Below, one piece after another: positions 1 through 64,000 of a DNA stretch of 64,000 bases. The position numbers and the translations under genes are program-made. Position 1 is the first letter of the stretch; each line of letters opens with the position of its first letter. Origin of the DNA: Chamaelirium japonicum (Eukaryota > Streptophyta > Magnoliopsida > Liliales > Melanthiaceae); assembly GCA_947650365.1 (NCBI GenBank), contig OX393550.1, forward strand, positions 102,388,343-102,452,342, read 5' to 3'. The notes below the pieces were generated by a model. It was not told where the DNA came from. It saw only the letters and a list, made by a program, of their open reading frames with translations, and searched no databases.

Positions 1-712
1 AGTCGGCCCTTGGCCGACTAGGGCCGACTACCGACTTTGACTGCATAGGTGTGGTGGTACTTGAGAAAATGACTAGGGAGGGCAACCGTTTTTTTTTTTA
101 AATTTTGTTTTTTAAGTAGACCTGTCAACGGATCATATTCGAATCAAATTAGGTTATATCCAAATCTGATTGGTTAAGAAAATCGATTATTGGATGCAGG
201 CCGTTATCAAATCATAGGATCACAAACACACAATCCATATCCATTTAAAGTACGGATCGGATTGGATTCAGATCGAATCCGGATCATGGACAAGACTGCA
301 TCGAACAATTGTGATATCATTGAGCGTTGAAGCCACAAAAAAACAATCAATTCCGAACTCGGAACTCAAAAGGGCGAGGATAAAATATGACTCGATTGAG
401 GGATCATGATAATCTTTTTATATTAACCATTAGGCCTTAAATCTAAAACAATCTATAATTTAACAATGGATAAAATATAGGGGTAATGTGGATGTGGTCC
501 CTGACAACAAGATCATGTTCGGTGTGAAAGACGGGCAAAAGATGGCTATTACCTAAGGTTCTTGATCGACAGATCCATGTGGTGTAAAGGGCTGTCGAAA
601 CCCGAAATTACGCTCACTCAAACCCAAATTGCCTCCACCTATCCTCGAGGATCGATGGCGAGCAGCTGGCGACAGTGGCCACGACAACAGACATGAGCAG
701 CCGCAGCGGGTT

Positions 713-954
713 GGCCTCCACCTCCTCCTGTCATACGACACCTTCTCCTTCCTCATCAACGGTGCTAGCAGCAACGGCGACGAGTAACGAATTGATCTCG
801 AGTCTCCGTTGCTAGCCATCGCCGTGGCTACTCGGCCTCTACCTCCTCTCGTCACACGACGCCTTCTCCTTCCTCCTCAATGGTATTAGCAACAGCGGTG
901 GCGAGCAACGAATTGATCTTGAGTCTCTGCTGCTTGCCGCCGCCAGGGGTCTCG
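713..954. repeat. 121-bp tandem duplication, two diverged copies
   Basis: Copy one (713-833) and copy two (834-954) share the order GGCCTC(C/T)ACCTCCTC, ACCTTCTCCTTCCTC, GCGACGAG or similar, then AACGAATTGATCT and GAGTCTC. They differ at many positions, so the duplication is not recent. An open frame exists on the minus strand but is low-complexity and looks like no known protein. Confidence 0.65.
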
Positions 955-1005
955 AGTCTCCGCTGCTCGCCACTGCCGCTCTGGCGGTGGCAAGCAGCGG
1001 AGACT
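955..1005. repeat. Inverted repeat (hairpin) with about 23-bp arms
   Basis: The left arm begins AGTCTCCGCTGCT and the right arm ends AGCAGCGGAGACT, with only a few bases of loop and about two mismatches. It lies 40 bp before the Copia LTR and has no clear function. It could be the end structure of an unrecognised mobile element. Confidence 0.6.
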
Positions 1006-1045
1006 AGAAGGAACAGGGGATGAAGCGGTTTTGTTAGGTTTATAA

Positions 1046-2999
1046 TGTTGTAGCTCGTGTGTCCTTAGCGTGGATTTTCTGTATTAACATTAATAAAGAT
1101 GACTTTGGTTATTGCTTTAATTAGAATACTACTTTGGTATATGATAATACTCATATAATAAAAGGACCCTAGGGAACACTGTAGGCCACTGAGGCGCATG
1201 GAGGATCCATGCTTGGGAGACCCAGTGGACCAGTTCTGTGTAGACCTAGAACTAGTTCACAGCTTAGGTGATGCCGGTCGCTTCACCGAGAACAAGCTGT
1301 TGGCAGGTAGAGGATGTGGTGAAGTCTCCACTACGGGAACGTGGGATTCCCATTCACCTGACCAAGCACGATGATCGTGTTGAACAGGAACCAAGACGGT
1401 GCACAGTTCAGTGATTCAGACATTGGTGCATAAACCGTCTTGCTACTATAAATAATCTGTCCTTAACCCTGAGGGACCATGTACACTGGGCCAACCAGTT
1501 GTGTGGTGCTTTGATGTGCCAACGTGTGCGGACCTTCCATAGTCCAATACCACGGTACGTTGGGTTACCCGGCTGGCGCTTGAGTGATATGTAATCCCTA
1601 CAGGTTATCTGACGTCCAGTGTTGGATGGGTGCGTTTTGATGAGTCAATCTGTCCACACAGTTAACCCAGGCCTGGTGGTTGTCAGTATGACTGACGACG
1701 TTCCGGATGCTAGGCATAACACCGGAAGGTGTGTGGTGTTATAGATGACAAGTCATCAATTCCTAGTCAGATGATCGATCGGGATCTGACAGTGCTCCCC
1801 ACCGCCCGAGTCGTATCATGGCACCAGTAATAGGAGGGACTGAGGATTATCGGAGTATAGTAGAGAACAGGGTTACGAGGGAGTAACATAAGTTTAGGAT
1901 CACTAGAGTTCAACTCGTGTCGCACTCTGGGTGGCTACGCGGGTTAATCGGATTAGGGCTGATTAACGGAACTTTCGGTGTGTCACCGGAACTGTTAATC
2001 AGGGATCCGGTTGGAGCTAGAGATCCCGAACCCTGAAGGTTCGACCCTGTCGTTGCGTATAGGAATTGTTCCCCGACCTAGTTGGATACGTTGGATGCGA
2101 AGTAGCGCGATGGAGCGCAAGCCCGGAGCCTAAGAACCCAATTCACATGTGTTACGGGCCGTAGGGGTATTTTGGTAAATACTGAAATATGGCTCAGAAC
2201 ATGTTGAATATGGATCTTAGAATGAGCGGAATAATTCCAGGAGCTCATAGGCGCTGACGGAACTCGATTCCGAGTAGCGCACCTCACTCAGTCTCTCTTT
2301 CAGTTTTCCACTTTTCGTGAAAGGCGTTTTCGTCCAGGCTTCACGATAGACACTTGGAATCCCTAAAAACCGCCCCTCTCTATCCTAATCTATCTAGGGT
2401 CGGCCCTAGCTTCCTTGAAGCCATGGGAGACCGGCCCTATAAGAGAAATAGGGAGAGGGAGGGCCGACCCTATGTGTTCCCCCTCTCCTCCAAAAATCCG
2501 AACCTCCCAATCCTCCTCCTTTGTGGTTTCGGCCAAGAAAAAGAGAGGAAGAAGAAGGGAGAAGAAAGAGGAAGGAAGGAGAAGGAAGAAGAGAGAAAGA
2601 GAAGGAGGAGATCTCGCGGCTCGCCATCGTCTTCGCAACGGATTCCTCCGTCGGCTCGTAGTCCTTGCACTCAGAGACGGGACTTTGAGGATTCTTCGAT
2701 TCGCAAAGGACAAGGTGCTATCTGACAGTTTCCCTTGCGATTCAAGTGCGGTTCTTCATCGTTCCGTCATCTCCGGATCATAGATCCATAAGGTATGATG
2801 ATTCTGAACATCTAACTAGATACATGCATGTCTTCCGTAGATCGTAGTATGCCTCTAGGGTGTCCGCACATATACTAAGATCATAGATTTGCATGTAGAT
2901 TGTTTTGTAGAATTAATTGTAATGAAACATACACCGTATGATCTTCGGATCTATCTTTTACTTCCGTTGCGACTCTGATAAGTGGATCCAATTCCAACA
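1046..2999 (+). repeat. Copia long terminal repeat (5' LTR)
   Basis: The 1954-bp LTR has 5-bp terminal inverted repeats, TGTTG and CAACA. Its start and the adjoining primer-binding site fix the plus orientation. A purine-rich, GA-dense stretch at about 2530-2620 is part of the LTR. Confidence 0.88.
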
Positions 3000-3524
3000 A
3001 TTGGTATCAGAGCACGCTTTGGTGTATGTTTCATGCATGAATTCGTGAAAACATCATGTGAATATATGATGGCATATGTTTTCGTCGGGGTTCGGCATAG
3101 ATCATGCATATGGATTGTGCTATGTATCGTTTTTTTGTAGGTGCTGTGCTGAATAGTAATCTGTGATTGCATGCTTCCGGGGGTCGGACCCCGGATTTGT
3201 TTTTTGCATTGATTATTATTGTGCTTGTGGATTTTAAGGCTCTAGATGGGCGAGGGTGGGGGTTGACCATCCTCGGTTCCCTGGCCATGTTTCTATGATT
3301 GTTTTCTTTTCTTTCTAGCGAAATTGTACACGAACGAGCACTTGCTCGGAGCGTGTTAGTTTTTCGCTCACAGGAAGAAGGAGATGATGCTACATCCACG
3401 GTTCGGGCAAGCGGTACCATGATGTGCAAAGACCCGGCGAAAGCGTGCACGTTGACGATGATCAGGATCGTCATCAGAGATCGTGCAGAACGGAAGAGCA
3501 GGATATCTTGGCTGTGCTATTCAG
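1046..3524 (+). mobile_element. Copia LTR retrotransposon fragment: one LTR plus leader
   Basis: An LTR runs from 1046 (TGTTGTAGCTCG) to 2999 (TTCCAACA), 1954 bp with TGTTG/CAACA ends. It is followed at 3002-3013 by a primer-binding site, TGGTATCAGAGC, complementary to initiator Met tRNA. The leader continues to about 3524, where the sequence changes abruptly to the PPR-flanking repeat. The LTR matches the minus-strand Copia at 46707-54363, at about 98% over the first 200 bp, so both belong to one family. It is a broken fossil with no coding domains left here. Open frames inside the LTR are low-complexity and not genes. Confidence 0.88.
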
Positions 3525-4269
3525 TTAGCAATACGATTCCCTACCTTTGTTGGAGAGGACTCCCGGTATGGACACCATAGAGCGAACTTTCCCTCAAGGC
3601 CAATGCTTTATTTGTGCGTGCAAATCTTGACTGTTGATGTCATGTTCACAGGATTGTGGAATCTAATAAAACACCAATTATGCTGCCTTCACCCGGTTTC
3701 GACCTCCAGACCTCTGAGCCCATGCTCTAGCACCCTGTACTAGCTCGAGCCTGAGTCCGTTATCAATCAATGAAAAATCACCCTCAAGGCCAATGCTTTA
3801 TTTGTGTGTGCAAATCTTGACTGTTGATGTCATGTTCACAGGATTGTGGAATCTAATAAAAACACCAATTATGCTGCCTTCACCGGGTTTCGACCTCCAG
3901 ACCTCTGAGCCCATGCTCTAGCACCCTGTACTAGCTCGAGCCTGAGTCCGTTATCAATCAATGAAAAATCACAGAGTCGAGCCCACAACAAGACGATGCA
4001 ACTCAAGTCCCCTCTAGTCCTTAACCAGACCACACCTATTCTCAGGGCACAGCAAACCTTATTCATCTTTCATCCTTTTGCCAAAATGGTAGTCTGGAAC
4101 AGAACCAATGATACAAGCTACTAATCCACAAAGCAAAATGTAACTTCTGCTAGCAGCAGTCCTTCGAAAAAAAGGCATCACGGGATCCCTACAACCATCT
4201 CTCAATCGTCAATCAGGAAGTATGGATTCTGTCGGCGATCTTCAAGTTCTTAAGGAATATTATCCATTT
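3525..4269. repeat. PPR-flanking duplicated block with internal 190-bp tandem duplication
   Basis: The block starting CAGTTAGCAATACG matches 20815-21361, downstream of the intact PPR gene, so it belongs to the tandem-duplicated unit. Here a 190-bp piece beginning CCCTCAAGGCCAATGC occurs twice in a row (about 3591-3780 and 3781-3970), but only once in the other copy. Inside it, on the minus strand, is a GGTCGAAACC word resembling a Pol III B box, so a SINE remnant is possible but not shown. Confidence 0.75.
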
Positions 4270-4505
4270 ACATGGTGAACACATCGGGCTCGACACCCCG
4301 GTCGTCGTCGTCCTCTGCCGTCGTCATCTGCTGAAAGAGGGTGAGGGCCTCGTTCAGTCGGCTGTTGATGGCGAACCCGTTGACGACAGAATTCTAGGTG
4401 ACGAGGTTGCGGTGGGTCATTCCCTCGAACACCTGGTGCGCGGTCTCGAAGAGGCCGCAGACAGCGTAGAAGAGGACGAGAATGTTCTGGACGAAGACCA
4501 GCGCT
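4270..4505 (-). pseudogene. PPR gene internal fragment
   Basis: The minus strand encodes the order (D)VRHQQ.., FEGMTRRN-like and NGFAIN-like pieces that correspond to the middle of the DYW PPR protein at 21611-23503. It lies downstream of PPR copy A. The same fragment is found downstream of copy C at 21362-21590, so it arose before the larger duplication. It is a short non-functional piece. Confidence 0.75.
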
Positions 4506-4546
4506 TTTTAACCAATGATCCTCATCAAGTTGCTTCCCTCTCTCCA

Positions 4547-6456
4547 CCAATAATCCTTGCAGGAACATGACCCGTCCCTAAAATGGTGGAACCTGCTCCG
4601 ATCCTTAACGACAATCTCCCGCTCATATACCTTGGATATCAGTTTAGTCACCAAGTGGCAATTTGCGCACACCTGCAAGTTCTTCACGATCGTGATCGGG
4701 GCTCCGGGAGCGGTGCCGAGGAGGGCAAAGGCGATGGCCAGCCTCTCGCTGGGTAGTTCAGCGCGGTCTCCTTCTCTTCCTCCTCGATGTCGGCCAACAC
4801 GTTCGTCGTCCGAGGCATGTACCCTTCCCGCCTCAGCCTCTTGGATATCTCTTCGAGCATCCCGTAGATTTCGTCGCTCCGAGGGTGGGACCGATCTCCC
4901 ATGACGAAGTTGTGCACGCGGTTCCCCAGCTCCACGAGGCTATGCCCAGGCAATTTCTGAACTCCCCCCTTCAGCATGCTCCTCAGCGTCTGCACGTCCC
5001 CCCACCACCCTACCGTGGCGTAGAGATTGGAGAGGACATAGTCCCCGCTATGCCCGGGATCCAACCGAATGAGCTGGGCCTAGGCCGCATCTCCGAGGGC
5101 CACTTGCTTGTGCATGGCGCAGGCGCCGAGCATAGTCTGCCACACCACCGCATTGGGCTGAAAGGGCATTTCTTCGATAAACTGATGTGCATCCTCAACC
5201 AAGCCAGCCCTGCCCAGCAGATCAACCATGCATCCGTAGTGCTCGATCTTGGGGGTTATGTGGTACTCATCCCTCATCCTATTGAAGTTCCTGAATCCCT
5301 TGTCCACCAACCCGCAGTGGCTGCAAGCATACAAGACCCCGACCAACGTGATCTCAGTGGGCACCAGCCTCTCCCTCTCCATGGCGCTGAAGAGCTGGAG
5401 GGTCTCCTCGCCGCACCCATTCACCGCCAACCCCACGATCAGGGACGTCCAAGAGACCACGTTCGTGGAGCCCATCTCTCGGAAGACCTGGTGAGCTTCC
5501 CGGATGCTCCCGCACTTGGAGTACAGGTCGATGAGGGCGTTCCCGACGTGATGGTTGCCGCCAAGCCCCACCTTGAGCAGGTACACGTGAGCCCGGCGGC
5601 CGAGGGCGAGAGCACCCAGCTCGGCCTAGGCGCAGAGCAGGCTGACCATGGTGAACCCATCGGGCTCGACGCCCCGGTCGTCGTCGTCCTCCGCCGCCGT
5701 CATCTGCCGGAAGAGGGTGAGGGCCTCGTTCGGTCGGCCGTTGATGGCGAACCCGTTGATGACGGAGTTCCAAGTGACGAGGTTGCGGCGGGTCATTCCC
5801 TCGAACACCTGGTGCGCGCTCTCGAAGAGGCCGCAGGCGGCTTAGAAGTAGACGAGGGTGTTCTGGACGAAGACCAGCGCTTCGAGGCCGTCGCGGATGG
5901 AGCGGGCGTGGACAGCCTCGCCATCGCGGAGGGACAGGAGCCTGGCGTAGGCCTTGAGGAGGAAGGGGTAGGTGTGCGTGTCGGGGGAGACTACGGCGGG
6001 AGAGGAGAGCATGCGGCGGTGGACGGCGAGGGCGGGGCGGGGGTCATCGCTCTCGGCGTAGCCGCGGATCATGGTGTTGTAGGTGAAGATGTCGGGGTAG
6101 GGGATCTGGGAGTAGATGAGGTGGGCGTAGGGGTTGATGGCTGTGGAGGGGGAGGAGAGTGAGAGGAGCGTGAAGATGAGGTGCTTGCCGAAATGCCGGT
6201 GAGAGAGGTGGACGCCGGTCCGGATGGAGTGGGCGTGGATCTGCTTGAGCCGGGGTAGGGACTTGCATGTCCGCAGGAAGGCGATGCACTTCTGGAGTGT
6301 GGGGGGGTTTGACGGTGAGGTTGGTTGTACGGTGGTGGTGGTGAAGGGGGTCGAATTTGATGAGAACTGCTCCCTTTTCAGGAACGGCGAAGGATTTTCC
6401 AGGGGGGTGGGGTGTCGTTTTGGGTGCATCAGGCCATTAGTCTTCAAAGGGTGCAC
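4547..6456 (-). pseudogene. PPR copy A: decayed DYW-type PPR gene (At4g21065-like)
   Basis: This copy is collinear with the intact PPR gene at 21611-23503. The start codon at 6456 opens a 204-residue frame with an N-terminus slightly longer than copy C (MHPLKTNGLMHPK). The frame is then broken by TAA near 5842, TAG near 5626 and TAG near 5080, all in the same phase. A one-base loss near 4755 (CTCGCTGGG versus CTCGCTGTGG) shifts the DYW region. The terminal KDYW codons are still visible at about 4547-4560, but the stop codon after them has become TGG. PPR repeats, the E region and part of the DYW region can be traced. It is the most decayed of the three copies and is surely non-coding as a whole. 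Confidence 0.9.
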
Positions 6457-6845
6457 GTAGCTGAATGAAGGGTTCTTGAGTATGCTGTTCCAACATCGAG
6501 TGGGAACATCCTGACCTCACACCCGTCTGATGCATCGAGAGGGGACTTGGAAGAGCTGGAGGGACAGGGAAGACATCATCCGGGAAACGTCACGGTGGTT
6601 GTCGTCGTGCGATGGGGGGTATGTCGGCCACCGCACGCACGGCGGTGGTGGTGGTCCTGCGTTCAAGTCAAGGCTGGAATAAACTAGGAGATGTCGGGGG
6701 GGAGTGGGAAGTCTCGTTGACCCGGCTTCTCGTGTGTGTGTGTATCACGTTTTTTCCGCATGTTCTTCCGCGTTTCCTCTTTCCATCTTATCATACGGCT
6801 GGAGGGGCAAGGAAGTACGGTGAGCCTTTCCTATCTTTTTTTTTT
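6457..6845. other. Upstream flank of PPR copy A
   Basis: The first roughly 60 bp still match the 5' flank of PPR C (CGTAGCTGAATGAA.GGTTCTTGAGTATGCTGTTCCA). Beyond that the two copies diverge: copy C runs into a GA microsatellite and copy A into unrelated GC-rich sequence. No gene, TATA box or RNA gene is evident. Confidence 0.5.
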
Positions 6846-7065
6846 TGGGTTATTTTGACTTTATTCCTAAATATTGCCTTAAATTATACTTTACCCCCTA
6901 TATTTTCATTAATTAGAGAAAGGTAAGCTGATGGAAAATAAATGAAGTTTTGGGGGGTGAGCTGACGGATCAATTAGTTTTGGGGGGTAAAGTCTAATTA
7001 ATGAAAAGATGGGGGGTAAAGTCTAATTCAAGGCAAAATTTGGGGGGCAAAGTCAAAATAACCCC
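6846..7065. mobile_element. MITE with about 75-bp terminal inverted repeats
   Basis: The left end GGGTTATTTTGACTTT is mirrored at the right end by AAAGTCAAAATAACCCC. The inverted match extends inward through TGCCTT(A/G)AATTA, ACTTTACCCCC and TTTTCATTAATTA, about 75 bp per arm of a roughly 220-bp element. Runs of T flank both ends, which fits a 9-bp target duplication but is ambiguous because it is homopolymer. Long arms and small size suggest a Mutator-type MITE. No transposase is present. Confidence 0.75.
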
Positions 7066-7591
7066 TTTTTTGTTTTCCTTCTTTCTTTCAATAAATAAAT
7101 ATTATTTGTGTGTTTGTGTGTATTAGGGTTGGGGACCAGATCCGCTCATGTTGTAACCCCTTATCACCTTGTGTCAGTTTAATTGATAGGATAAAGAATC
7201 ATTCGATCCTAGTCCAGCTTGTTTCCGAGCATCGGAGAAAATAGCTCTCACTCTAGGTAAGCTTCACTCTGGCAGCAGATAGCCCTCTTCCTCTTTCGGA
7301 TGGCTCTCGTCTTGCTATATGTCGCCCTCTCTGAGATTCGAACCCTTGACGTGGTGTTGGCTCTGATTCACTATAAAAGCTGACGTGGCCGTCTAGTGTA
7401 CGTAGCGAGAAGAAAAGAACGGAGACAGGTGTAGAGGAAAAACTTGGGAGGATTCGTGGTGTGAGTGATTCAATTCCCCTGTAAGATTGAGAAGGAGACT
7501 TGTTCCTTCCGATCACGGTTATCAAGATAATAAAATAGAATAGGTCCAAAGGCAAAAAGTATACATCATTGGCTGAAGCGTGGCTAAATAT
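7066..7591. other. Unassigned spacer before the HEMERA duplicate
   Basis: No gene is supported. CACTATAAAAGC at about 7372 looks TATA-like, and just beside it the minus strand reads AGAGCC..GGGTTCGAATC, which resembles a Pol III B box. This could be a degraded SINE or retroelement leader. The sequence turns into the HEMERA intron copy at about 7592 (TTGAGCTAATATTTG). Confidence 0.4.
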
Positions 7592-8890
7592 TGTTGAGCT
7601 AATATTTGTTTGTTGTGTTTGTCCTGTATAGGATAAAGAAAAAAGTGAGGATGAAGAAGATGAGGTTGAGGAGAAAATGACCTGCAATTGGAGTGTTCTG
7701 AAAAGCACCCCACGGCTTCGCAAATCAAAGGGGCCTTTGGATGCTAAACTCTCTTATGTGGGTTGCAAAAAGTGATTATTGTGTCGTATCTGTTTAGGAT
7801 GCGAAGGAACTTTACTTCTTTCGGACATTCAAGTTTTAGTTTCTATTTATAATCACAGGTTGCTTCAGAGATTCACCTACTATAATGTTTACAAATGGGA
7901 ATCGTATGGTGCCCTAGATCTTATTTTCATTAGCTATATTCATCAAAATTTTCAATGATGCCTAACAGTGTAATTTGTAATCTAGACAAATAAATCATTC
8001 GATATAATTTTCACAGAATATATGTCATCATGTGTCACTATTTTCTTTCTTAGGAAAGTAAATGGTTTGTTAAATCGCTTCTCTTTATGTAATATATACA
8101 AATCTGACAACATCAAAGTCTTTCTCTTTTCCAGGAAAAACCAAAGAATGAAGGTCCATTGTCACTGGATGAGGCTGTAGATGATTCAGAAAACTTAACT
8201 GATTTCCTTATGGATTTTGATGAAGAGGAGTGATGTTGTTGCCCTGCCGCCATAAATTAAGGTTATACAATTGGTGAGTAGAAATTGGTATGTTACTTTA
8301 AATCATGCTTGCAGATTAATATGGAGAAAGTGAAACCTAGAAATAGATGGCAACATAGAGTAATACATAATTCTTTGTTTCGGGGAGGTTGGATGCAGGC
8401 TCATTTAAGTTAATGCAGGCACCGACTGATAATTCCCTTAATAGCAATCAAAGAAAATAAATTTCGTAACCAAATGTCAGGTAATGTACATGAAATTTTA
8501 TTAAAAAATGCATCTGTTTTACTTATAACTTTATCAGTATAAAAAATCATATCAATTAGTGGTTTAATGGGACTGCTTGCGTTGGACGATACTAGCCTTG
8601 TGCGTTTGAAAAGTGAGTCGATTGCAATGTGATTGATCTCTTACCCTGGATTATTACCATGATGCAACAAATGAAAAGCTATTCAATTATTAAACCAAAA
8701 GAATGTTTCCATGTGTCTATCAAAAACTTATGGACCTTATGGTTATAGTTGCTACAATAACCCTGCTTCATCTGCTGTTTTTGGTCGTGTACCTCTTCCA
8801 AATCGCCATCTTCCCATTCTGTGCTGCTATTCACTTTAGTCGTTGCATACTTGCATGAGCTCTATCCCCTACTAAACATATTCCAACTTA

Positions 8891-8963
<73 letters not shown>

Positions 8964-9357
8964 GAAATACATCCTAACATGAATGCTGATGGTAACAAAG
9001 TGAGAGGTATGTGGTCTCTTGTTTGCTACAGGTTTCAGCTGTCTGACTCCTTAAGAGTGCAGGTCTCTTCTCTATCGCGCTGGAAAGAAAGAAACAGTCT
9101 GCTATGGAATTTGCTATGGCTTCTTGTGCGACTATCGGAGGAGCTCCTGTGGATTCCATGTCATGGTAATAAATAATATTCGGTAACGATGTATAAGTGT
9201 CATTTCATCCTTTTGATCTACAGATTCATAGTCATCGGAGATCAGCATTGATTTCAAAAGTCTGCCGTGTATGCACTAACACTGGGTTCAAAATCCTTTT
9301 GTTAGGTTCAGGATGATCTGATGCTCTTCGGTGTTTTCGGGTTCAAGGGGAAGCTCA
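7592..9357 (+). pseudogene. Duplicated 3' end of HEMERA/pTAC12: last two exons and 3' flank
   Basis: This segment is about 97% similar to 18723-20405. It contains a copy of the penultimate exon (7632-7730, DKEKSEDEED..., with R to C and Q to R changes) and of the final exon (8135-8233, ending in SENLTDFLMDFDEEE and TGA). The donor site of the first exon has changed from GT to GG (AAAGGGGCC), so normal splicing is not possible. All upstream exons are absent and the left border at about 7592 lies inside the intron. It is a truncated, unprocessed pseudogene made by tandem duplication. Its right border meets a Copia fragment at about 9357. Confidence 0.88.
8894..8960. repeat. (GA)n microsatellite
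   Basis: A pure GA run of about 67 bp lies in the HEMERA 3' flank duplicate. The corresponding run in the other copy (20014-20033) is only about 20 bp, so the tract changed length after the duplication. Confidence 0.95.
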
Positions 9358-12300
9358 ACTGTTTTAGGACCAAGCTTGGTCCTCTTGGGGTTAGGTATGG
9401 ATGCCTTCGCAAGACACCCCCACACTTTAAGGTGTTTATAGGAAGGCTTCCTACCTCTCAAGATCTCATACGGTGTCCGCTCAGACTCCTTAAATGTGAT
9501 CCTATTTAGAATATATGCTGCAGAAAGTACAGCCTCCCCCCACAGGTTCGTAGGTACCCCTGAACTGATCATCATGGCATTGACCATGTCCTTTAAAGTC
9601 CTATTCTTCCTCTCAGCTACTCCATTAGATTGAGGGGAATATGGAGCAGTGGTCTGATGAATTACACCGTTGTCTTCACAGAACTTAGTGAAGTCTCTGG
9701 ACTCATATTGACCCCCTCAGTCCGACCTAAGGACTTTGATCCTCTTCCCTAACTGATTTTCCATCTCAGACTTGTAGGATATAAACTTGGTCAAACTCTC
9801 ATCCTTACTCTTAAGGAGAAATATTGAACAATGTCGAGAACAATCATCGATAAAAGTGATGAAATATTTATTCCCTCCTCTCGTAGTGTAACCCTTAAGG
9901 TCGCACACGTCTGAGTGGATTAAGTCTAGGGTTTCTAGGCTACGCTCTACATTCTTAAAAGATTTCTTGGTATGTTTTGCCTCAACGCATATGCCATACT
10001 TTCCATCCGAGAATGGAACACATTTAGGTACGCTACCTAAGTTAACTAACCTTTTAAGTGATTTAGAGTTAACGTGTCCTAGTCTAGCATGCCACATATC
10101 AAAAGACTCAGATAAATAAGCAGAAGATGAAGCTTTATTATCATTAACGAAAGAGGTTGCATTCAACTTAAATAAACCCTCATCAAGGTAACCCTTTCCC
10201 ACAAAAGGCCCTCCCTTAGTCAGGACAAATTTGTCCGACTCAAATACAAGCTTGTAACCCTTCTTGCTCAGCATCGCTCCGGAGACCAGATTCTTCCGGA
10301 TGTCTGGGACGTGCAACACCTCCTTCAGAGTCAGAAGATTTCCGGAGGTGAGCTGCAGAATCACGTTTCCTTTTCCAGCGACTCGAGCAACCGAGGAGTT
10401 CCCCTTGTACAGCGATTCTCCTTCTGCCGCAGATGTGTAAGTAGAAAATGAGCTCTTCGACCCGCAGATATGCCGGGTAGCTCCCGTATCCACCCACCAG
10501 TCTGCAAGGTTACTGACTAGGTTGACCTCCGTCACCACTGCCGAGAAGTAGCCGCTCTGGGCCACGTTCGCCTCGGACTTGTTCTTCGGCCGATTAGCTG
10601 CATTGAAGCGGCACTCCCTAGCCAGGTGACCTGGCTTGCCGCACACGAAGCAGTCGGCTTCTTTTTGAATTGGGGCTTGAATAGCTTGTTCTTCTCGAAT
10701 GGCTTGGGAGCTTGAACCTTCTTATTGGAAGACTTTCCCTCCACGAGGTTGGCCTTGCCCTTTATCATATAGGCTCGCTCCCTTTGCTCCGACACTCGGT
10801 TGTCCTCCTCTATACGGATTCGAACAACGAGATCTTCTAGGGTCATCTCCTTCCTCTTGTGCTTCCAACTGTTCTTGTACTCCTTCCACTAGGGAGGCAA
10901 CTTCTCGATGATAGTTGACACTTGGAATCTCTCGCATATATTGTAGCCCTCTGCGAGGACCTCATAGATGATAATCTGTATCTCCTCTAGTTGGGAGACC
11001 ACAGACTTCCCATCTTCCATCTTGAACTCCAGTAGCTTCCCGACTACAAATTTCTTTGAATCGACATCCTCTGTGGCATACTTCTTCTCTAAGGAGTTCC
11101 ACAGATCCTTGGCGGACTTACAGGTGAAGTACACATCATAAAGGTCGGGAACTAGACTGTTAAGGATATAATTCCTACACAGGTAGTCCTGCCTCTCCCA
11201 GGAGTCTATATCGGACTGGTTCGAGGAACCATCCGATCCAGTAGAAAGATTAGGCTTCTCTAAGCTAATGAGATCGACAACCTTAAGGACAGTCAGATAG
11301 AACCGAAGTTTCATCTGCCATCGCTTAAAGTTCTTGCCGTCGAAAGGTTCAGGCTTCTCATTAGACTTGTTAGGTTTTCTCTCCATCTCAGAAGTCATCT
11401 AGGAAGAATCCCTTTTGACTTTTCAAAAGTTTGACGGCCAGGTCAGCTCCAGGAAGGAGGTGGAGCACTTGGCTCGCTTAAATACCAGGCTTCCTAGGGC
11501 AATTTAATGCCGTTTTGTCAAGCTTTCCTTGACACCGTCAAACTTAAGAAATTTCAAAGAAAATCTAACAGGTGACAAGAGACTAGATCTAAACACACTC
11601 TCGAATAGAGACTAGATCTAATCGGAATAAAAGAGAATAGAACACATAAATAAGATCTAGTTTTCAGATTGTTGGGTAAAAAGAGTTCTATTCTATTAGC
11701 ATGCAATGGTTCATGGAGAGTGAACTAGCTAAAGGATGGGAAGCTAAGGCCTTCTACAGAGATGCAAAATAAGGGAAAAAGGAGAAGGAGAATAAAAGAC
11801 TTATCGAAAGAGATGAGTCGAGGCTTGTGCTTGCACAATGCCCTGAAAACTAGATCGCCGCCGTAGGATGGTGCTCCCGGCCTCTGACGATAAGCCCCCA
11901 AGGTACGACTTCGAGCTTCTCCGCACCAAGGAGAGCTCGTAGGAACTCTCAGGAAACTCCAAAAAATAATATCAAAATCTGATTTGATGAAGGAAAGCTA
12001 TGGTGGATGATGAACCGATCACGGCCCCTTGTAGCTCCTCCGAATAGCGGCTAGAGCTTGTCCTCGAGTAGATTGATGAACACAAGAGGGTGTAGCACCT
12101 TGTCGGCTTCAAGACGAGCACCTCAGCTTCAAAGAGAAGCTTTAGCACTCCACCTCCGAGTGAAGCAAGCAACAACACCTTGGCCAAGGGTTGAAGCACC
12201 CCACCTCCACGTGATGCAAGCAACAACCCCTTGGTTCAGAAGATCGAAGAGGCGTACTCCCACGTCCACCACTAGAGTTTTGAGAGAGAGAGGGAGAGAG

Positions 12301-12469
12301 AATGAAGTTGTGTATTTTCTAAGAGAAGTCACGGCCTCATTATATAGGAGACCCCTCAACAACTTCCCATCCCATGTGGGCTCCACTAACCCTCAATCCC
12401 AACTCACCGATTCTCCTGAAGACTTGGTCTTCAGCCCCTCAAAGTGGCCCACGTTCTCCACTACTAACA
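9358..12469 (-). mobile_element. Partial Copia retrotransposon, gag to integrase
   Basis: Minus-strand pieces show a Copia gag region (about 10.7-11.4 kb, FDGKNFKRWQMKL-type), a CCHC knuckle (CGKPGHLARECRF), an aspartic protease motif (WWVDTGATRHIC), a GAG-pre-integrase segment (MWHARLGHVNSKSL) and the start of the integrase core (HSDVCDLKGYTTRGG). These lie between about 9.3 and 10.6 kb. An apparent 5' LTR spans 11670-12469. Reverse transcriptase, RNase H and a second LTR are not present. It is a fossil with several breaks, lying between the HEMERA' duplicate and PPR copy B. It differs in family from the Copia at 46.7-54.4 kb. Confidence 0.85.
11670..12469 (-). repeat. Probable 5' LTR of the partial Copia element
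   Basis: On the minus strand the segment begins TGTTAGTAGTGGAG at 12469 and ends TACCCAACA at 11670, about 800 bp with TGTT/AACA ends. A TATA-like TATATAATGAGG lies near 12340, where an LTR promoter would be expected. No clear primer-binding site follows, and the partner LTR is absent, so the inner border is provisional. Confidence 0.55.
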
Positions 12470-12605
12470 GTTCCTCCAAAGGATCAGATCTCAAGGTAAC
12501 AAAAAAATCTCAAACAGAATGCAGCATGATATGACCCAGTCAAACTGAATGAGAGATTAAAAAACATTTAAAAATATTTGAATTCAAAATTCAAAACCAA
12601 CATCT

Positions 12606-14408
12606 CTACCAATAATCCTTGCAGGAACATGACCCGTCCCTGAAATGGTGGAACCTGCTCCGATCCCTAACGACAATCTCCCGCTCATATACCTTGGATA
12701 TCAGTTTAGTCACCAAGTGGCAATCTGCGCACACCCGCAAGTTCTTCACGATCGTGATCGGGGCACCGGGAGCGGTGCTGAGCAGGGCGTAGGCGATGGC
12801 CAGCTTCTCGCTGTGGTAGTTCAGCGCGGTCTCCTTCTCTTCCTCCTCGATGTCGGCCAACACGTTCGTCGTCCGAGGCATGTACCCTTCCCGCCTCAGC
12901 CTCTTGGCGATCTCTTCGAGCATCCTGTAGATTTCGTCGCTCCGAGGGTGGGACCGATCTCCCATGACGAAGTCGTGCACGCGGTTCCCCAGCTCCACGA
13001 GGCTATGCCCAGGCAATTTCCGGACTCCCGCCTTCAGCATGCTCCTCCTCAGCGTCTGCACGTCCCCCCACCGCCCGACCGCGGCGTAGAGATTGGAGAG
13101 GACATAGTCCCTGCTGTGCCCGGGATCCAACCGAATGAGCTGGGCCCAGGCTGCCTCTCCGAGGGCCACTTGCTTGTGCATGGCGCAGGCACCGAGCAGA
13201 GTCCGCCACACCACGGCATTGGGCTGAAAGGGCATTTCTTCGATAAACTGATGTGCATCCTCAACCAAGCCAGCCTTGCCCAGTAGATCAACCATGCATC
13301 CGTAGTGCTCGATCTTGGGGGTTATGTGGTACTCATCCCTCATCCTATTGAAGTGCCTGAATCCCTCGTCCACCAACCCGCAGTGGCTGCAAGCATACAA
13401 GACCCCGACCAGCGTGATCTCAGTGGGCACCAGCCTCTCCCTCTCCATGGCGCTGAAGAGCTGGAGGGCCTCCTCGCCGCACCCATTCACCGCCAACCCC
13501 ACGATCAGGGACGTCCAAGAGACCACGTTCCTGGAGCCCATCTCGCGGAAGACCTGGTGAGCTTCCCGGATGCTCCTGCACTTGGAGTACAAGTCGATGA
13601 GGGCGTTCCCGACGTGATGGTTGCCGCCGAGCCCCACCTTGAGCAGGTACACGTGGGCCCGGCGGCCTTGGGCGAGAGCACCCATCTCGGCGCAGGCGCA
13701 GAGCAGGCTGACCATGGTGAACCCATCGGGCTCGACGCCCCGGTCGTCGTCGTCCTCCGCCGCCGTCATCTGCCGGAAGAGGGTGAGGGCCTCGTTTGGT
13801 CGGCCGTTGATGGCGAACCCGTTGATGATGGAGTTCTAGGTGACAAGGTTGCGGCGGGTCATTCCCTCGAACACCTGGTGCGCGCTCTCGAAGAAGCCGC
13901 AGGCGGCGTAGAAGTGAACAAGGGTGTTCTGGACGAAGACCAGCGCCTCGAGGCCGTCGCGGATGGAGCGGGCGTGGACGGCCTCGCCATCGCGGAGGGA
14001 CAGGAGCCTGGCGCAGGCCTTGAGGAGGAAGGGGTAGGTGTGGGTGTCGGGGGAGAATGCGGCGGGAGAGGAGAGCATGCGCCGGTGGATGGCGAGGGCG
14101 GGGCGGGGGTCGTCGCTCTCGGCGTAGCTGCGGATCATGGTGTTGTAGGTGAAGATGTCGGGGTGGGGGATCGGGGAGAAGATGAGGTGGGCGTAGGGGA
14201 TGATGGCGGTGGAGGGGGAGGAGAGTGAGAGGAGCATGAAGATGAGGTGCTTGCCGAAATGCCGGTGAGAGAGGAGGACGCTGGTCCGGACGGAGTGGGC
14301 GTGGATCTGCTTGAGCCGGGGTAGGGACTTGCATGTCCGCAGGAGGGCGATACACTTCTGGAGTGTGGGGGCGTTTGGCGGTGAGGTTGGTTGTACGGTG
14401 GTGGTGGT
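12606..14408 (-). pseudogene. PPR copy B: nearly complete DYW-type PPR gene with one premature stop
   Basis: Apart from the lost N-terminus, this copy stays in one reading frame from the PPR tract to the terminal DYW and TAG stop at 12606. It carries PPR repeats, E region, a [10 protein letters not shown] box, the HSEKLAIA and CADC zinc-binding motifs, and SCSCKDYW. One tryptophan codon (in the LVTWNS context) is TAG at 13836-13838. The first roughly 25 codons are replaced by a displaced piece of the gene itself (14409-14566), and the original start is gone. One residue is missing relative to copy C (DYVLSNL versus DYVLLSNL). Few changes separate it from copy C, so inactivation looks recent. 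A shorter protein starting within the frame is possible but unlikely to work. Confidence 0.9.
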
Positions 14409-14566
14409 GTGATACTCATCCCTCATCCTATTGAAGTGTCTGAATCCCTCGTCCACCAACCCGCAGTGGCTGCAAGCCTGCAAGCATACAAGACCCCGAC
14501 CAGCGTGATCTCAGTGGGCACCAGCCTTTCCCTCTCCATGGCGCTGAAGAGCTGGAGGGCCTCCTC
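14409..14566 (-). repeat. Displaced PPR segment fused to the 5' end of PPR copy B
   Basis: This piece repeats 13321-13470 of the same pseudogene (coding ACSHCGLVDEGFRHF on the minus strand). It contains a small extra duplication of GCAAGCCT(GCAAGC). It joins PPR B in frame at about 14409 and HEMERA intron sequence at about 14566. It looks like filler copied in during break repair. Confidence 0.8.
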
Positions 14567-14785
14567 TTGTTTGGCTTGGCTTGTTTTGTTGGCCTGTAGT
14601 TATTGAACTTGGGTGGTTGTTTAATCTTAAAAGAAAAAACTATCACTAAAAGATGGGTTGCATCTTTAATTTAAACCACATTCCTATTGGATATCCAGAT
14701 TACAAATATGCTATCGTGGAATGGTATATTTTGGTTTTTTTATAACTGATGAGCTTTGGTTTTATTATCCATAATCCTTTTGCAG

Positions 14786-17700
14786 TATGGGGTGGTGATC
14801 CAGTTTATCCAACTGTCAATTACATTCAAGATCCGGATGAATTGATTGATTACAGAGGTCCAGATTTTCATGAGCCTACGCCCAACATGTTGGCTTACCT
14901 TATGGATGTATGTATCATTTTTGCACCTACCATGTAAAATTTGAAATTTAACTTCATTGTTTAATGCCAGCATTTACCTTATAGCATATATTACATGGTG
15001 GCATGTTACGCATTTGTTAGACCTAGTCAGGCTTTGTGATAGGAATAAAATGACTGCTTTAGTGCTTTTGCCTCGAGTCCAACACAAAACTCCAAACTTG
15101 CATACATGCTGGTGATACCTCAGTTAATAGGAGATTTCTTGTGCACATTCCCAAGGAACATCTTTCGAAGCTGATTTAATTCAGATTTTTCAAAAACTTG
15201 GGATTTATGGGAGACGTATGAGAGACCATATGGAAACAACTGGGAAAGCTTGTGGAATTTCTTGGTAGTTTCTCATGATCATGAGATTCCTACATGTTTT
15301 TGTATTGTTCAAGGAAATTTCCCAAACTTAAGGGAAACTTAAGGGCCTTTTCTGACTCTCAGTTTTCATTTCTTGTCGCATCACATCCTATACATTTAAC
15401 CAATTTGGCAACGTTGCCTGACGCAACCACTGTGATAATTGCAATGTGTTTAGTCGACATAGATGAAGCCCATGTCTCATCTGCTCTTGTATCATTGGCT
15501 AATTTTATGTGGATTGAGTAATTTTATCATCAATTCATTTGTTTTTTTCTGGGATTTAATAAGGCTATACACATTGTTGCTTATAGGAGAATTATCTGAA
15601 CTCTTTTGTAACGATCAAACCTGATCTTATCTATGCTATTTTTGTGTTATTTTTTTATCATTGAGATTTTATGTCATAGTAGGTAGCAATAGCCTTATTC
15701 ATGAGAAAATTCATGTTTGTTCCTTTCCCATCGTGAACAGCAATACCCTGTATAGAATTTGTCAGAAAATTCCCATGAAATGTGTCATGTCATTGCTGCT
15801 GTTTCTGCATGCTTCTTTTTATTTACCAAACGTGCTGCTGGAGTTGGCAATATGTGTATTGTCAAATTGATCCATTTAGTGTTTCTTCTGCCCTGAAGTA
15901 GCCTCTTTGTCAATCTCCTGTCTACAATGTTTTGTATGTTTGATTTTAGATCCAACTTCAGAACTCATTTTCTCATAAGTAATAGTATCAGTGTTACTGT
16001 TTAACTGTACTCATTTAGCATAGGATTCACGTTTGTATGGTTTTTGGGTAACATGGTCAGATGCCATTGCAACAATGATCGCTAATTTGGGACAAGTTTG
16101 GCACAAGTAGGTTTATTGACACAACTTTTGTTCTTTTGTGGTTTTAGTGATGTATTTTACCGCACTAAATAATGTTCATCGGTTGGGAAAAAAATCTAAA
16201 TAAATTGAGGAACCTATGGTTAGTATGAAGATTTACACTTGAAATAATTTGATTCTTCGGTCAACAATCTTCTCATATGATTGCATCTAACCTATCAATT
16301 TTTACTAGTTGCCGATGGTTCTTATTACTATACACTGAAGATCTATTTACACATGCATATTAGTATGTTACATACAGGCATGCATGTCTGTCTTTTTTTT
16401 TTTTTAAGAAAACATACATTTCTGTTGACAGGTGGGTTGGTGTGTGGGCGTGTTTCTATGCACGTGCCCACACATTCTTATATAATATGGGGTACATTTG
16501 CAATCAGTTGATCATCAAATGAAAGCGTAAATTGATGAAGAGGTTTTCTAAGTTGCTTAAGATTCCTATTCCAACTCAGATTCTTAAATTGTGTATGAAT
16601 CTTACTTAAAACTGATTCCTAGTTAGAATAGGGTCATACTTAAAATAGAATTTCTTGGTGAGTTAGCATTAATGGTCAGCATAGGAGCATAGGTTCACAA
16701 TAAAATAGGAAACCAAAACTACTCCAGAAAAATTGGAGCTCAAGAACTTCACTGAAGAATCCTCCATTTAGTTGGAATCCTATCTCATTCAAGAATTCTA
16801 TTTTGAGTATAAGTATAACCATATCCCTAGCAATTGAACCGTGTGACACCCCATGTAAATCAGAGGCACCCATAGCAGAGTGTGGGTGAAATATTCCTAT
16901 TTCAGATTATAGCCTACTGAATATCCCGATCAAACCTGCTGGACTGAAAACAGCAAGCCTATAATTTGGTTAAATTCATTCCCAAATTTGTTTTATTTCT
17001 AACCCAAATTATAAATCATTCTCCACAAAGAAAACATCAAGTTCCCGATAAGTACTTTCCTAGCAAGTATGTAGCTGGAAATCAGATTTGTTTTTTCTCC
17101 CAAGTCATCCCACATCAACCCTTCCTTGATTATCCTACATCAATCCAGATTATCGTTGATTTTTATGTGCAGTAGGTAATGTTTTCTACTTATACTATTT
17201 TATGGCTGTTTTTGTTCATCTATATTGAAGTACAATAGTTTAAGTTTTTCCTTAAAAGGTTAGAGAATTCTATGCTATGTGTTCAGTCTCTTTCATGGCA
17301 AAATGACTTTTTCAGACCTTGGTTTCCACTGTCTTGGTGTCATTTTTCGTTGATCGTTTGATGGCTTTCTATATGATAATTGCCAATGCATCCTTTTTTT
17401 TTTTTCTCTCAGCAAGGAGAAATCATTCCTAGAGAGGAGCTTGAGAACATTTTGGCCAAAGAGAAGACGCAAGAAATTGAGGTAACCAAATCATTTCAGA
17501 TTGCAAGAAGGAAGTTCTAGTCTTTGCTAATACTTTTTGCAGATTCTTCCACTTTATCAAGTAGCTAAGCATGTTTAATTTTGTGCTTTGTTCTTATGCC
17601 TACTTAAGTTTTTGATAATGCTGCTTGCAGATTCTTCTACCTTGTCAAGTAGCTAAGCATGTTATTTGTGTGCTTTTATCTTATGCCTACGTACTACTAT

Positions 17701-19362
17701 AACTTTGCCCGCAGATCACTGATATGGATGAAGCCATGGCAAGTGCAGTTGTTATAGGAGAGAATGATGTGGGTGGATGATGTGATCCGACTTGGGCCCA
17801 AGCCCGTTGGCCCACCCGAAGGCCCATCCTAGCCGCTATGGATGGATAAGGCAGGAGATCTCTTATGATATCTTTTAGAATATTTTTTATTTGAGATCTT
17901 TATTTTAGGCAAGTTGTTAGGATACTTATTGGCTTTTAAATTTGTTGCCATTTTTATCTTTTCTTTAGCCTATTTAAAGGCCCCCATTGTAACCATTGAA
18001 AGGGAGATTATTATGAATGAAAATTGATGGCGGATGCCTTCGTTGGCTCATGGATTTGAGTCCCCACCTTGTACACTGATGGATTTCAGGCCCCCTCTCG
18101 TCTAAGCTTCTAGTATTTTCTTCTCTGTCACAGTTCTTACCCCCTCCGCCACTTCCTCTCGGTGATTCCGTATCACTAGTTATCTCTTTACAAAGAAAAT
18201 ACCAAAAAGATTATATCGCCTTCATCAACCGCCCTTCGACGACGCGCGCCTGCATCAGTGGAGTTTCTCTTTCTTTGTATTTCTTTTTCTATGATGTATT
18301 TTCCATGGTTAAAGAATTGGGTAAAGTCCTGTTTGCCTTTTGACTAATCCGAAACAAACCACGCTACGAACCCAGATATGCCATGATTTGGCCCGGTTTG
18401 TCCAACTTGGGTCTAGTTTGGCTGAATCAGCTGAAATTGAACCTAAATCGACCGGATCAGAACTCAATCGAATTAGACCCAAATTTTTGATTTTTTTTCT
18501 TCTTCTATTATTGTTGATATTTTTGGCCAAAATGGATGAAGGCCGAGCCCGAACCTGAACTGCATCATTTTTTGCCTTGTCCGAACTCGAACCCGAATAC
18601 TCAGACCTTACCCTTTCCTTCTCGTGGCAGTCACACTTCCATGCCTGAAAGGTGAGGGTTTGGGCCGTTAGGCATAACCTACCAACAAAGAAAGTGCATA
18701 AGCATTTTACGGCTGCTTATTGTTCAGCTAATATTTGTTTGTTGTGTTTGTCCTGTATAGGATAAAGAAGAAAGTGAGGATGAAGAAGATGAGGTTGAGG
18801 AGAAAATGACCCGCAATTGGAGTGTTTTGAAAAGCACCCCACAGCTTCGCAAATCAAAGGTGCCTTTGGATGCTAAACTCTCTTATGTGGGTTGCAAAAA
18901 GTGATTATTGTGTCGTATCTGTTTAGGATGCCAAGGAACTTTACTTCTTTCGGACATTCAAGTTTTAGTTTCTATTTATAATCACAGGTTGCTTCAGAGA
19001 TTCACCTACTATAATGTTTACAAATGGGAATCGTATGGTGCCCTAGATCTTATTTTCATTAGCTATATTCATCAAAATTTTCAATGATGCCTAACAGTGT
19101 AATTTGTAATCTAGACAAATAAATCATTCGATATAATTTTCACAGAATATATGTCATCATGTGTCACTATTTTCTTTCTTAGGAAAGTAAATGATTTGTT
19201 AAATCGCTTCTCTTTATGTAATATATACGAATCTGACAACATCAAAATCTCTCTCTTTTCCAGGAAAAACCAAAGAATGAAGGTCCATTGTCGCTGGATG
19301 AGGCTGTAGATGATTCAGAAAACTTAACTGATTTCCTTATGGATTTTGATGAAGAGGAGTGA
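14786..19362 (+). CDS. HMR: HEMERA / pTAC12, last five exons (5' part absent)
   Basis: Five exons are supported by in-phase splice sites: 14786-14907 (WGGDPVYPTVNYIQDPDE...), 17413-17481 (QGEIIPREELENILAKEK), 17715-17768 (ITDMDEAMASAV), 18761-18859 (33 codons, acidic, ending TPQLRKSK) and 19264-19362 (ending SENLTDFLMDFDEEE, TGA). Together they give about 147 C-terminal residues with no stop. From memory of the family, these match Arabidopsis HEMERA/pTAC12/PAP5. That protein of about 530 residues works in the plastid-encoded RNA polymerase complex and in nuclear phytochrome signalling. The acidic C-terminus includes its transactivation region. Intron one of this model is 2.5 kb. The fourth intron holds a solo LTR nine bases after its donor. 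No upstream exons exist to the left, where the intron sequence meets PPR debris at 14566. The locus is therefore either a 5'-truncated pseudogene or the displaced end of a rearranged gene. Confidence 0.85.
17778..18257. mobile_element. Solo LTR in a HEMERA intron
   Basis: A 480-bp sequence beginning TGATGTGATCC and ending CCTGCATCA has 5-bp inverted ends (TGATG/CATCA). It is flanked by the perfect 5-bp duplication GTGGA (17773-17777 and 18258-18262). No internal region or second LTR is present, so it is a solo LTR. It lies ten bases inside the intron that follows the exon ending at 17768. CCTATTTAAAGG at about 17960 may be its TATA region. Family assignment (probably Gypsy) is not certain. 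Confidence 0.88.
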
Positions 19363-20420
19363 TGTTGTTGCCCTGCCGCCATAAATTAAGCTTATACAAT
19401 TGGTGAGTAGAAATTGGTATGTTACTTTAAATCATTCTTGCAGATTAATATGGAGAAAGTGAAACCTAGAAATAGATGGCAACATAGAGTAATACATAAT
19501 TCTTTGTTTCGGGGAGGTTGGATGCAGGCTCATTTAAGTTAATGCAGGCACCGACTGATAATTCCCTTAATAGCAATCAAAGAAAATAAATTTCATAACC
19601 AAATGTCAGGTAATGTACATGAAATTTTATTAAAAAATGCATCTGTTTTACTTATAACTTTATCAGTATCAAGGATCATATCAATTAGTGGTTTAATGGG
19701 ACTGTTTGCGTTGGACGATAATAGCCTTGTACGTTTGAAAAGTGAGTCGATTGCAATGTGATTGATCTCTACCCCTGGATTATTACCATGATGCAACAAA
19801 TGAAAAGCTATTCAATTATTAAACCAAAAGAATGTTTCCATGTGTCTATCAAAAACATATGGACCTTATGGTTATAGTTGCTACAATAACCCTGCTTCAT
19901 CTGCTGTTTTTGGTTGTGTACCTCTTCCAAATCGCCACCTTCCCATTCTGTGCTGCTATTCACTTGAATCGTTGCATTAGCTCTATCCCCTACTAAACAT
20001 ATTCCAACTTCGTAAGAGAGAGAGAGAGAGAGATGAGAAATACATCCTAACATGAATGCTGATGGTAACAAAGTGAGAGGAATGTGGTCTCTTGTTTGCT
20101 ACAGGTTTGAGCTGTCTGACTCCTTAAGAGTGCAGGTCTCTTCTCTATCGCGCTGGAAAGAAAGAAACAGTCTGCTATGGCTTCTTGTGCGACTATCGGA
20201 GGAGCTCCTGTGGATTCCATGTTATGGTAATAAATAATATTCGGTAACGATGTATACGTGTCATTTCATCCTTTTGATCTACAGATTCATAGTCATCGGA
20301 GATCAGCACTGATTTCAAAAGTCTGCCTTGTATGCACTAACACTGGGTTCAAAATCCTTTTGTTAGGTTCAGGATGATCTGATGCTCTTCGGTGATTTTG
20401 GGTTCAAGGGGAGGCTCAAA
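19363..20420 (+). repeat. HEMERA 3' flank, second copy of 8234-9357
   Basis: This is downstream sequence of HEMERA, nearly identical to 8234-9357, and probably includes its 3' UTR. It contains the short GA run at 20014-20033. A 60-codon open frame at 20052 occurs in both copies but has no recognisable product. Similarity ends at about 20420, where the left copy meets the Copia fragment. Confidence 0.75.
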
Positions 20421-21361
20421 TGAATCGTGGCCGTTGGCGACACCTTGCGATGTACTTTCCATAATTGCAGAAACTCAGGTCCTTGAGCACTGTTTGCAAA
20501 TCAAAATCACTGTTTTTCGTTTGGAAAAGAGTTAATGCTGTCTAAATACCGGGTTTACTCGAAAATCCAACGAGAAAAGGGACTTTGGTGTCCAGAAAGT
20601 AGCTAAGTGTGGGTTAAACCCGGTATGCAGAATATCAGATTGTCCAAATACCGGGTTCTACTTGAAAAAAATCCCTTGCCACTAAGAACATAGGCATTCT
20701 GGTGGTAAATTCTAAGCATGTAGGCCTGGTGTTGCTCCATTTTTCTATACACAAAGAAGGGATCTGTAGGACGTTAGCACAGGGTTGAGCCACAAACCAG
20801 ACTAGACCGATTCAGTCAGCAATACGATTCCCTACCTTTGTTGGAGAGGACTCCCGGTATGGACACCATAGAGCGAACTTTCCCTCAAGGCCAATGCTTT
20901 ATTTGTGCGTGCAAATCTTGACTGTTGATGTCATGTTCACAGGATTGTGGAATCTAATAAAAACATCAATTATGCTGCCTTCACCCGGTTTCGACCTACA
21001 GACCTCTGAGCCCATGCTCTAGCACCCTGTATTAGCTCGAGCCTGAGTCCGTTATCGATCAATGAAAAATCGCAGAGTCGAGCCCACAACAAGACGATGC
21101 AACTCAAGTCCCCTCTAGTCCTTAACTAGACCACACCTATTCCCACGGCACAGCAAACCTTATTAATCTTTCATCCTTTTGCCAAAATGGTAGTCTGGAA
21201 CAGAACCAATGATAAAAGCTACCAATCCATAAAGCAAAATGTAACTTCTGCTAGCAGCAGTCCTTCGAAAAAAAGGCATCACGGGATCCCTACAACGATC
21301 TCTCAATCGTCAATCAGGAAGTACAGATTATGTCGGCGATCTTCAAGTTCTTAAGGAATAT
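20421..21361. other. Spacer between HEMERA and the PPR block
   Basis: Positions 20421-20814 are found only once in the window and hold three AATACCGGGTTNTACT/AACCCGGTAT-like words but no gene. From 20815 on, the sequence matches 3525-4269 at the left PPR copy, with the 190-bp piece present only once. Confidence 0.6.
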
Positions 21362-21590
21362 CATCCATTTACATGGTGAACCCATCGGGCTCGACACCCC
21401 GGTCGCCGTCGTCCTCTGCCGAAAGAGGGTGAGGGCCTCGTTCAGTCGGCTGTTGATGGCGAACCCGTTGACGATGAAATTCCAGGTGATGAGGTTGCGG
21501 CGGGTCATTCCCTCGAACACCTGGTGCGCGGTCTAGAAGAGGACGAGAGTGTTCTGGACGAAGACCAGCGCTTTCCAACCAATGATCCTC
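21362..21590 (-). pseudogene. PPR gene internal fragment
   Basis: The minus strand encodes FEGMTRRNLITWN, FAINSRLNEALTLF and RGVEPDGFTM, a middle piece of the adjacent DYW PPR protein, with small losses. It lies just 3' of the intact gene and has a counterpart at 4270-4505. It cannot make a functional protein. Confidence 0.8.
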
Positions 21591-21610
21591 ATCAAGTTAC
21601 TTCCCTCTCT

Positions 21611-23503
21611 CTACCAATAATCCTTGCAGGAACATGACCCGTCCCTGAAATGGTGGAACCGGCTCCGATCCCTAACGACAATTTCCCGCTCATATACCTT
21701 GGATATCAGTTTAGTCACCAAGTGGCAATCTGCGCACACCCGCAAGTTCTTCACGATCGTGATCGGGGCACCGGGAGCGGTGCTGAGCAGGGCGTAGGCG
21801 ATGGCTAGCCTCTCGCTGTGGTAGTTCAGCACGGTCTCCTTCTCTTCCTCCTCGATGTCGGCCAACACGTTCGTCGTCCGAGGCATGTACCCTTCCTGCC
21901 TCAGCCTCTTGGCGATCTCTTCGAGCATCCTGTAGATTTCGTCGCTCCGAGGGTGGGACCGATCTCCCATGACGAAGTCGTGCACGCGGTTCCCCAGCTC
22001 CACGAGGCTATGCCCAGGCAATTTCCGGACTCCCCCCTTCAGCATGCTCCTCCTCAGCGTCTGCACGTCCCCCCACCGCCCGACCGCGGCGTAGAGATTG
22101 GAGAGGAGGACATAGTCCCCGCTGTGCCCGGGATCCAACCGAACGAGCTGGGCCCAGGCCAACTCTCCAAGGGCCACTTGCTTGTGCATGGCGCAGGCGC
22201 CGAGCAGAGTCCGCCACACCACGGCATTGGGCTGAAAGGGCATTTCTTCGATAAACTCATGTGCTTCCTCAACCAAGCCAGCCCTGCCCAGCAGATCAAC
22301 CATGCATCCGTAGTGCTCGATCTTGGGGGTTATGTGGTACTCATCCCTCATCCTATTGAAGTGCCTGAATCCCTCGTCCACCAACCCGCAGTGGCTGCAA
22401 GCATACAAGACCCCGACCAGCGTGATCTCAGTGGGCACCAGCCTCTCCCTCTCCATGGCGCTGAAGAGCTGGAGGGCCTCCTTGCCGCACCCATTCACCG
22501 CCAACCCCACGATCAGGGACGTCCAAGAGACCACGTTCTTGGAGCCCATCTCGCGGAAGACCTGGTGAGCTTCCCGGATGCTCCCGCACTTGGAGTACAG
22601 GTCGATGAGGGCGTTCCCGACGTGATGGTTGCCGCCGAGCCCCACCTTGAGCAGGTACACGTGGGCCCGACGGCCGAGGGCGAGAGCACCCAACTCGGCG
22701 CAGGCGCAGAGCAGGCTGACCATGGTGAACCCATCGGGCTCAACGCCCCGGTCGTCGTCGTCCTCCGCCGCCGTCAACTGTCGGAAGAGGGTGAGGGACT
22801 CGTTCGGTCGGCCGTTGATGGCGAACCCGTTGATGACAGAGTTCCAGGTGACTAGGTTGCGACGGGTCATTCCCTCGAACACCTGGTGCGCGCTCTCGAA
22901 GAGGCCGCAAGCGGCGTAGAAGTGGACGAGGGTGTTCTGGACGAAGACCAGCGCCTCGAGGCCGTCGCGGATGGAGCGGGCGTGGACGGCCTCGCCATCG
23001 CGGAGGGACAGGAGCCTGGCGCAGGCCTTGAGGAGGAAGGGGTAGGTGTGCGTGTCGGGGGAGACTGCGGCGGGAGAGGAGAGCATGCGGTGGTGGACGG
23101 CGAGGGCGGGGCGGGGGTCGTCGCTCTCGGCGTAGCCGCGAATCATGGTGTTGTAGGTGAAGATGTCGGGGTGGGGGATCTGGGAGTAGATGAGGTGGGC
23201 GTAGGGGATGATGGCGGTGGAGGGGGAGGAGAGTGAGAGGAGCGTGAAGATGAGGTGCTTGCCGAAATGCCGGTGAGAGATGAGGACGCCGGTCCGGACG
23301 GAGTGGGCGTGGATCTGCTTGAGCCGGGGTAGGGACTTGCATGTCCGCAGGAGGGCGATGCACTTCTGGAGTGTGGGGGGGTTTGGCGGTGAGGTTGGTT
23401 GTACGGTGGTGGCGGTGAAGGGGGTCGAATTTGATGAGAACTGCTCCCTCTTCAGGACCGGTGAAGGATTTTCCAGGGGAGTGGGGTGTCTTTTTGGGTG
23501 CAT
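21611..23503 (-). CDS. PPR copy C: intact PLS-class DYW pentatricopeptide repeat protein (At4g21065-like)
   Basis: This is an intron-less 630-residue frame. Residues 1-45 form a basic, Ser/Thr/Pro-rich leader that would suit an organelle transit peptide. PPR (P, L, S) repeats span about 45-455, for example DIFTYNTMIRGYAESDD, NLVTWNSVINGFAING and NVVSWTSLIVGLAVNG. An E/E+ region follows to about 495. The DYW cytidine-deaminase domain covers about 496-630: PG box PGHSLVEL, H562-S-E564, C590/C593 (CADCH), H617, C624/C626 and the terminal Asp-Tyr-Trp. DYW proteins bind organelle transcripts and edit C to U; the target here is unknown. The start at 23503 lies in conserved sequence. Copy A has an extra upstream Met that is out of frame here. 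It is convergent with HEMERA and is the only intact one of three copies. Confidence 0.93.
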   Translation of the reverse strand: MHPKRHPTPLENPSPVLKREQFSSNSTPFTATTVQPTSPPNPPTLQKCIALLRTCKSLPRLKQIHAHSVRTGVLISHRHFGKHLIFTLLSLSSPSTAIIPYAHLIYSQIPHPDIFTYNTMIRGYAESDDPRPALAVHHRMLSSPAAVSPDTHTYPFLLKACARLLSLRDGEAVHARSIRDGLEALVFVQNTLVHFYAACGLFESAHQVFEGMTRRNLVTWNSVINGFAINGRPNESLTLFRQLTAAEDDDDRGVEPDGFTMVSLLCACAELGALALGRRAHVYLLKVGLGGNHHVGNALIDLYSKCGSIREAHQVFREMGSKNVVSWTSLIVGLAVNGCGKEALQLFSAMERERLVPTEITLVGVLYACSHCGLVDEGFRHFNRMRDEYHITPKIEHYGCMVDLLGRAGLVEEAHEFIEEMPFQPNAVVWRTLLGACAMHKQVALGELAWAQLVRLDPGHSGDYVLLSNLYAAVGRWGDVQTLRRSMLKGGVRKLPGHSLVELGNRVHDFVMGDRSHPRSDEIYRMLEEIAKRLRQEGYMPRTTNVLADIEEEEKETVLNYHSERLAIAYALLSTAPGAPITIVKNLRVCADCHLVTKLISKVYEREIVVRDRSRFHHFRDGSCSCKDYW

Positions 23504-23561
23504 CAGGCCATTTAATCAATGGGTGCACGTAGCTGAATGAACGGTTCTTGAGTATGCTGTT

Positions 23562-23614
<53 letters not shown>

Positions 23615-24030
23615 AGAAGGGGGCGATGGCAGCGGCTCCTCCGACCGGCTGCACCTCTCCGGCGTTGCCGCGTGCAGTCACACAGGAGAGATGGGGAGAT
23701 CTGGAGGGAGAAAAAGAGGTCGGGGGGAGAGAGAGAGAGGCAGATCGGGGAGGGGGAAATGAGAGATCGGAGAGAGGTTTGGTCGGGTCTGGGTTTAGGG
23801 CTTGGATTGAAGAAGGGGGAGAGGGCTTGGTGTATTTCAAGGAGGAGGGGGGCAGCGGTCGGTACGGGCGAGGTCAGGTGGCCGGATTTTCTGGGATCCG
23901 GGTTAGGGATGAGCGAGAGGGGGAGAAAGGGAGAGAGAGGGGACGAGAGAGAGAGAGGTCGGGATGGTGAGGGAGAGGGGGAACGGTGAATGGAGGGTTT
24001 ATGGGATTTAGGTTGTACGAGTGGGTTAAG
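23504..24030. promoter_or_regulatory. 5' flank of PPR copy C, GA/CT-rich
   Basis: Immediately upstream of the PPR start is a short stretch shared with copy A, then a pure (GA)n run (23564-23612), then purine-rich sequence to about 23970. On the PPR sense strand this is CT-rich, which is common in plant 5' leaders. I see no TATA box. Open frames here on both strands are low-complexity and not supported as genes. Confidence 0.4.
23564..23612. repeat. (GA)n microsatellite
   Basis: A pure GA run of about 49 bp lies directly 5' of PPR copy C. Copy A lacks it at the same place. Confidence 0.95.
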
Positions 24031-24155
24031 TAGGGGTGTCAACGGGTCGTGTCGGGTTCGTGTCGGGTCTAGTTTCGGGTCGTGTCCAAAACCCCTAGAC
24101 CCGGACTTGACCCGTTTAACTAATCGTGTCTAGATTTTAAACTCGTACCCGACCG

Positions 24156-27100
24156 CACGGGCGGAGCGACATTGGGGCGAGGGGGGGCAGACCCCCCCTG
24201 AATTTTTGGAAAATCACCGCTATATGCGGTGAGGGACCTGAGGGTGACTCTTGGGAGTCTTGGAATATGCTTTGATGCCCCCCCTTGGCCTCTATATGGC
24301 TATAATTGTTGTTTTGTGGACCAGCTCATTCAGCTTTTGAATAGATGTAAATAGGAAATCCGGATGGGGACCGTGGGGATCAAACCTGCCAAACAGAATT
24401 GAAAACAAAAAACAGAAAAAACAAAACAGCACTTGAAAACAAAACAGCCAAATTGGCCTTATTTAGTGCCGCTCGGGATGTCTAATTGGCTATATTTGCT
24501 GTTTTGTGAAATGGTTCACACAGGCTTTGGAATAACCGATCGGGATTGACAAAGAGATTGACAAAGAGAAAAATCGATCGGGATTGACAAAGAGAAAAAA
24601 TCAGGGATCAAAGGGTTTAACAAAGAGAAAAATCGATGCTCTGATGCTCATCCGCTCGAGATGCTGATCTGCGTAGGCTGCGTAGCCAACTTGTATGGGT
24701 AAGTGGGTAACGGAGCTACAAGCCTACAACCTACTCGCGAACCATCCAAGGAATCACAAAAATCCCCCTTTTTTTACCGCTCGGGATCGAAGCCCCAACC
24801 CTAGATTTCTCTCTTTCTCGAGTCAACGACGGCTACGGACCCACCGGACAACGGGACGAGTAAAGAGGTGAGGTCTCAAGTCAACAACAAGCAACATCCA
24901 TAGCTTTCTCTTTCACATTCCTAGTGTTTCGATTTTTTTTTTTTTTTGCATCAATAAGCCAAAAATTTTGATTAGGTTTTTTTTTTTTTGTTTAACTAGT
25001 GTTTTGATATAATTTTGTTTTGATTTCTATATTATAAATTTCTCCCCTAACTTTGTGTTTTGATTAATTTTTGGGAAGTCTCCCTTGCAGTAGCGAATAG
25101 GGATCTCCGGATCTGAATCATCTTATCATCCGTGGAGTCCGCCGAATTTGAGTTGGAGAAGGTAAACCCCTCTCCCACATCACAATTAAGAGTTTATTTT
25201 AATTTTTATTAATCCTTTTTTTTGTATTTTGCATCTTCTTCTCTTAAACAGCGGTCACAACGAATCTACTCTCCTCCCAAGTCCCAACTCTCAGCTTTTA
25301 ATTTTTGTTCAATAATAAACGGTATGTTACTTTCTAAAATTTCATTAGCTTTTTTTATATGTATATTTTTTTAGATACATGCCTTAGTCTTCGTTTATTA
25401 AATTTTTTATCTTCATGATTACGGATTACCAAATGTGAAATGGCTATAAAATAATTTTTTAATGCATAGAGCCAATTGTATTGCATAATTTTTATTATGG
25501 ATTTTTAGTACATATAGTGAACGTTATGGTTTTTTATATTTAACTTGTAGGTTTATATTTATTTTTGAGCCAAATTATGGATAAATTTCTCAAAAGAAAG
25601 TATGTGGCTGACTTACAACCTCCTACGCATAAAAAAGATCATCATGATCAAGTGAAAATTACCTCAAATCCAAATATTGCAGAGATTGATTTGGAAAATC
25701 TTCCTTCTGACCCTGGTTTGAGGAATCGAATATCAGATTATCATCCTAATGATCAAGATAAAATTCGAAGAGCATATCTACAAAATGGTCCATTTCAGCC
25801 TCGCAATCATAATTTTCCCCAAACTAATTTTGGACAAGGGTTACGACGGTTTAACCATGCCTGATTTAATGATTTTGGTAGTTGGTTGGAGTACAGTATA
25901 GTAAAAGATGCTGCATTTTGTTTATGTTGTTACTTATTCAGACCAGATAAAGGAGAACAGGGCGGTGGCGACTCGTTTGTATTAGAAGGATATAAAAATT
26001 GGAAAAAAAAGGAAAATTTTCTAAAGCATATTGGAGGGCCCAATAGTGCTCACAACCAAGCAAGCAAGGCATGTGAAGCTTTGATGAATCAGAAGAAACA
26101 CATTCAGACTTTTTTTTCGAATCAATCAGATCAAGCTCGAAGGGAATATCGAGTCCGCTTGAATGCATCTATTGATTGTATTCGATTTCTTTTAAGGCAG
26201 GGATTGGCTTTTCGTTGGCATGATGAATCTGAATATTCAAATAACCAAGGAAATTTTCTTGAACTTTTACAATTTCTTGCTGATCATAATGAAGACATCA
26301 AAAGCGTCGTGTTAAAAAATGCTCCTGAAAATTTGAAATTGATTTCGCCTGATATTCAGAAAGACATTGTTAGTGCTGCTGCTGTTGAAACTACAAAGAT
26401 GATTATCAGTGAAATTGGAGATGCCCTATTTGCTATTTTGGTTGATGAATCCCGTGACATATCTACCAAAGAACAAATGGCTGTTGCTTTACGTTATGTG
26501 AATATACAGGGATCTGTGATTGAATATTTTTTAGGTATCGTGCATGTCAATGAAACTACTGCTGTATCTCTCAAAGCAGCGATTGAAAAATTATTCTCAA
26601 AGCATGGATTGAGTATAGCGAGATTGCGTGGGCAAGGTTATGATGGGGCCAGTAACATGCAAGGTGAGTTTAATGATCTTAAAACTCTCATAATGAATGA
26701 ATGTGAGTCTGCATTTTATGTTCATTGTTTCGCGCATCAGTTACAATTGTCACTTATCGCAGTTGCAAAAAATCATATCCAAATTGCTTTGTTATTCAAC
26801 TTGGTTACTAGTGTATCAAATATTGTTGGAGCTTCATGCAAACGACGTGACATTCTTTGAGAAAAGCAGACTGCCAAAATTATTGAAGCGCTCAATAATG
26901 GTGAAATTTTAAGTGGGCAAGGCCTACATCAGGAGACTAATCTCAAAAGAGCAGGTGATACACGTTGGAGTTCACACTATGGTTCATTGGTTAGCTTGAT
27001 TGTTATGTTTTCCTCTGTTATTGATGTGCTTGAGATTGTTATGGAAGATGGTTCAAAAGCATAATAAAGAGCCGAAGCGTGTGCTTTATTGGAGTCGATG

Positions 27101-28128
27101 CAAGCATTTGATTTTGTATTTAACCTACATTTGATGAAAAACATATTGGGAATCACAAATGATTTATCAAAGGCATTGCAGCGAAAAGATCAGGATATTG
27201 TGAATGCCATTGCCCTGGTTAAAGTGTCCAAGCAACAACTACAAATAATGAGAGATGATGGATGGGATTCCCTTCTAACTGAAGTTTCTTCATTTTGTGT
27301 CAAGCAAAATATCATTGTCCCTAACATGGATGATAAGTTTATGGCTCGAGGACGAGTACGACACAGAGCTGAAGAAATCACAAATCTACATCATTATCGT
27401 GCTGAGTTATTCTATACCATTATTGATATGCAGCTTCAAGAGCTCAACAATCGCTTTAATGAGGTGAATACTGAGTTGCTCCTTTGTGTGGCATGCCTAA
27501 ATCCGAGTGATTCATTTCGTGCTTTTGATAAACAACAATTGATCTGCCTTGCTGAATTTTATCCTGTTGAGTTTTCAGCGATAGATATCATGGTACTAGA
27601 TAATCAGCTTGAGACTTATATTATTGATGTGCGCACTAACTGTGAGTTTTTAGAAGTGAAAGGAATTAGCGGACTTGCTGAGAAAATGGTTCAGACGAAG
27701 AAAGATAAATTGTATCCGTTAGTTTACATGCTCTTAACACTTGCACTAATCCTACCAGTTGCCACTGCCACTGTTGAAAGAGCATTTTCCGCCATGAAGA
27801 TTGTAAAGAATCGGCTACGCAACCGCATGGGGGATGAATGGATGAATGATTGTTTGGTCATATATATCGAAAAAGATATATTTAACTCCATCAATAATGA
27901 GATCATCATGCAGCGATTTCAAAATATGAAAACTCGACAAGGACAATTGTAGAAAAATTCTCTATGGTATTTTCTTTATATTATATTTTAGTGGAAATAT
28001 CATTATTTGTCTATTTGATGTATCTTTCAATATTTGTTCTATGAAATGAACATATTTTATTGTCTTCTATTATTGATAGATAATTTAATTTTGCCCCCCC
28101 CTTCAAGAAAATCCTGGCTTCGCCCCTA
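24156..28128 (+). mobile_element. hAT DNA transposon, 3973 bp
   Basis: The left end CACGGGCGGAGCGACAT and the inverted right end TAGGGGCGAAGCCAGGAT form imperfect terminal repeats of the CAGGGGCGGAGCCAGG type. They are flanked by 8-bp duplications with one mismatch (CCCGACCG at 24148-24155, CCTGACCG at 28129-28136). The interior has about 1.4 kb of AT-rich leader and one transposase reading frame. Runs of G/C follow the left end (GGGGGGGCAGACCCCCC) and precede the right end (GCCCCCCCCTTC). Confidence 0.85.
25565..27952 (+). pseudogene. hAT transposase (ZMYM1/TTF-type zinc finger, hAT dimerisation)
   Basis: One uninterrupted phase runs through three open segments (25565-25864, 25886-26860, 27089-27952), broken only by in-frame stops at 25862, 26858 and a TAATAA at about 27062. 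There are no frameshifts. The order of parts fits the family: N-terminal MDKFLKRK; TTF-type zinc finger with FCLCCYLF; DUF4371 region with LVDESRDIS, GQGYDGASNMQG and HCFAHQLQL; and a C-terminal hAT dimerisation region with LPVATATVERAFSAMK and NRLRNRMGDEWMND. The full length would be about 795 residues, normal for the family. Loss of function therefore looks recent, and the element could only move with transposase supplied from elsewhere. Confidence 0.88.
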
Positions 28129-28617
28129 CCTGACCGGCTAATAAACAAGTAAACCTAATAAGACCCGGTAAGACTCGTTTACCACATGGGTCTATTCAGT
28201 TGACCATATCCGTCCCAATCCGACTCAGCCCGATAGACCCGCTGGTACTATATATTACAGTAGCGGATTGCAGGTAGACCCGACCCAATCCGTTGAATTT
28301 TAAACGGGTCTTCCCGGGTCTACCGTGTCCAGACCCTAAACCCTAACCCGACCCGTTTATTAAACGGGGCACACGTTGGCACATCAAAGCACCACACAAC
28401 TGATTGGCCTAGTGTACATGGTCCCTCAGGGTTAAGGACGGATTATCTATAGTAGTAAGACGGTTTCTGCACCAGTGTCTGAATCACTGAACTGTGCACC
28501 ATCTTGGTTCCTGTTCAACATGATCATCGTGCTTGGTCAGGTGAATGGGAATCCCACGTTCCCGTGGTGGAGACTTCACCACATCCTCTACCTGCCAATA
28601 GCTTGTTCTTGGTGAAG

Positions 28618-30832
28618 TGTTGTGATTTTAAATTGTTATACCGCAAGTGCACGGCGTCTATCTGATAGACAGTGGCAAATACGAGTCGATCCCACAGAGA
28701 CTTGGATGAAAACTAATTAAAGGAAAATTAAAGCTAATTAATTTTATATCTTAGTTTAAAAAGATTGATTTTTTGTGAAATTGTTTTGTAACGGAAAATA
28801 TGGAACGCAAAACTGAAAGCTAATTAAGGTTACGGTTGTAATCTATATGGAGAGACATTCTAAGCTCTAGAATCCGCACAAGTAGCGATCTAAACTATAC
28901 TTTTATATGATTTCCAGGATTCTCACGGAGATGTGAAGTCAATCTATCTCCGTGGATGATATTCAATGGAGCACTATTATTTTTTTTTATTTATTTATTT
29001 TTTTTTTTTGACATCGGCGGGTGTCCCGAAACCTTTCGGGCAATGGCCCACTTCAGGCTCGGACTAATCCCTCCGGGAGTGAAGCCCGACCCACTCGGCA
29101 ATTCCCACTTCACTCCTGGGTAAATCAAGGGGAGGAAGAGTTGAACCCACAACCTCATCACCAAAGCATCAGTTGCTTTGCCAACTCTCCAATCCCCTGG
29201 TGGGTAATGGAGCACTATTATGATCACGAATGTAGTGATCTTCCTCGCTTTAATGGAATAAGCCTGAAATACTTCTCCGTAAAATTCGGAGTAATAACAG
29301 AAGCTAACACTATGTAATGATTCTCCGTAAAACTACTCGTAATGACGAAGAATAAAACTATGAGATAAACCTCTGTAGAACTCTGATAATAACGGAGAAT
29401 AAAGCTAACTTATTACAGAAATTTTAATCAAGCATGAATGAGCAAAGATTACTTTATTTTCATTAAACGCACTAAAATATGGAAATCAAATAAGAGCATG
29501 GTTTAGATACAACTACAAGGCTTCCTCCAGAACTTAGAGCGGTGGTTTAGCCTAGCATGGCCATGTGAGCGTTGATGGCGGATGCTTCTTTGAAGATGAC
29601 GAACCCGACGATGATGGCGGCGGCTTCGAGAGCGATGAACGTGGCTCGGAGATGATGAAGAGGGTGAAGATGGCTCCGGTTCGGTCGTCTAAAGCTCCAG
29701 TGGTGATGAAGATGGAGATGGTGGAAGATGGTGACTTCGGTTTGGTGGTGCCAAGCGCCCCTCCGCTCCCCTAGGTTCGTCTGTGCCCCCCTCTATATAG
29801 GATAGAGAAAGAAAAGAGAGAAGTTCGACTGGTTTTAGAGAGAGAAAAACCAGGAAGAGAGAGGAGAGAATAAGGAAAGAGAGAGAACGTAGAGAACGGG
29901 AGAGAGGGCTGCAAGTTCGGTGTGATCCGGTTTTGGGTTTTAGAGAGAGAGAATCAAGGAAAGAGAAAGAAAAACGGGAGGAGAGAGAGAGAGATACGTT
30001 CGGTGGGCGTGGTTAAGAAAAGAGAGAGAGATGGAAAGAGAATCCGAGAGAGAGGATCCCGGTTTTAAGGGCCTGCATGTACCGATCGGACGGCTGTGAT
30101 GGTTGGCTGGGTTTGATGCACTGGATGGCTGTGATTCAGTGGGGAAGAGAGGATCCGGAGAGCTGGGCTGCTGGCCGCTGGTGCACATGCATGCATGCAT
30201 GTGTATGGACGGTTGTGATATTGGGTTGGGGATAGATGGGCAGCTGGGTCTTGGTGGCATGGACGACTGGGATTAAATGGAACGGAGAGGTGGGTGCAAT
30301 AGGGTTTTGATCAGGAACTGCGGATAGAGCTTGGGTTTCTGGGTGAGATGGTGGGTTAAGTCTAGTGTCATCTGTTTTGATCGGGAAGAGTGAAAAACAA
30401 AAGAAAATAGAAGAGAGAGAAAATGTGGCAGGAAGAGGACGATGGCCATCCAGACTTCAATTCCATTATCCATTCATTTGCGCGTGTGTAGCCTTCGTTC
30501 ATGTGGCGAAACCATCTACAGAGTTTTGCTCCATTGTAGCCATGTGCGTTGAAAGCAAGCTCCAATTCCCTGAAAGTACACATAAAATGACATCCATAAG
30601 GTTCCGGGGCATTAATCGATAAAAGGATAATTTGGATTATCAGGCGGTATAACTATCATGCATGATGTGTATGAGAGCGAACCAATATGCCTTTGGGTTC
30701 GTATGAAAGTCTACTATATCATGGTGCAAAGAAACTAATGCAGTTTACGTGTAGTATGAAAGTTTTACGTAGCAAACTGATGATATATGCATAATACTAA
30801 AAGGATAATTCGTATAAATTGGCCGCTCAACA
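28618..30832 (-). repeat. Gypsy 3' LTR (carries the SINE)
   Basis: The 2215-bp copy includes the 225-bp SINE and its 16-bp duplication; otherwise it matches the 1962-bp partner. Beside it the minus strand reads GGTTTGGGGGTG just before TGTTGAGCGG, which is the expected polypurine tract. The outer end holds ACCGCAAGTGCACGG and GATCCCACAGAGACTTGG, words I recognise from many plant Tat/Ogre-type LTRs. Confidence 0.9.
28981..29205 (-). mobile_element. tRNA-derived SINE
   Basis: The element is 225 bp, read on the minus strand. Its head at 29205 reads ACCCACCAGGGGATTGG, followed by an A-box-like TTGGCAAAGCAACTG and a B-box-like GGGTTCAACTCTTCC, and it ends in an A-rich tail (T-rich at 28981-29010 on the plus strand). 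The 16-bp duplication AATGGAGCACTATTAT flanks it exactly (28965-28980 and 29206-29221). The partner Gypsy LTR has the empty site near 45096, so the SINE arrived after the Gypsy. SINE family not assigned. Confidence 0.92.
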
Positions 30833-32091
30833 CACCCCCAAACCTAAATCTTGCTCGCCCTCGAGTAAGAAAAGAAAAATAAACAAATTAAATGACAAAA
30901 TAAAAACTCCTAACTCACTTTCGCAGGAATCGCGACTGCACTTAGCACGTGCAACAAGCCGTTAAACCCCTGGGTTACCCCAATGGACGAGTTTTGTCTC
31001 GTGAGGGTTTGCAGCGAATCTACCCACAAAATTCAAATATTTATTATTATTATTATTATTATTTTTTTCTTTGAAAATATAAATAAGAAATAAGAAAAGT
31101 CGGCTTCATAGAATAATTAAAAAGTACTCAAAAATAGAATTTCTAAGGCACAAGACTCACAAGGTATCTAGCCCAAGCTTCGGCTTTCGAAGTAAGCACT
31201 TTAGGTTCTAACTCTTAGTTTCCCGTTAGAAAAGATCAAGGTCAATTATACTCGAGTGCACGGTGCTGTCTGGGTAAAACACAACTGGGGGTTTGGTTCT
31301 CTACATTCATATCATTCTAACAATCTCCTAGAACGGTCAAAGTCGACCTTAGAACCTGAGTCAAAACCAGCTAATCTAGACAGGCTAGTGAGAGTTGTGG
31401 ATATTCACCTTAATACCTTTCGGCTTTATATGTGATATTCCAGTTTCCCCACATTATTTATAGCGATGGCTTTCACACTATTTTTTTTTTCTTTTTTTTC
31501 TTCGGTCTCATTTTTTTCTGGATCTAATTATATATTCCTTCTTAATTTGTACCATGCTAGCTGCACTCTATGCCCATGACACGCTGCCAACGCTCTCATG
31601 AGTTAGGTAGCCATCCTCATGTTACCTTTATATTTGATTCACTCTGCATCCATAGGATCATTCTCATAACCCTATCGACCAGGCTTCACTCATACTAGGG
31701 CATACAAGTTAAGACTTTTACATAATTAGGTCCTAGACCATGCTAATAGGTAGCCCTTTCCGCTATACCTTAGAATTCACTGGTCGCTTTTCTAATGATT
31801 TTTTTTTTTCCAAACCAAGTGAACCAGATCCGCATGGTTCATCAGAACTCTAGTTGACTATTAGGCCGAAATGAAAGCTTTGAATCTAGACCCTAGAGGT
31901 GTAAGCCAGATGTGAAGTGAAAGGTCAAGTCTAGTTTGTTTTGACAATCTCTAAAAAAGTTACTAAGGGTCAGAACCATATTAGACATACGTTTTCTAGT
32001 TGATCCTTGGACTTTATACCTTGATTACCAGGTGTCTTATAGTCCTATTCGAGTACAATAAAATTATATTACAAAACCTGAAATAAAGGTG

Positions 32092-32133
<42 letters not shown>

Positions 32134-32584
32134 TTTTTTCCGAAAAGAACGAAAAGGACGGCAAAAGTAATGCGATAAGAAACTAAAATAAAAAAAAGAA
32201 AATAAAAACATGCAAATGCAAATTCCTATATATTTTTATACGAACGCTATAGTTTTGGTAGGGGACTACAGACGAGACACATATACGCCAAGACGTATAT
32301 GCCGAGCTGTCCCACTACAGCGTAAGTTGATGCAATGATAATAATAATAATTTTTTTTTATCTCTTAGAACAGAAAAATTTTGTGGAAATTAAATGGATA
32401 TAGGACTTTGCAAAAAGTACACCACACCCCCAAACTTAAATTAGACATTGTCCTTAAAGTATGAATTAGATATGCTCATGAATGAGATGGTAACAATATT
32501 TTCGAAGGACATGTATATAAAATAAAAGTACAAGGTTTTAAGGATGGATATAAAATAAAAGTACAAGGTTTTAAGGATGGATAG
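30833..32584. other. Gypsy internal non-coding region, 3' side
   Basis: This AT-rich stretch lies between the Gypsy 3' LTR and the nested element. It has a (TTA)n run at about 31040-31063, a (TA)n run at about 32097-32128 and several poly-T runs. Near 32424 the minus strand reads AAGTTTGGGGGTGTGG, a second copy of the polypurine-type word found beside the 3' LTR. A 44-bp piece (GGATATAAAATAAAAGTACAAGG) is duplicated at about 32510-32580. No coding domain is recognisable. Confidence 0.65.
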
Positions 32585-33198
32585 TGTGGGTGCAAAAATT
32601 GTACCGGATCAGATCAGAGCAGCATGGGCCCGCGCAACGGCCCAAATGGGTAAGCCCGCCTGGGCTCACATGGGCCCACTCTACGAGGCTCGCAGATCAA
32701 GCCCTACCCCTTATTGGGCCCGAACAACGGCCCAATAAGGGCCCAGCAAGGAGGCCCAGAACCAGTGCCACGTCATCAACGCCACGTCATCACTGCCATA
32801 TCGGGCACGTGCCTACGCTATATAAGGACCCCCAAGGCATCCAGGAAAGGGGTTGGCCATTCAATCAGAGGAGGAGGATCCCAGAGCAAGTGCTAGAGCT
32901 CTATTCTCCCCACCTTGTTCTCTTCTAGTTGCTCCGTGCAACCCCACTGTACGAAGCTTCTCTCGGCCTGTCGAGAGAACGCTCAACCCTTTATATTCAA
33001 ATTATAGTGAAGATCAGGTGGCACCTCTCGCCCGGAGACGTAGGTCGTAAGGCCGAACTCCGTCACCAATCCTTGTGTCATCGCTCTTTATTCTCTCTAT
33101 CTATTCTCCCATCTCTTTAACTCTACAAACCATCCACATTCAATCAAGGCTGTGGGGCGGGGTTCCCGATCAAGGCGGCTCGGAAATTTCCCCCCACA
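32585..33198 (+). repeat. 5' LTR of the nested element
   Basis: This 614-bp LTR has TATATAAGGACC at about 32820 as its likely TATA box, so transcription should start about 30 bp later. It differs from the right LTR at two positions (near 32614 and 32998). Confidence 0.93.
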
Positions 33199-33338
33199 AT
33201 CTTTGGTGCCGTCTGTGGGATATCGATAGAGGTCTTACCCACACCTCTACCGACTCCTATTCAGCTTGTGGTGACGAGCCACAAGTCCTCCTCCAAATCA
33301 ACCTCAAAGCCTTCACCACGCCGACATCAACACGCTCA

Positions 33339-33785
33339 ATGGTGAAGGCCAGCACTAACCCACCAAAGGCGGGTGCTGATCGGACAATCGACGTGCTAAT
33401 CGAAGAAGAACAAGAAGTCTCGGTTGCAACCAATCGAAGAAATGTTTATAAGCGACTGGGGCCACAAGGAAGTCATCCGGGAAGCCACCGCAATCGGCAG
33501 GACCCACCATTCCCGAGGCAACAATCTGGCAAAGAGCACGCCACCCAAGGGGACAACGATCTAACTACATACCAAATTTCAGCTGCTGATTTCCAGCTGT
33601 TGAACCTTCTCAAGAGGAACGCAGCCCTCGAGCAAGAGAGGGATTCCCTAAAGAAGGTAGCTGAAAGAGTGGGGGTTGTGGCCCATAACTCTCCAACTGC
33701 TGATGAAGACCAGCCAAAGACCTTCAATTTCGCCCATTCAAGTCGGAAGCTCGAAGGCAATTCGGCTACGCCCTCTCGAGGCTAA
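33339..33785 (+). CDS. Gag-like N-terminal remnant in the nested element
   Basis: An open frame of 148 residues begins MVKASTNPPKAG and includes RRNVYKRLGPQG and a coiled-coil-like LLKRNAALEQERDSLKKV. This resembles the start of Tat/Retand-type Gypsy gag, but I cannot assign it firmly. Its last roughly 25 codons are the first unit of the 107-bp array that follows, so the array appears to have grown from this coding end. The usual gag core and CCHC knuckle are not seen. Confidence 0.5.
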   Translation: MVKASTNPPKAGADRTIDVLIEEEQEVSVATNRRNVYKRLGPQGSHPGSHRNRQDPPFPRQQSGKEHATQGDNDLTTYQISAADFQLLNLLKRNAALEQERDSLKKVAERVGVVAHNSPTADEDQPKTFNFAHSSRKLEGNSATPSRG

Positions 33786-35204
33786 AGCCCGATAAAAAGG
33801 CTCCTGGCAACCCAGGTCAACCAAAGACCTTCGATTCCGCCCATTCAAGTCGGAAGCTCGAAGGTAATTCGGCTACGCCCTCTCGAGGCTAAAGTCCGAT
33901 AAAAAGGCTCCTGGCAACCCAGGTCAACCAAAGACCTTCGATTCCGCCCATTCAAGTCGGAAGCTCGAAGGCAATTCGGCTACGCCCTCTCGAGGCTAAA
34001 GCCCGATAAAAAGGCTCCTGGCAACCCAAGTCAACCAAAGACCTTCGATTCCGCCCATTCAAGTCGGAAGCTCGAAGGCAATTCGGCTACGCCCTCTCAA
34101 GGCTAAAGTCCGATAAAAAGGCTCCTGGCAACCCAAGTCAACCAAAGACCTTCGATTCCGCCCATTCAAGTCGGAAGCTCGAAGGCAATTCGGCTACGCC
34201 CTCTCAAGGCTAAAGTCCGATAAAGAGGCTCCTGGCAACCCAGGTCAACCAAAGACCTTCACTTCCACCCATTCAAGTTGGAAGCTCGAAGGCAATCCGG
34301 CTACGCCCTCTCGAGGCTAAAGTCCGATAAAAGGCTCCTGGCAACCCAGGTCAACCAAAGACCTTCACTTCCACCCATTCAAGTTGGAAGCTCGAAGGCA
34401 ATCCGGCTACGCCCTCTCGAGGCTAAAGTCCGATAAAAGGCTCCTGGCAACCCAGGTCAACCAAAGACCTTCGATTCCGCCCATTCAAGTCGGAAGCTCG
34501 AAGGCAATTCGGCTACGCCCTCTCGAGGCTAAAGTCCGATAAAAAGGCTCCTGGCAACCCAGGTCAACCAAAGACCTTCGATTCCGCCCATTCAAGTCGG
34601 AAGCTCGAAGGCAATTCGGCTACGCCCTCTCGAGGCTAAAGTCCGATAAAAAGGCTCCTGGCAACCCAGGTCAACCAAAGACCTTCGATTCCGCCCATTC
34701 AAGTCGGAAGCTCGAAGGCAATTCGGCTACGCCCTTTCAAGGCAAAAGTCCGATAAAAAGGCTCCTGGCAACCCAGGTCAATCAAAGACCTTCGATTCCG
34801 CCCATTCAAGTCGGAAGCTCAAAGGCAATTCGGCTACGCCCTCTCGAGGCTAAAGTCCGATAAAAAGGCTCCTGGCAACCCAGGTCAACCAAAGACCTTC
34901 GATTCCGCCCATTCAAGTCGGAAGCTCGAAGGCAATTCGGCTACGCCCTCTCGAGGCTAAAGTCCGATAAAAAGGCCCCTGGCAACCCAGGTCAACCAAA
35001 GACCTTCGATTCCGCCCATTCAAGTCGGAAGCTCGAAGGCAATTCGGCTACGCCCTCTCGAGGCTAAAGTCCGATAAAAAGGCCCCTGGCAACCCAGGTC
35101 AACCAAATACCTTCGATTCCGCCCATTCAAGTCGGAAGCTCGAAGGCAATTCGGCTACGCCCTTTCAAGGCGAAAGTCAGATAAAAATGCTCCTGACAAT
35201 CCAG
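33708..35204 (+). repeat. 107-bp tandem array, about 14 copies
   Basis: The unit runs GGTCAACCAAAGACCTTCGA, then CCGCCCATTCAAGTCGGAAG, CTCGAAGGCAATTCGGCTAC and a tail ending AAGGCTCCTGGCAACCCA. Successive starts at 33815, 33922 and 34029 fix the period at 107 bp; one or two units are 106 bp. Units are about 95% alike or better, with shared variants (ACTTCCACC in two neighbours), which suggests stepwise expansion. The first unit lies in the gag-like frame. Confidence 0.95.
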
Positions 35205-35299
35205 GTCAAGCTAAACTATCAACTATACTTATCCGAGGCGATGAGAATAAGTCCAAGGCAGACGTCGCCGCTTTGACATACACCAAGTTCAAGGAGACG

Positions 35300-36377
35300 T
35301 CCTTGGCACTCGAAGATAAAGTCCGAGGCGACCAATGCCTCGGCACTCTACAAGCCCAAGGCGTAGCCCTTGGCACTTGAAGACAAAGCTTGAGGCGACC
35401 AATGCCTCGGCACTCTACAAGCCCAAGGCCCAGCCCTTGGCACTCGAAGATAAAGTCCGAGGTGACCAATGCCTCGGCACTCTACAAGCCCAAGGCCCAG
35501 TCCTTAGCACTTGAAGACAAAGTCCGAGGCGACCAATGCCTCGGCACTCTACGAGCCCAAGGCCCAGTCCTTGGCACTTGAAGACAAAGTCCGAGGCGAC
35601 CAATGCCTCGGCACTCTACGAGCCCAAGGCCCAGTCCTTGGCACTTGAAGACAATGTTCGAGGCGACCAACGCCTCGGCACTCTACAAGCCCAAGGCCCA
35701 GCCCTTGGCACTCGAAGACAAAGTCCGAGGCGATCAATGCCTCGGCACTCTACAAGCCCAAGGCCCAGCCCTTGGCACTCGAAGATAAAGTCCGAGGTGA
35801 CCAATGCCTCGGTATTCTACAAGCCCAAGGCGTAGCCCTTGGCACTCGAAGATAAAGTCCGAGGCGATCAATGCCTCGGTACTCTACAAGCCCAAGGCGT
35901 AGCCCTTGGCACTCGAAGATAAAGTCCGAGGCGACCAATGCCTCGGCATTCTACAAGCCCAAGGCCCAGCCCTTGGCACTCGAAGACAAAGTCCGAGGCG
36001 ACCAACGCCTCGGTACTCTATAAGCCCAAGGCCCAGCCCTTGGCACTCGAAGATAAAGTCCGAGGCGATCAATGCCTCGGCACTCTACAAGCCAAAGCCC
36101 AGCCCTTGGCACTCGAAAACAAAGTCCGAGGCGACCAACGCCTCGGCACTCTACAAGCCCAAGGCCCAGCCCTTGGTACTTGAAAACAAAGTCCGAGGCG
36201 ACCAACGCCTCGGCACTCTACAAGCCCAAGGCCCAGCCCTTGGCACTTGAAGACAAAGCTCGAGGCGACCAATGCCTCGGCACTCTACAAGCCCAAGGCC
36301 CAGCCCTTGGCATTCGAAGACAAAGTCCGAGGCGACCAACACCTCGGCACTCTATAATCCCAAGGCCCTACCCTTGA
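35300..36377. repeat. 67-bp tandem array, about 16 copies, two palindromes per unit
   Basis: The unit runs TTGGCACTCGAAGATAAAGT, CCGAGGCGACCAATGCCTCG, then GCACTCTACAAGCCCAAGGC and CCAGCCC. Each unit holds two inverted repeats: CCGAGGC/GCCTCGG with a 7-bp loop, and GCC(C)AAGG/CCTTGGC with a 5-6-bp loop. Because 67 is not a multiple of three, open frames cycle through all phases on both strands; they are by-products of the array, not genes. Neighbouring units show ordered variants. Confidence 0.95.
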
Positions 36378-36879
36378 CACATAAAGATAAAGTCCGAGAC
36401 GTCGTCGCCGACATATTGGCATTCGATCAAAAGTCCAGGCTTAGTCTTGTCACTCAGGTCCAAGCATTAGATTGTCAATGGCCATCACCTTTTCTCGACG
36501 ACTAGCGGTTCCAAGCCGGTCAGGGGGTGGTTGGTCTGACTCTGTCAGTGCGTGTCTCCACACTGGTGCAGTCAACGGTGGGTAACACAGGATAAAATGG
36601 TGCTTCCTTGATCCTGGCTAAGTCAACACCCTCGCGTGACCGTAGTACCTGGTGAATACAGTAACCAGGTACGGTAATACATTGGGTGAAGACCGGCTGG
36701 CCATCATGCGGCGTCATCCTAGATTATCTCTAAGAAACCCCCTCGAATGTAGCATTGTCCCTCGCCGACATCCTCGCGCACCAGCGTTTCACCGAAAAAG
36801 TGTCGGTTTCAAATGGGGCTAAAATTCGAAAAATACACTATTTTCAATACCGACACTTTTTGGCCTCTTCTAGCAGCCC

Positions 36880-37425
36880 CAATAATGGGGTGTCGGCATC
36901 AACAAGCAGCCCCCCCTCGGTTTCGCACAAAAACCGAGTGGGGAAAGGGTGACGGCACACCGTCAGTAGCACACCCCTCGGTTTCGTCAAAAAAACCGAG
37001 AGGGGGTGTGCGTCGGCATCAACAAGCACACCCCTCGGTTTCGTCAGAAAACCGAGAGGGGGTGTGTGTCGGCATCAACAAGCAACCCCCCCTCGGTTTC
37101 GCACAAAAACCGAGTGGGGAGGGGGTGACGGCACACCATCAGCACACCCCTCGGTTTCGTCAGAAAACCGAGAGGGGGTGTGTGTCGGCATCAACAAGCA
37201 ACCCCCCCTCGGTTTCGTCAGAAAACCGAGAGGGGGTGTGTGTCGGCATCAACAAGCAACCCCCCCTCGGTTTCGCACAAAAACCAAGTGGGGAGGGGGT
37301 GACGGCACACCATCAGCAACCCACCCCTCGGTTTCGGCAGAAAACCAAGAGGGGGGGTGTTCGGCATCAATATCAACCCACCTCGTGGTTTCGTCAGAAA
37401 ACCGAGAGGGAGGGTGCTCGACGTC
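36880..37425. repeat. Array of about nine roughly 59-bp hairpin modules
   Basis: Modules near 36912, 36973, 37030, 37089, 37146, 37206, 37265, 37325 and 37380 each carry CCTCGGTTT and, after a 6-8-bp loop (CGTCAGA or CGCACAA), AAACCGAG(A/T)GGG. In the best modules the stem extends to CACCCCTCGGTTT / AAACCGAGAGGGGGTG. Spacers alternate between GTCGGCATCAACAAGCA and GACGGCACACCATCAGCA, so a longer two-module repeat overlies the basic one. Confidence 0.9.
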
Positions 37426-37739
37426 ATCCAAAATCTATTAGTTAACCCGATTCAAGTGTCATCCACACACAATGATCATTCAAAGACGAAGAGCTATCTT
37501 CCATTGAGTTGGTTGAATAACATCTCAAATAAAACTATCAAGTTGGTTGTACAAACTTCACAAGCTTGGAAATTCCTCTCTCATCTGGGGGTGGACCTGC
37601 GGTAACCACCACGTCATCGTGGAGGCCTGACTGTAGTCCCTAGTGAACACAGTAACTAGGTGCAGTTGGGTGCCGACCAGTGATACGTGAATTATTGCAA
37701 GTCAATGCGTCTTAGAGATGCGAGCAAAAAAAAAAAACT

Positions 37740-38120
37740 GGCCTGCTTGCTTTTTAAATCACCTTTTTACGAAGATGAATATCGAAAATGTTACACATTA
37801 AAGTGTATGATGTTTCACGTCCACTTTGACCGTTTTTTCGATGCCTACACAACGGCACCTTATACGCATTCATCCGACATGTGTATGAAAAGTTACGGCT
37901 ATCAGAAGTTTTTGAGGTACTTTTCTTCAAAGACAGACATCGGAAAAGTTGTACGTCAAGGGGAACCATATTTCACGTCTACCTTGATCAGTTTTCCGAC
38001 GCCGACGCAATGGCGCCTTATACGCATCGATCCGATGCTCGTATGAAAAGTTATGATTGTCGGAGGCTTTCGAGACATTTCTTCTTGAAGACTAACTTCG
38101 GAGAAGTTACACGGCAGCGA
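37740..38120. repeat. 158-bp degenerate tandem repeat, about 2.4 copies
   Basis: Shared landmarks TTTCACGTC(C/T)AC, CCTTATACGCAT, TATGAAAAGTTA and TCTTCAAAG/CTTGAAGAC recur 158 bp apart (TATGAAAAG at about 37884 and 38042). Copies are clearly diverged, so this array is older than the 107- and 67-bp ones. Open frames through it resemble no known protein. Confidence 0.7.
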
Positions 38121-38388
38121 CGGTCACACTGACGCCTTCAACCTGGTTCACTATGCGACCAACCCGTAGCAGGCCAAACACTGCACATAAGAGAAGAAAT
38201 CATGCCTCTCCTCGCGAGCATGGGTACTTGGCGGCAGCGGGTCAGAATGGGGACAAGGGGTTGGATGAACCAAACCCCCCTCCTACACGCTCTCCTCACA
38301 CATACCTCATGCACACGCTACTCCTTGTAGCCAACAGAGACAACCCGGCGTGGCGTCGGACGAGCCAAACGCTCACCCCCCCCCCCTT

Positions 38389-38860
38389 CCGCGCGACCTC
38401 CTCAAGCTCATCCAACTCGGCCTCACTGTCACCGACAAGTGCGGCCGCCTCCCCGCCCGCGGCGACGGCGGCCGCCCCTGCGTCTGGCAGTTCAACTTCC
38501 GCGAGTTCGACGCCCGGACCGACGTCTTCGCCGCCGACTCCATCGAGCTCCCCCGCCGCTTCGGCGAGCTCCTCATGTCCTCCGGCGTCGTGCTCGACGA
38601 TGGTGTCAGCTGGGTCACGTTCCATAGCGGGTACGACTTCGGGTACCTCCTCAAGCTCCTCACCTGCCGGCACCTCCCCGACACCTAGGCTGGTTTCCTC
38701 GACCTCATCCGGCTCTACTTTCCCACCGTCTACGACGTCGAGCACCTCATAAAGTTCTGCAACAGCCTCCATGGGGGGCTGAACAAGCTCGCCGAGATCC
38801 AGGAGGTCGAGCGGATCGGGGTCTGCCACCAGGCCGGCTCCGACAGCTTGCTCTGCTCTG
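38389..38860 (+). pseudogene. Captured fragment of a CAF1/POP2 (CCR4-NOT) deadenylase gene
   Basis: The plus strand encodes [109 protein letters not shown] and [12 protein letters not shown]. This is the order of a plant CAF1 DEDD 3'-5' exonuclease, which shortens mRNA poly(A) tails in the CCR4-NOT complex. The second and third catalytic regions (YDFGYL, CHQAGSD) are present. The first (DTEFPG) is missing, part of the middle is lost and the frame is interrupted, so it is not functional. Plant CAF1 genes are usually intron-less, so DNA or RNA capture cannot be told apart. It lies wholly inside the nested LTR element. Confidence 0.9.
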
Positions 38861-39219
38861 CTCTCTCACCGAAAACAAAGAAAAAAAAAAAAAAAAGGGG
38901 GAGGAGGGGCCGCAGCCCCCTCTTCCTCTTCTCCTCCGATCCAGTCGGGAGGGCCGCCCGACTCGCGCCCGCAGCCCCCTTCTCCAACCCGAGCGGGGCC
39001 AGCTCCCGGCCCGCGCCCGGAGCCGCGCGCCGACCGCAATGCGCGCCCCGCGGCGCAGCTCGTGTGCAGCCCGCCGCTGCGCCCCACGCAGCTGTCCGCG
39101 CGCAGCCCACCCGCCTGCGCCGCTGCCCCGCGCCGGTCCGGCCTCTGCGCCGCCTGCGCCCGGGCCTTCGCTTGCTTCGCTGCCTCCACGAGCCAAAGGA
39201 GAAACAGAGGGAGATGAGC
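38861..39219. other. GC-rich filler between captured segments
   Basis: A very GC-rich stretch begins with a poly-A run (about 38878-38896). It is open in several frames on both strands, as expected from composition, with Ala/Arg/Pro-rich translations. I see no conserved domain. It may be untranslated or intronic sequence of a captured gene. Confidence 0.4.
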
Positions 39220-39640
39220 TTCTCGGTCTTCCATGTTGGGGAGCTCGTGTCGATCACCGTCACCTCCGTCCGCGAGCACGCCGACAGATCCGAATCCGCG
39301 GGCTCGACGGCGCCCAGCTTCCTCCTTGGCTTCGTCCGGCTCTTCCTCACCTCAGCAATGCTGTTGTCGGCGCTCGGCAGCGACATAGCTGGAGCACGGC
39401 AAGCCGCCTGCAGGCCCACCGCCGAGAAGCTGCCGTCGGCGCTGGCCGAAGCCGAGGGGGCGCGGAGCTTGGGGTTGGGCTGCTTCCGGGATTTCTTCCT
39501 CTCCCCTATGGTTCGGGACGCCGGCCGTCCCTCCGGGTCTCCCATGATGAAGAGCTCCGATAGGACGTCGCTCATCAGATCCAACAGCCGCTCCTCATCT
39601 CCGATCTTCTTGTCGGTGACGGAAAGAGAGAGAGAGGTAC
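39220..39640 (-). pseudogene. Possible second captured host coding segment (unknown protein)
   Basis: The minus strand reads [63 protein letters not shown] and [18 protein letters not shown] in one phase, from about 39640 to 39227. The basic KSR.KP patches and the [11 protein letters not shown] ending look like real plant protein sequence rather than random GC-rich frame, but I cannot name the family. The ending may be an exon edge. Its opposite strand to the CAF1 piece suggests a separate capture event. Confidence 0.45.
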
Positions 39641-39990
39641 GCTGTCACATGCATGAAAGCTGAAGAGGAAAGAGAGAGAGAGAAAGGAAAGAGAGAGAGC
39701 GAGAGAAACCTCTCTCACGTGAACGGAATGCAGAGCAGAAAAAGTGAGAGAAAGAATGAAAAGAGAGAGAGAGCGGGGGCAGCCTCACGTAAACCCCGCC
39801 CCACAGACTCACGTGAAGGCAAGCCTCTTTGAGGAGATTGTGGCGCAGGCTCAGCGGGCTGATCTCTCACGCTCTCACGTAGATGGAAAGCAGAGAATGG
39901 AAAGAGAGAGAGAGAAAGGAAAGGGAGAGAGAGAGCGACGTCTGCTCTCATCCGAGTCAAAGCCAAAGAAGGAATAAAGAGAAAAGATAT
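39641..39990. repeat. GA-rich low-complexity stretch
   Basis: Repeated AGAGAGAGA blocks are separated by CTCTCACGT(G/A) and TCACGTGAA words, a short imperfect repeat with a CACGTG core. No gene is supported. Confidence 0.6.
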
Positions 39991-39994
39991 TCCC

Positions 39995-40310
39995 TCACCA
40001 AACGGGTCTCGGTACCCTCTCGGTAACCACTTGGTATGCTCTCGGTACCCACTCGGTATGCACTCGGTACCCTCTCGGTATCCACTCGGTCGAAAAACGC
40101 ACTACCTTTTCGGAAACACCCCCTTGCAAAACCGAGACTTTTTGGCTTGCACCAAAAGGGTCTCGGTAACCACTCGGTATGCTCTCGGTACCCACTCGGT
40201 ATGCACTCGGTACCCTCTCGGTATCCACTCGGTCGGAAAACGCACTGTTTTTTTCAGAAACACCCTCTCGCAAAACCGAGACTTTTTGGCTCGCGCCAAA
40301 AAGGGTCTCG
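39995..40310. repeat. CTCGGTA 11-bp repeats inside a duplicated roughly 145-bp block
   Basis: Two successive blocks each hold six or seven 11-bp units of the type (C/T)(A/T)CTCGGTAnn, then TCCACTCGGTCG(A/G)AAAACGCACT, a GAAACACCC segment and GCAAAACCGAGACTTTTTGGC. The CTCGG...CCGAG words also occur in the hairpin array at 36.9-37.4 kb. The block ends 130 bp before the right LTR. Confidence 0.88.
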
Positions 40311-40447
40311 GCATCGGCGGAAGAAGGCCCTGCTAATACGAACCGCGGCACCGACAACCCTCGCCAACCGCGCCAGGATCCTAAAGCGTTTGCACCATGG
40401 AATCCCAGCCGACCCAGGGGGTCCTGACCCGACTGGGAGGGGGTAAC

Positions 40448-41061
40448 TGTGGGTGCAAAAATTGTACCGGATCATATCAGAGCAGCATGGGCCCGCGCAA
40501 CGGCCCAAATGGGTAAGCCCGCCTGGGCTCACATGGGCCCACTCTACGAGGCTCGCAGATCAAGCCCTACCCCTTATTGGGCCCGAACAACGGCCCAATA
40601 AGGGCCCAGCAAGGAGGCCCAGAACCAGTGCCACGTCATCAACGCCACGTCATCACTGCCATATCGGGCACGTGCCTACGCTATATAAGGACCCCCAAGG
40701 CATCCAGGAAAGGGGTTGGCCATTCAATCAGAGGAGGAGGATCCCAGAGCAAGTGCTAGAGCTCTATTCTCCCCACCTTGTTCTCTTCTAGTTGCTCCGT
40801 GCAACCCCACTGTACGAAGCTTCTCTCGGCCTGTCGAGAGAACGCTCAACCCTTTATATTTAAATTATAGTGAAGATCAGGTGGCACCTCTCGCCCGGAG
40901 ACGTAGGTCGTAAGGCCGAACTCCGTCACCAATCCTTGTGTCATCGCTCTTTATTCTCTCTATCTATTCTCCCATCTCTTTAACTCTACAAACCATCCAC
41001 ATTCAATCAAGGCTGTGGGGCGGGGTTCCCGATCAAGGCGGCTCGGAAATTTCCCCCCACA
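40448..41061 (+). repeat. 3' LTR of the nested element
   Basis: This 614-bp LTR begins TGTGGGTGC directly after the purine-rich GGGAGGGGGTAAC and ends CCCCCACA before the target duplication GATAG. It differs from the left LTR at two positions. Confidence 0.93.
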
Positions 41062-41416
41062 GATAGTACCTCATAAGTTCTTTGTATCCTTATTTTCTGC
41101 AAAATATTAGTACTACAAAGAAAAGAACAAAGCGACTAAATAGACTAATAAAGACGAGCAGATGCTAATGATTTTTTTTTTTGACTATTATAATTCAAAT
41201 AAGTTTTTCAGCAGATGGAATCTTAAAAAAGAAAAGAGAGTAGTCATTAATTGAAAAATTATATTCTATAGTATACATTGGGTATGTTTCTGCGTGACTC
41301 TCCTTTATTTTATAAGGGTTCATCCTATATTGTTCTTTATGAATTTTCTTTTCAAATGGAACAATATAAGATTCATTATTTGTATCATCTATATTATTTT
41401 TGAAAAGTTTGTATAA

Positions 41417-44083
41417 TTAAATTTTTTGATTTTGATTGAATTGAGGAGAAATTAAATCAGAAAATATATATTCTTCACCCAAATATGTATATTGAAACTC
41501 AGATAGAAGAGTTTGTAGATCAATGCATGATTTTTCGATAATAATTGGATGATCAATCATGATACCATTAATTTCAAGATTCGTTGATAGAGCATTGACT
41601 TCTTTAGCAAACATATCACTATCAATGATATAAGGAAGATCATGGGTGACATCTAGTAATGCAGTGATTGTATTGATATGATTATCAATATCCAAATTCT
41701 TTCCAAAATGTGCAAGGCAGGCTTCCAGTGGGTCATTATAGTTTACTTGTGATACACAACTGTCTTTTTGTTCTTGCAAGTAGTTGACCTCTTCTAATTC
41801 ATTACTTTCATCTCTCGGTTGTTTGCTCACATTAAATATATTGACTTGTATTGTCATGTTACCGAAAGAAATGTTCATGACACCATTCCGACAGTTGATT
41901 AATGCATTCGATGTTGCTAGGAAAGGTCGCCCTAAGATTACTGGTACTCGATTAGTAAATTCAGTTGGTGGTTTTGTATCCAGGACCACAAAGTCAACAG
42001 AAAATACAAATTCTCCTACTTTGATTAGGACGTCTTCCACTATCCCTTTAGGATATCGAATTGAAGCATCAGCTAGCTGGAGGGTCACTCTAGTGGGTTT
42101 TAACTCCCCCAGACCTAGCTCTTCATATATGGAATATGGAAGGAGGTTGACACTAGCACCTAAATCGAGCAAGGCTTTCTCAATATGATATTCCCCTATT
42201 TCACAGGAAATAGTAGGACAACCAGGGTCCTTATATTTGATAGGGGTTGAGCATGAAATAACTGAACTAGCCTGCTGAGCCAGAAATGCTCTCTTGGGTA
42301 CATTAGTTGTTCTCTTAAAAGTGCAAAGGTCCTTTAAGAATTTGGCATATGTAGGTATTTGTTGGATTGCATCTAAGAGTGGAATATTAATTTTCACTTG
42401 CATGAAGACTTCAAGCATATTATCCATTTGCATTTTCTTCTTTGCTGGCTCTAGTCTTTGAGGATATGGGGCTCTAGGAATATAAGTTCTAAGAGGTGGT
42501 TCACTAGGTGATGCAATATTTTCAGTATCGTTTCTTGTGTTCTCCCTAGTTTCCTCTTGTGATTTTGGTTCCTCTTCAGGTGTTTCTTCAGTTCTTATGT
42601 CATTCTGCCTAAGTTCCTCAGTTTCTTTAGGAGGTTCTATAATGTTATCAACTTGCCGTCCTGACCTAAGTGTAGTAATTGTATTTGCCTGCTCATAGCC
42701 TTTTCCTTTGATATCATGAACTTCAAATTGACCCCTTGGATTTGACTCTTTAGGGTTAGCCTCAGGTTGACTTGGGAATGTACCCTTATCTCTTGTATTC
42801 AAAGAATCAGCTAGTTGACTCACAGTGTATTCTAACTTCGCAATAGATTGTGTGTTAGCACTAATGCTTTGTGCGGTGCTCTGTTGGAATTGGAGGGTAT
42901 TCTGGGCTAATAGTTTCATCGTTTCCTCCAGAGAATGGATTCTTTGATTATCTGGATTAGGGATGACATTCTGTATGGGTGGCTTTTGAAACCCTAGAGA
43001 TGGTACAGACTGAGATGGGCCACCTTGGTATGGACCTGTAGTCCATGAGAAATTTGGATGATTCTTCCATCCTTCATTGTAAGTGTTTGAATATGGATTA
43101 TGTTTTTGTTGATTATCAAAATGATTGTTTTGATGCAAAGCATTGATTCTTTTCATATTATTTTCTTGTCTCCCTAACATCGGGCATCGATAATCTGCAT
43201 GGGTAGGTTCACTACAAATTGAGCAAATAGAAAAGCTAGGCTCATTATTGCAACTCATAGTTTGATTAAGGCTTAATGCCTCTAAGGTATTTGGAGTGGA
43301 AGTCCTATTTCCATGATTCATTTCTAGAGCTTCTAAGTGTCTCATCACAGTGGCTAGTTTAGCTTCTGCTTCTAATTTAGGTTCAACTTTATAGAATCCA
43401 CCTTGTGCAGTAGGGGAAAATTTCCTAGAATCATCTATGATTGGTTCCCACTGTAGTGTATTCTCTGCAATTTCTTCTAAGTAGGTCCAGGCTTGATCTG
43501 CTGTCTTTTTGGTGAACTCACCATTACAACATGATTCTATCATGGTCTTAGATGGGTAGTTCAATCCTTCATAAAGGATTTGGACTAGTCTAATTTTTTC
43601 AAAACCATGGTGTGGACAATGCAGTAGTAGGTCCTTAAATCTTTCTATGTATTTATAGAGAGCTTCACCTTCCAGTTGGTGAAACACATTCAAGGCCTGA
43701 CGAATCGAGGCCGTCTTTTGTTTAGAATAGAATTTTCTATAAAAGAGCTCTAGTAGGCTTACCCACGTAGTTATGGATTTAGCTTGTAAGCCATAAAGCC
43801 ATGCTTTAGCCTTCTCTTTTAGCGAGAAGGGGAATAATCTAAGTTTGAGATTTTCTTCGGACATATTATCGAATTTCATTGTTCCACATATGTCCTCGAA
43901 TTCCCTCACGTGTTGATATGGATTTTCCTGCTCCATTCCCCGAAAGACGGGGAGCATTTGGATTAAGCCAGATTTTAATTCAAATTTTGCATTAGTGGTC
44001 GGTAAGGTTATGCAAGAAGGTTGTGTAGCCCTAGTGGGATACATATAATCCCCTAAGGTGATTGCTTGCGGCTGTTCCGCCAT
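41417..44083 (-). CDS. Gag-protease polyprotein of the Gypsy element
   Basis: An 888-residue frame. Residues of about 45-215 form the retrotransposon gag domain (RLFPFSLKEKAKAWLYGL, FYRKFYSKQKTASIRQAL). A CCHC-like knuckle, CSICSEPTHADYRCP, lies near 290. A Gln/Asn-rich linker follows, with acidic EETPEEEPKSQEETREN near 500. The retroviral-type aspartic protease lies near 640-760: ALLDLGASVNLLPYSIYEEL, then RVTLQLADASI and PVILGRPFLATSNALINC. DLGAS instead of DTGAS is usual in Tat/Athila elements. The frame is open throughout and starts 660 bp after the 5' LTR. No pol frame follows on this strand, so the element would depend on a partner. Confidence 0.9.
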   Translation of the reverse strand: MAEQPQAITLGDYMYPTRATQPSCITLPTTNAKFELKSGLIQMLPVFRGMEQENPYQHVREFEDICGTMKFDNMSEENLKLRLFPFSLKEKAKAWLYGLQAKSITTWVSLLELFYRKFYSKQKTASIRQALNVFHQLEGEALYKYIERFKDLLLHCPHHGFEKIRLVQILYEGLNYPSKTMIESCCNGEFTKKTADQAWTYLEEIAENTLQWEPIIDDSRKFSPTAQGGFYKVEPKLEAEAKLATVMRHLEALEMNHGNRTSTPNTLEALSLNQTMSCNNEPSFSICSICSEPTHADYRCPMLGRQENNMKRINALHQNNHFDNQQKHNPYSNTYNEGWKNHPNFSWTTGPYQGGPSQSVPSLGFQKPPIQNVIPNPDNQRIHSLEETMKLLAQNTLQFQQSTAQSISANTQSIAKLEYTVSQLADSLNTRDKGTFPSQPEANPKESNPRGQFEVHDIKGKGYEQANTITTLRSGRQVDNIIEPPKETEELRQNDIRTEETPEEEPKSQEETRENTRNDTENIASPSEPPLRTYIPRAPYPQRLEPAKKKMQMDNMLEVFMQVKINIPLLDAIQQIPTYAKFLKDLCTFKRTTNVPKRAFLAQQASSVISCSTPIKYKDPGCPTISCEIGEYHIEKALLDLGASVNLLPYSIYEELGLGELKPTRVTLQLADASIRYPKGIVEDVLIKVGEFVFSVDFVVLDTKPPTEFTNRVPVILGRPFLATSNALINCRNGVMNISFGNMTIQVNIFNVSKQPRDESNELEEVNYLQEQKDSCVSQVNYNDPLEACLAHFGKNLDIDNHINTITALLDVTHDLPYIIDSDMFAKEVNALSTNLEINGIMIDHPIIIEKSCIDLQTLLSEFQYTYLGEEYIFSDLISPQFNQNQKI

Positions 44084-44720
44084 CTCTACGATGTTATTAT
44101 AATCAATTCTAATTAATCTTTTTCCTACGCGTGCCTAAACTGCGGACTGTGTGTCCAGATTAATGTGCCAATTAAGTATTAGTAGTTTAACTAATATAAT
44201 GATATGCTAGTAAAGAAAACAAAGTATGTACTTTATTAGAATACTTATGTAAGTAGAGAATCTACTATTATGCAATGCAGCACCATAGCAAATGGTTTCT
44301 ATCAATGCAAGGTTGAGTGTACACCTCAGACTGAGACACACATACAACTATAAGAGGTGTATGTGCCGAGCTGGCGACAACCTTACAAAGTTGCAATGCA
44401 ATTCGATTATTTGATCTACGGTGAAAGTTTGCACATTAGCCGGTTATCCTAATTACTACGGTTGTTGAATCAGCAGGAGTAAGCAATAGGAGTACGTAAT
44501 CAAACCCACTGACTGGAGAGGCGTGGGTAAGGGTTTAAATACTTACCTTGCGATGCTTATGCAAGTTTTCCGTAGAGCGTGTAAGTACCGGAAAAGTTAA
44601 ACAGAAGATAATAAGTACGAAAGAGACAAAATACGAAAATAAAATAACTACGAATACTAATACTGATTTTTTTTTTTTAAAGCAAATAAAAACTAAACTT
44701 TAATAGTTTTCAAACTCAAG

Positions 44721-44738
44721 TCGCCGGCAACGGCGCCA
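44721..44738 (-). other. Primer-binding site of the Gypsy element (tRNA-Asp type)
   Basis: On the minus strand TGGCGCCGTTGCCGGCGA lies six bases inside the 5' LTR. It is complementary, with one mismatch, to the 3' end of plant tRNA-Asp (…CCCGGCAACGGCGCCA). This PBS is common in Athila/Tat elements. Confidence 0.85.
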
Positions 44739-44744
44739 AAAACT

Positions 44745-46706
44745 TGTTGTGATTTTAAATTGTTATACCGCAAGTGCACGGCGTCTATCTGATAGACAGT
44801 GGCAAATACGGGTCGATCCCACAGAGACTTGGATGAAAACTAATTAAAGGAAAATTAAAGCTAATTAATTTTATATCTTAGTTTAAAAAGATTGATTTTT
44901 TGTGAAATTGTTTTGTAACGGGAAATATGGAACGCAAAACTGAAAGCTAATTAAGGTTACGGTTGTAATCTATATGGAGAGACATTCTAAGCTCTAGAAT
45001 CCGCACAAGTAGCGATCTAAACTATACTTTTATATGATTTCCAGGATTCTCACGGAGATGCGAAGTCAATCTATCTCCGTGGATGATATTCAATGGAGCA
45101 CTATTATGATCACGAATGTAGTGATCTTCCTCGCTTTAATGGAATAAGCCTGAAATACTTCTCCGTAAAATTCGGAGTAATAACAGAAGCTAACACTATG
45201 TAATGATTCTCCGTAAAACTACTCGTAATGACGAAGAATAAAACTATGAGATAAACCTCTGTAGAACTCTGATAATAACGGAGAATAAAGCTAACTTATT
45301 ACAGAAATTTTAATCAAGCATGAATGAGCAAAGATCACGTTATTTTCATTAAACGCACTAAAATATGGAAATCAAATAAGAGCATGGTTTAGATACAACT
45401 ACAAGGCTTCCTCCAGAACTTAGAGTGGTGATTTAGCCTAGCATGGCCATGTGAGCGTTGATGGCGGATGCTTCTTTGAAGATGACGAACCCGGCGATGA
45501 TGGCGGCGGCTTCGAGAGCGATGGACGTGGCTCGGAGATGATGAAGAGGGTGAAGATGGCTCCGGTTCGGTCGTCTAAAGCTCCGGTGGTGATGAAGATG
45601 AAGATGGTGACTTCGGTTTGGTGGTGCCAAGCGCCCCTCCGCTCCCCTAGGTTCGTCCGTGCCCCCCTCTATATAGGATAGAGAAAGAAAAGAGAGAAGT
45701 TCGGCTGGTTTTAGAGAGAGAAAAACCAGGAGGAGAGAGGAGAGAATAAGGAAAGAGAGAGAACGTAGAGAACGGGAGAGAGGGCTGCAAGTTCGGTGTG
45801 ATCCGGTTTTGGGTTTTAGAGAGAGAGAATCAAGGAAAGAGAAAGAAAAACGGGAGGAGAGAGAGAGATACGTTCGGTGGGCGTGGTTAAGGAAAGAGAG
45901 AGAGATGGAAAGAGAATCCGAGAGAGAGGATCCCGGTTTTAAGGGCCTGCATGTGCCGATCGGACGGCTGTGATGGTTGGCTGGGTTTGATGCACTGGAT
46001 GGCTGTGATTCAGTGGGGAAGAGAGGATCCGGAGAGCTGGGCTGCTGGCCGCTGGTGCACATGCATGCATGCATGTGCATGGACAGTTGTGATATTGGGT
46101 TGGGGATAGATGGGCGGCTGGGTCTTGGTGGCATGGACGGCTGGGATTAAATGGAATGGAGAGGTGGGTGCAATAGGGTTTTGATCAGGAACTGCGGATA
46201 GAGCTTGGGTTTCTGGGTGAGATGGTGGGTTAAGTCTAGTGTCATCTGTTTTGATCGGGAAGAGTGAAAAACAAAAGAAAATAGAAGAGAGAGAAAATGT
46301 GGCAGGAAGAGGACGATGGCCATCCAGACTTCAATTCCATTATCCATTCATTTGCGCGTGTGTAGCCTTCGTTCATGTGGCGAAACCATCTACAGAGTTT
46401 TGCTCCATTGTAGCCATGTGCGTTGAAAGCAAGCTCCAATTCCCTGAAAGTACACATAAAATAACGTCCATAAGGTTCCGGGGCATTAATCGATAAAAGG
46501 ATAATTTGGATTATCAGGCGGTATAACTATCATGCATGATGTGTATGAGAGCGAACCAATATGCCTTTGGGTTCGTATGAAAGTCTACTATATCATGGTG
46601 CAAAGAAACTAATACAGTTTACGTGTAGTATGAAAGTTTTACGTAGCAAACTGATGATATATGCATAATACTAAAAGGATAATTCGTATAAATTGGCCGC
46701 TCAACA
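44745..46706 (-). repeat. Gypsy 5' LTR
   Basis: The 1962-bp LTR retains the empty SINE site near 45096. It carries GA-rich tracts (45720-45930) and an alternating CATG run (about 46055-46075). Long open frames inside it also occur in the partner LTR and are composition-driven, not genes. Confidence 0.9.
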
Positions 46707-46946
46707 TGAAGTGACCGGCATCACCTAAGCTGTGAACTAGTTCTAGGTCTATACAGAACTGGTCCACTGGGTCTCACAAGCATGGATCCTCCATGCGCCT
46801 CAGTGGCCTACTGTGTTCCCTAGGGTCCTTTTATTATATGAGTATTATCATATACCAGAGTAGTATTCTAATTAAATCAATAATCAAAGTCATCTTTATT
46901 AATGTTAATACAGAAAATCCACGCTAAGGACACACGAGCTACAACA

Positions 46947-49900
46947 ATCTCCTACTTGGCCTAGCGGGGAACAACAATCTTAACTCCCATGGCATCCACG
47001 TGCTTCTTAAAAGCCTTGGTCGATAACGCCTTTGTGAAAGGGTCCGCCATGTTATCTGCAGACGCCACCTGAGTCACTGCAACCTCCCCTCGCTTCTGCA
47101 AGTCCCGGATAATGTAGTATTTCCGCTCGATATGCTTGCTCTTCTGGTGATATCTTGGCTCCTTGGATTGTGCTACCGCTCCACTATTGTCACAGTAAAG
47201 GACAATAGGATCTTGAGCTCCTGGTATGCATCCTAAGTCCGTGAGGAACTTCTTGAGCCACATCGCCTCCTTAGCTGCTTCGCACGTCGCAACGTACTCA
47301 GCCTCTGTCGTCGAATCCGCGATGCATCCCTGCTTCACGCTCCTCCAACTGACAGCTCCTCCTCCTAATGAAAATACAAACCCTGACCTCGATCTCCTGG
47401 ATTCCGGATCTGTCACAAAGTCAGAATCCGTATATCCAATCGGCATCAGTTCCTGTGAAGAATAAACTAACTCATAATCTCTCGTCCTACGGAGATACTT
47501 GAGTATACTTTTCACAGCAGTCCAGTGCCCTGGACCCGGATTTGACTGATACCTACCCATCATGCCTACTGTATAGCATATATCTGGTCTCGTGCACTGC
47601 ATGGCATACATCAGACTCCCTACAGCCGAAGCATAAGGTATCTTTTGCATTTCTGCCCTCTTTTCAGGAGTCTTAGGACCCTGATCCTTGGACAATTTCA
47701 TTCCATGTCTGAATGGAACCAGTCCCTTCTTGGAGTTGTGCATACTGAATCTGACCAAGATAGTATCTATATAGACTGACTGTGACAGCGAGAGAGTCTT
47801 GTTCTGGCGATCTTGAGTTACCTTGATCTCCAGAATATAACTCGCTTCACCTAGGTCTTTCATGTCAAATTAAGAGGATAACCACACCTTCACTGTAGAC
47901 AACGTTCCAATATCGTTTCCGATGAGTAGGATATCATCTACGTAAAGCACTAGAAAAACTATTGCAGTCTTATCGCTTCTTCTATAAACACATGGTTCAT
48001 CTACGTTCTGCTCAAATCCATAAGACTGGATAGCCTGATCAAAATGCATGTTCCAACTTTTGGATGCTTGCTTCAGTCCATAAATGGACCTTTGCAACTT
48101 GCACACCAGACTTTCCTGACCTTTTGCGACAAAGCCTGGAGGCTGAGACATGTAGATGTCTTCTTCCAAATCCCCGTTGAGGAATACGGTCTTGACGTCC
48201 ATTTGCCAGATCTCCCAATCATAATGGGCTGCAATGGACAAGAGGATCCGGATAAACTTAAGCGTAGCCACTAGCGAAAAGGTTTCGTCATAGTCGATCC
48301 CTTCTCGCTGGGTATAACCCTTAGCGACTAGTCTAGCTTTGTAAGTCTCAACGGTACCATCTGGACCTCTTTTCCTTTTGTACACCTACTTACACCCAAC
48401 ATGTTTAATGTTGTGAGGTGGTGTTACAAGTGTCCAGACCGAATTTTGGGACATCGATGTCAGTTCTGCCTCCATGGCTTCCTGCCATACTGCATGGTCA
48501 GAGGATACCATCGCTTCGTCATAGTTCAGAGGATCATCATCCTGAAACTCTGGATTTACCATAAAGGTTTCTCCAATGTATCTATCAGGAGCACTTGTGG
48601 TCCTCCCACTGCGACGAGCCTGCGGTGATTCCATAGGAGTCGATTCTACAGTATCGTTTATCTTAGTGGTATCGGCTCCCACTATATTTTCTATCTGCGT
48701 ACTCCCATCAGTACCAAGCAATTCTTCAAGAACTACTTTACTGGTGGGCTTATGGTCTATTAAATAATCCTGCTCCAGGAATACGACGTTCATCGAGACG
48801 ACAACCTTTCTATTCTCAGGATCATAAAATAAACCACCCTTTGTCCCTTTTGGATACCCAATGAACAGACATACCTTAGTTTTTGACTCCATCTTATCTC
48901 GCTTGTCCTTCCGCACATGTGCTGGACAACCCTAAATCCTAAAGTGTTGTAGGCTTGGCTTTCGCTTCAACCACAACTCCCAAGGAGTTAGGGGTACTGA
49001 CTTTGATGGAACAAAGTTCAAAGTATATGCTGCCGTCTCTAGGGCATATCCCCAAAAACTAGGTGGCAATGTTGCATAACTCATCATAGTCCGAACCATG
49101 TCTAACAAAGTTCGGTTTCTCCTCTCAGATACACCATTTTGTTGTGGTGTCCCTGATGCAGTCAACTGGGATATGATCCCATGCTCACGCAGGTACCCAA
49201 TAAATTCATCCGATAGGTATTCGTCTTCTCGATCCGATCGAAGAGACTTGATACTTTTGCCCGTCTGCTTTTCTGCTTCAGCTCTGAACTCCTTGAAATT
49301 ATCAAAGGATTCAGACTTTCGCCGCATTAGGTATATGTATCCAAACCTCAAGTGATCATCCGTGAAGGTAATGAAATACTCGAAGCCTCCTATGGCACAG
49401 ACACTTATGGGCCCACATACATCACTGTGTACCAACTCTAATACCTCCTTAGATCTGCTACCTTTGGCTCAGAAAGATCTTTTAGTAATCTTGCCTTCCA
49501 GGCAAGACTCACACGTCGGTAGGCTTTCTGAAATATCTAGACTTAAAAGTCCTACCTTAACCAACCTGTGAATCCTGTATGAGGCTATGTGTCCAAGCCT
49601 TAGATGCCAAATGAGTGTTGGATTATCTGAGGGATTTTTCCTTTTAGATGAATTAATCACACAAGCTTCAGTTATATTATTCTGCTTATGATTGGAGTTA
49701 ATTACATAGAGACCATTCTGTATCTTTCCCTTACAAACAAAGGAACCATTCAATTTAATTGACACACCAGAAGCATCAAATAAAACTGAAAAACCTTCAT
49801 TATTCAATAAGAAAACATAAATTAAGTTTCGTCTCAAGGACGGTACATAAAGTATGTCTCTAAGTAATAAACTTCTTCCATCAAGAAACTGCAAGACGAC

Positions 49901-50930
49901 ATCTCCAACTGCTTAAGCCTCTGCCACGGCCTCAGTTCCCATGCTTAGGATTATCTCCCCATCACCCAGTTTTCTTGTCTCCTTGAACCCCTGCAAATTA
50001 TTGCAAGCATGGTTAGTGGAACCAGAATCCACAATCAATGAAACTGGAGAACAACTGGATGCCACAAGGGATTCCACTATGTGGATTTGAGATATACCTG
50101 TCTTAGCCTTTTTGGGAGCCGCGCGGCAGTCGCCCTTCCAGTGCCCCTTCTTGTCGCATCGGAAATATTTTTCTTTGGGCTTCGCCGGACCATTCTGCTT
50201 AGGAACCTACAACTGCACCTGGATCATCTTCACGGGCTTCTTAGACTTTCTTTTCTGAAACTTGTCTTTGGTTTTCAGAGAAGAATTCTGCTCCACGTTC
50301 AGTGATTGTGCTCCTACCTTTATCCCGTCCTCTGCCGCCTGGAGCGCCGCTAGGAGCTCTACGTTAGACATCTCCAATCGGTTAAGGTTGAAGTTGGTAA
50401 CGAAGCCCTCAAACGCTCCTAACAGAGACGCAAGGAAAATGTCAGTCTGGATCTCTTTATCCAAGATGACATCGAAGGAACCAAGCTCATTCATATAGCC
50501 AAACAATTTCAGTATATGATCCCGAACTAAAGTCCCCTCTGCCATCTTCGTGGACACCAATTTCTTGATGGTCAGGTAACGAGTTACCCGACTATGACCC
50601 TCGAATATTTCCTTTAGGTAGAGCATCATGTCTGAAACAAAGGACATATCTTCGACTTGCTTCTGAAGGACGGTCTGCAAGGATGCCACTATGTAGCACT
50701 TGCACATCTCATCAGCATCTAGCCAGTCTTTCCATTCCTTCAACTGGGCCTCAGTTGCACTTGGTCCCGGCATGGCCGGTTGAGGGTTACTTAGGGCAAT
50801 TGTGTGTTTGCCAACCCTTAGGACGAGCATCAGGTTACGCTTCCAGTCCTCGTAGTTTGGTCCCGTAAGTTTGTTATCATTAAGTATGGAGGCAAGGGGG
50901 TCGAGCTTGGTCATGATTTCTGTAAACAAT
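46947..50930 (-). mobile_element. Copia coding interior: gag, protease/integrase, RT, RNase H
   Basis: Reading from 50.93 kb leftward on the minus strand: gag (about 50.2-50.9 kb, LTGPNYEDWKRNLMLVLR), a CCHC knuckle near 50.1 kb, and GAG-pre-integrase (about 49.5-49.9 kb, LIWHLRLGHIASYRIHRLVK). Then come the integrase core (about 48.9-49.4 kb, HSDVCGPISV, TPQQNGVSERRNRTLLDMVR), reverse transcriptase RVT_2 (about 47.9-48.4 kb, [29 protein letters not shown]) and RNase H (about 47.0-47.9 kb, GYTDSDFVTDPESRRS, NMADPFTKAL). Protease to integrase to RT order defines Copia. An Angela/TAR-type lineage is possible given the 1.95-kb LTRs. About five breaks; dead. Confidence 0.9.
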
Positions 50931-52744
50931 GGTTTAAAGCAATAGTTAGGGTCTACTACAATCTATTTCATGGAATTTAGAAATAGATAATGTCTACTCA
51001 AGCCGCTATGTCTTCACTACCTCAAGTGGAGACATCCAGGAATCTAAATTCCCTGGGCTCGAGCACTGAGACTATCGGCCTTGAATTGGAGACAGCATCT
51101 CGGTGAGAGCATGCAACCGCTTCTGCCAACGGGGTTTTTACGACCCAGTCTTCATCAGAATTATCCAAGGTAAACTGAAAGACCTCCCAGTCTTCTTTTG
51201 GCCAGCTTTATGTAACCCGCGTGCGCAGCAACAGCGGCTTCACACAAGCTTTCGGATGCTTCCCACAAATCTAGGTGGTGTCGGCAGGGGGGTTCATAGG
51301 CTCCCGCGGTGCAGGAAAAAACCGTCACCTACTGCCACCGGCATCCTCCATGTCCCGAAGGAAACCACTAGGCGAACCAGCATGGAAGGAAACACAGCTC
51401 TCACCCGGTAGGAATATCGAACTGCGTACCTCCCACCCAGACCCTTAGCCGGTTGATTGTGGAGGCCAGGGGCTCCCCTTTGGAGGGAACCTTTTACGCA
51501 TCCCTTCTTTATGAAGTTTTATGCATATCTAGATAGGTCACGACCTCTTAGACTTAGACCCTGGTCTACCGTGCTCCCACTAGGATTACAAACCCTCCCT
51601 CAAAGCATTAGTATCCTCAAAAAATATCATAGTCCCTACCTTGAATACTTAGCTTTCGTCTTTCTTGCAGGGATCACATTACATAGATTCCAAGGATCCC
51701 GATACTTCACTAGTTTGCCTATAATCCTAAGATCTGGAGCCTAGCCTAAGGTCAACGTGGAAAATACTCCCACTACGATGACGCCTCGTTCACAATTTGA
51801 TGCCTGATGTTATAGTAGACCTTATCTCATTACAGGTTTCGATGCTAGCCAAATAGGGACATCCAACAACATTCGCCGGACCTAATGGTGGCATAACCAA
51901 ATCATGATGAGTTTATACTACCATCAAACGTCATCTAGAAACGGGTATCACACAGTGAAATCCTAACCTAACTTGGTCGCTAGGACCACGTGGGGAAAGG
52001 GCATCCCACTAGGGTTATCATACTTCTTATGGAGATATTAGTTAATTATCTCTAAACAAATCTAACATTGCGTCTATCTCGGTGCACAGTACTTGGCTAC
52101 CTGAACTACCACGAGGGCGGTTACCACCTTTCCTTTTAGCTAGCCACCGGATTCGCACGTGTTAGAACCATTTAGAGACACAGATGAATCCATAAGCTTA
52201 GTACTAACCCTAAGCCTGATCTAGAGACAAACTCACAAGCAAGATAATAAAATTATCATCGGGGTTCTCTAAACAATAAGTAAAGAGAATCAACAGAAAA
52301 ACATCCAAACTGAATCAAGTCTAGGGTCCGACCCCTGAGCCTGAATAGCACAGCCAAGATATCCTGCTCTTCCGTTCTGCACGATCTCTGACGACGATCC
52401 CCATCATCGCCAACGTGCACGCTATCGACGGGTCTTTGCACGCCATGGTACCACTTGCTCGAACCATGGATGAAGCATCATCTCCTTCTTCCTGTGACCG
52501 AAAAACAAACACGCTCCAAACAAGTGCTCGTTCGTGTACAATTTTGCTAGAAAGAAAAGATGACAATCCTAAAAACATGATCAGGGAACCGAGGATGGTC
52601 AACCCCCACCCTCGCCCATCTAGAGCCTTAAAATCCACAGACACAATAATAATCAATGCAAAATTAAATCCGGGGTCCGACCCCCGGATGCATGCAATCA
52701 CAGATTACTATTCAGCACGGCACCTGCAAAAAGACGATACATAG
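50931..52744 (-). other. Copia leader region
   Basis: Non-coding leader lies between gag and the 5' LTR of the Copia element. Its LTR-proximal part (about 52320-52740) matches the leader of the plus-strand fragment at 3050-3524. Short open frames have no recognisable product. Confidence 0.7.
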
Positions 52745-54363
52745 TACAATCACCAAGCCGACGGAGGAATCCGTTGCGAAGACGATGGCTAGCCGCGAGA
52801 TCTCCTCCTTCTCTTTCTCTCTTCTTCCTTCTCCTTACTTTCTCTTCCTTCTCCCTTCTTCTTCCTCTCTTTTCCTTGGCCGAAACCACAAAGGAGGAGC
52901 TAAAGGGGGGGTTCGGATTTTCTAGAGGAGATGGAGCTTATGGCCGGCCCCTCCCTCTCTCTATTCCCTTATAGGGCTAGTCTTCCAAAGCCTCAAGGAA
53001 GCTTGGGACGGCCCCTAGATGGATAGGGATAAGGGAGGGCGGTTTTTAGGGATTCCGGGTGTCTATCGTGAAGCCCGGACAAAAACGCCCTTCGCGAAAA
53101 GCGAAAAACTGAAAGAGAGACTAAGTGATGTGCGCTACTCGGAATCGAGTTCCGTCAGCGCCTATGAGCTCCTGGAATTATTCCGCTCACTCTAAGATCT
53201 ATATTCAATGTGTTCTGAGCCATATTTTAGTATTTACCAAAATACCCCTACGACCCGTAACATATATGAATTAGGTTCTTAGGCTCCGGTCTTATGCTCC
53301 ATCGCGCTACTTCGTATCCAACGTATCTATACAGGTCAGGGAACAATTCCTATAGCAACGACATGGTGGAACCTTCAGGGTTCGGGATCTCTAGCTCCAA
53401 CCGGATCCCTGATTAACTGTTCCGGTGACACACCGAAAGTTCCGTTAATCAGCCCTAATCCGATTAACCCGCGTACCACCCAGAGTGCGACGCGAGTTGA
53501 ACTCTAGTGATCCTAAACTTATGTTACTCCCTCGTAACCATGTTCTCTACTATACTCCGACAATCCTCAGTTCCTCCTATTATTGGTGCCATGATACGAC
53601 TCGGGCGGTGGGGAGCACCGTCAGATCCCGATCGATCATCTGACTAGGGTTTGATGACTTGTCATCTATAACACCACACACCTTCCGGTGCTATGCCTAG
53701 CATCCGGAACGTCGTCAGTCATACTGACAACCACCAAGCCTGGGTTAACTGTGTGGACATATAGACTCATCAAAACGCACCCATCAAACACTGGATGTCG
53801 GATAACCTGTAGGGATTACATGTCACTCAAGCGTCAGCTGGGTAACCCAACGTACCGTGGTATTGGACTATGGAAGGTCCGCACACGTTGGCACATCAAA
53901 GCACCACACAACTGGTTGGCCCAGTGTATATAGTCCTCAAGGTTAAGGACAGATTATCTATAGTAGTAAGACGGTTTCTGCACCAGTGTCTGAATCACTG
54001 AACTGTGCACCATCTTGGTTCCTGTTCAACACGATCATCGTGCTTGGTCAGGTGAATGGGAATCCCACGTTCCCGTGGTGGAGACTTCACCACATCATCT
54101 ACCTGCTAACAGCTTGTTCTCGGTGAAGCGACCGGCATCACCTAAGCTGTGAACTAGTTCTAGGTCTACACAGAACTGGTCCACTAGGTCTCCCAAGCAT
54201 GGATCCTCCATGCGCCTCAGTGGCCTACTGTGTTCCCTAGGGTCCTTTTATTATATGAGTATTATCATATACCAGAGTAGTATTCTAATTAAAGCAATAA
54301 CCAAAGTCATCTTTATTAATGTTAATACAGAAAATCCACGCTAAGGACACATGAGCTACAACA
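52745..54363 (-). repeat. Copia 5' LTR
   Basis: The LTR starts on the minus strand at 54363 with TGTTGTAGCTCATG and is about 98% similar to the LTR at 1046 over the first 200 bp. The inner border is approximate. Confidence 0.8.
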
Positions 54364-55555
54364 GATGTTACAAAATACCAACAATTACTTAATGACTAGC
54401 TATTAAACCGCTTAAAGCTAAGCCATTTGTATGGGAGGCTTTACATGCTTTGAATGGTGCTTAATATCCTTGTTATGTCTCTTCATCTATAAATAGAGTA
54501 TAGTGGGGAGAAACACAGAGTACAAGAAAAATTTATCTTCTCTTCTTTCTCCATATTATGAGCTTTTGTTTTGAGGCTTTCAACATTTTCATTCTAGTAG
54601 TTGCTATGTTCTTGAAAGGAAGATTGGGCTCGTATGTCTTTCTTGAAGACGTACCGACAAGAAGGATGGTGGATACCACCGGGGTCGTCGTATCTCTAGG
54701 AGCGCTTGCTGGGAGTTCCGTACGTGAAGGACAATTAATTTCTTAGGAAAACATCTAGCGCGCTTCGATCCCGGACCACTTCTTTCTCTTTTCCCTTGTT
54801 AATTTTATTTGTATATATATATTTATGTATTTACTTGCAACAATAGTTTTAGATCTGAAAATAGATATCATAAAAACCCTAGTTTTAAAGAAAAATATCC
54901 AACAATTTAAGAACGTAATTATAAATATGACTTGTTATTAATTTTTCTAAAACTAATTTGTTGTGTGATTGTGAGGAACATCCATTATTGAAGCCGTCGA
55001 ATGTTTGTCGGGAACTCGATTCCAAGTCCCACGTTATGGTCTAAAGACTTTCTAAGGGTCAAGGTATTTTACTGTCCAGGTTCGCTGTATTTAACCGTAG
55101 TGACTTAATATAGTTCGGCTTACATGGTCATAGGTTTTGGTTCACCAAATCAGGACCTGTCCACTGCTTTACTCAATTGAGCCATACTATTATTTTGGGT
55201 ACAAACCAGATATTTAAATGGTCTTGGTAAAACAAGTCCCTAAGGACCATAATCCAAATGGGGGATTAGGATGTCTGGATTACTGGACAGGTTAGTTAGG
55301 CTCAATTCGGTGTGAGGTGGTGCACACCACGCTGCACTTAAGCAAAACATACCACCAAGCCAATAGCCCTTTGTTTATGTATAGATCCTAGGGGTAATAT
55401 GGTAATCCAATAAGAAGGTTGGATTTTAATTTAAGGCTAAGATGTATAAGGTCCCTGAAAAAGAGATCGGTTTAGCCTAATGATATACAAGAGATTAGTT
55501 TAGCTTAAGGCCCTTGCCTTTTGATGATAAACCTGACACTAACCCCCCTCCCTCC

Positions 55556-55610
<55 letters not shown>

Positions 55611-55855
55611 GGCGGCCTCGCAACCCCGGTGGCTCGACCTCCCGACCCCGGCGACCACCCGACTTTGGCGAGCTCGACCTCCGGCGGCAGCGGGCTCGAC
55701 CTCCCGACCCCGACAAGCTCGACCTCGGGCGGCGGCGGGGATTCAGTTAGGTCTAGGGTTTATCCCATGGCCTGTAGATTAGGTCCGGCCGGCTGGGAGG
55801 GGGGTTCGGTTAGGTCCGACGGGGCGTGCGCGCGCGGGGGGAGGGGGGGGGGTTC
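54364..55855. other. Unassigned region with an LTR-like segment and a CT microsatellite
   Basis: Positions 54366-54841 begin TGTTACAAAATACC and end ACTTGCAACA, with TATAAATAGAG at 54489. This resembles a roughly 475-bp solo LTR, but I find no target duplication. The rest is AT-rich sequence without a recognisable gene. A pure (CT)n run lies at 55563-55608. GC-rich sequence with repeated CTCGACCTCC(C/G) words follows up to the LARD-like element. Confidence 0.45.
55563..55608. repeat. (CT)n microsatellite
   Basis: A pure CT run of about 46 bp. Open frames through it are artefacts of the repeat. Confidence 0.95.
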
Positions 55856-58800
55856 TGTAACACCTGTGGTGTTAGATTTGAGAATAATAGAAATCCTCAA
55901 TGGCTAGTTTCGTCTTTTTACAGCCATACTTTTTCTTTGAGCTTTTTTCCAATAAATGGAACGTAAACCTCTGGGATGTTTTATGTTCACATTCTCTGTA
56001 ACTTCGAGCATGTCACGATGGTGCGTTCCGTGCAACGATCATGTGTATGCGCAGCCAGTTTCGGCAGCCCGGCAGGTAAACCCTAGAAAAACGATAATTG
56101 GTCGATAGTTGTAGCTGTTTTATTTCTTGTAAGAGATCAGGTGATTGAATCAAAACAAAACAGAATACGTTAGATGAGGCTCTGAGAGATCCTTCCAATG
56201 AGCCTGAGTTAGGGTCGATCCGACACCCGGGTGAATAGTTATTGCTATTTTGAGTTTTGGAGTCTTTCCTTCTTTTTAGGAGATTCAGAAGTCAGAAAAT
56301 TATGTACCAAGCAATAACGCGTTCGCGTTGACGAGACCTTTCCAACGAATCCTCTCGGACCCTATTCCGACTTCCGGTTTGATAGTTACGACTTATTATT
56401 CTTTTCAGTCCGGTTGATGGACGAATTGCACCCGGATTCCAACCGAGCCCGGTTCAGGGCTCGGGACCGAGCCCGATCAGCCCTAGGACCTTACTCCCAA
56501 ACCTTTAGTTGGGTTTAGACCCTCTCGATTGGCCTCCCTAGGATTTAAAAATCCGAAATTCGGATGGGAATAATCGGACAGGATTTGGGATGATATATCC
56601 CAATCTTTCATACGTACCTTTCTCCCCTCCCCCTTTTTAGGAAGGTCTTAACCAACCCTATCCTCCCGTCCCTTCTTATCACAGCCCCAACAGCCTCCCC
56701 CTTTATCTATATATAGAGAGAGGGAACGGAAGAGAATGAGTTAGAGAGAGAACGAGAGGAGAGAGAGAGAACGGGAGAGAACGAGAGGAAGAGAGAGAGA
56801 ACGGGAGACAGAGAGAGAGAAGGAGAAGAGATCGAGGGAGATGGAGCAGCCGACCCGCCCCTCGCCGGAGCATCGGCGAGCGTGCCGGCACCCCCAGGTC
56901 AGCCCCCTCTCATCCTCTCATCCCCTCCGCGACCCAACCCCGCGACCCCCTGCCCTTCCTCCTCCCTTGCCGCGGCCCGCACGGGCGGACACCGCCGCCG
57001 CACCGAGCCCCTCCCCGGCGACCGCCGACCTCCGACCAACTCCTCGTGAAGCCCCCTCCGGCCGACCTCTTGGGCTTCGACGGCCGCTCCGACCGCCTTC
57101 CCTCGCGCCTCCTCTGTGGGGGTGGTGCGGGAGAGGCCGGCCGAGCGCTCGCCGGCGCTCCAGGCCGCCCCTCCCGTCGGCCGCCGTCACGCAAAAACCA
57201 GCCCACCCGCTGGTTCTGTAGAGAAGATGAACATGGGGGGTAAAACAGTAATTTCCCAGGTTAATTACTTAACCCCAGACCCGACCCGATATTCCACTGC
57301 GGACCCGACCCGAAAGACCTACTGCAGACCCGACCCAACAAACCTGACCCGACCCACACAGTGAACCGGTCTGGTTCACCTGAACCAGACCCGTGAACCA
57401 GTCAATTTTGGTTCGACTGCCATTTCTCCATCCGAACTCGGAATTGGACGAAACCAGCGCCATTTCGACCGGCTCGGAAAATACTACATGTTGGCTATAG
57501 TTTAGTATAGTAATTATATTGTTTAATACCCTGTTTTATCCTTGGACCCGATATTATCGTGGTACCGTGGTTTGACTGTCGTTTCATCGTCCGAACTCGG
57601 ATTCGGACGAAACCAGCGGCATCGTGCTCAGAACATTGAGTCTTACCCTTTAAACCTAGAAGATAACCCTAGAACCCCTTCTACCCTAGCAACCTAGCCA
57701 TGCGATCGATTTTATCGGTTCTACGTGGTTTGACCCGAAACCATCCGACCGAAGTCGGATTCCAGTAAAACTGGAACCATCGGAAAGGGTTCTTTGAGCC
57801 CGATTCGATGAGTAGGTTTAGCTTCTAATTACCTGATTGACCTAGTATTGTTTAGGATCGAGTTCTTCAATCGCATGAATTTACGTGCTGTCGACTCAAT
57901 ATTGGTCCCCTATCGAGGGTGACCGATTATCCTTAGCATAAAACCCTCATCGTAGATTTTTTTGTTTTGATTGATAGAGTTGTGATATAGATCTGTGTTT
58001 GTTATCAGACCATGATTATGGTAATCCAGTGGAGACGGATCAGAGGCAACTAGTAGGAGTCGTATGCGCCAACCAGGTGACATCTACTACCCTTGCGTGG
58101 TCTTTAATAGTGGGAAATGAGAATGACTAAGGGTAGGTGTCCATGACACTGCATGCGGGCCCCGCCGGGCATCGTCGTATGTGGTCAAGTGGACCCTGCC
58201 TTGCATGTGGAGTCGCGAGTCCGGCAACGCATGCTTAAAATATTAATAAAATAATAATAATAATGATTACTTTTGATTGTATGGACACCGTAATTAGGAT
58301 TCCCTTAAATTAAACAATAAATTGAATAATTAGTAATTATCGGAGCCCATCCTCCTGAGAGGAGTATGGCAACCCTAGCATACGGGTTACTAGGATGAGT
58401 GTTTTACTTTATTTATTTATTATGTTGCATGGGTTGCGAGAGGAGTACGGGACCAGGGGTAAATATTTGGAAATTGTTAAGCATTAAATAGACTTTTTGT
58501 AACTTCAGTGTATATGTTGAAAGGTGTTATATGCGAATCTACCTGGTTAGAGGGTAGGGACCCCGTGCGCGCAAGGGCCGTGAACCACCCTGCGCGTACA
58601 GCCGAAGTTAAGTAGGTTAGGGGTCACGGGCAAGGGTTGTGGTAAAGCCAATAGGAGGTGTCCTCGAGTAGGGATTGGCCTAGCAACCCTGTCCCGGGGA
58701 GTTAAAGTCCCCATAGTAAAGCAAGTTGGGCGGTAGAGCTCCACCGTGAAAGACGGGAAACCCCTTATGATCATCTGGGTGACTAGTGCATGGTGTTGGT

Positions 58801-59955
58801 GGATGCACGGTGAGAGAGTTGGCCCTCTATATCGAAATAAAAGGCCCTATAGTAATGCCCGACCGGGGGCAGGATGAACAAAATATCCGGGGTTCACATT
58901 TTGATAGTGTGTGTTTTATCTATATATGAATTTAGAATTGTGTGACTGTTTACATGATGACCTCGTGACTTTAGATGAATGTATTATTTAATTTGTTATT
59001 TAATGTTGTAAAACATTGAATGAACTTTATGTTAGATAACCTAGTGACAGTAGGAATTGCATGTGAATATAGACTACTAGGTTTAGGTATCATTCTGCAA
59101 ACATTGATCCTACTAGAACTGATAGATCTTATCTTGATTTATTAAGATTAGTTGTCTTATATTATTAAAGACTATTAGGATGTCACTAGCCATTAATTTG
59201 GCTAATCTCCCAATTTTCTATTGGGGGCTACTCTTTCCCACGAGTAGGCTCAGTTGCAGGTCCGGAGGCTCAGGAGTAGCAGTAGGAGTCCAGAGGCGGA
59301 GTTAGAGTTGCAGTGTTACCTTTCTGCTTAGTACGTTAATTTTGTAGTCTTTTCTCTTCAAACATTGTAATTGTATTGGAATAAGTATTTTTATCGGTTA
59401 GTTAGTATTCTATGGTTGTAGTTGCAATGGTTCCAGCTGAATTATTTTGGGAATGCCTCTCCTCAAGGCCCCAAGTCTAGGATAGATCATGATGAATATA
59501 TAAGTATATATAAATGACTAAATTGATTAACCTTGTAGATAGGAACCCTAGACTGGTGCACCGGAGTGTTAGGTAGTGGGTGAGACTACTTAGCTAGCCA
59601 TAGGAGGCTTGAGCCTCGTGCTCCCTCAGATAGACTCCTCTCAGCATGTAGTGACACCGACATGTCACACATACTGAGAGGATAGGACTTCTGAAGGTCG
59701 AGCCTGATTAGATAATGTCGTCTTTCTATTGATATTTCTCTTTCTTTGCTTTTTAATAAAAAAAATGTTTTCAAGAAATCAAATTTAAAATATTCCCCTC
59801 TTGTTTCTCCCTCCTTCTTGTTTTTCATATTAGAGAGCGTAGAAGAAGCCCTGTGAGAACCCAAATTGGTGTAATTAATTGACCAAACCCAAAACCCTCT
59901 TCTTTTTCTCATTTCACACCCCAGGGATCGGTCTTCAGATTTCTGGGGCGTGACA
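55856..59955 (+). repeat. 5' LTR of the LARD-like element
   Basis: The 4.1-kb LTR has CTATATATAGAG at about 56707 as a likely TATA box. GA-rich leader sequence follows, then a GC-rich stretch (56841-57221) that is open as a Pro/Arg-rich frame in both LTRs. Positions about 57275-57370 contain repeated GACCCGACCC words. No host gene is supported inside it. Confidence 0.87.
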
Positions 59956-62579
59956 GCTGGTATCAGAGCTTAGGGATATGTTCCTAGGGGTTTTGTTAGG
60001 ATGTGGTTCGTGTCTTGCGATCATTTCTTCGGAAAGTTTAGACTCTAGTGGTGTTAGAATGTTTTCTAGAGATTGTATAGATATTGAGTCGATAGAATTC
60101 TCGTAGTAGTTAGTGGCGGTATAACAATTATTTCTAAGGATAAGGACCTAGGGTTAATCATACTTGGAGAACTGGTTTTGTTTGAGGAATTGATTTGTAA
60201 CTAAGAGCTATCCATGATTGACTTTTTGATTTATCAAGACTCGTGAATCAATCTATATGTCGTATACATATGATTGTATTAGAACTCTGATGTGCTATAA
60301 TGTTTAGGTTTAGAGTTAGTCGTTGTAACTCGGGTGATAATTTTTAAGGAGGAGCCACGTGGAAAATCTTAACCAAGGGTAGTGTTTCTTGATCTCTAGG
60401 CAGAAGCATAGTGTTTGAGTCTATATCAGAGTATAGGTTGGGAGTCTTCTAATATGGATTCTTTTAAACTTTCTAGTGGTAAGGAGCTGACCAAGGACTA
60501 GAGATTCAACTCCAGTTAGTGATTTGGTTGATTGGTTTTGGAATGGATGTATTTGAATATATCTGGAAGGATGTATATCCTTGATGGTTTATCTGGCATG
60601 GTTGTGAGGTTACTCTTTTTTGTTGGTTTTGTTATTTTTCGTTGACCCTAAGCGCTAGGAACCTAGTCGGTGTTTTATGATTCCTTGATCTTTGTTGACC
60701 CTTAGTATTAGAGACCTAGTCGGTGTTTAGGATCCCTTGATCTTCGTTGACCCTTAGTACTAGAGACTTAGTTGGTGTTTTAGGATTCCTTGATTCTTGT
60801 TGACCATTGGTACTAGAGACCTAGTTGGTGTTTTTAGGATTGTCCATTATCTCGATATATGTGTAATAATTAAACTAGTTTTCTTGTTAAATCTCTCTAG
60901 TGTATCGTGGGTTATATTTAGTTTGGTGTAGAGCTTATGTGTCTTTTTTAAATAGATCTTATAAGTAATAATGATGACTCTTGGGGATAGTGGTTTCAAT
61001 GAGTACACCAGGAGATAGAAATCTTAGGTGGTCGTTTGAATTTCCCTTGGTAAGTAGATTACGGGATAACTTGATAGTGGCTCTTGCGAAATAGTACGCA
61101 CTGTTCCTATGGAACTTTGGCGGTGGGGATGACTGTCCGGTAGAGGACATACTGAGGCTACGCACTGACTCTTCGGAGGCTTTGGCGGTTTGTTTCACAG
61201 TTCTTATTAGAACTCGCGGGAAAGAATGCACTGGCCAGATGACAGTGACGTTAAGATATAATTGAGATAATTGAGTACTAGAAAGAGGTTAGCGACGATG
61301 TCAAGAGGACTGCCTATGTTTATAAATTTTGGGAATATCTTATCAGTTGGAATCTTAAGAATGATCATTATTCTATCAGTTCACCCCGCTTTGTTTCTAA
61401 TTATTAGTCGATTCTAGTAACTTTCGCTTGCTTCAGTTTCTTTTGAGTGATTGCCTTTAGTTCTCAGAATATTAAGATTGTGCTAGTTCCCTCAGTTGTC
61501 ATTTTTCTAAGTTGTCTCTATTTGTCTCGGGTCCTTTATTCTTATTTTTGTATGGTTGCGAGGTTTCCGTCTAACAATCTCGATGATTAGTTTAGGGTAG
61601 AATTTAGTACTTGGTATCGATCTGCTCAGTCGATATTAGTTGGCCATTAGTTTTCTAGTAGGTAGTTTCTTCAGCCAACTCATAATAGTTTTGGTTTAGA
61701 ATCGGTCCCCTCGTCTTGGAATGAGCCAATGAGATGACTATCTATTGTCAGAGGGTAGCTATCTAGTTTGGACCCACTTGAGAAATAGATTTTTCGGACA
61801 TTTGTTCTTTAGTTCCTTGAGCAGTATTAGTAGTTCGGTTAGTGTAGGTATTGGTCTCATATGAATCTTATGGGATTTTAGTTTAGTATTAGATACACGT
61901 TAGGCGTACTAGTTGAGACATCTCTTTTGTCAAATCATTCTAGAATGTGTACTTAAGCATATATGTATGGGCACATATGTGTAGTATACATTGCTATGAT
62001 TGTAGAGTCGATACCGAAAGTATAAATTATATATGGGTGTATGGGCACTCATATACATTGATATACCTTTTATATCAGCACTGACAATTGAGTGCATTTT
62101 AAGTTTCTGAATCTATGAGTTTTGGTAGTTACCCTACCGAGGAGGACACCCCTTGGCGGCACTAATAAGGGGGATATGATGCCCCTTATCTAGGCAGGGT
62201 TATTGATCAAAACTCCTGATTATGGTCTAGTCCGTAATGTTTAGAATAGAAATTGGAAACCAAAACTCGTATTCGCGATGCAAGAATTTGGAGGTTCATT
62301 TCTATCCTAATAATACGAGAGTCGACTCGTATGATGTTTAGGTTAGTAGAGTGAGTAGAATTGTGAGTAGTAAAGGGTCAGGGTTTTTTTTTAGTAAGAT
62401 TTGGTGTAGTGACTTGGCTTTCTTGTTGGCAGTGTTAGTGAGGATCTTCGTACTCGTTATAGTTAATTTTTTTTTTATTGCTGTAATATTCTTATTTTGG
62501 TAGTAGAGATGAGTGGACTCGTATATATGGTTTTTGTAGTTGAATTTTTGGGACGAAAATTTCTTTAAGGTGTGTAGGT
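59956..62579 (+). other. Non-coding interior of the LARD-like element
   Basis: This 2.6-kb interior carries the primer-binding site at its left end and the polypurine region at its right end. No gag, protease, RT or integrase motif is visible in any frame; the longest open frame (minus strand, 90 codons near 61.0-61.2 kb) is unrecognisable. A four-copy tandem repeat lies at 60641-60845. Confidence 0.8.
60641..60845. repeat. 52-53-bp tandem repeat, four copies
   Basis: Units begin GTTGACCCTTAGTACTAGAG and continue ACCTAGTCGGTGTTT and GGATTCCTTGATCTTC. They start at about 60641, 60693, 60746 and 60799 and differ at several positions each. Confidence 0.88.
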
Positions 62580-64000
62580 TGTAACACCTGTGGTGTTAGA
62601 TTTGAGAATAATAGAAATCCTCAATGGCTAGTTTCGTCTTTTTACAGCCAGACTTTTTCTTTGGGCTTTTTTTCCAATAAATAGAACGTAAACCTATGGG
62701 ATGTTTTACGTTCACATTCTCTGTAACTTCGAGCATGTCACGATGGTACGTTCCGTGCAACGATCATGTGTATGCGCAGCCAGTTTCGGCAGCCCGGCAG
62801 GTAAACCCTAGAAAAATAATAATTGGTCGATAGTTGTAGCTGTTTTATTTCTTGCAAGAGATCGGGTAATTGGATCGTAACAAAACAGGATACGTTAGAT
62901 GAGGCTCTGAGAGATCCTTCGATTGAGCCTGAGTTAGAGTCGATCCAACACCCGGGTAAATAGTTATTGCTATTTTGAGTTTTGGAGTCTTTCCTTCTTT
63001 TTGGGAGATCCAGAAGTCAAAAAATTATGTACCAAGCGCTAACGCGTTCGCGTTGACGAGACCTTTCCAACGAATCCTCTCGGGCCCTATTCCGACTTCC
63101 GGTTTGATAGTTACGACTTATTATTCTTTTCAGTCCGGTTGATGGACGAATTGCACCCGGATTCCAACCGAGCCCGGTTCAGGGCTCGGGACCGAGCCCG
63201 ATCAGCCCTAAGACCTTTCTCCCAAACCTTTAGTTGGGTTTAGACCCTCTCGATCGGCCTCCCCAGGATTTAAAAATCCGAAATTCGGATGGGAATAATC
63301 GGACAGGATTTGGGATGATATATCCCAATCTTTCATACCTTTATCCCCTCCCCCTTTTTAGGAAGGTCTTAACCAACCCTATCCTCCCGTCCCTTCTTAT
63401 CACAGCCCCAACAGCCTCTCCCTTTATCTATATATAGAGAGAGAGAACGGGAGAGAACGAGTTAGAGAGAGTACGAGAGGAGAGAGAGAGAACGGGAGAG
63501 AACGAGAGGAAGAGAGAGAGAACGGGAGACAGAGAGAGAGAAGGAGAAGAGATCGAGGGAGATGGAGCAGCTAACCCGCCCCTCGCCGGAGCATCGGCGA
63601 GCGTACCGGCACCCCCAGGTCAGCCCCCTCTCATCCTCTCATCCCCTCCGCGACCCAACCCCGCGACCCCCGGCCCTTCCTCCTCCCTTGCCGCGGCCCG
63701 CACGGGCGGACACCGCCGCCGCACCGAGCCCCTCCCCGGCGACCGCTGACCTCCGACTAACTCCTCGTGAAGCCCCCTCCGGCCGACCTCTTGGGCTCCG
63801 ACGGCCGCTCCGACCGCCTTCCCCCGTGCCTCCTCTGTGGGGGTGGTGCGGGAGAGGCCGGCCGAGCGCTCGCCGGCGCTCCAGGCCGCCCCTCCCGTCG
63901 GCCGCCGTCACGCAAAAACCAGCCCACCCGCTAGTTCTGTGGAGAAGATGAACATGGGGGGGGGTAAAATAGTAATTTCCCAAGTTAATTACTTAACCCC
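62580..64000 (+). repeat. 3' LTR of the LARD-like element, cut by the window end
   Basis: The first 1.4 kb of the right LTR matches 55856-57280, including the TATA-like CTATATATAGAG at about 63429 and the Pro/Arg-rich open stretch. The target duplication cannot be checked because the right flank is outside the window. Confidence 0.88.

Follow-up and report, generated by a model that had tools for sequence, protein, structure and literature searches.

Dasheng of rice is a high-copy non-autonomous LTR element that has an autonomous relative, RIRE2, and we know of no gene-cargo slot in Dasheng of the kind described below. The Tat lineage of Ty3/gypsy elements, which includes Ogre and Retand, is known for hypervariable 3′ tandem repeats, and forms of Ogre that retain gag beside the arrays but have lost pol are reported (PMC7004042, PMC11963269). 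For Retand, an antisense TRP28 (PF04195) ORF is given for 97% of clusters (PMC11963269). Non-autonomous LTR elements that carry only gag are known as TR-GAG, a name also used in a survey of oil palm (PMC4608283). Bs1 of maize is an LTR element for which three host genes are named (PMC13317346, PMC2774510) and, in the maize reports, none of the LTR elements is found to combine pieces from two or more standard nuclear genes (PMC13317346, PMC2774510, PMC3726574).

The window is a 64,000-nucleotide stretch of the Chamaelirium japonicum genome (contig OX393550.1, positions 102,388,343 to 102,452,342). At 32585–41061 it contains an LTR retrotransposon, referred to here as W, with near-identical LTRs (ends TGTGGG...CCCACA), a target duplication, a putative primer binding site and a polypurine tract. 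Its features are:

32580..32584, no strand: left target site duplication, GATAG, 5 bp (from the sequence)
32585..33198, + strand: 5′ LTR, 614 bp, two differences from the 3′ LTR
33204..33220, + strand: putative primer binding site TGGTGCCGTCTGTGGGA (sequence and comparison with other copies)
33339..33785, + strand: truncated gag start, 148 aa and stop (by the 568-aa gag frame in related copies)
33714..35209, + strand: 107-bp array, 14.0 units (Tandem Repeats Finder)
35301..36398, + strand: 67-bp array, 16.4 units (Tandem Repeats Finder)
36399..36889, + strand: conserved spacer, 93–98% identity in other copies holding it
36890..37410, + strand: 58/174-bp array, hairpin-forming units (Tandem Repeats Finder)
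37813..38108, + strand: 158-bp repeat, 1.9 diverged copies (Tandem Repeats Finder)
38109..40006, + strand: cargo slot, with other content in other subfamilies
38395..38853, + strand: host CAF1 fragment truncated at both ends, without 51 nt of the gene, one in-frame stop
38877..38909, + strand: purine tract, 33 nt, just 3′ of the CAF1 fragment
39209..39622, − strand: unnamed host gene fragment, antisense to W, 96% to C12:18343271-18343687
40007..40340, + strand: blocks of the 11-bp repeat (CTCGGTAnCCA) in a ~145-bp unit present twice
40435..40447, + strand: polypurine tract adjoining the 3′ LTR (sequence; same tract in all 14 other complete copies)
40448..41061, + strand: 3′ LTR, 614 bp
41062..41066, no strand: right target site duplication, GATAG (from the sequence)

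A sequence-only reading had described a young LTR element in which tandem arrays and captured host sequence make up most of the interior, with 614-bp LTRs two differences apart, an intact target duplication and a 7.2-kb interior holding only a gag-like start. All of this was borne out, with GATAG on both sides, an interior of 7,249 bp (33199–40447) and a gag stub of 148 aa. The five array types it listed were also recovered with Tandem Repeats Finder: the 107-bp array matches at 96% over 14.0 units, the 67-bp array at 91% over 16.4, and the 58/174-bp array has 8.9/3.0 units, while the 158-bp repeat is weak, at only 1.9 copies and 75%. The 11-bp repeat forms two blocks of 7.5 and 6.5 units inside the ~145-bp unit copies (self-match 92%).

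W belongs to a large, young family. Fifteen complete copies, W and 14 from the 41 LTR places listed, all have perfect 5-bp target duplications; the LTR pairs of 14 have 0–4 differences (26 in 14 × 614 bp, 0.30%) and that of the remaining one, L026, is 96.1% identical. Common to the copies is a chassis of LTRs, primer binding site (TGGCGCCGTCTGTGGGA in 12 of the 14 complete copies besides W), gag or gag start, 107-, 67-, 58- and 158-bp arrays, 11-bp block and polypurine tract. The sequence-only reading had allowed that the arrays might be assembly expansions or absent from every other copy with this LTR. The opposite was found: all 15 complete copies carry the 107- and 67-bp arrays in identical order, 14 of them at other genome places, so that the arrays are no local assembly expansion, and the ~58- and 11-bp arrays are also present in 14 of the 15. 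Counted per element, the arrays keep a constant order and differ in copy number. Class A siblings, with cargo 99.4–99.7% identical, have 7.0, 9.0 and 8.0 of the 107-bp units and 17.4, 13.4 and 13.4 of the 67-bp units, and class C siblings (cargo 99.0%) have 33.4 versus 17.4 of the 67-bp units; the changes in array length between near-identical siblings are of whole units. The idea that the element is a mobile source of genomic satellites is so far unsupported. No stand-alone satellite of 107- or 67-bp units was seen among 40 + 40 scored places; none of the 40 scored 107-bp places (of 1,581 candidates) had an adjacent second match, and joined matches to the 67-bp unit extended over 2,679 bp at most (40 scored places of 2,109 candidates).

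An intact gag of 568 aa is present in three copies (L012, L016 and L019), while the remaining 12 complete copies, W among them, have the gag start only. Pfam Retrotrans_gag was matched by the full-length gag, in three of 126 sense ORFs from ten copies, but not by the 148-aa stub of W, and no protease, reverse transcriptase, RNase H or integrase family was found in these 126 ORFs. Through the three intact copies the family has gag without pol, as TR-GAG elements do; W itself has the stub. A search with gag gave 22,173 first-look candidates. The 77 that were scored have open frames of 568–777 aa, some with internal stops, and contained neither a gag-pol fusion nor an autonomous partner; a separate pol may exist. 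In a group whose frame has 573 aa (L049/L050), the one member that was read had no pol domain. The long 3′ region with variable tandem arrays is as expected of Tat and Retand elements. As TRP28 (PF04195) was not found in ten ORFs of W or in 149 cargo ORFs, on both strands, we call the family Tat-like and not a member of Retand. Weak Pfam matches to Atrophin-1, DUF7622 and single other families were taken as chance on repetitive translations.

The cargo slot, of ~1.0–2.2 kb, follows the last arrays and precedes the 11-bp block, at the same place in the chassis in the copies read. Its content is largely unrelated across subfamilies, with 75 of 90 ordered comparisons among ten representatives sharing <20% of length. 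The first 69–263 bp of the slot in W are common to some other subfamilies, a class A piece is shared blockwise with many other copies, and the ~1.0-kb slot of L012 is unlike the others. In Pfam scans, one of which covered 149 of the 158 cargo ORFs, the host families CAF1, GT47, O-methyltransferase (OMT), NAM, peroxidase and NmrA were found, the last as an antisense piece that accompanies GT47 in a related copy. The CAF1 piece of W (21.2 against a curated cut-off of 24.2) and the peroxidase piece of L017 score below their cut-offs, and the slots of class A (L010), class F (L025) and L021 gave no host family at E <0.01. Each cargo is found at several genome places: CAF1 at 11 (95–100% identity), OMT at 11 (98–100%), NAC at 23 (94–100%), peroxidase at 14 (99–100%), class A at 8 (98–100%) and GT47 of class C at 9 (96–100%).

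The CAF1 fragment that had been noticed in W is real, and with the second coding-like fragment one element holds pieces of two host genes. The first part of the CAF1 fragment matches CCR4-NOT subunit 7 in the PDB (phmmer, E 7e-23), and the identity of the fragment to an intact CAF1 ORF at another genome place (L044) is 96%. The second, of 414 bp and antisense, is 96% identical to a probable host gene on C12 and matches only three genome places. All 11 full-length CAF1 fragments of at least 95% identity reside in the chassis. Only two of these 11 copies have the second gene, which suggests stepwise gain; an older copy (L051) combines a peroxidase piece with a CAF1 piece that resembles the one in W at only 77%. 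For CAF1, OMT (L047) and the second gene (L032), a fragment inside the element has a gene-like relative outside, as in gene-capturing LTR elements. The impression of one unusual element stands in part: the arrays are a family-wide chassis and a known Tat trait, but the gene capture is unusual and was understated, as different genes occupy the same slot.

We think it probable that W is a recent copy of a large, non-autonomous, gag-only (TR-GAG-like) family of Tat-like elements that has gained and exchanged its cargo by strand transfer. The enzymes would be supplied in trans by an autonomous partner, and the reverse transcriptase would transfer onto co-packaged RNAs, so gaining and exchanging cargo. 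Arrays and purine tracts may assist the transfer, and array units could be won or lost through the same slippage. Plain switching onto mRNA does not give antisense pieces, and the second-gene fragment of W and the NmrA fragment are antisense. Compared with shuffles, RNA folding is strongest for the 58-bp array (z −6.2), followed by two units of the 67-bp array (z −3.6) and the 158-bp array (z −3.3); the 107-bp array (z −1.0) and the 11-bp arrays (z −1.5, −1.3) are not clearly above them. The stem of the 58-bp hairpin is retained in most units and one outer pair clearly covaries, though covariation is weak overall (one of 18 pairs beyond all 500 shuffles, three more at 7–21 of 500), and no pair in the 67-bp hairpins covaries relative to shuffles; covariation in the arrays is nearly absent. 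The slots are rich in purine tracts, with 5–11 runs of at least 13 nt in each of ten slots versus 0.1–0.4 in shuffles; further tracts in W begin at 39621, 39662, 39758 and 39899. A run lies within 24 nt of only five of eight fragment ends, the other three being 123–217 nt away, in a test defined after the runs had been seen. More tentatively, this could be a true capture slot, in which hairpin arrays on one side, together with purine tracts inside it and behind it, would make the reverse transcriptase depart from the element RNA, copy part of a co-packaged host RNA and return. Each wave of amplification could then take up new host genes between unchanging ends, and the family would be the retrotransposon equivalent of Pack-type gene shufflers.

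An origin of the cargo in spliced mRNA is thus far unproven, as no fragment spans a proven parent intron among the CAF1, OMT, NAC and second-gene pieces compared with the genes read; the OMT and second-gene pieces each fall within one ORF of the gene read. Several candidates were set aside. For CAF1, two pieces on C12 2.7 kb apart suggested an intron, but the ORF in L044 is intronless and the element fragment lacks the 51 nt. The NAC fragment crosses the site of an intron in a paralogue (L045), yet a closer gene (L048) is without that intron. An extra ~120 bp in GT47 at four places is, in the one read (L052), part of the antisense NmrA piece, and L046, considered as the peroxidase parent, has flanks that look like another element copy. 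Entry at the DNA level, through a Helitron, Pack-MULE or break repair, with retrotransposition then amplifying the pieces and later exchange among copies giving mosaics, would fit the lack of a proven spliced junction in the fragments compared and their occurrence in both orientations. Eleven scattered places at which CAF1 has the additional 51 nt (one read, L044) suggest that CAF1 copies also move by another route. We regard DNA-level entry as less likely than strand transfer; against it, the slot is at the same chassis place in the copies read.

Exchange of cargo by strand transfer also has to be set against an older origin of the differences. Mean LTR identity is 98.4% for the 7 pairs within cargo classes and likewise for the 84 pairs between them; that of the gag start is 99.6% within and 91.0% between, and that of the spacer at 36399–36889 is 98.6% and 94.6%; between classes the ranges are 94.8–99.8% for LTRs, 86.0–98.8% for the gag start and 92.3–99.8% for the spacer. 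As the gag start and this spacer follow cargo class, swapping is not free. The same pattern would be expected if the subfamilies were long diverged and recombination or conversion in the course of replication had preserved the likeness of the LTRs alone. This seems improbable: LTRs, gag start and spacer still align between classes, whereas most cargo does not, classes B and C, and C and F, share long cargo blocks at 87–99% identity as mosaics, and the second gene of W is in two of the 11 CAF1 copies. That W is an ordinary decayed element with chance insertions of gene pieces and nothing family-specific is very hard to credit; captured fragments are common in cereal LTR elements (425 maize elements, PMC2774510), but the target duplications are perfect in all 15 copies and every cargo is amplified (8–23 places each, at 94–100%).

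What is new in the family of W is that slot contents differ by subfamily while LTR identity is equal within and between them; among the titles and abstract openings listed from open-access PMC we found no family described with such swappable cargo. Most of what is known about the pickup of host genes by LTR elements comes from single cases. The young family of W has, within one genome, several captures, some of two genes, under near-identical LTRs, so that one can directly trace the donors, the junctions and the order in which genes were gained, and gene theft by LTR elements becomes open to direct study. Small RNAs directed at the donor genes could also arise from the amplified CAF1, NAC, OMT, GT47, peroxidase and NmrA pieces, sense and antisense.

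Like Dasheng, the family is proposed to be the high-copy non-autonomous partner of an autonomous relative. With Tat elements (Ogre, Retand) it shares several unrelated arrays whose copy number varies between copies; it differs from them in having no detected pol or TRP28 and in carrying host-gene cargo in the same region, and W has five array types versus at most three per cluster in the table for Retand (PMC11963269). LTRs, primer binding site and polypurine tract are as in TR-GAG elements, and so is the combination of an intact gag ORF and no pol domain in L012, L016 and L019; arrays and a cargo slot are added, and 12 of the 15 complete copies hold the gag start only. Host gene fragments within an LTR element are shared with Bs1 and other gene-capturing elements, as these are reported (PMC13317346, PMC2774510, PMC3726574). 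Unlike those, the different subfamilies of this one family hold different host genes (CAF1, the unnamed gene, GT47, NmrA, OMT, NAC and peroxidase) in one slot.

W occupies positions 32585-41061 of the window, on contig C2 of the 1.52-Gb assembly. The sequence-only reading described its anatomy correctly: two 614-bp LTRs with two differences and an intact 5-bp target duplication enclose an interior of 7,249 bp, in which two host-like fragments accompany the start of gag and arrays of five types. Of these arrays, that of 158 bp is weakly repeated (1.9 copies, 75%), and that of 11 bp forms two blocks within a duplicated unit of about 145 bp. The substitution rate in rice is 1.3e-8 per site and year, a value that may not fit W's host; at this rate the two differences in 614 bp would put the insertion at roughly 0.1 million years ago. 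The surroundings of W in the window are as follows.

3781-6492, 12603-14409 and 20882-23564, minus strand: three copies, 94-97% identical, by eye like pentatricopeptide-repeat genes; the longest ORF (634 aa) is in the third
25544-27952: fragmentary transposase ORF, hAT-like by eye
28618-46706, minus strand: another LTR element, with W inserted inside it
about 28618-30832 and 44745-46706: LTR-like blocks of that element, 98-99% alike in pieces
32511-32583: 33-bp direct repeat, 2.2 copies, 97%, ending just left of the W insertion site
41417-44134: 905-aa gag-like ORF of the surrounding element
60638-60841: 53/105-bp tandem array, 3.8 units, outside W

The 905-aa ORF is presumably Athila-like. 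As little room is left for pol, the element around W may be non-autonomous too.

Further full-length copies carrying W's LTR do exist. With the LTR as query, 3,491 first-look candidates were obtained, of which 40 were scored; among the matches listed, 40 of 41 places had an LTR identity of 99-100%. From these came 14 further complete copies (L009-L019, L023, L025 and L026), as well as partial ones (the nested place L020/L021, and L029), a sample skewed toward copies with LTRs closest to W's. All 15 complete copies, W included, have a perfect 5-bp target duplication, and 14 show 0-4 differences between their LTRs (26 sites in total, 0.30%); the LTR pair of L026 is 96.1% identical. In L020, two family LTRs lie in opposite orientation 27 bp apart (64-1319), with more LTR pieces at 3412-3990 and 4695-4870, several copies being nested or joined.

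The 107-bp and 67-bp arrays are present in constant order in every complete copy (15/15), the arrays of about 58 bp and 11 bp in 14 and 158-bp-like sequence in 13. The number of units varies from 3.3 to 14 for the 107-bp array (7.0, 9.0 and 8.0 in the copies of cargo class A) and from 4.1 to 33.4 for the 67-bp array. Even where the cargo of siblings is 99.4-99.7% identical, their arrays differ by whole units, so arrays change in length faster than point changes build up. The 107-bp array directly follows the gag start on its 3' side in W and 11 other complete copies. A gag frame of 568 aa is found in L012, L016 and L019, that of L016 matching Retrotrans_gag in Pfam (E 1.7e-8). Pfam was also run on 126 sense ORFs, taken from nine complete copies (at least 120 aa long, low-complexity sequence filtered out) and from the further copy L049, of a group with a 573-aa frame (at least 100 aa long): three matched Retrotrans_gag, and none matched a protease, reverse transcriptase, RNase H or integrase family. 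Copy L014 (5627-8229) is a 2.6-kb miniature with both LTRs and a perfect target duplication, whose interior is reduced to a shortened gag start and arrays of 5 (107-bp) and 4 (67-bp) units; that it retains so little narrows the set of sequences needed in cis.

Between the last arrays and the 11-bp block is a cargo slot, by the content of which the subfamilies, or cargo classes, are distinguished. Its length is 1.3-2.2 kb in 13 copies; L012 has one of about 1.0 kb, and L014 has none. When ten representative slots were compared in both orders, 75 of the 90 comparisons showed sharing over less than 20% of length; in the remaining 15 the sharing is partial or mosaic (classes B and C, 61-68%; L016 and L019, 60-65%; classes C and F, 34-42%; L029 with B, C and L017, up to 41%; W with L021, 28-36%). 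Mean LTR identity is 98.4% for the 7 pairs within classes and equally for the 84 pairs that join different classes. The gag start (99.6% within, 91.0% between) and one spacer (98.6% and 94.6%) partly track cargo class, which argues against completely free swapping.

The slot of W holds a CAF1 fragment (38395-38853), matching CCR4-NOT subunit 7 in PDB with E 7e-23, and a 414-bp antisense fragment of a second, unnamed host gene. This second gene occurs in only three places: W, W's sister on contig C8 (whose LTR is 97% identical to that of W) and what appears to be a host gene on C12. The full-length CAF1 fragments with at least 95% identity number 11, all within the family chassis, and only two have the second gene alongside, so CAF1 was most likely gained first. 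Another 11 CAF1 places, dispersed over the genome, match the fragment of W but with an additional stretch of about 51 nt (84-87% including the gap); the one that was read, L044, holds a complete intronless CAF1 ORF. Elsewhere the cargo is GT47 exostosin (classes B and C; best single piece 39.2 bits vs a Pfam cut-off of 33.4), O-methyltransferase (OMT; L016 and L019, nearest gene L047, 93%), NAC domain (L029) or peroxidase (L017, below the Pfam cut-off). L052, a related cargo copy read without its ends, has an antisense NmrA piece inside GT47-type cargo (E 5.2e-8), part of which is kept in L018, too short for Pfam. An older copy, L051, with LTR and PPT region 93-94% like W, carries a CAF1 piece only 77% like W's and a peroxidase piece. 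Near-identical places number 11 for CAF1, 11 for OMT, 14 for peroxidase, 23 for NAC (94-100%), 9 for GT47 of class C and 8 for class A. In the Pfam scan of cargo, which covered 149 of 158 ORFs, no host family reached an E value under 0.01 for the slots of class A, class F or L021; L012 was covered through its sense ORFs, among the 126 above. Two host fragments are antisense to the element, and among the fragments examined no case of one crossing a donor intron was demonstrated.

Runs consisting of purines alone and at least 13 nt long number 5-11 per slot (76 in ten slots, with 66 in the 3' half), vs 0.1-0.4 expected from shuffled two-base blocks; the same slots have 14 pyrimidine runs, and the interiors upstream of the slot 5 purine runs in seven copies. 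A run lies within 24 nt downstream of five of eight host fragments and at 123-217 nt for the other three. These runs, noticed post hoc, are a lead only.

The suggestion that the family could be a source of genomic satellites is so far without support, no long stand-alone array having been seen among the 40 scored places of either the 107-bp or the 67-bp array. The longest joined 67-bp run among those 40 was 2,679 bp, on C8; the 107-bp query was only 1,496 bp long, so that longer arrays are visible only as adjacent matches.

Since the copies move and have kept their LTRs, PBS and PPT intact, we infer that the proteins for mobility are supplied in trans. Strand transfer between co-packaged element copies has been proposed in PMC7004042 to explain the arrays of Tat elements. 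Were it extended to host RNA, strand transfer could yield whole-unit array changes, mosaics and the site of capture alike; strand transfer during replication is the most likely source of both array changes and cargo, and the host fragments may have been copied from RNA or from DNA.

PMC7004042 also describes variable tandem arrays as a typical trait of Tat elements. The Retand table of PMC11963269 has at most three arrays, whereas W has five types; in the same source 97% of Retand clusters carry an antisense TRP28 ORF, and Pfam found no TRP28 in ten W ORFs or the 149 cargo ORFs. Gag-only LTR elements are described in PMC4608283, and in the W family L012, L016 and L019 have an intact gag without a pol domain. 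Gene capture by LTR elements is common: for maize, PMC2774510 counts 425 elements and at least 189 captures, none with two genes, whereas some W-family slots hold two. For rice and sorghum the abstract of PMC3726574 gives 672 and 1,343 genes, while in section 6 of that paper the figure of 1,343 proteins stands for rice. According to PMC13317346, Bs1 has three host genes. Among the open-access PMC titles and abstract openings listed, none describes a family in which the chassis is constant and one slot carries different, sometimes multiple host genes. Arrays, the gag-only state and gene capture were thus each known before; the combination of a constant chassis with a variable host-gene slot appears to be the new part.
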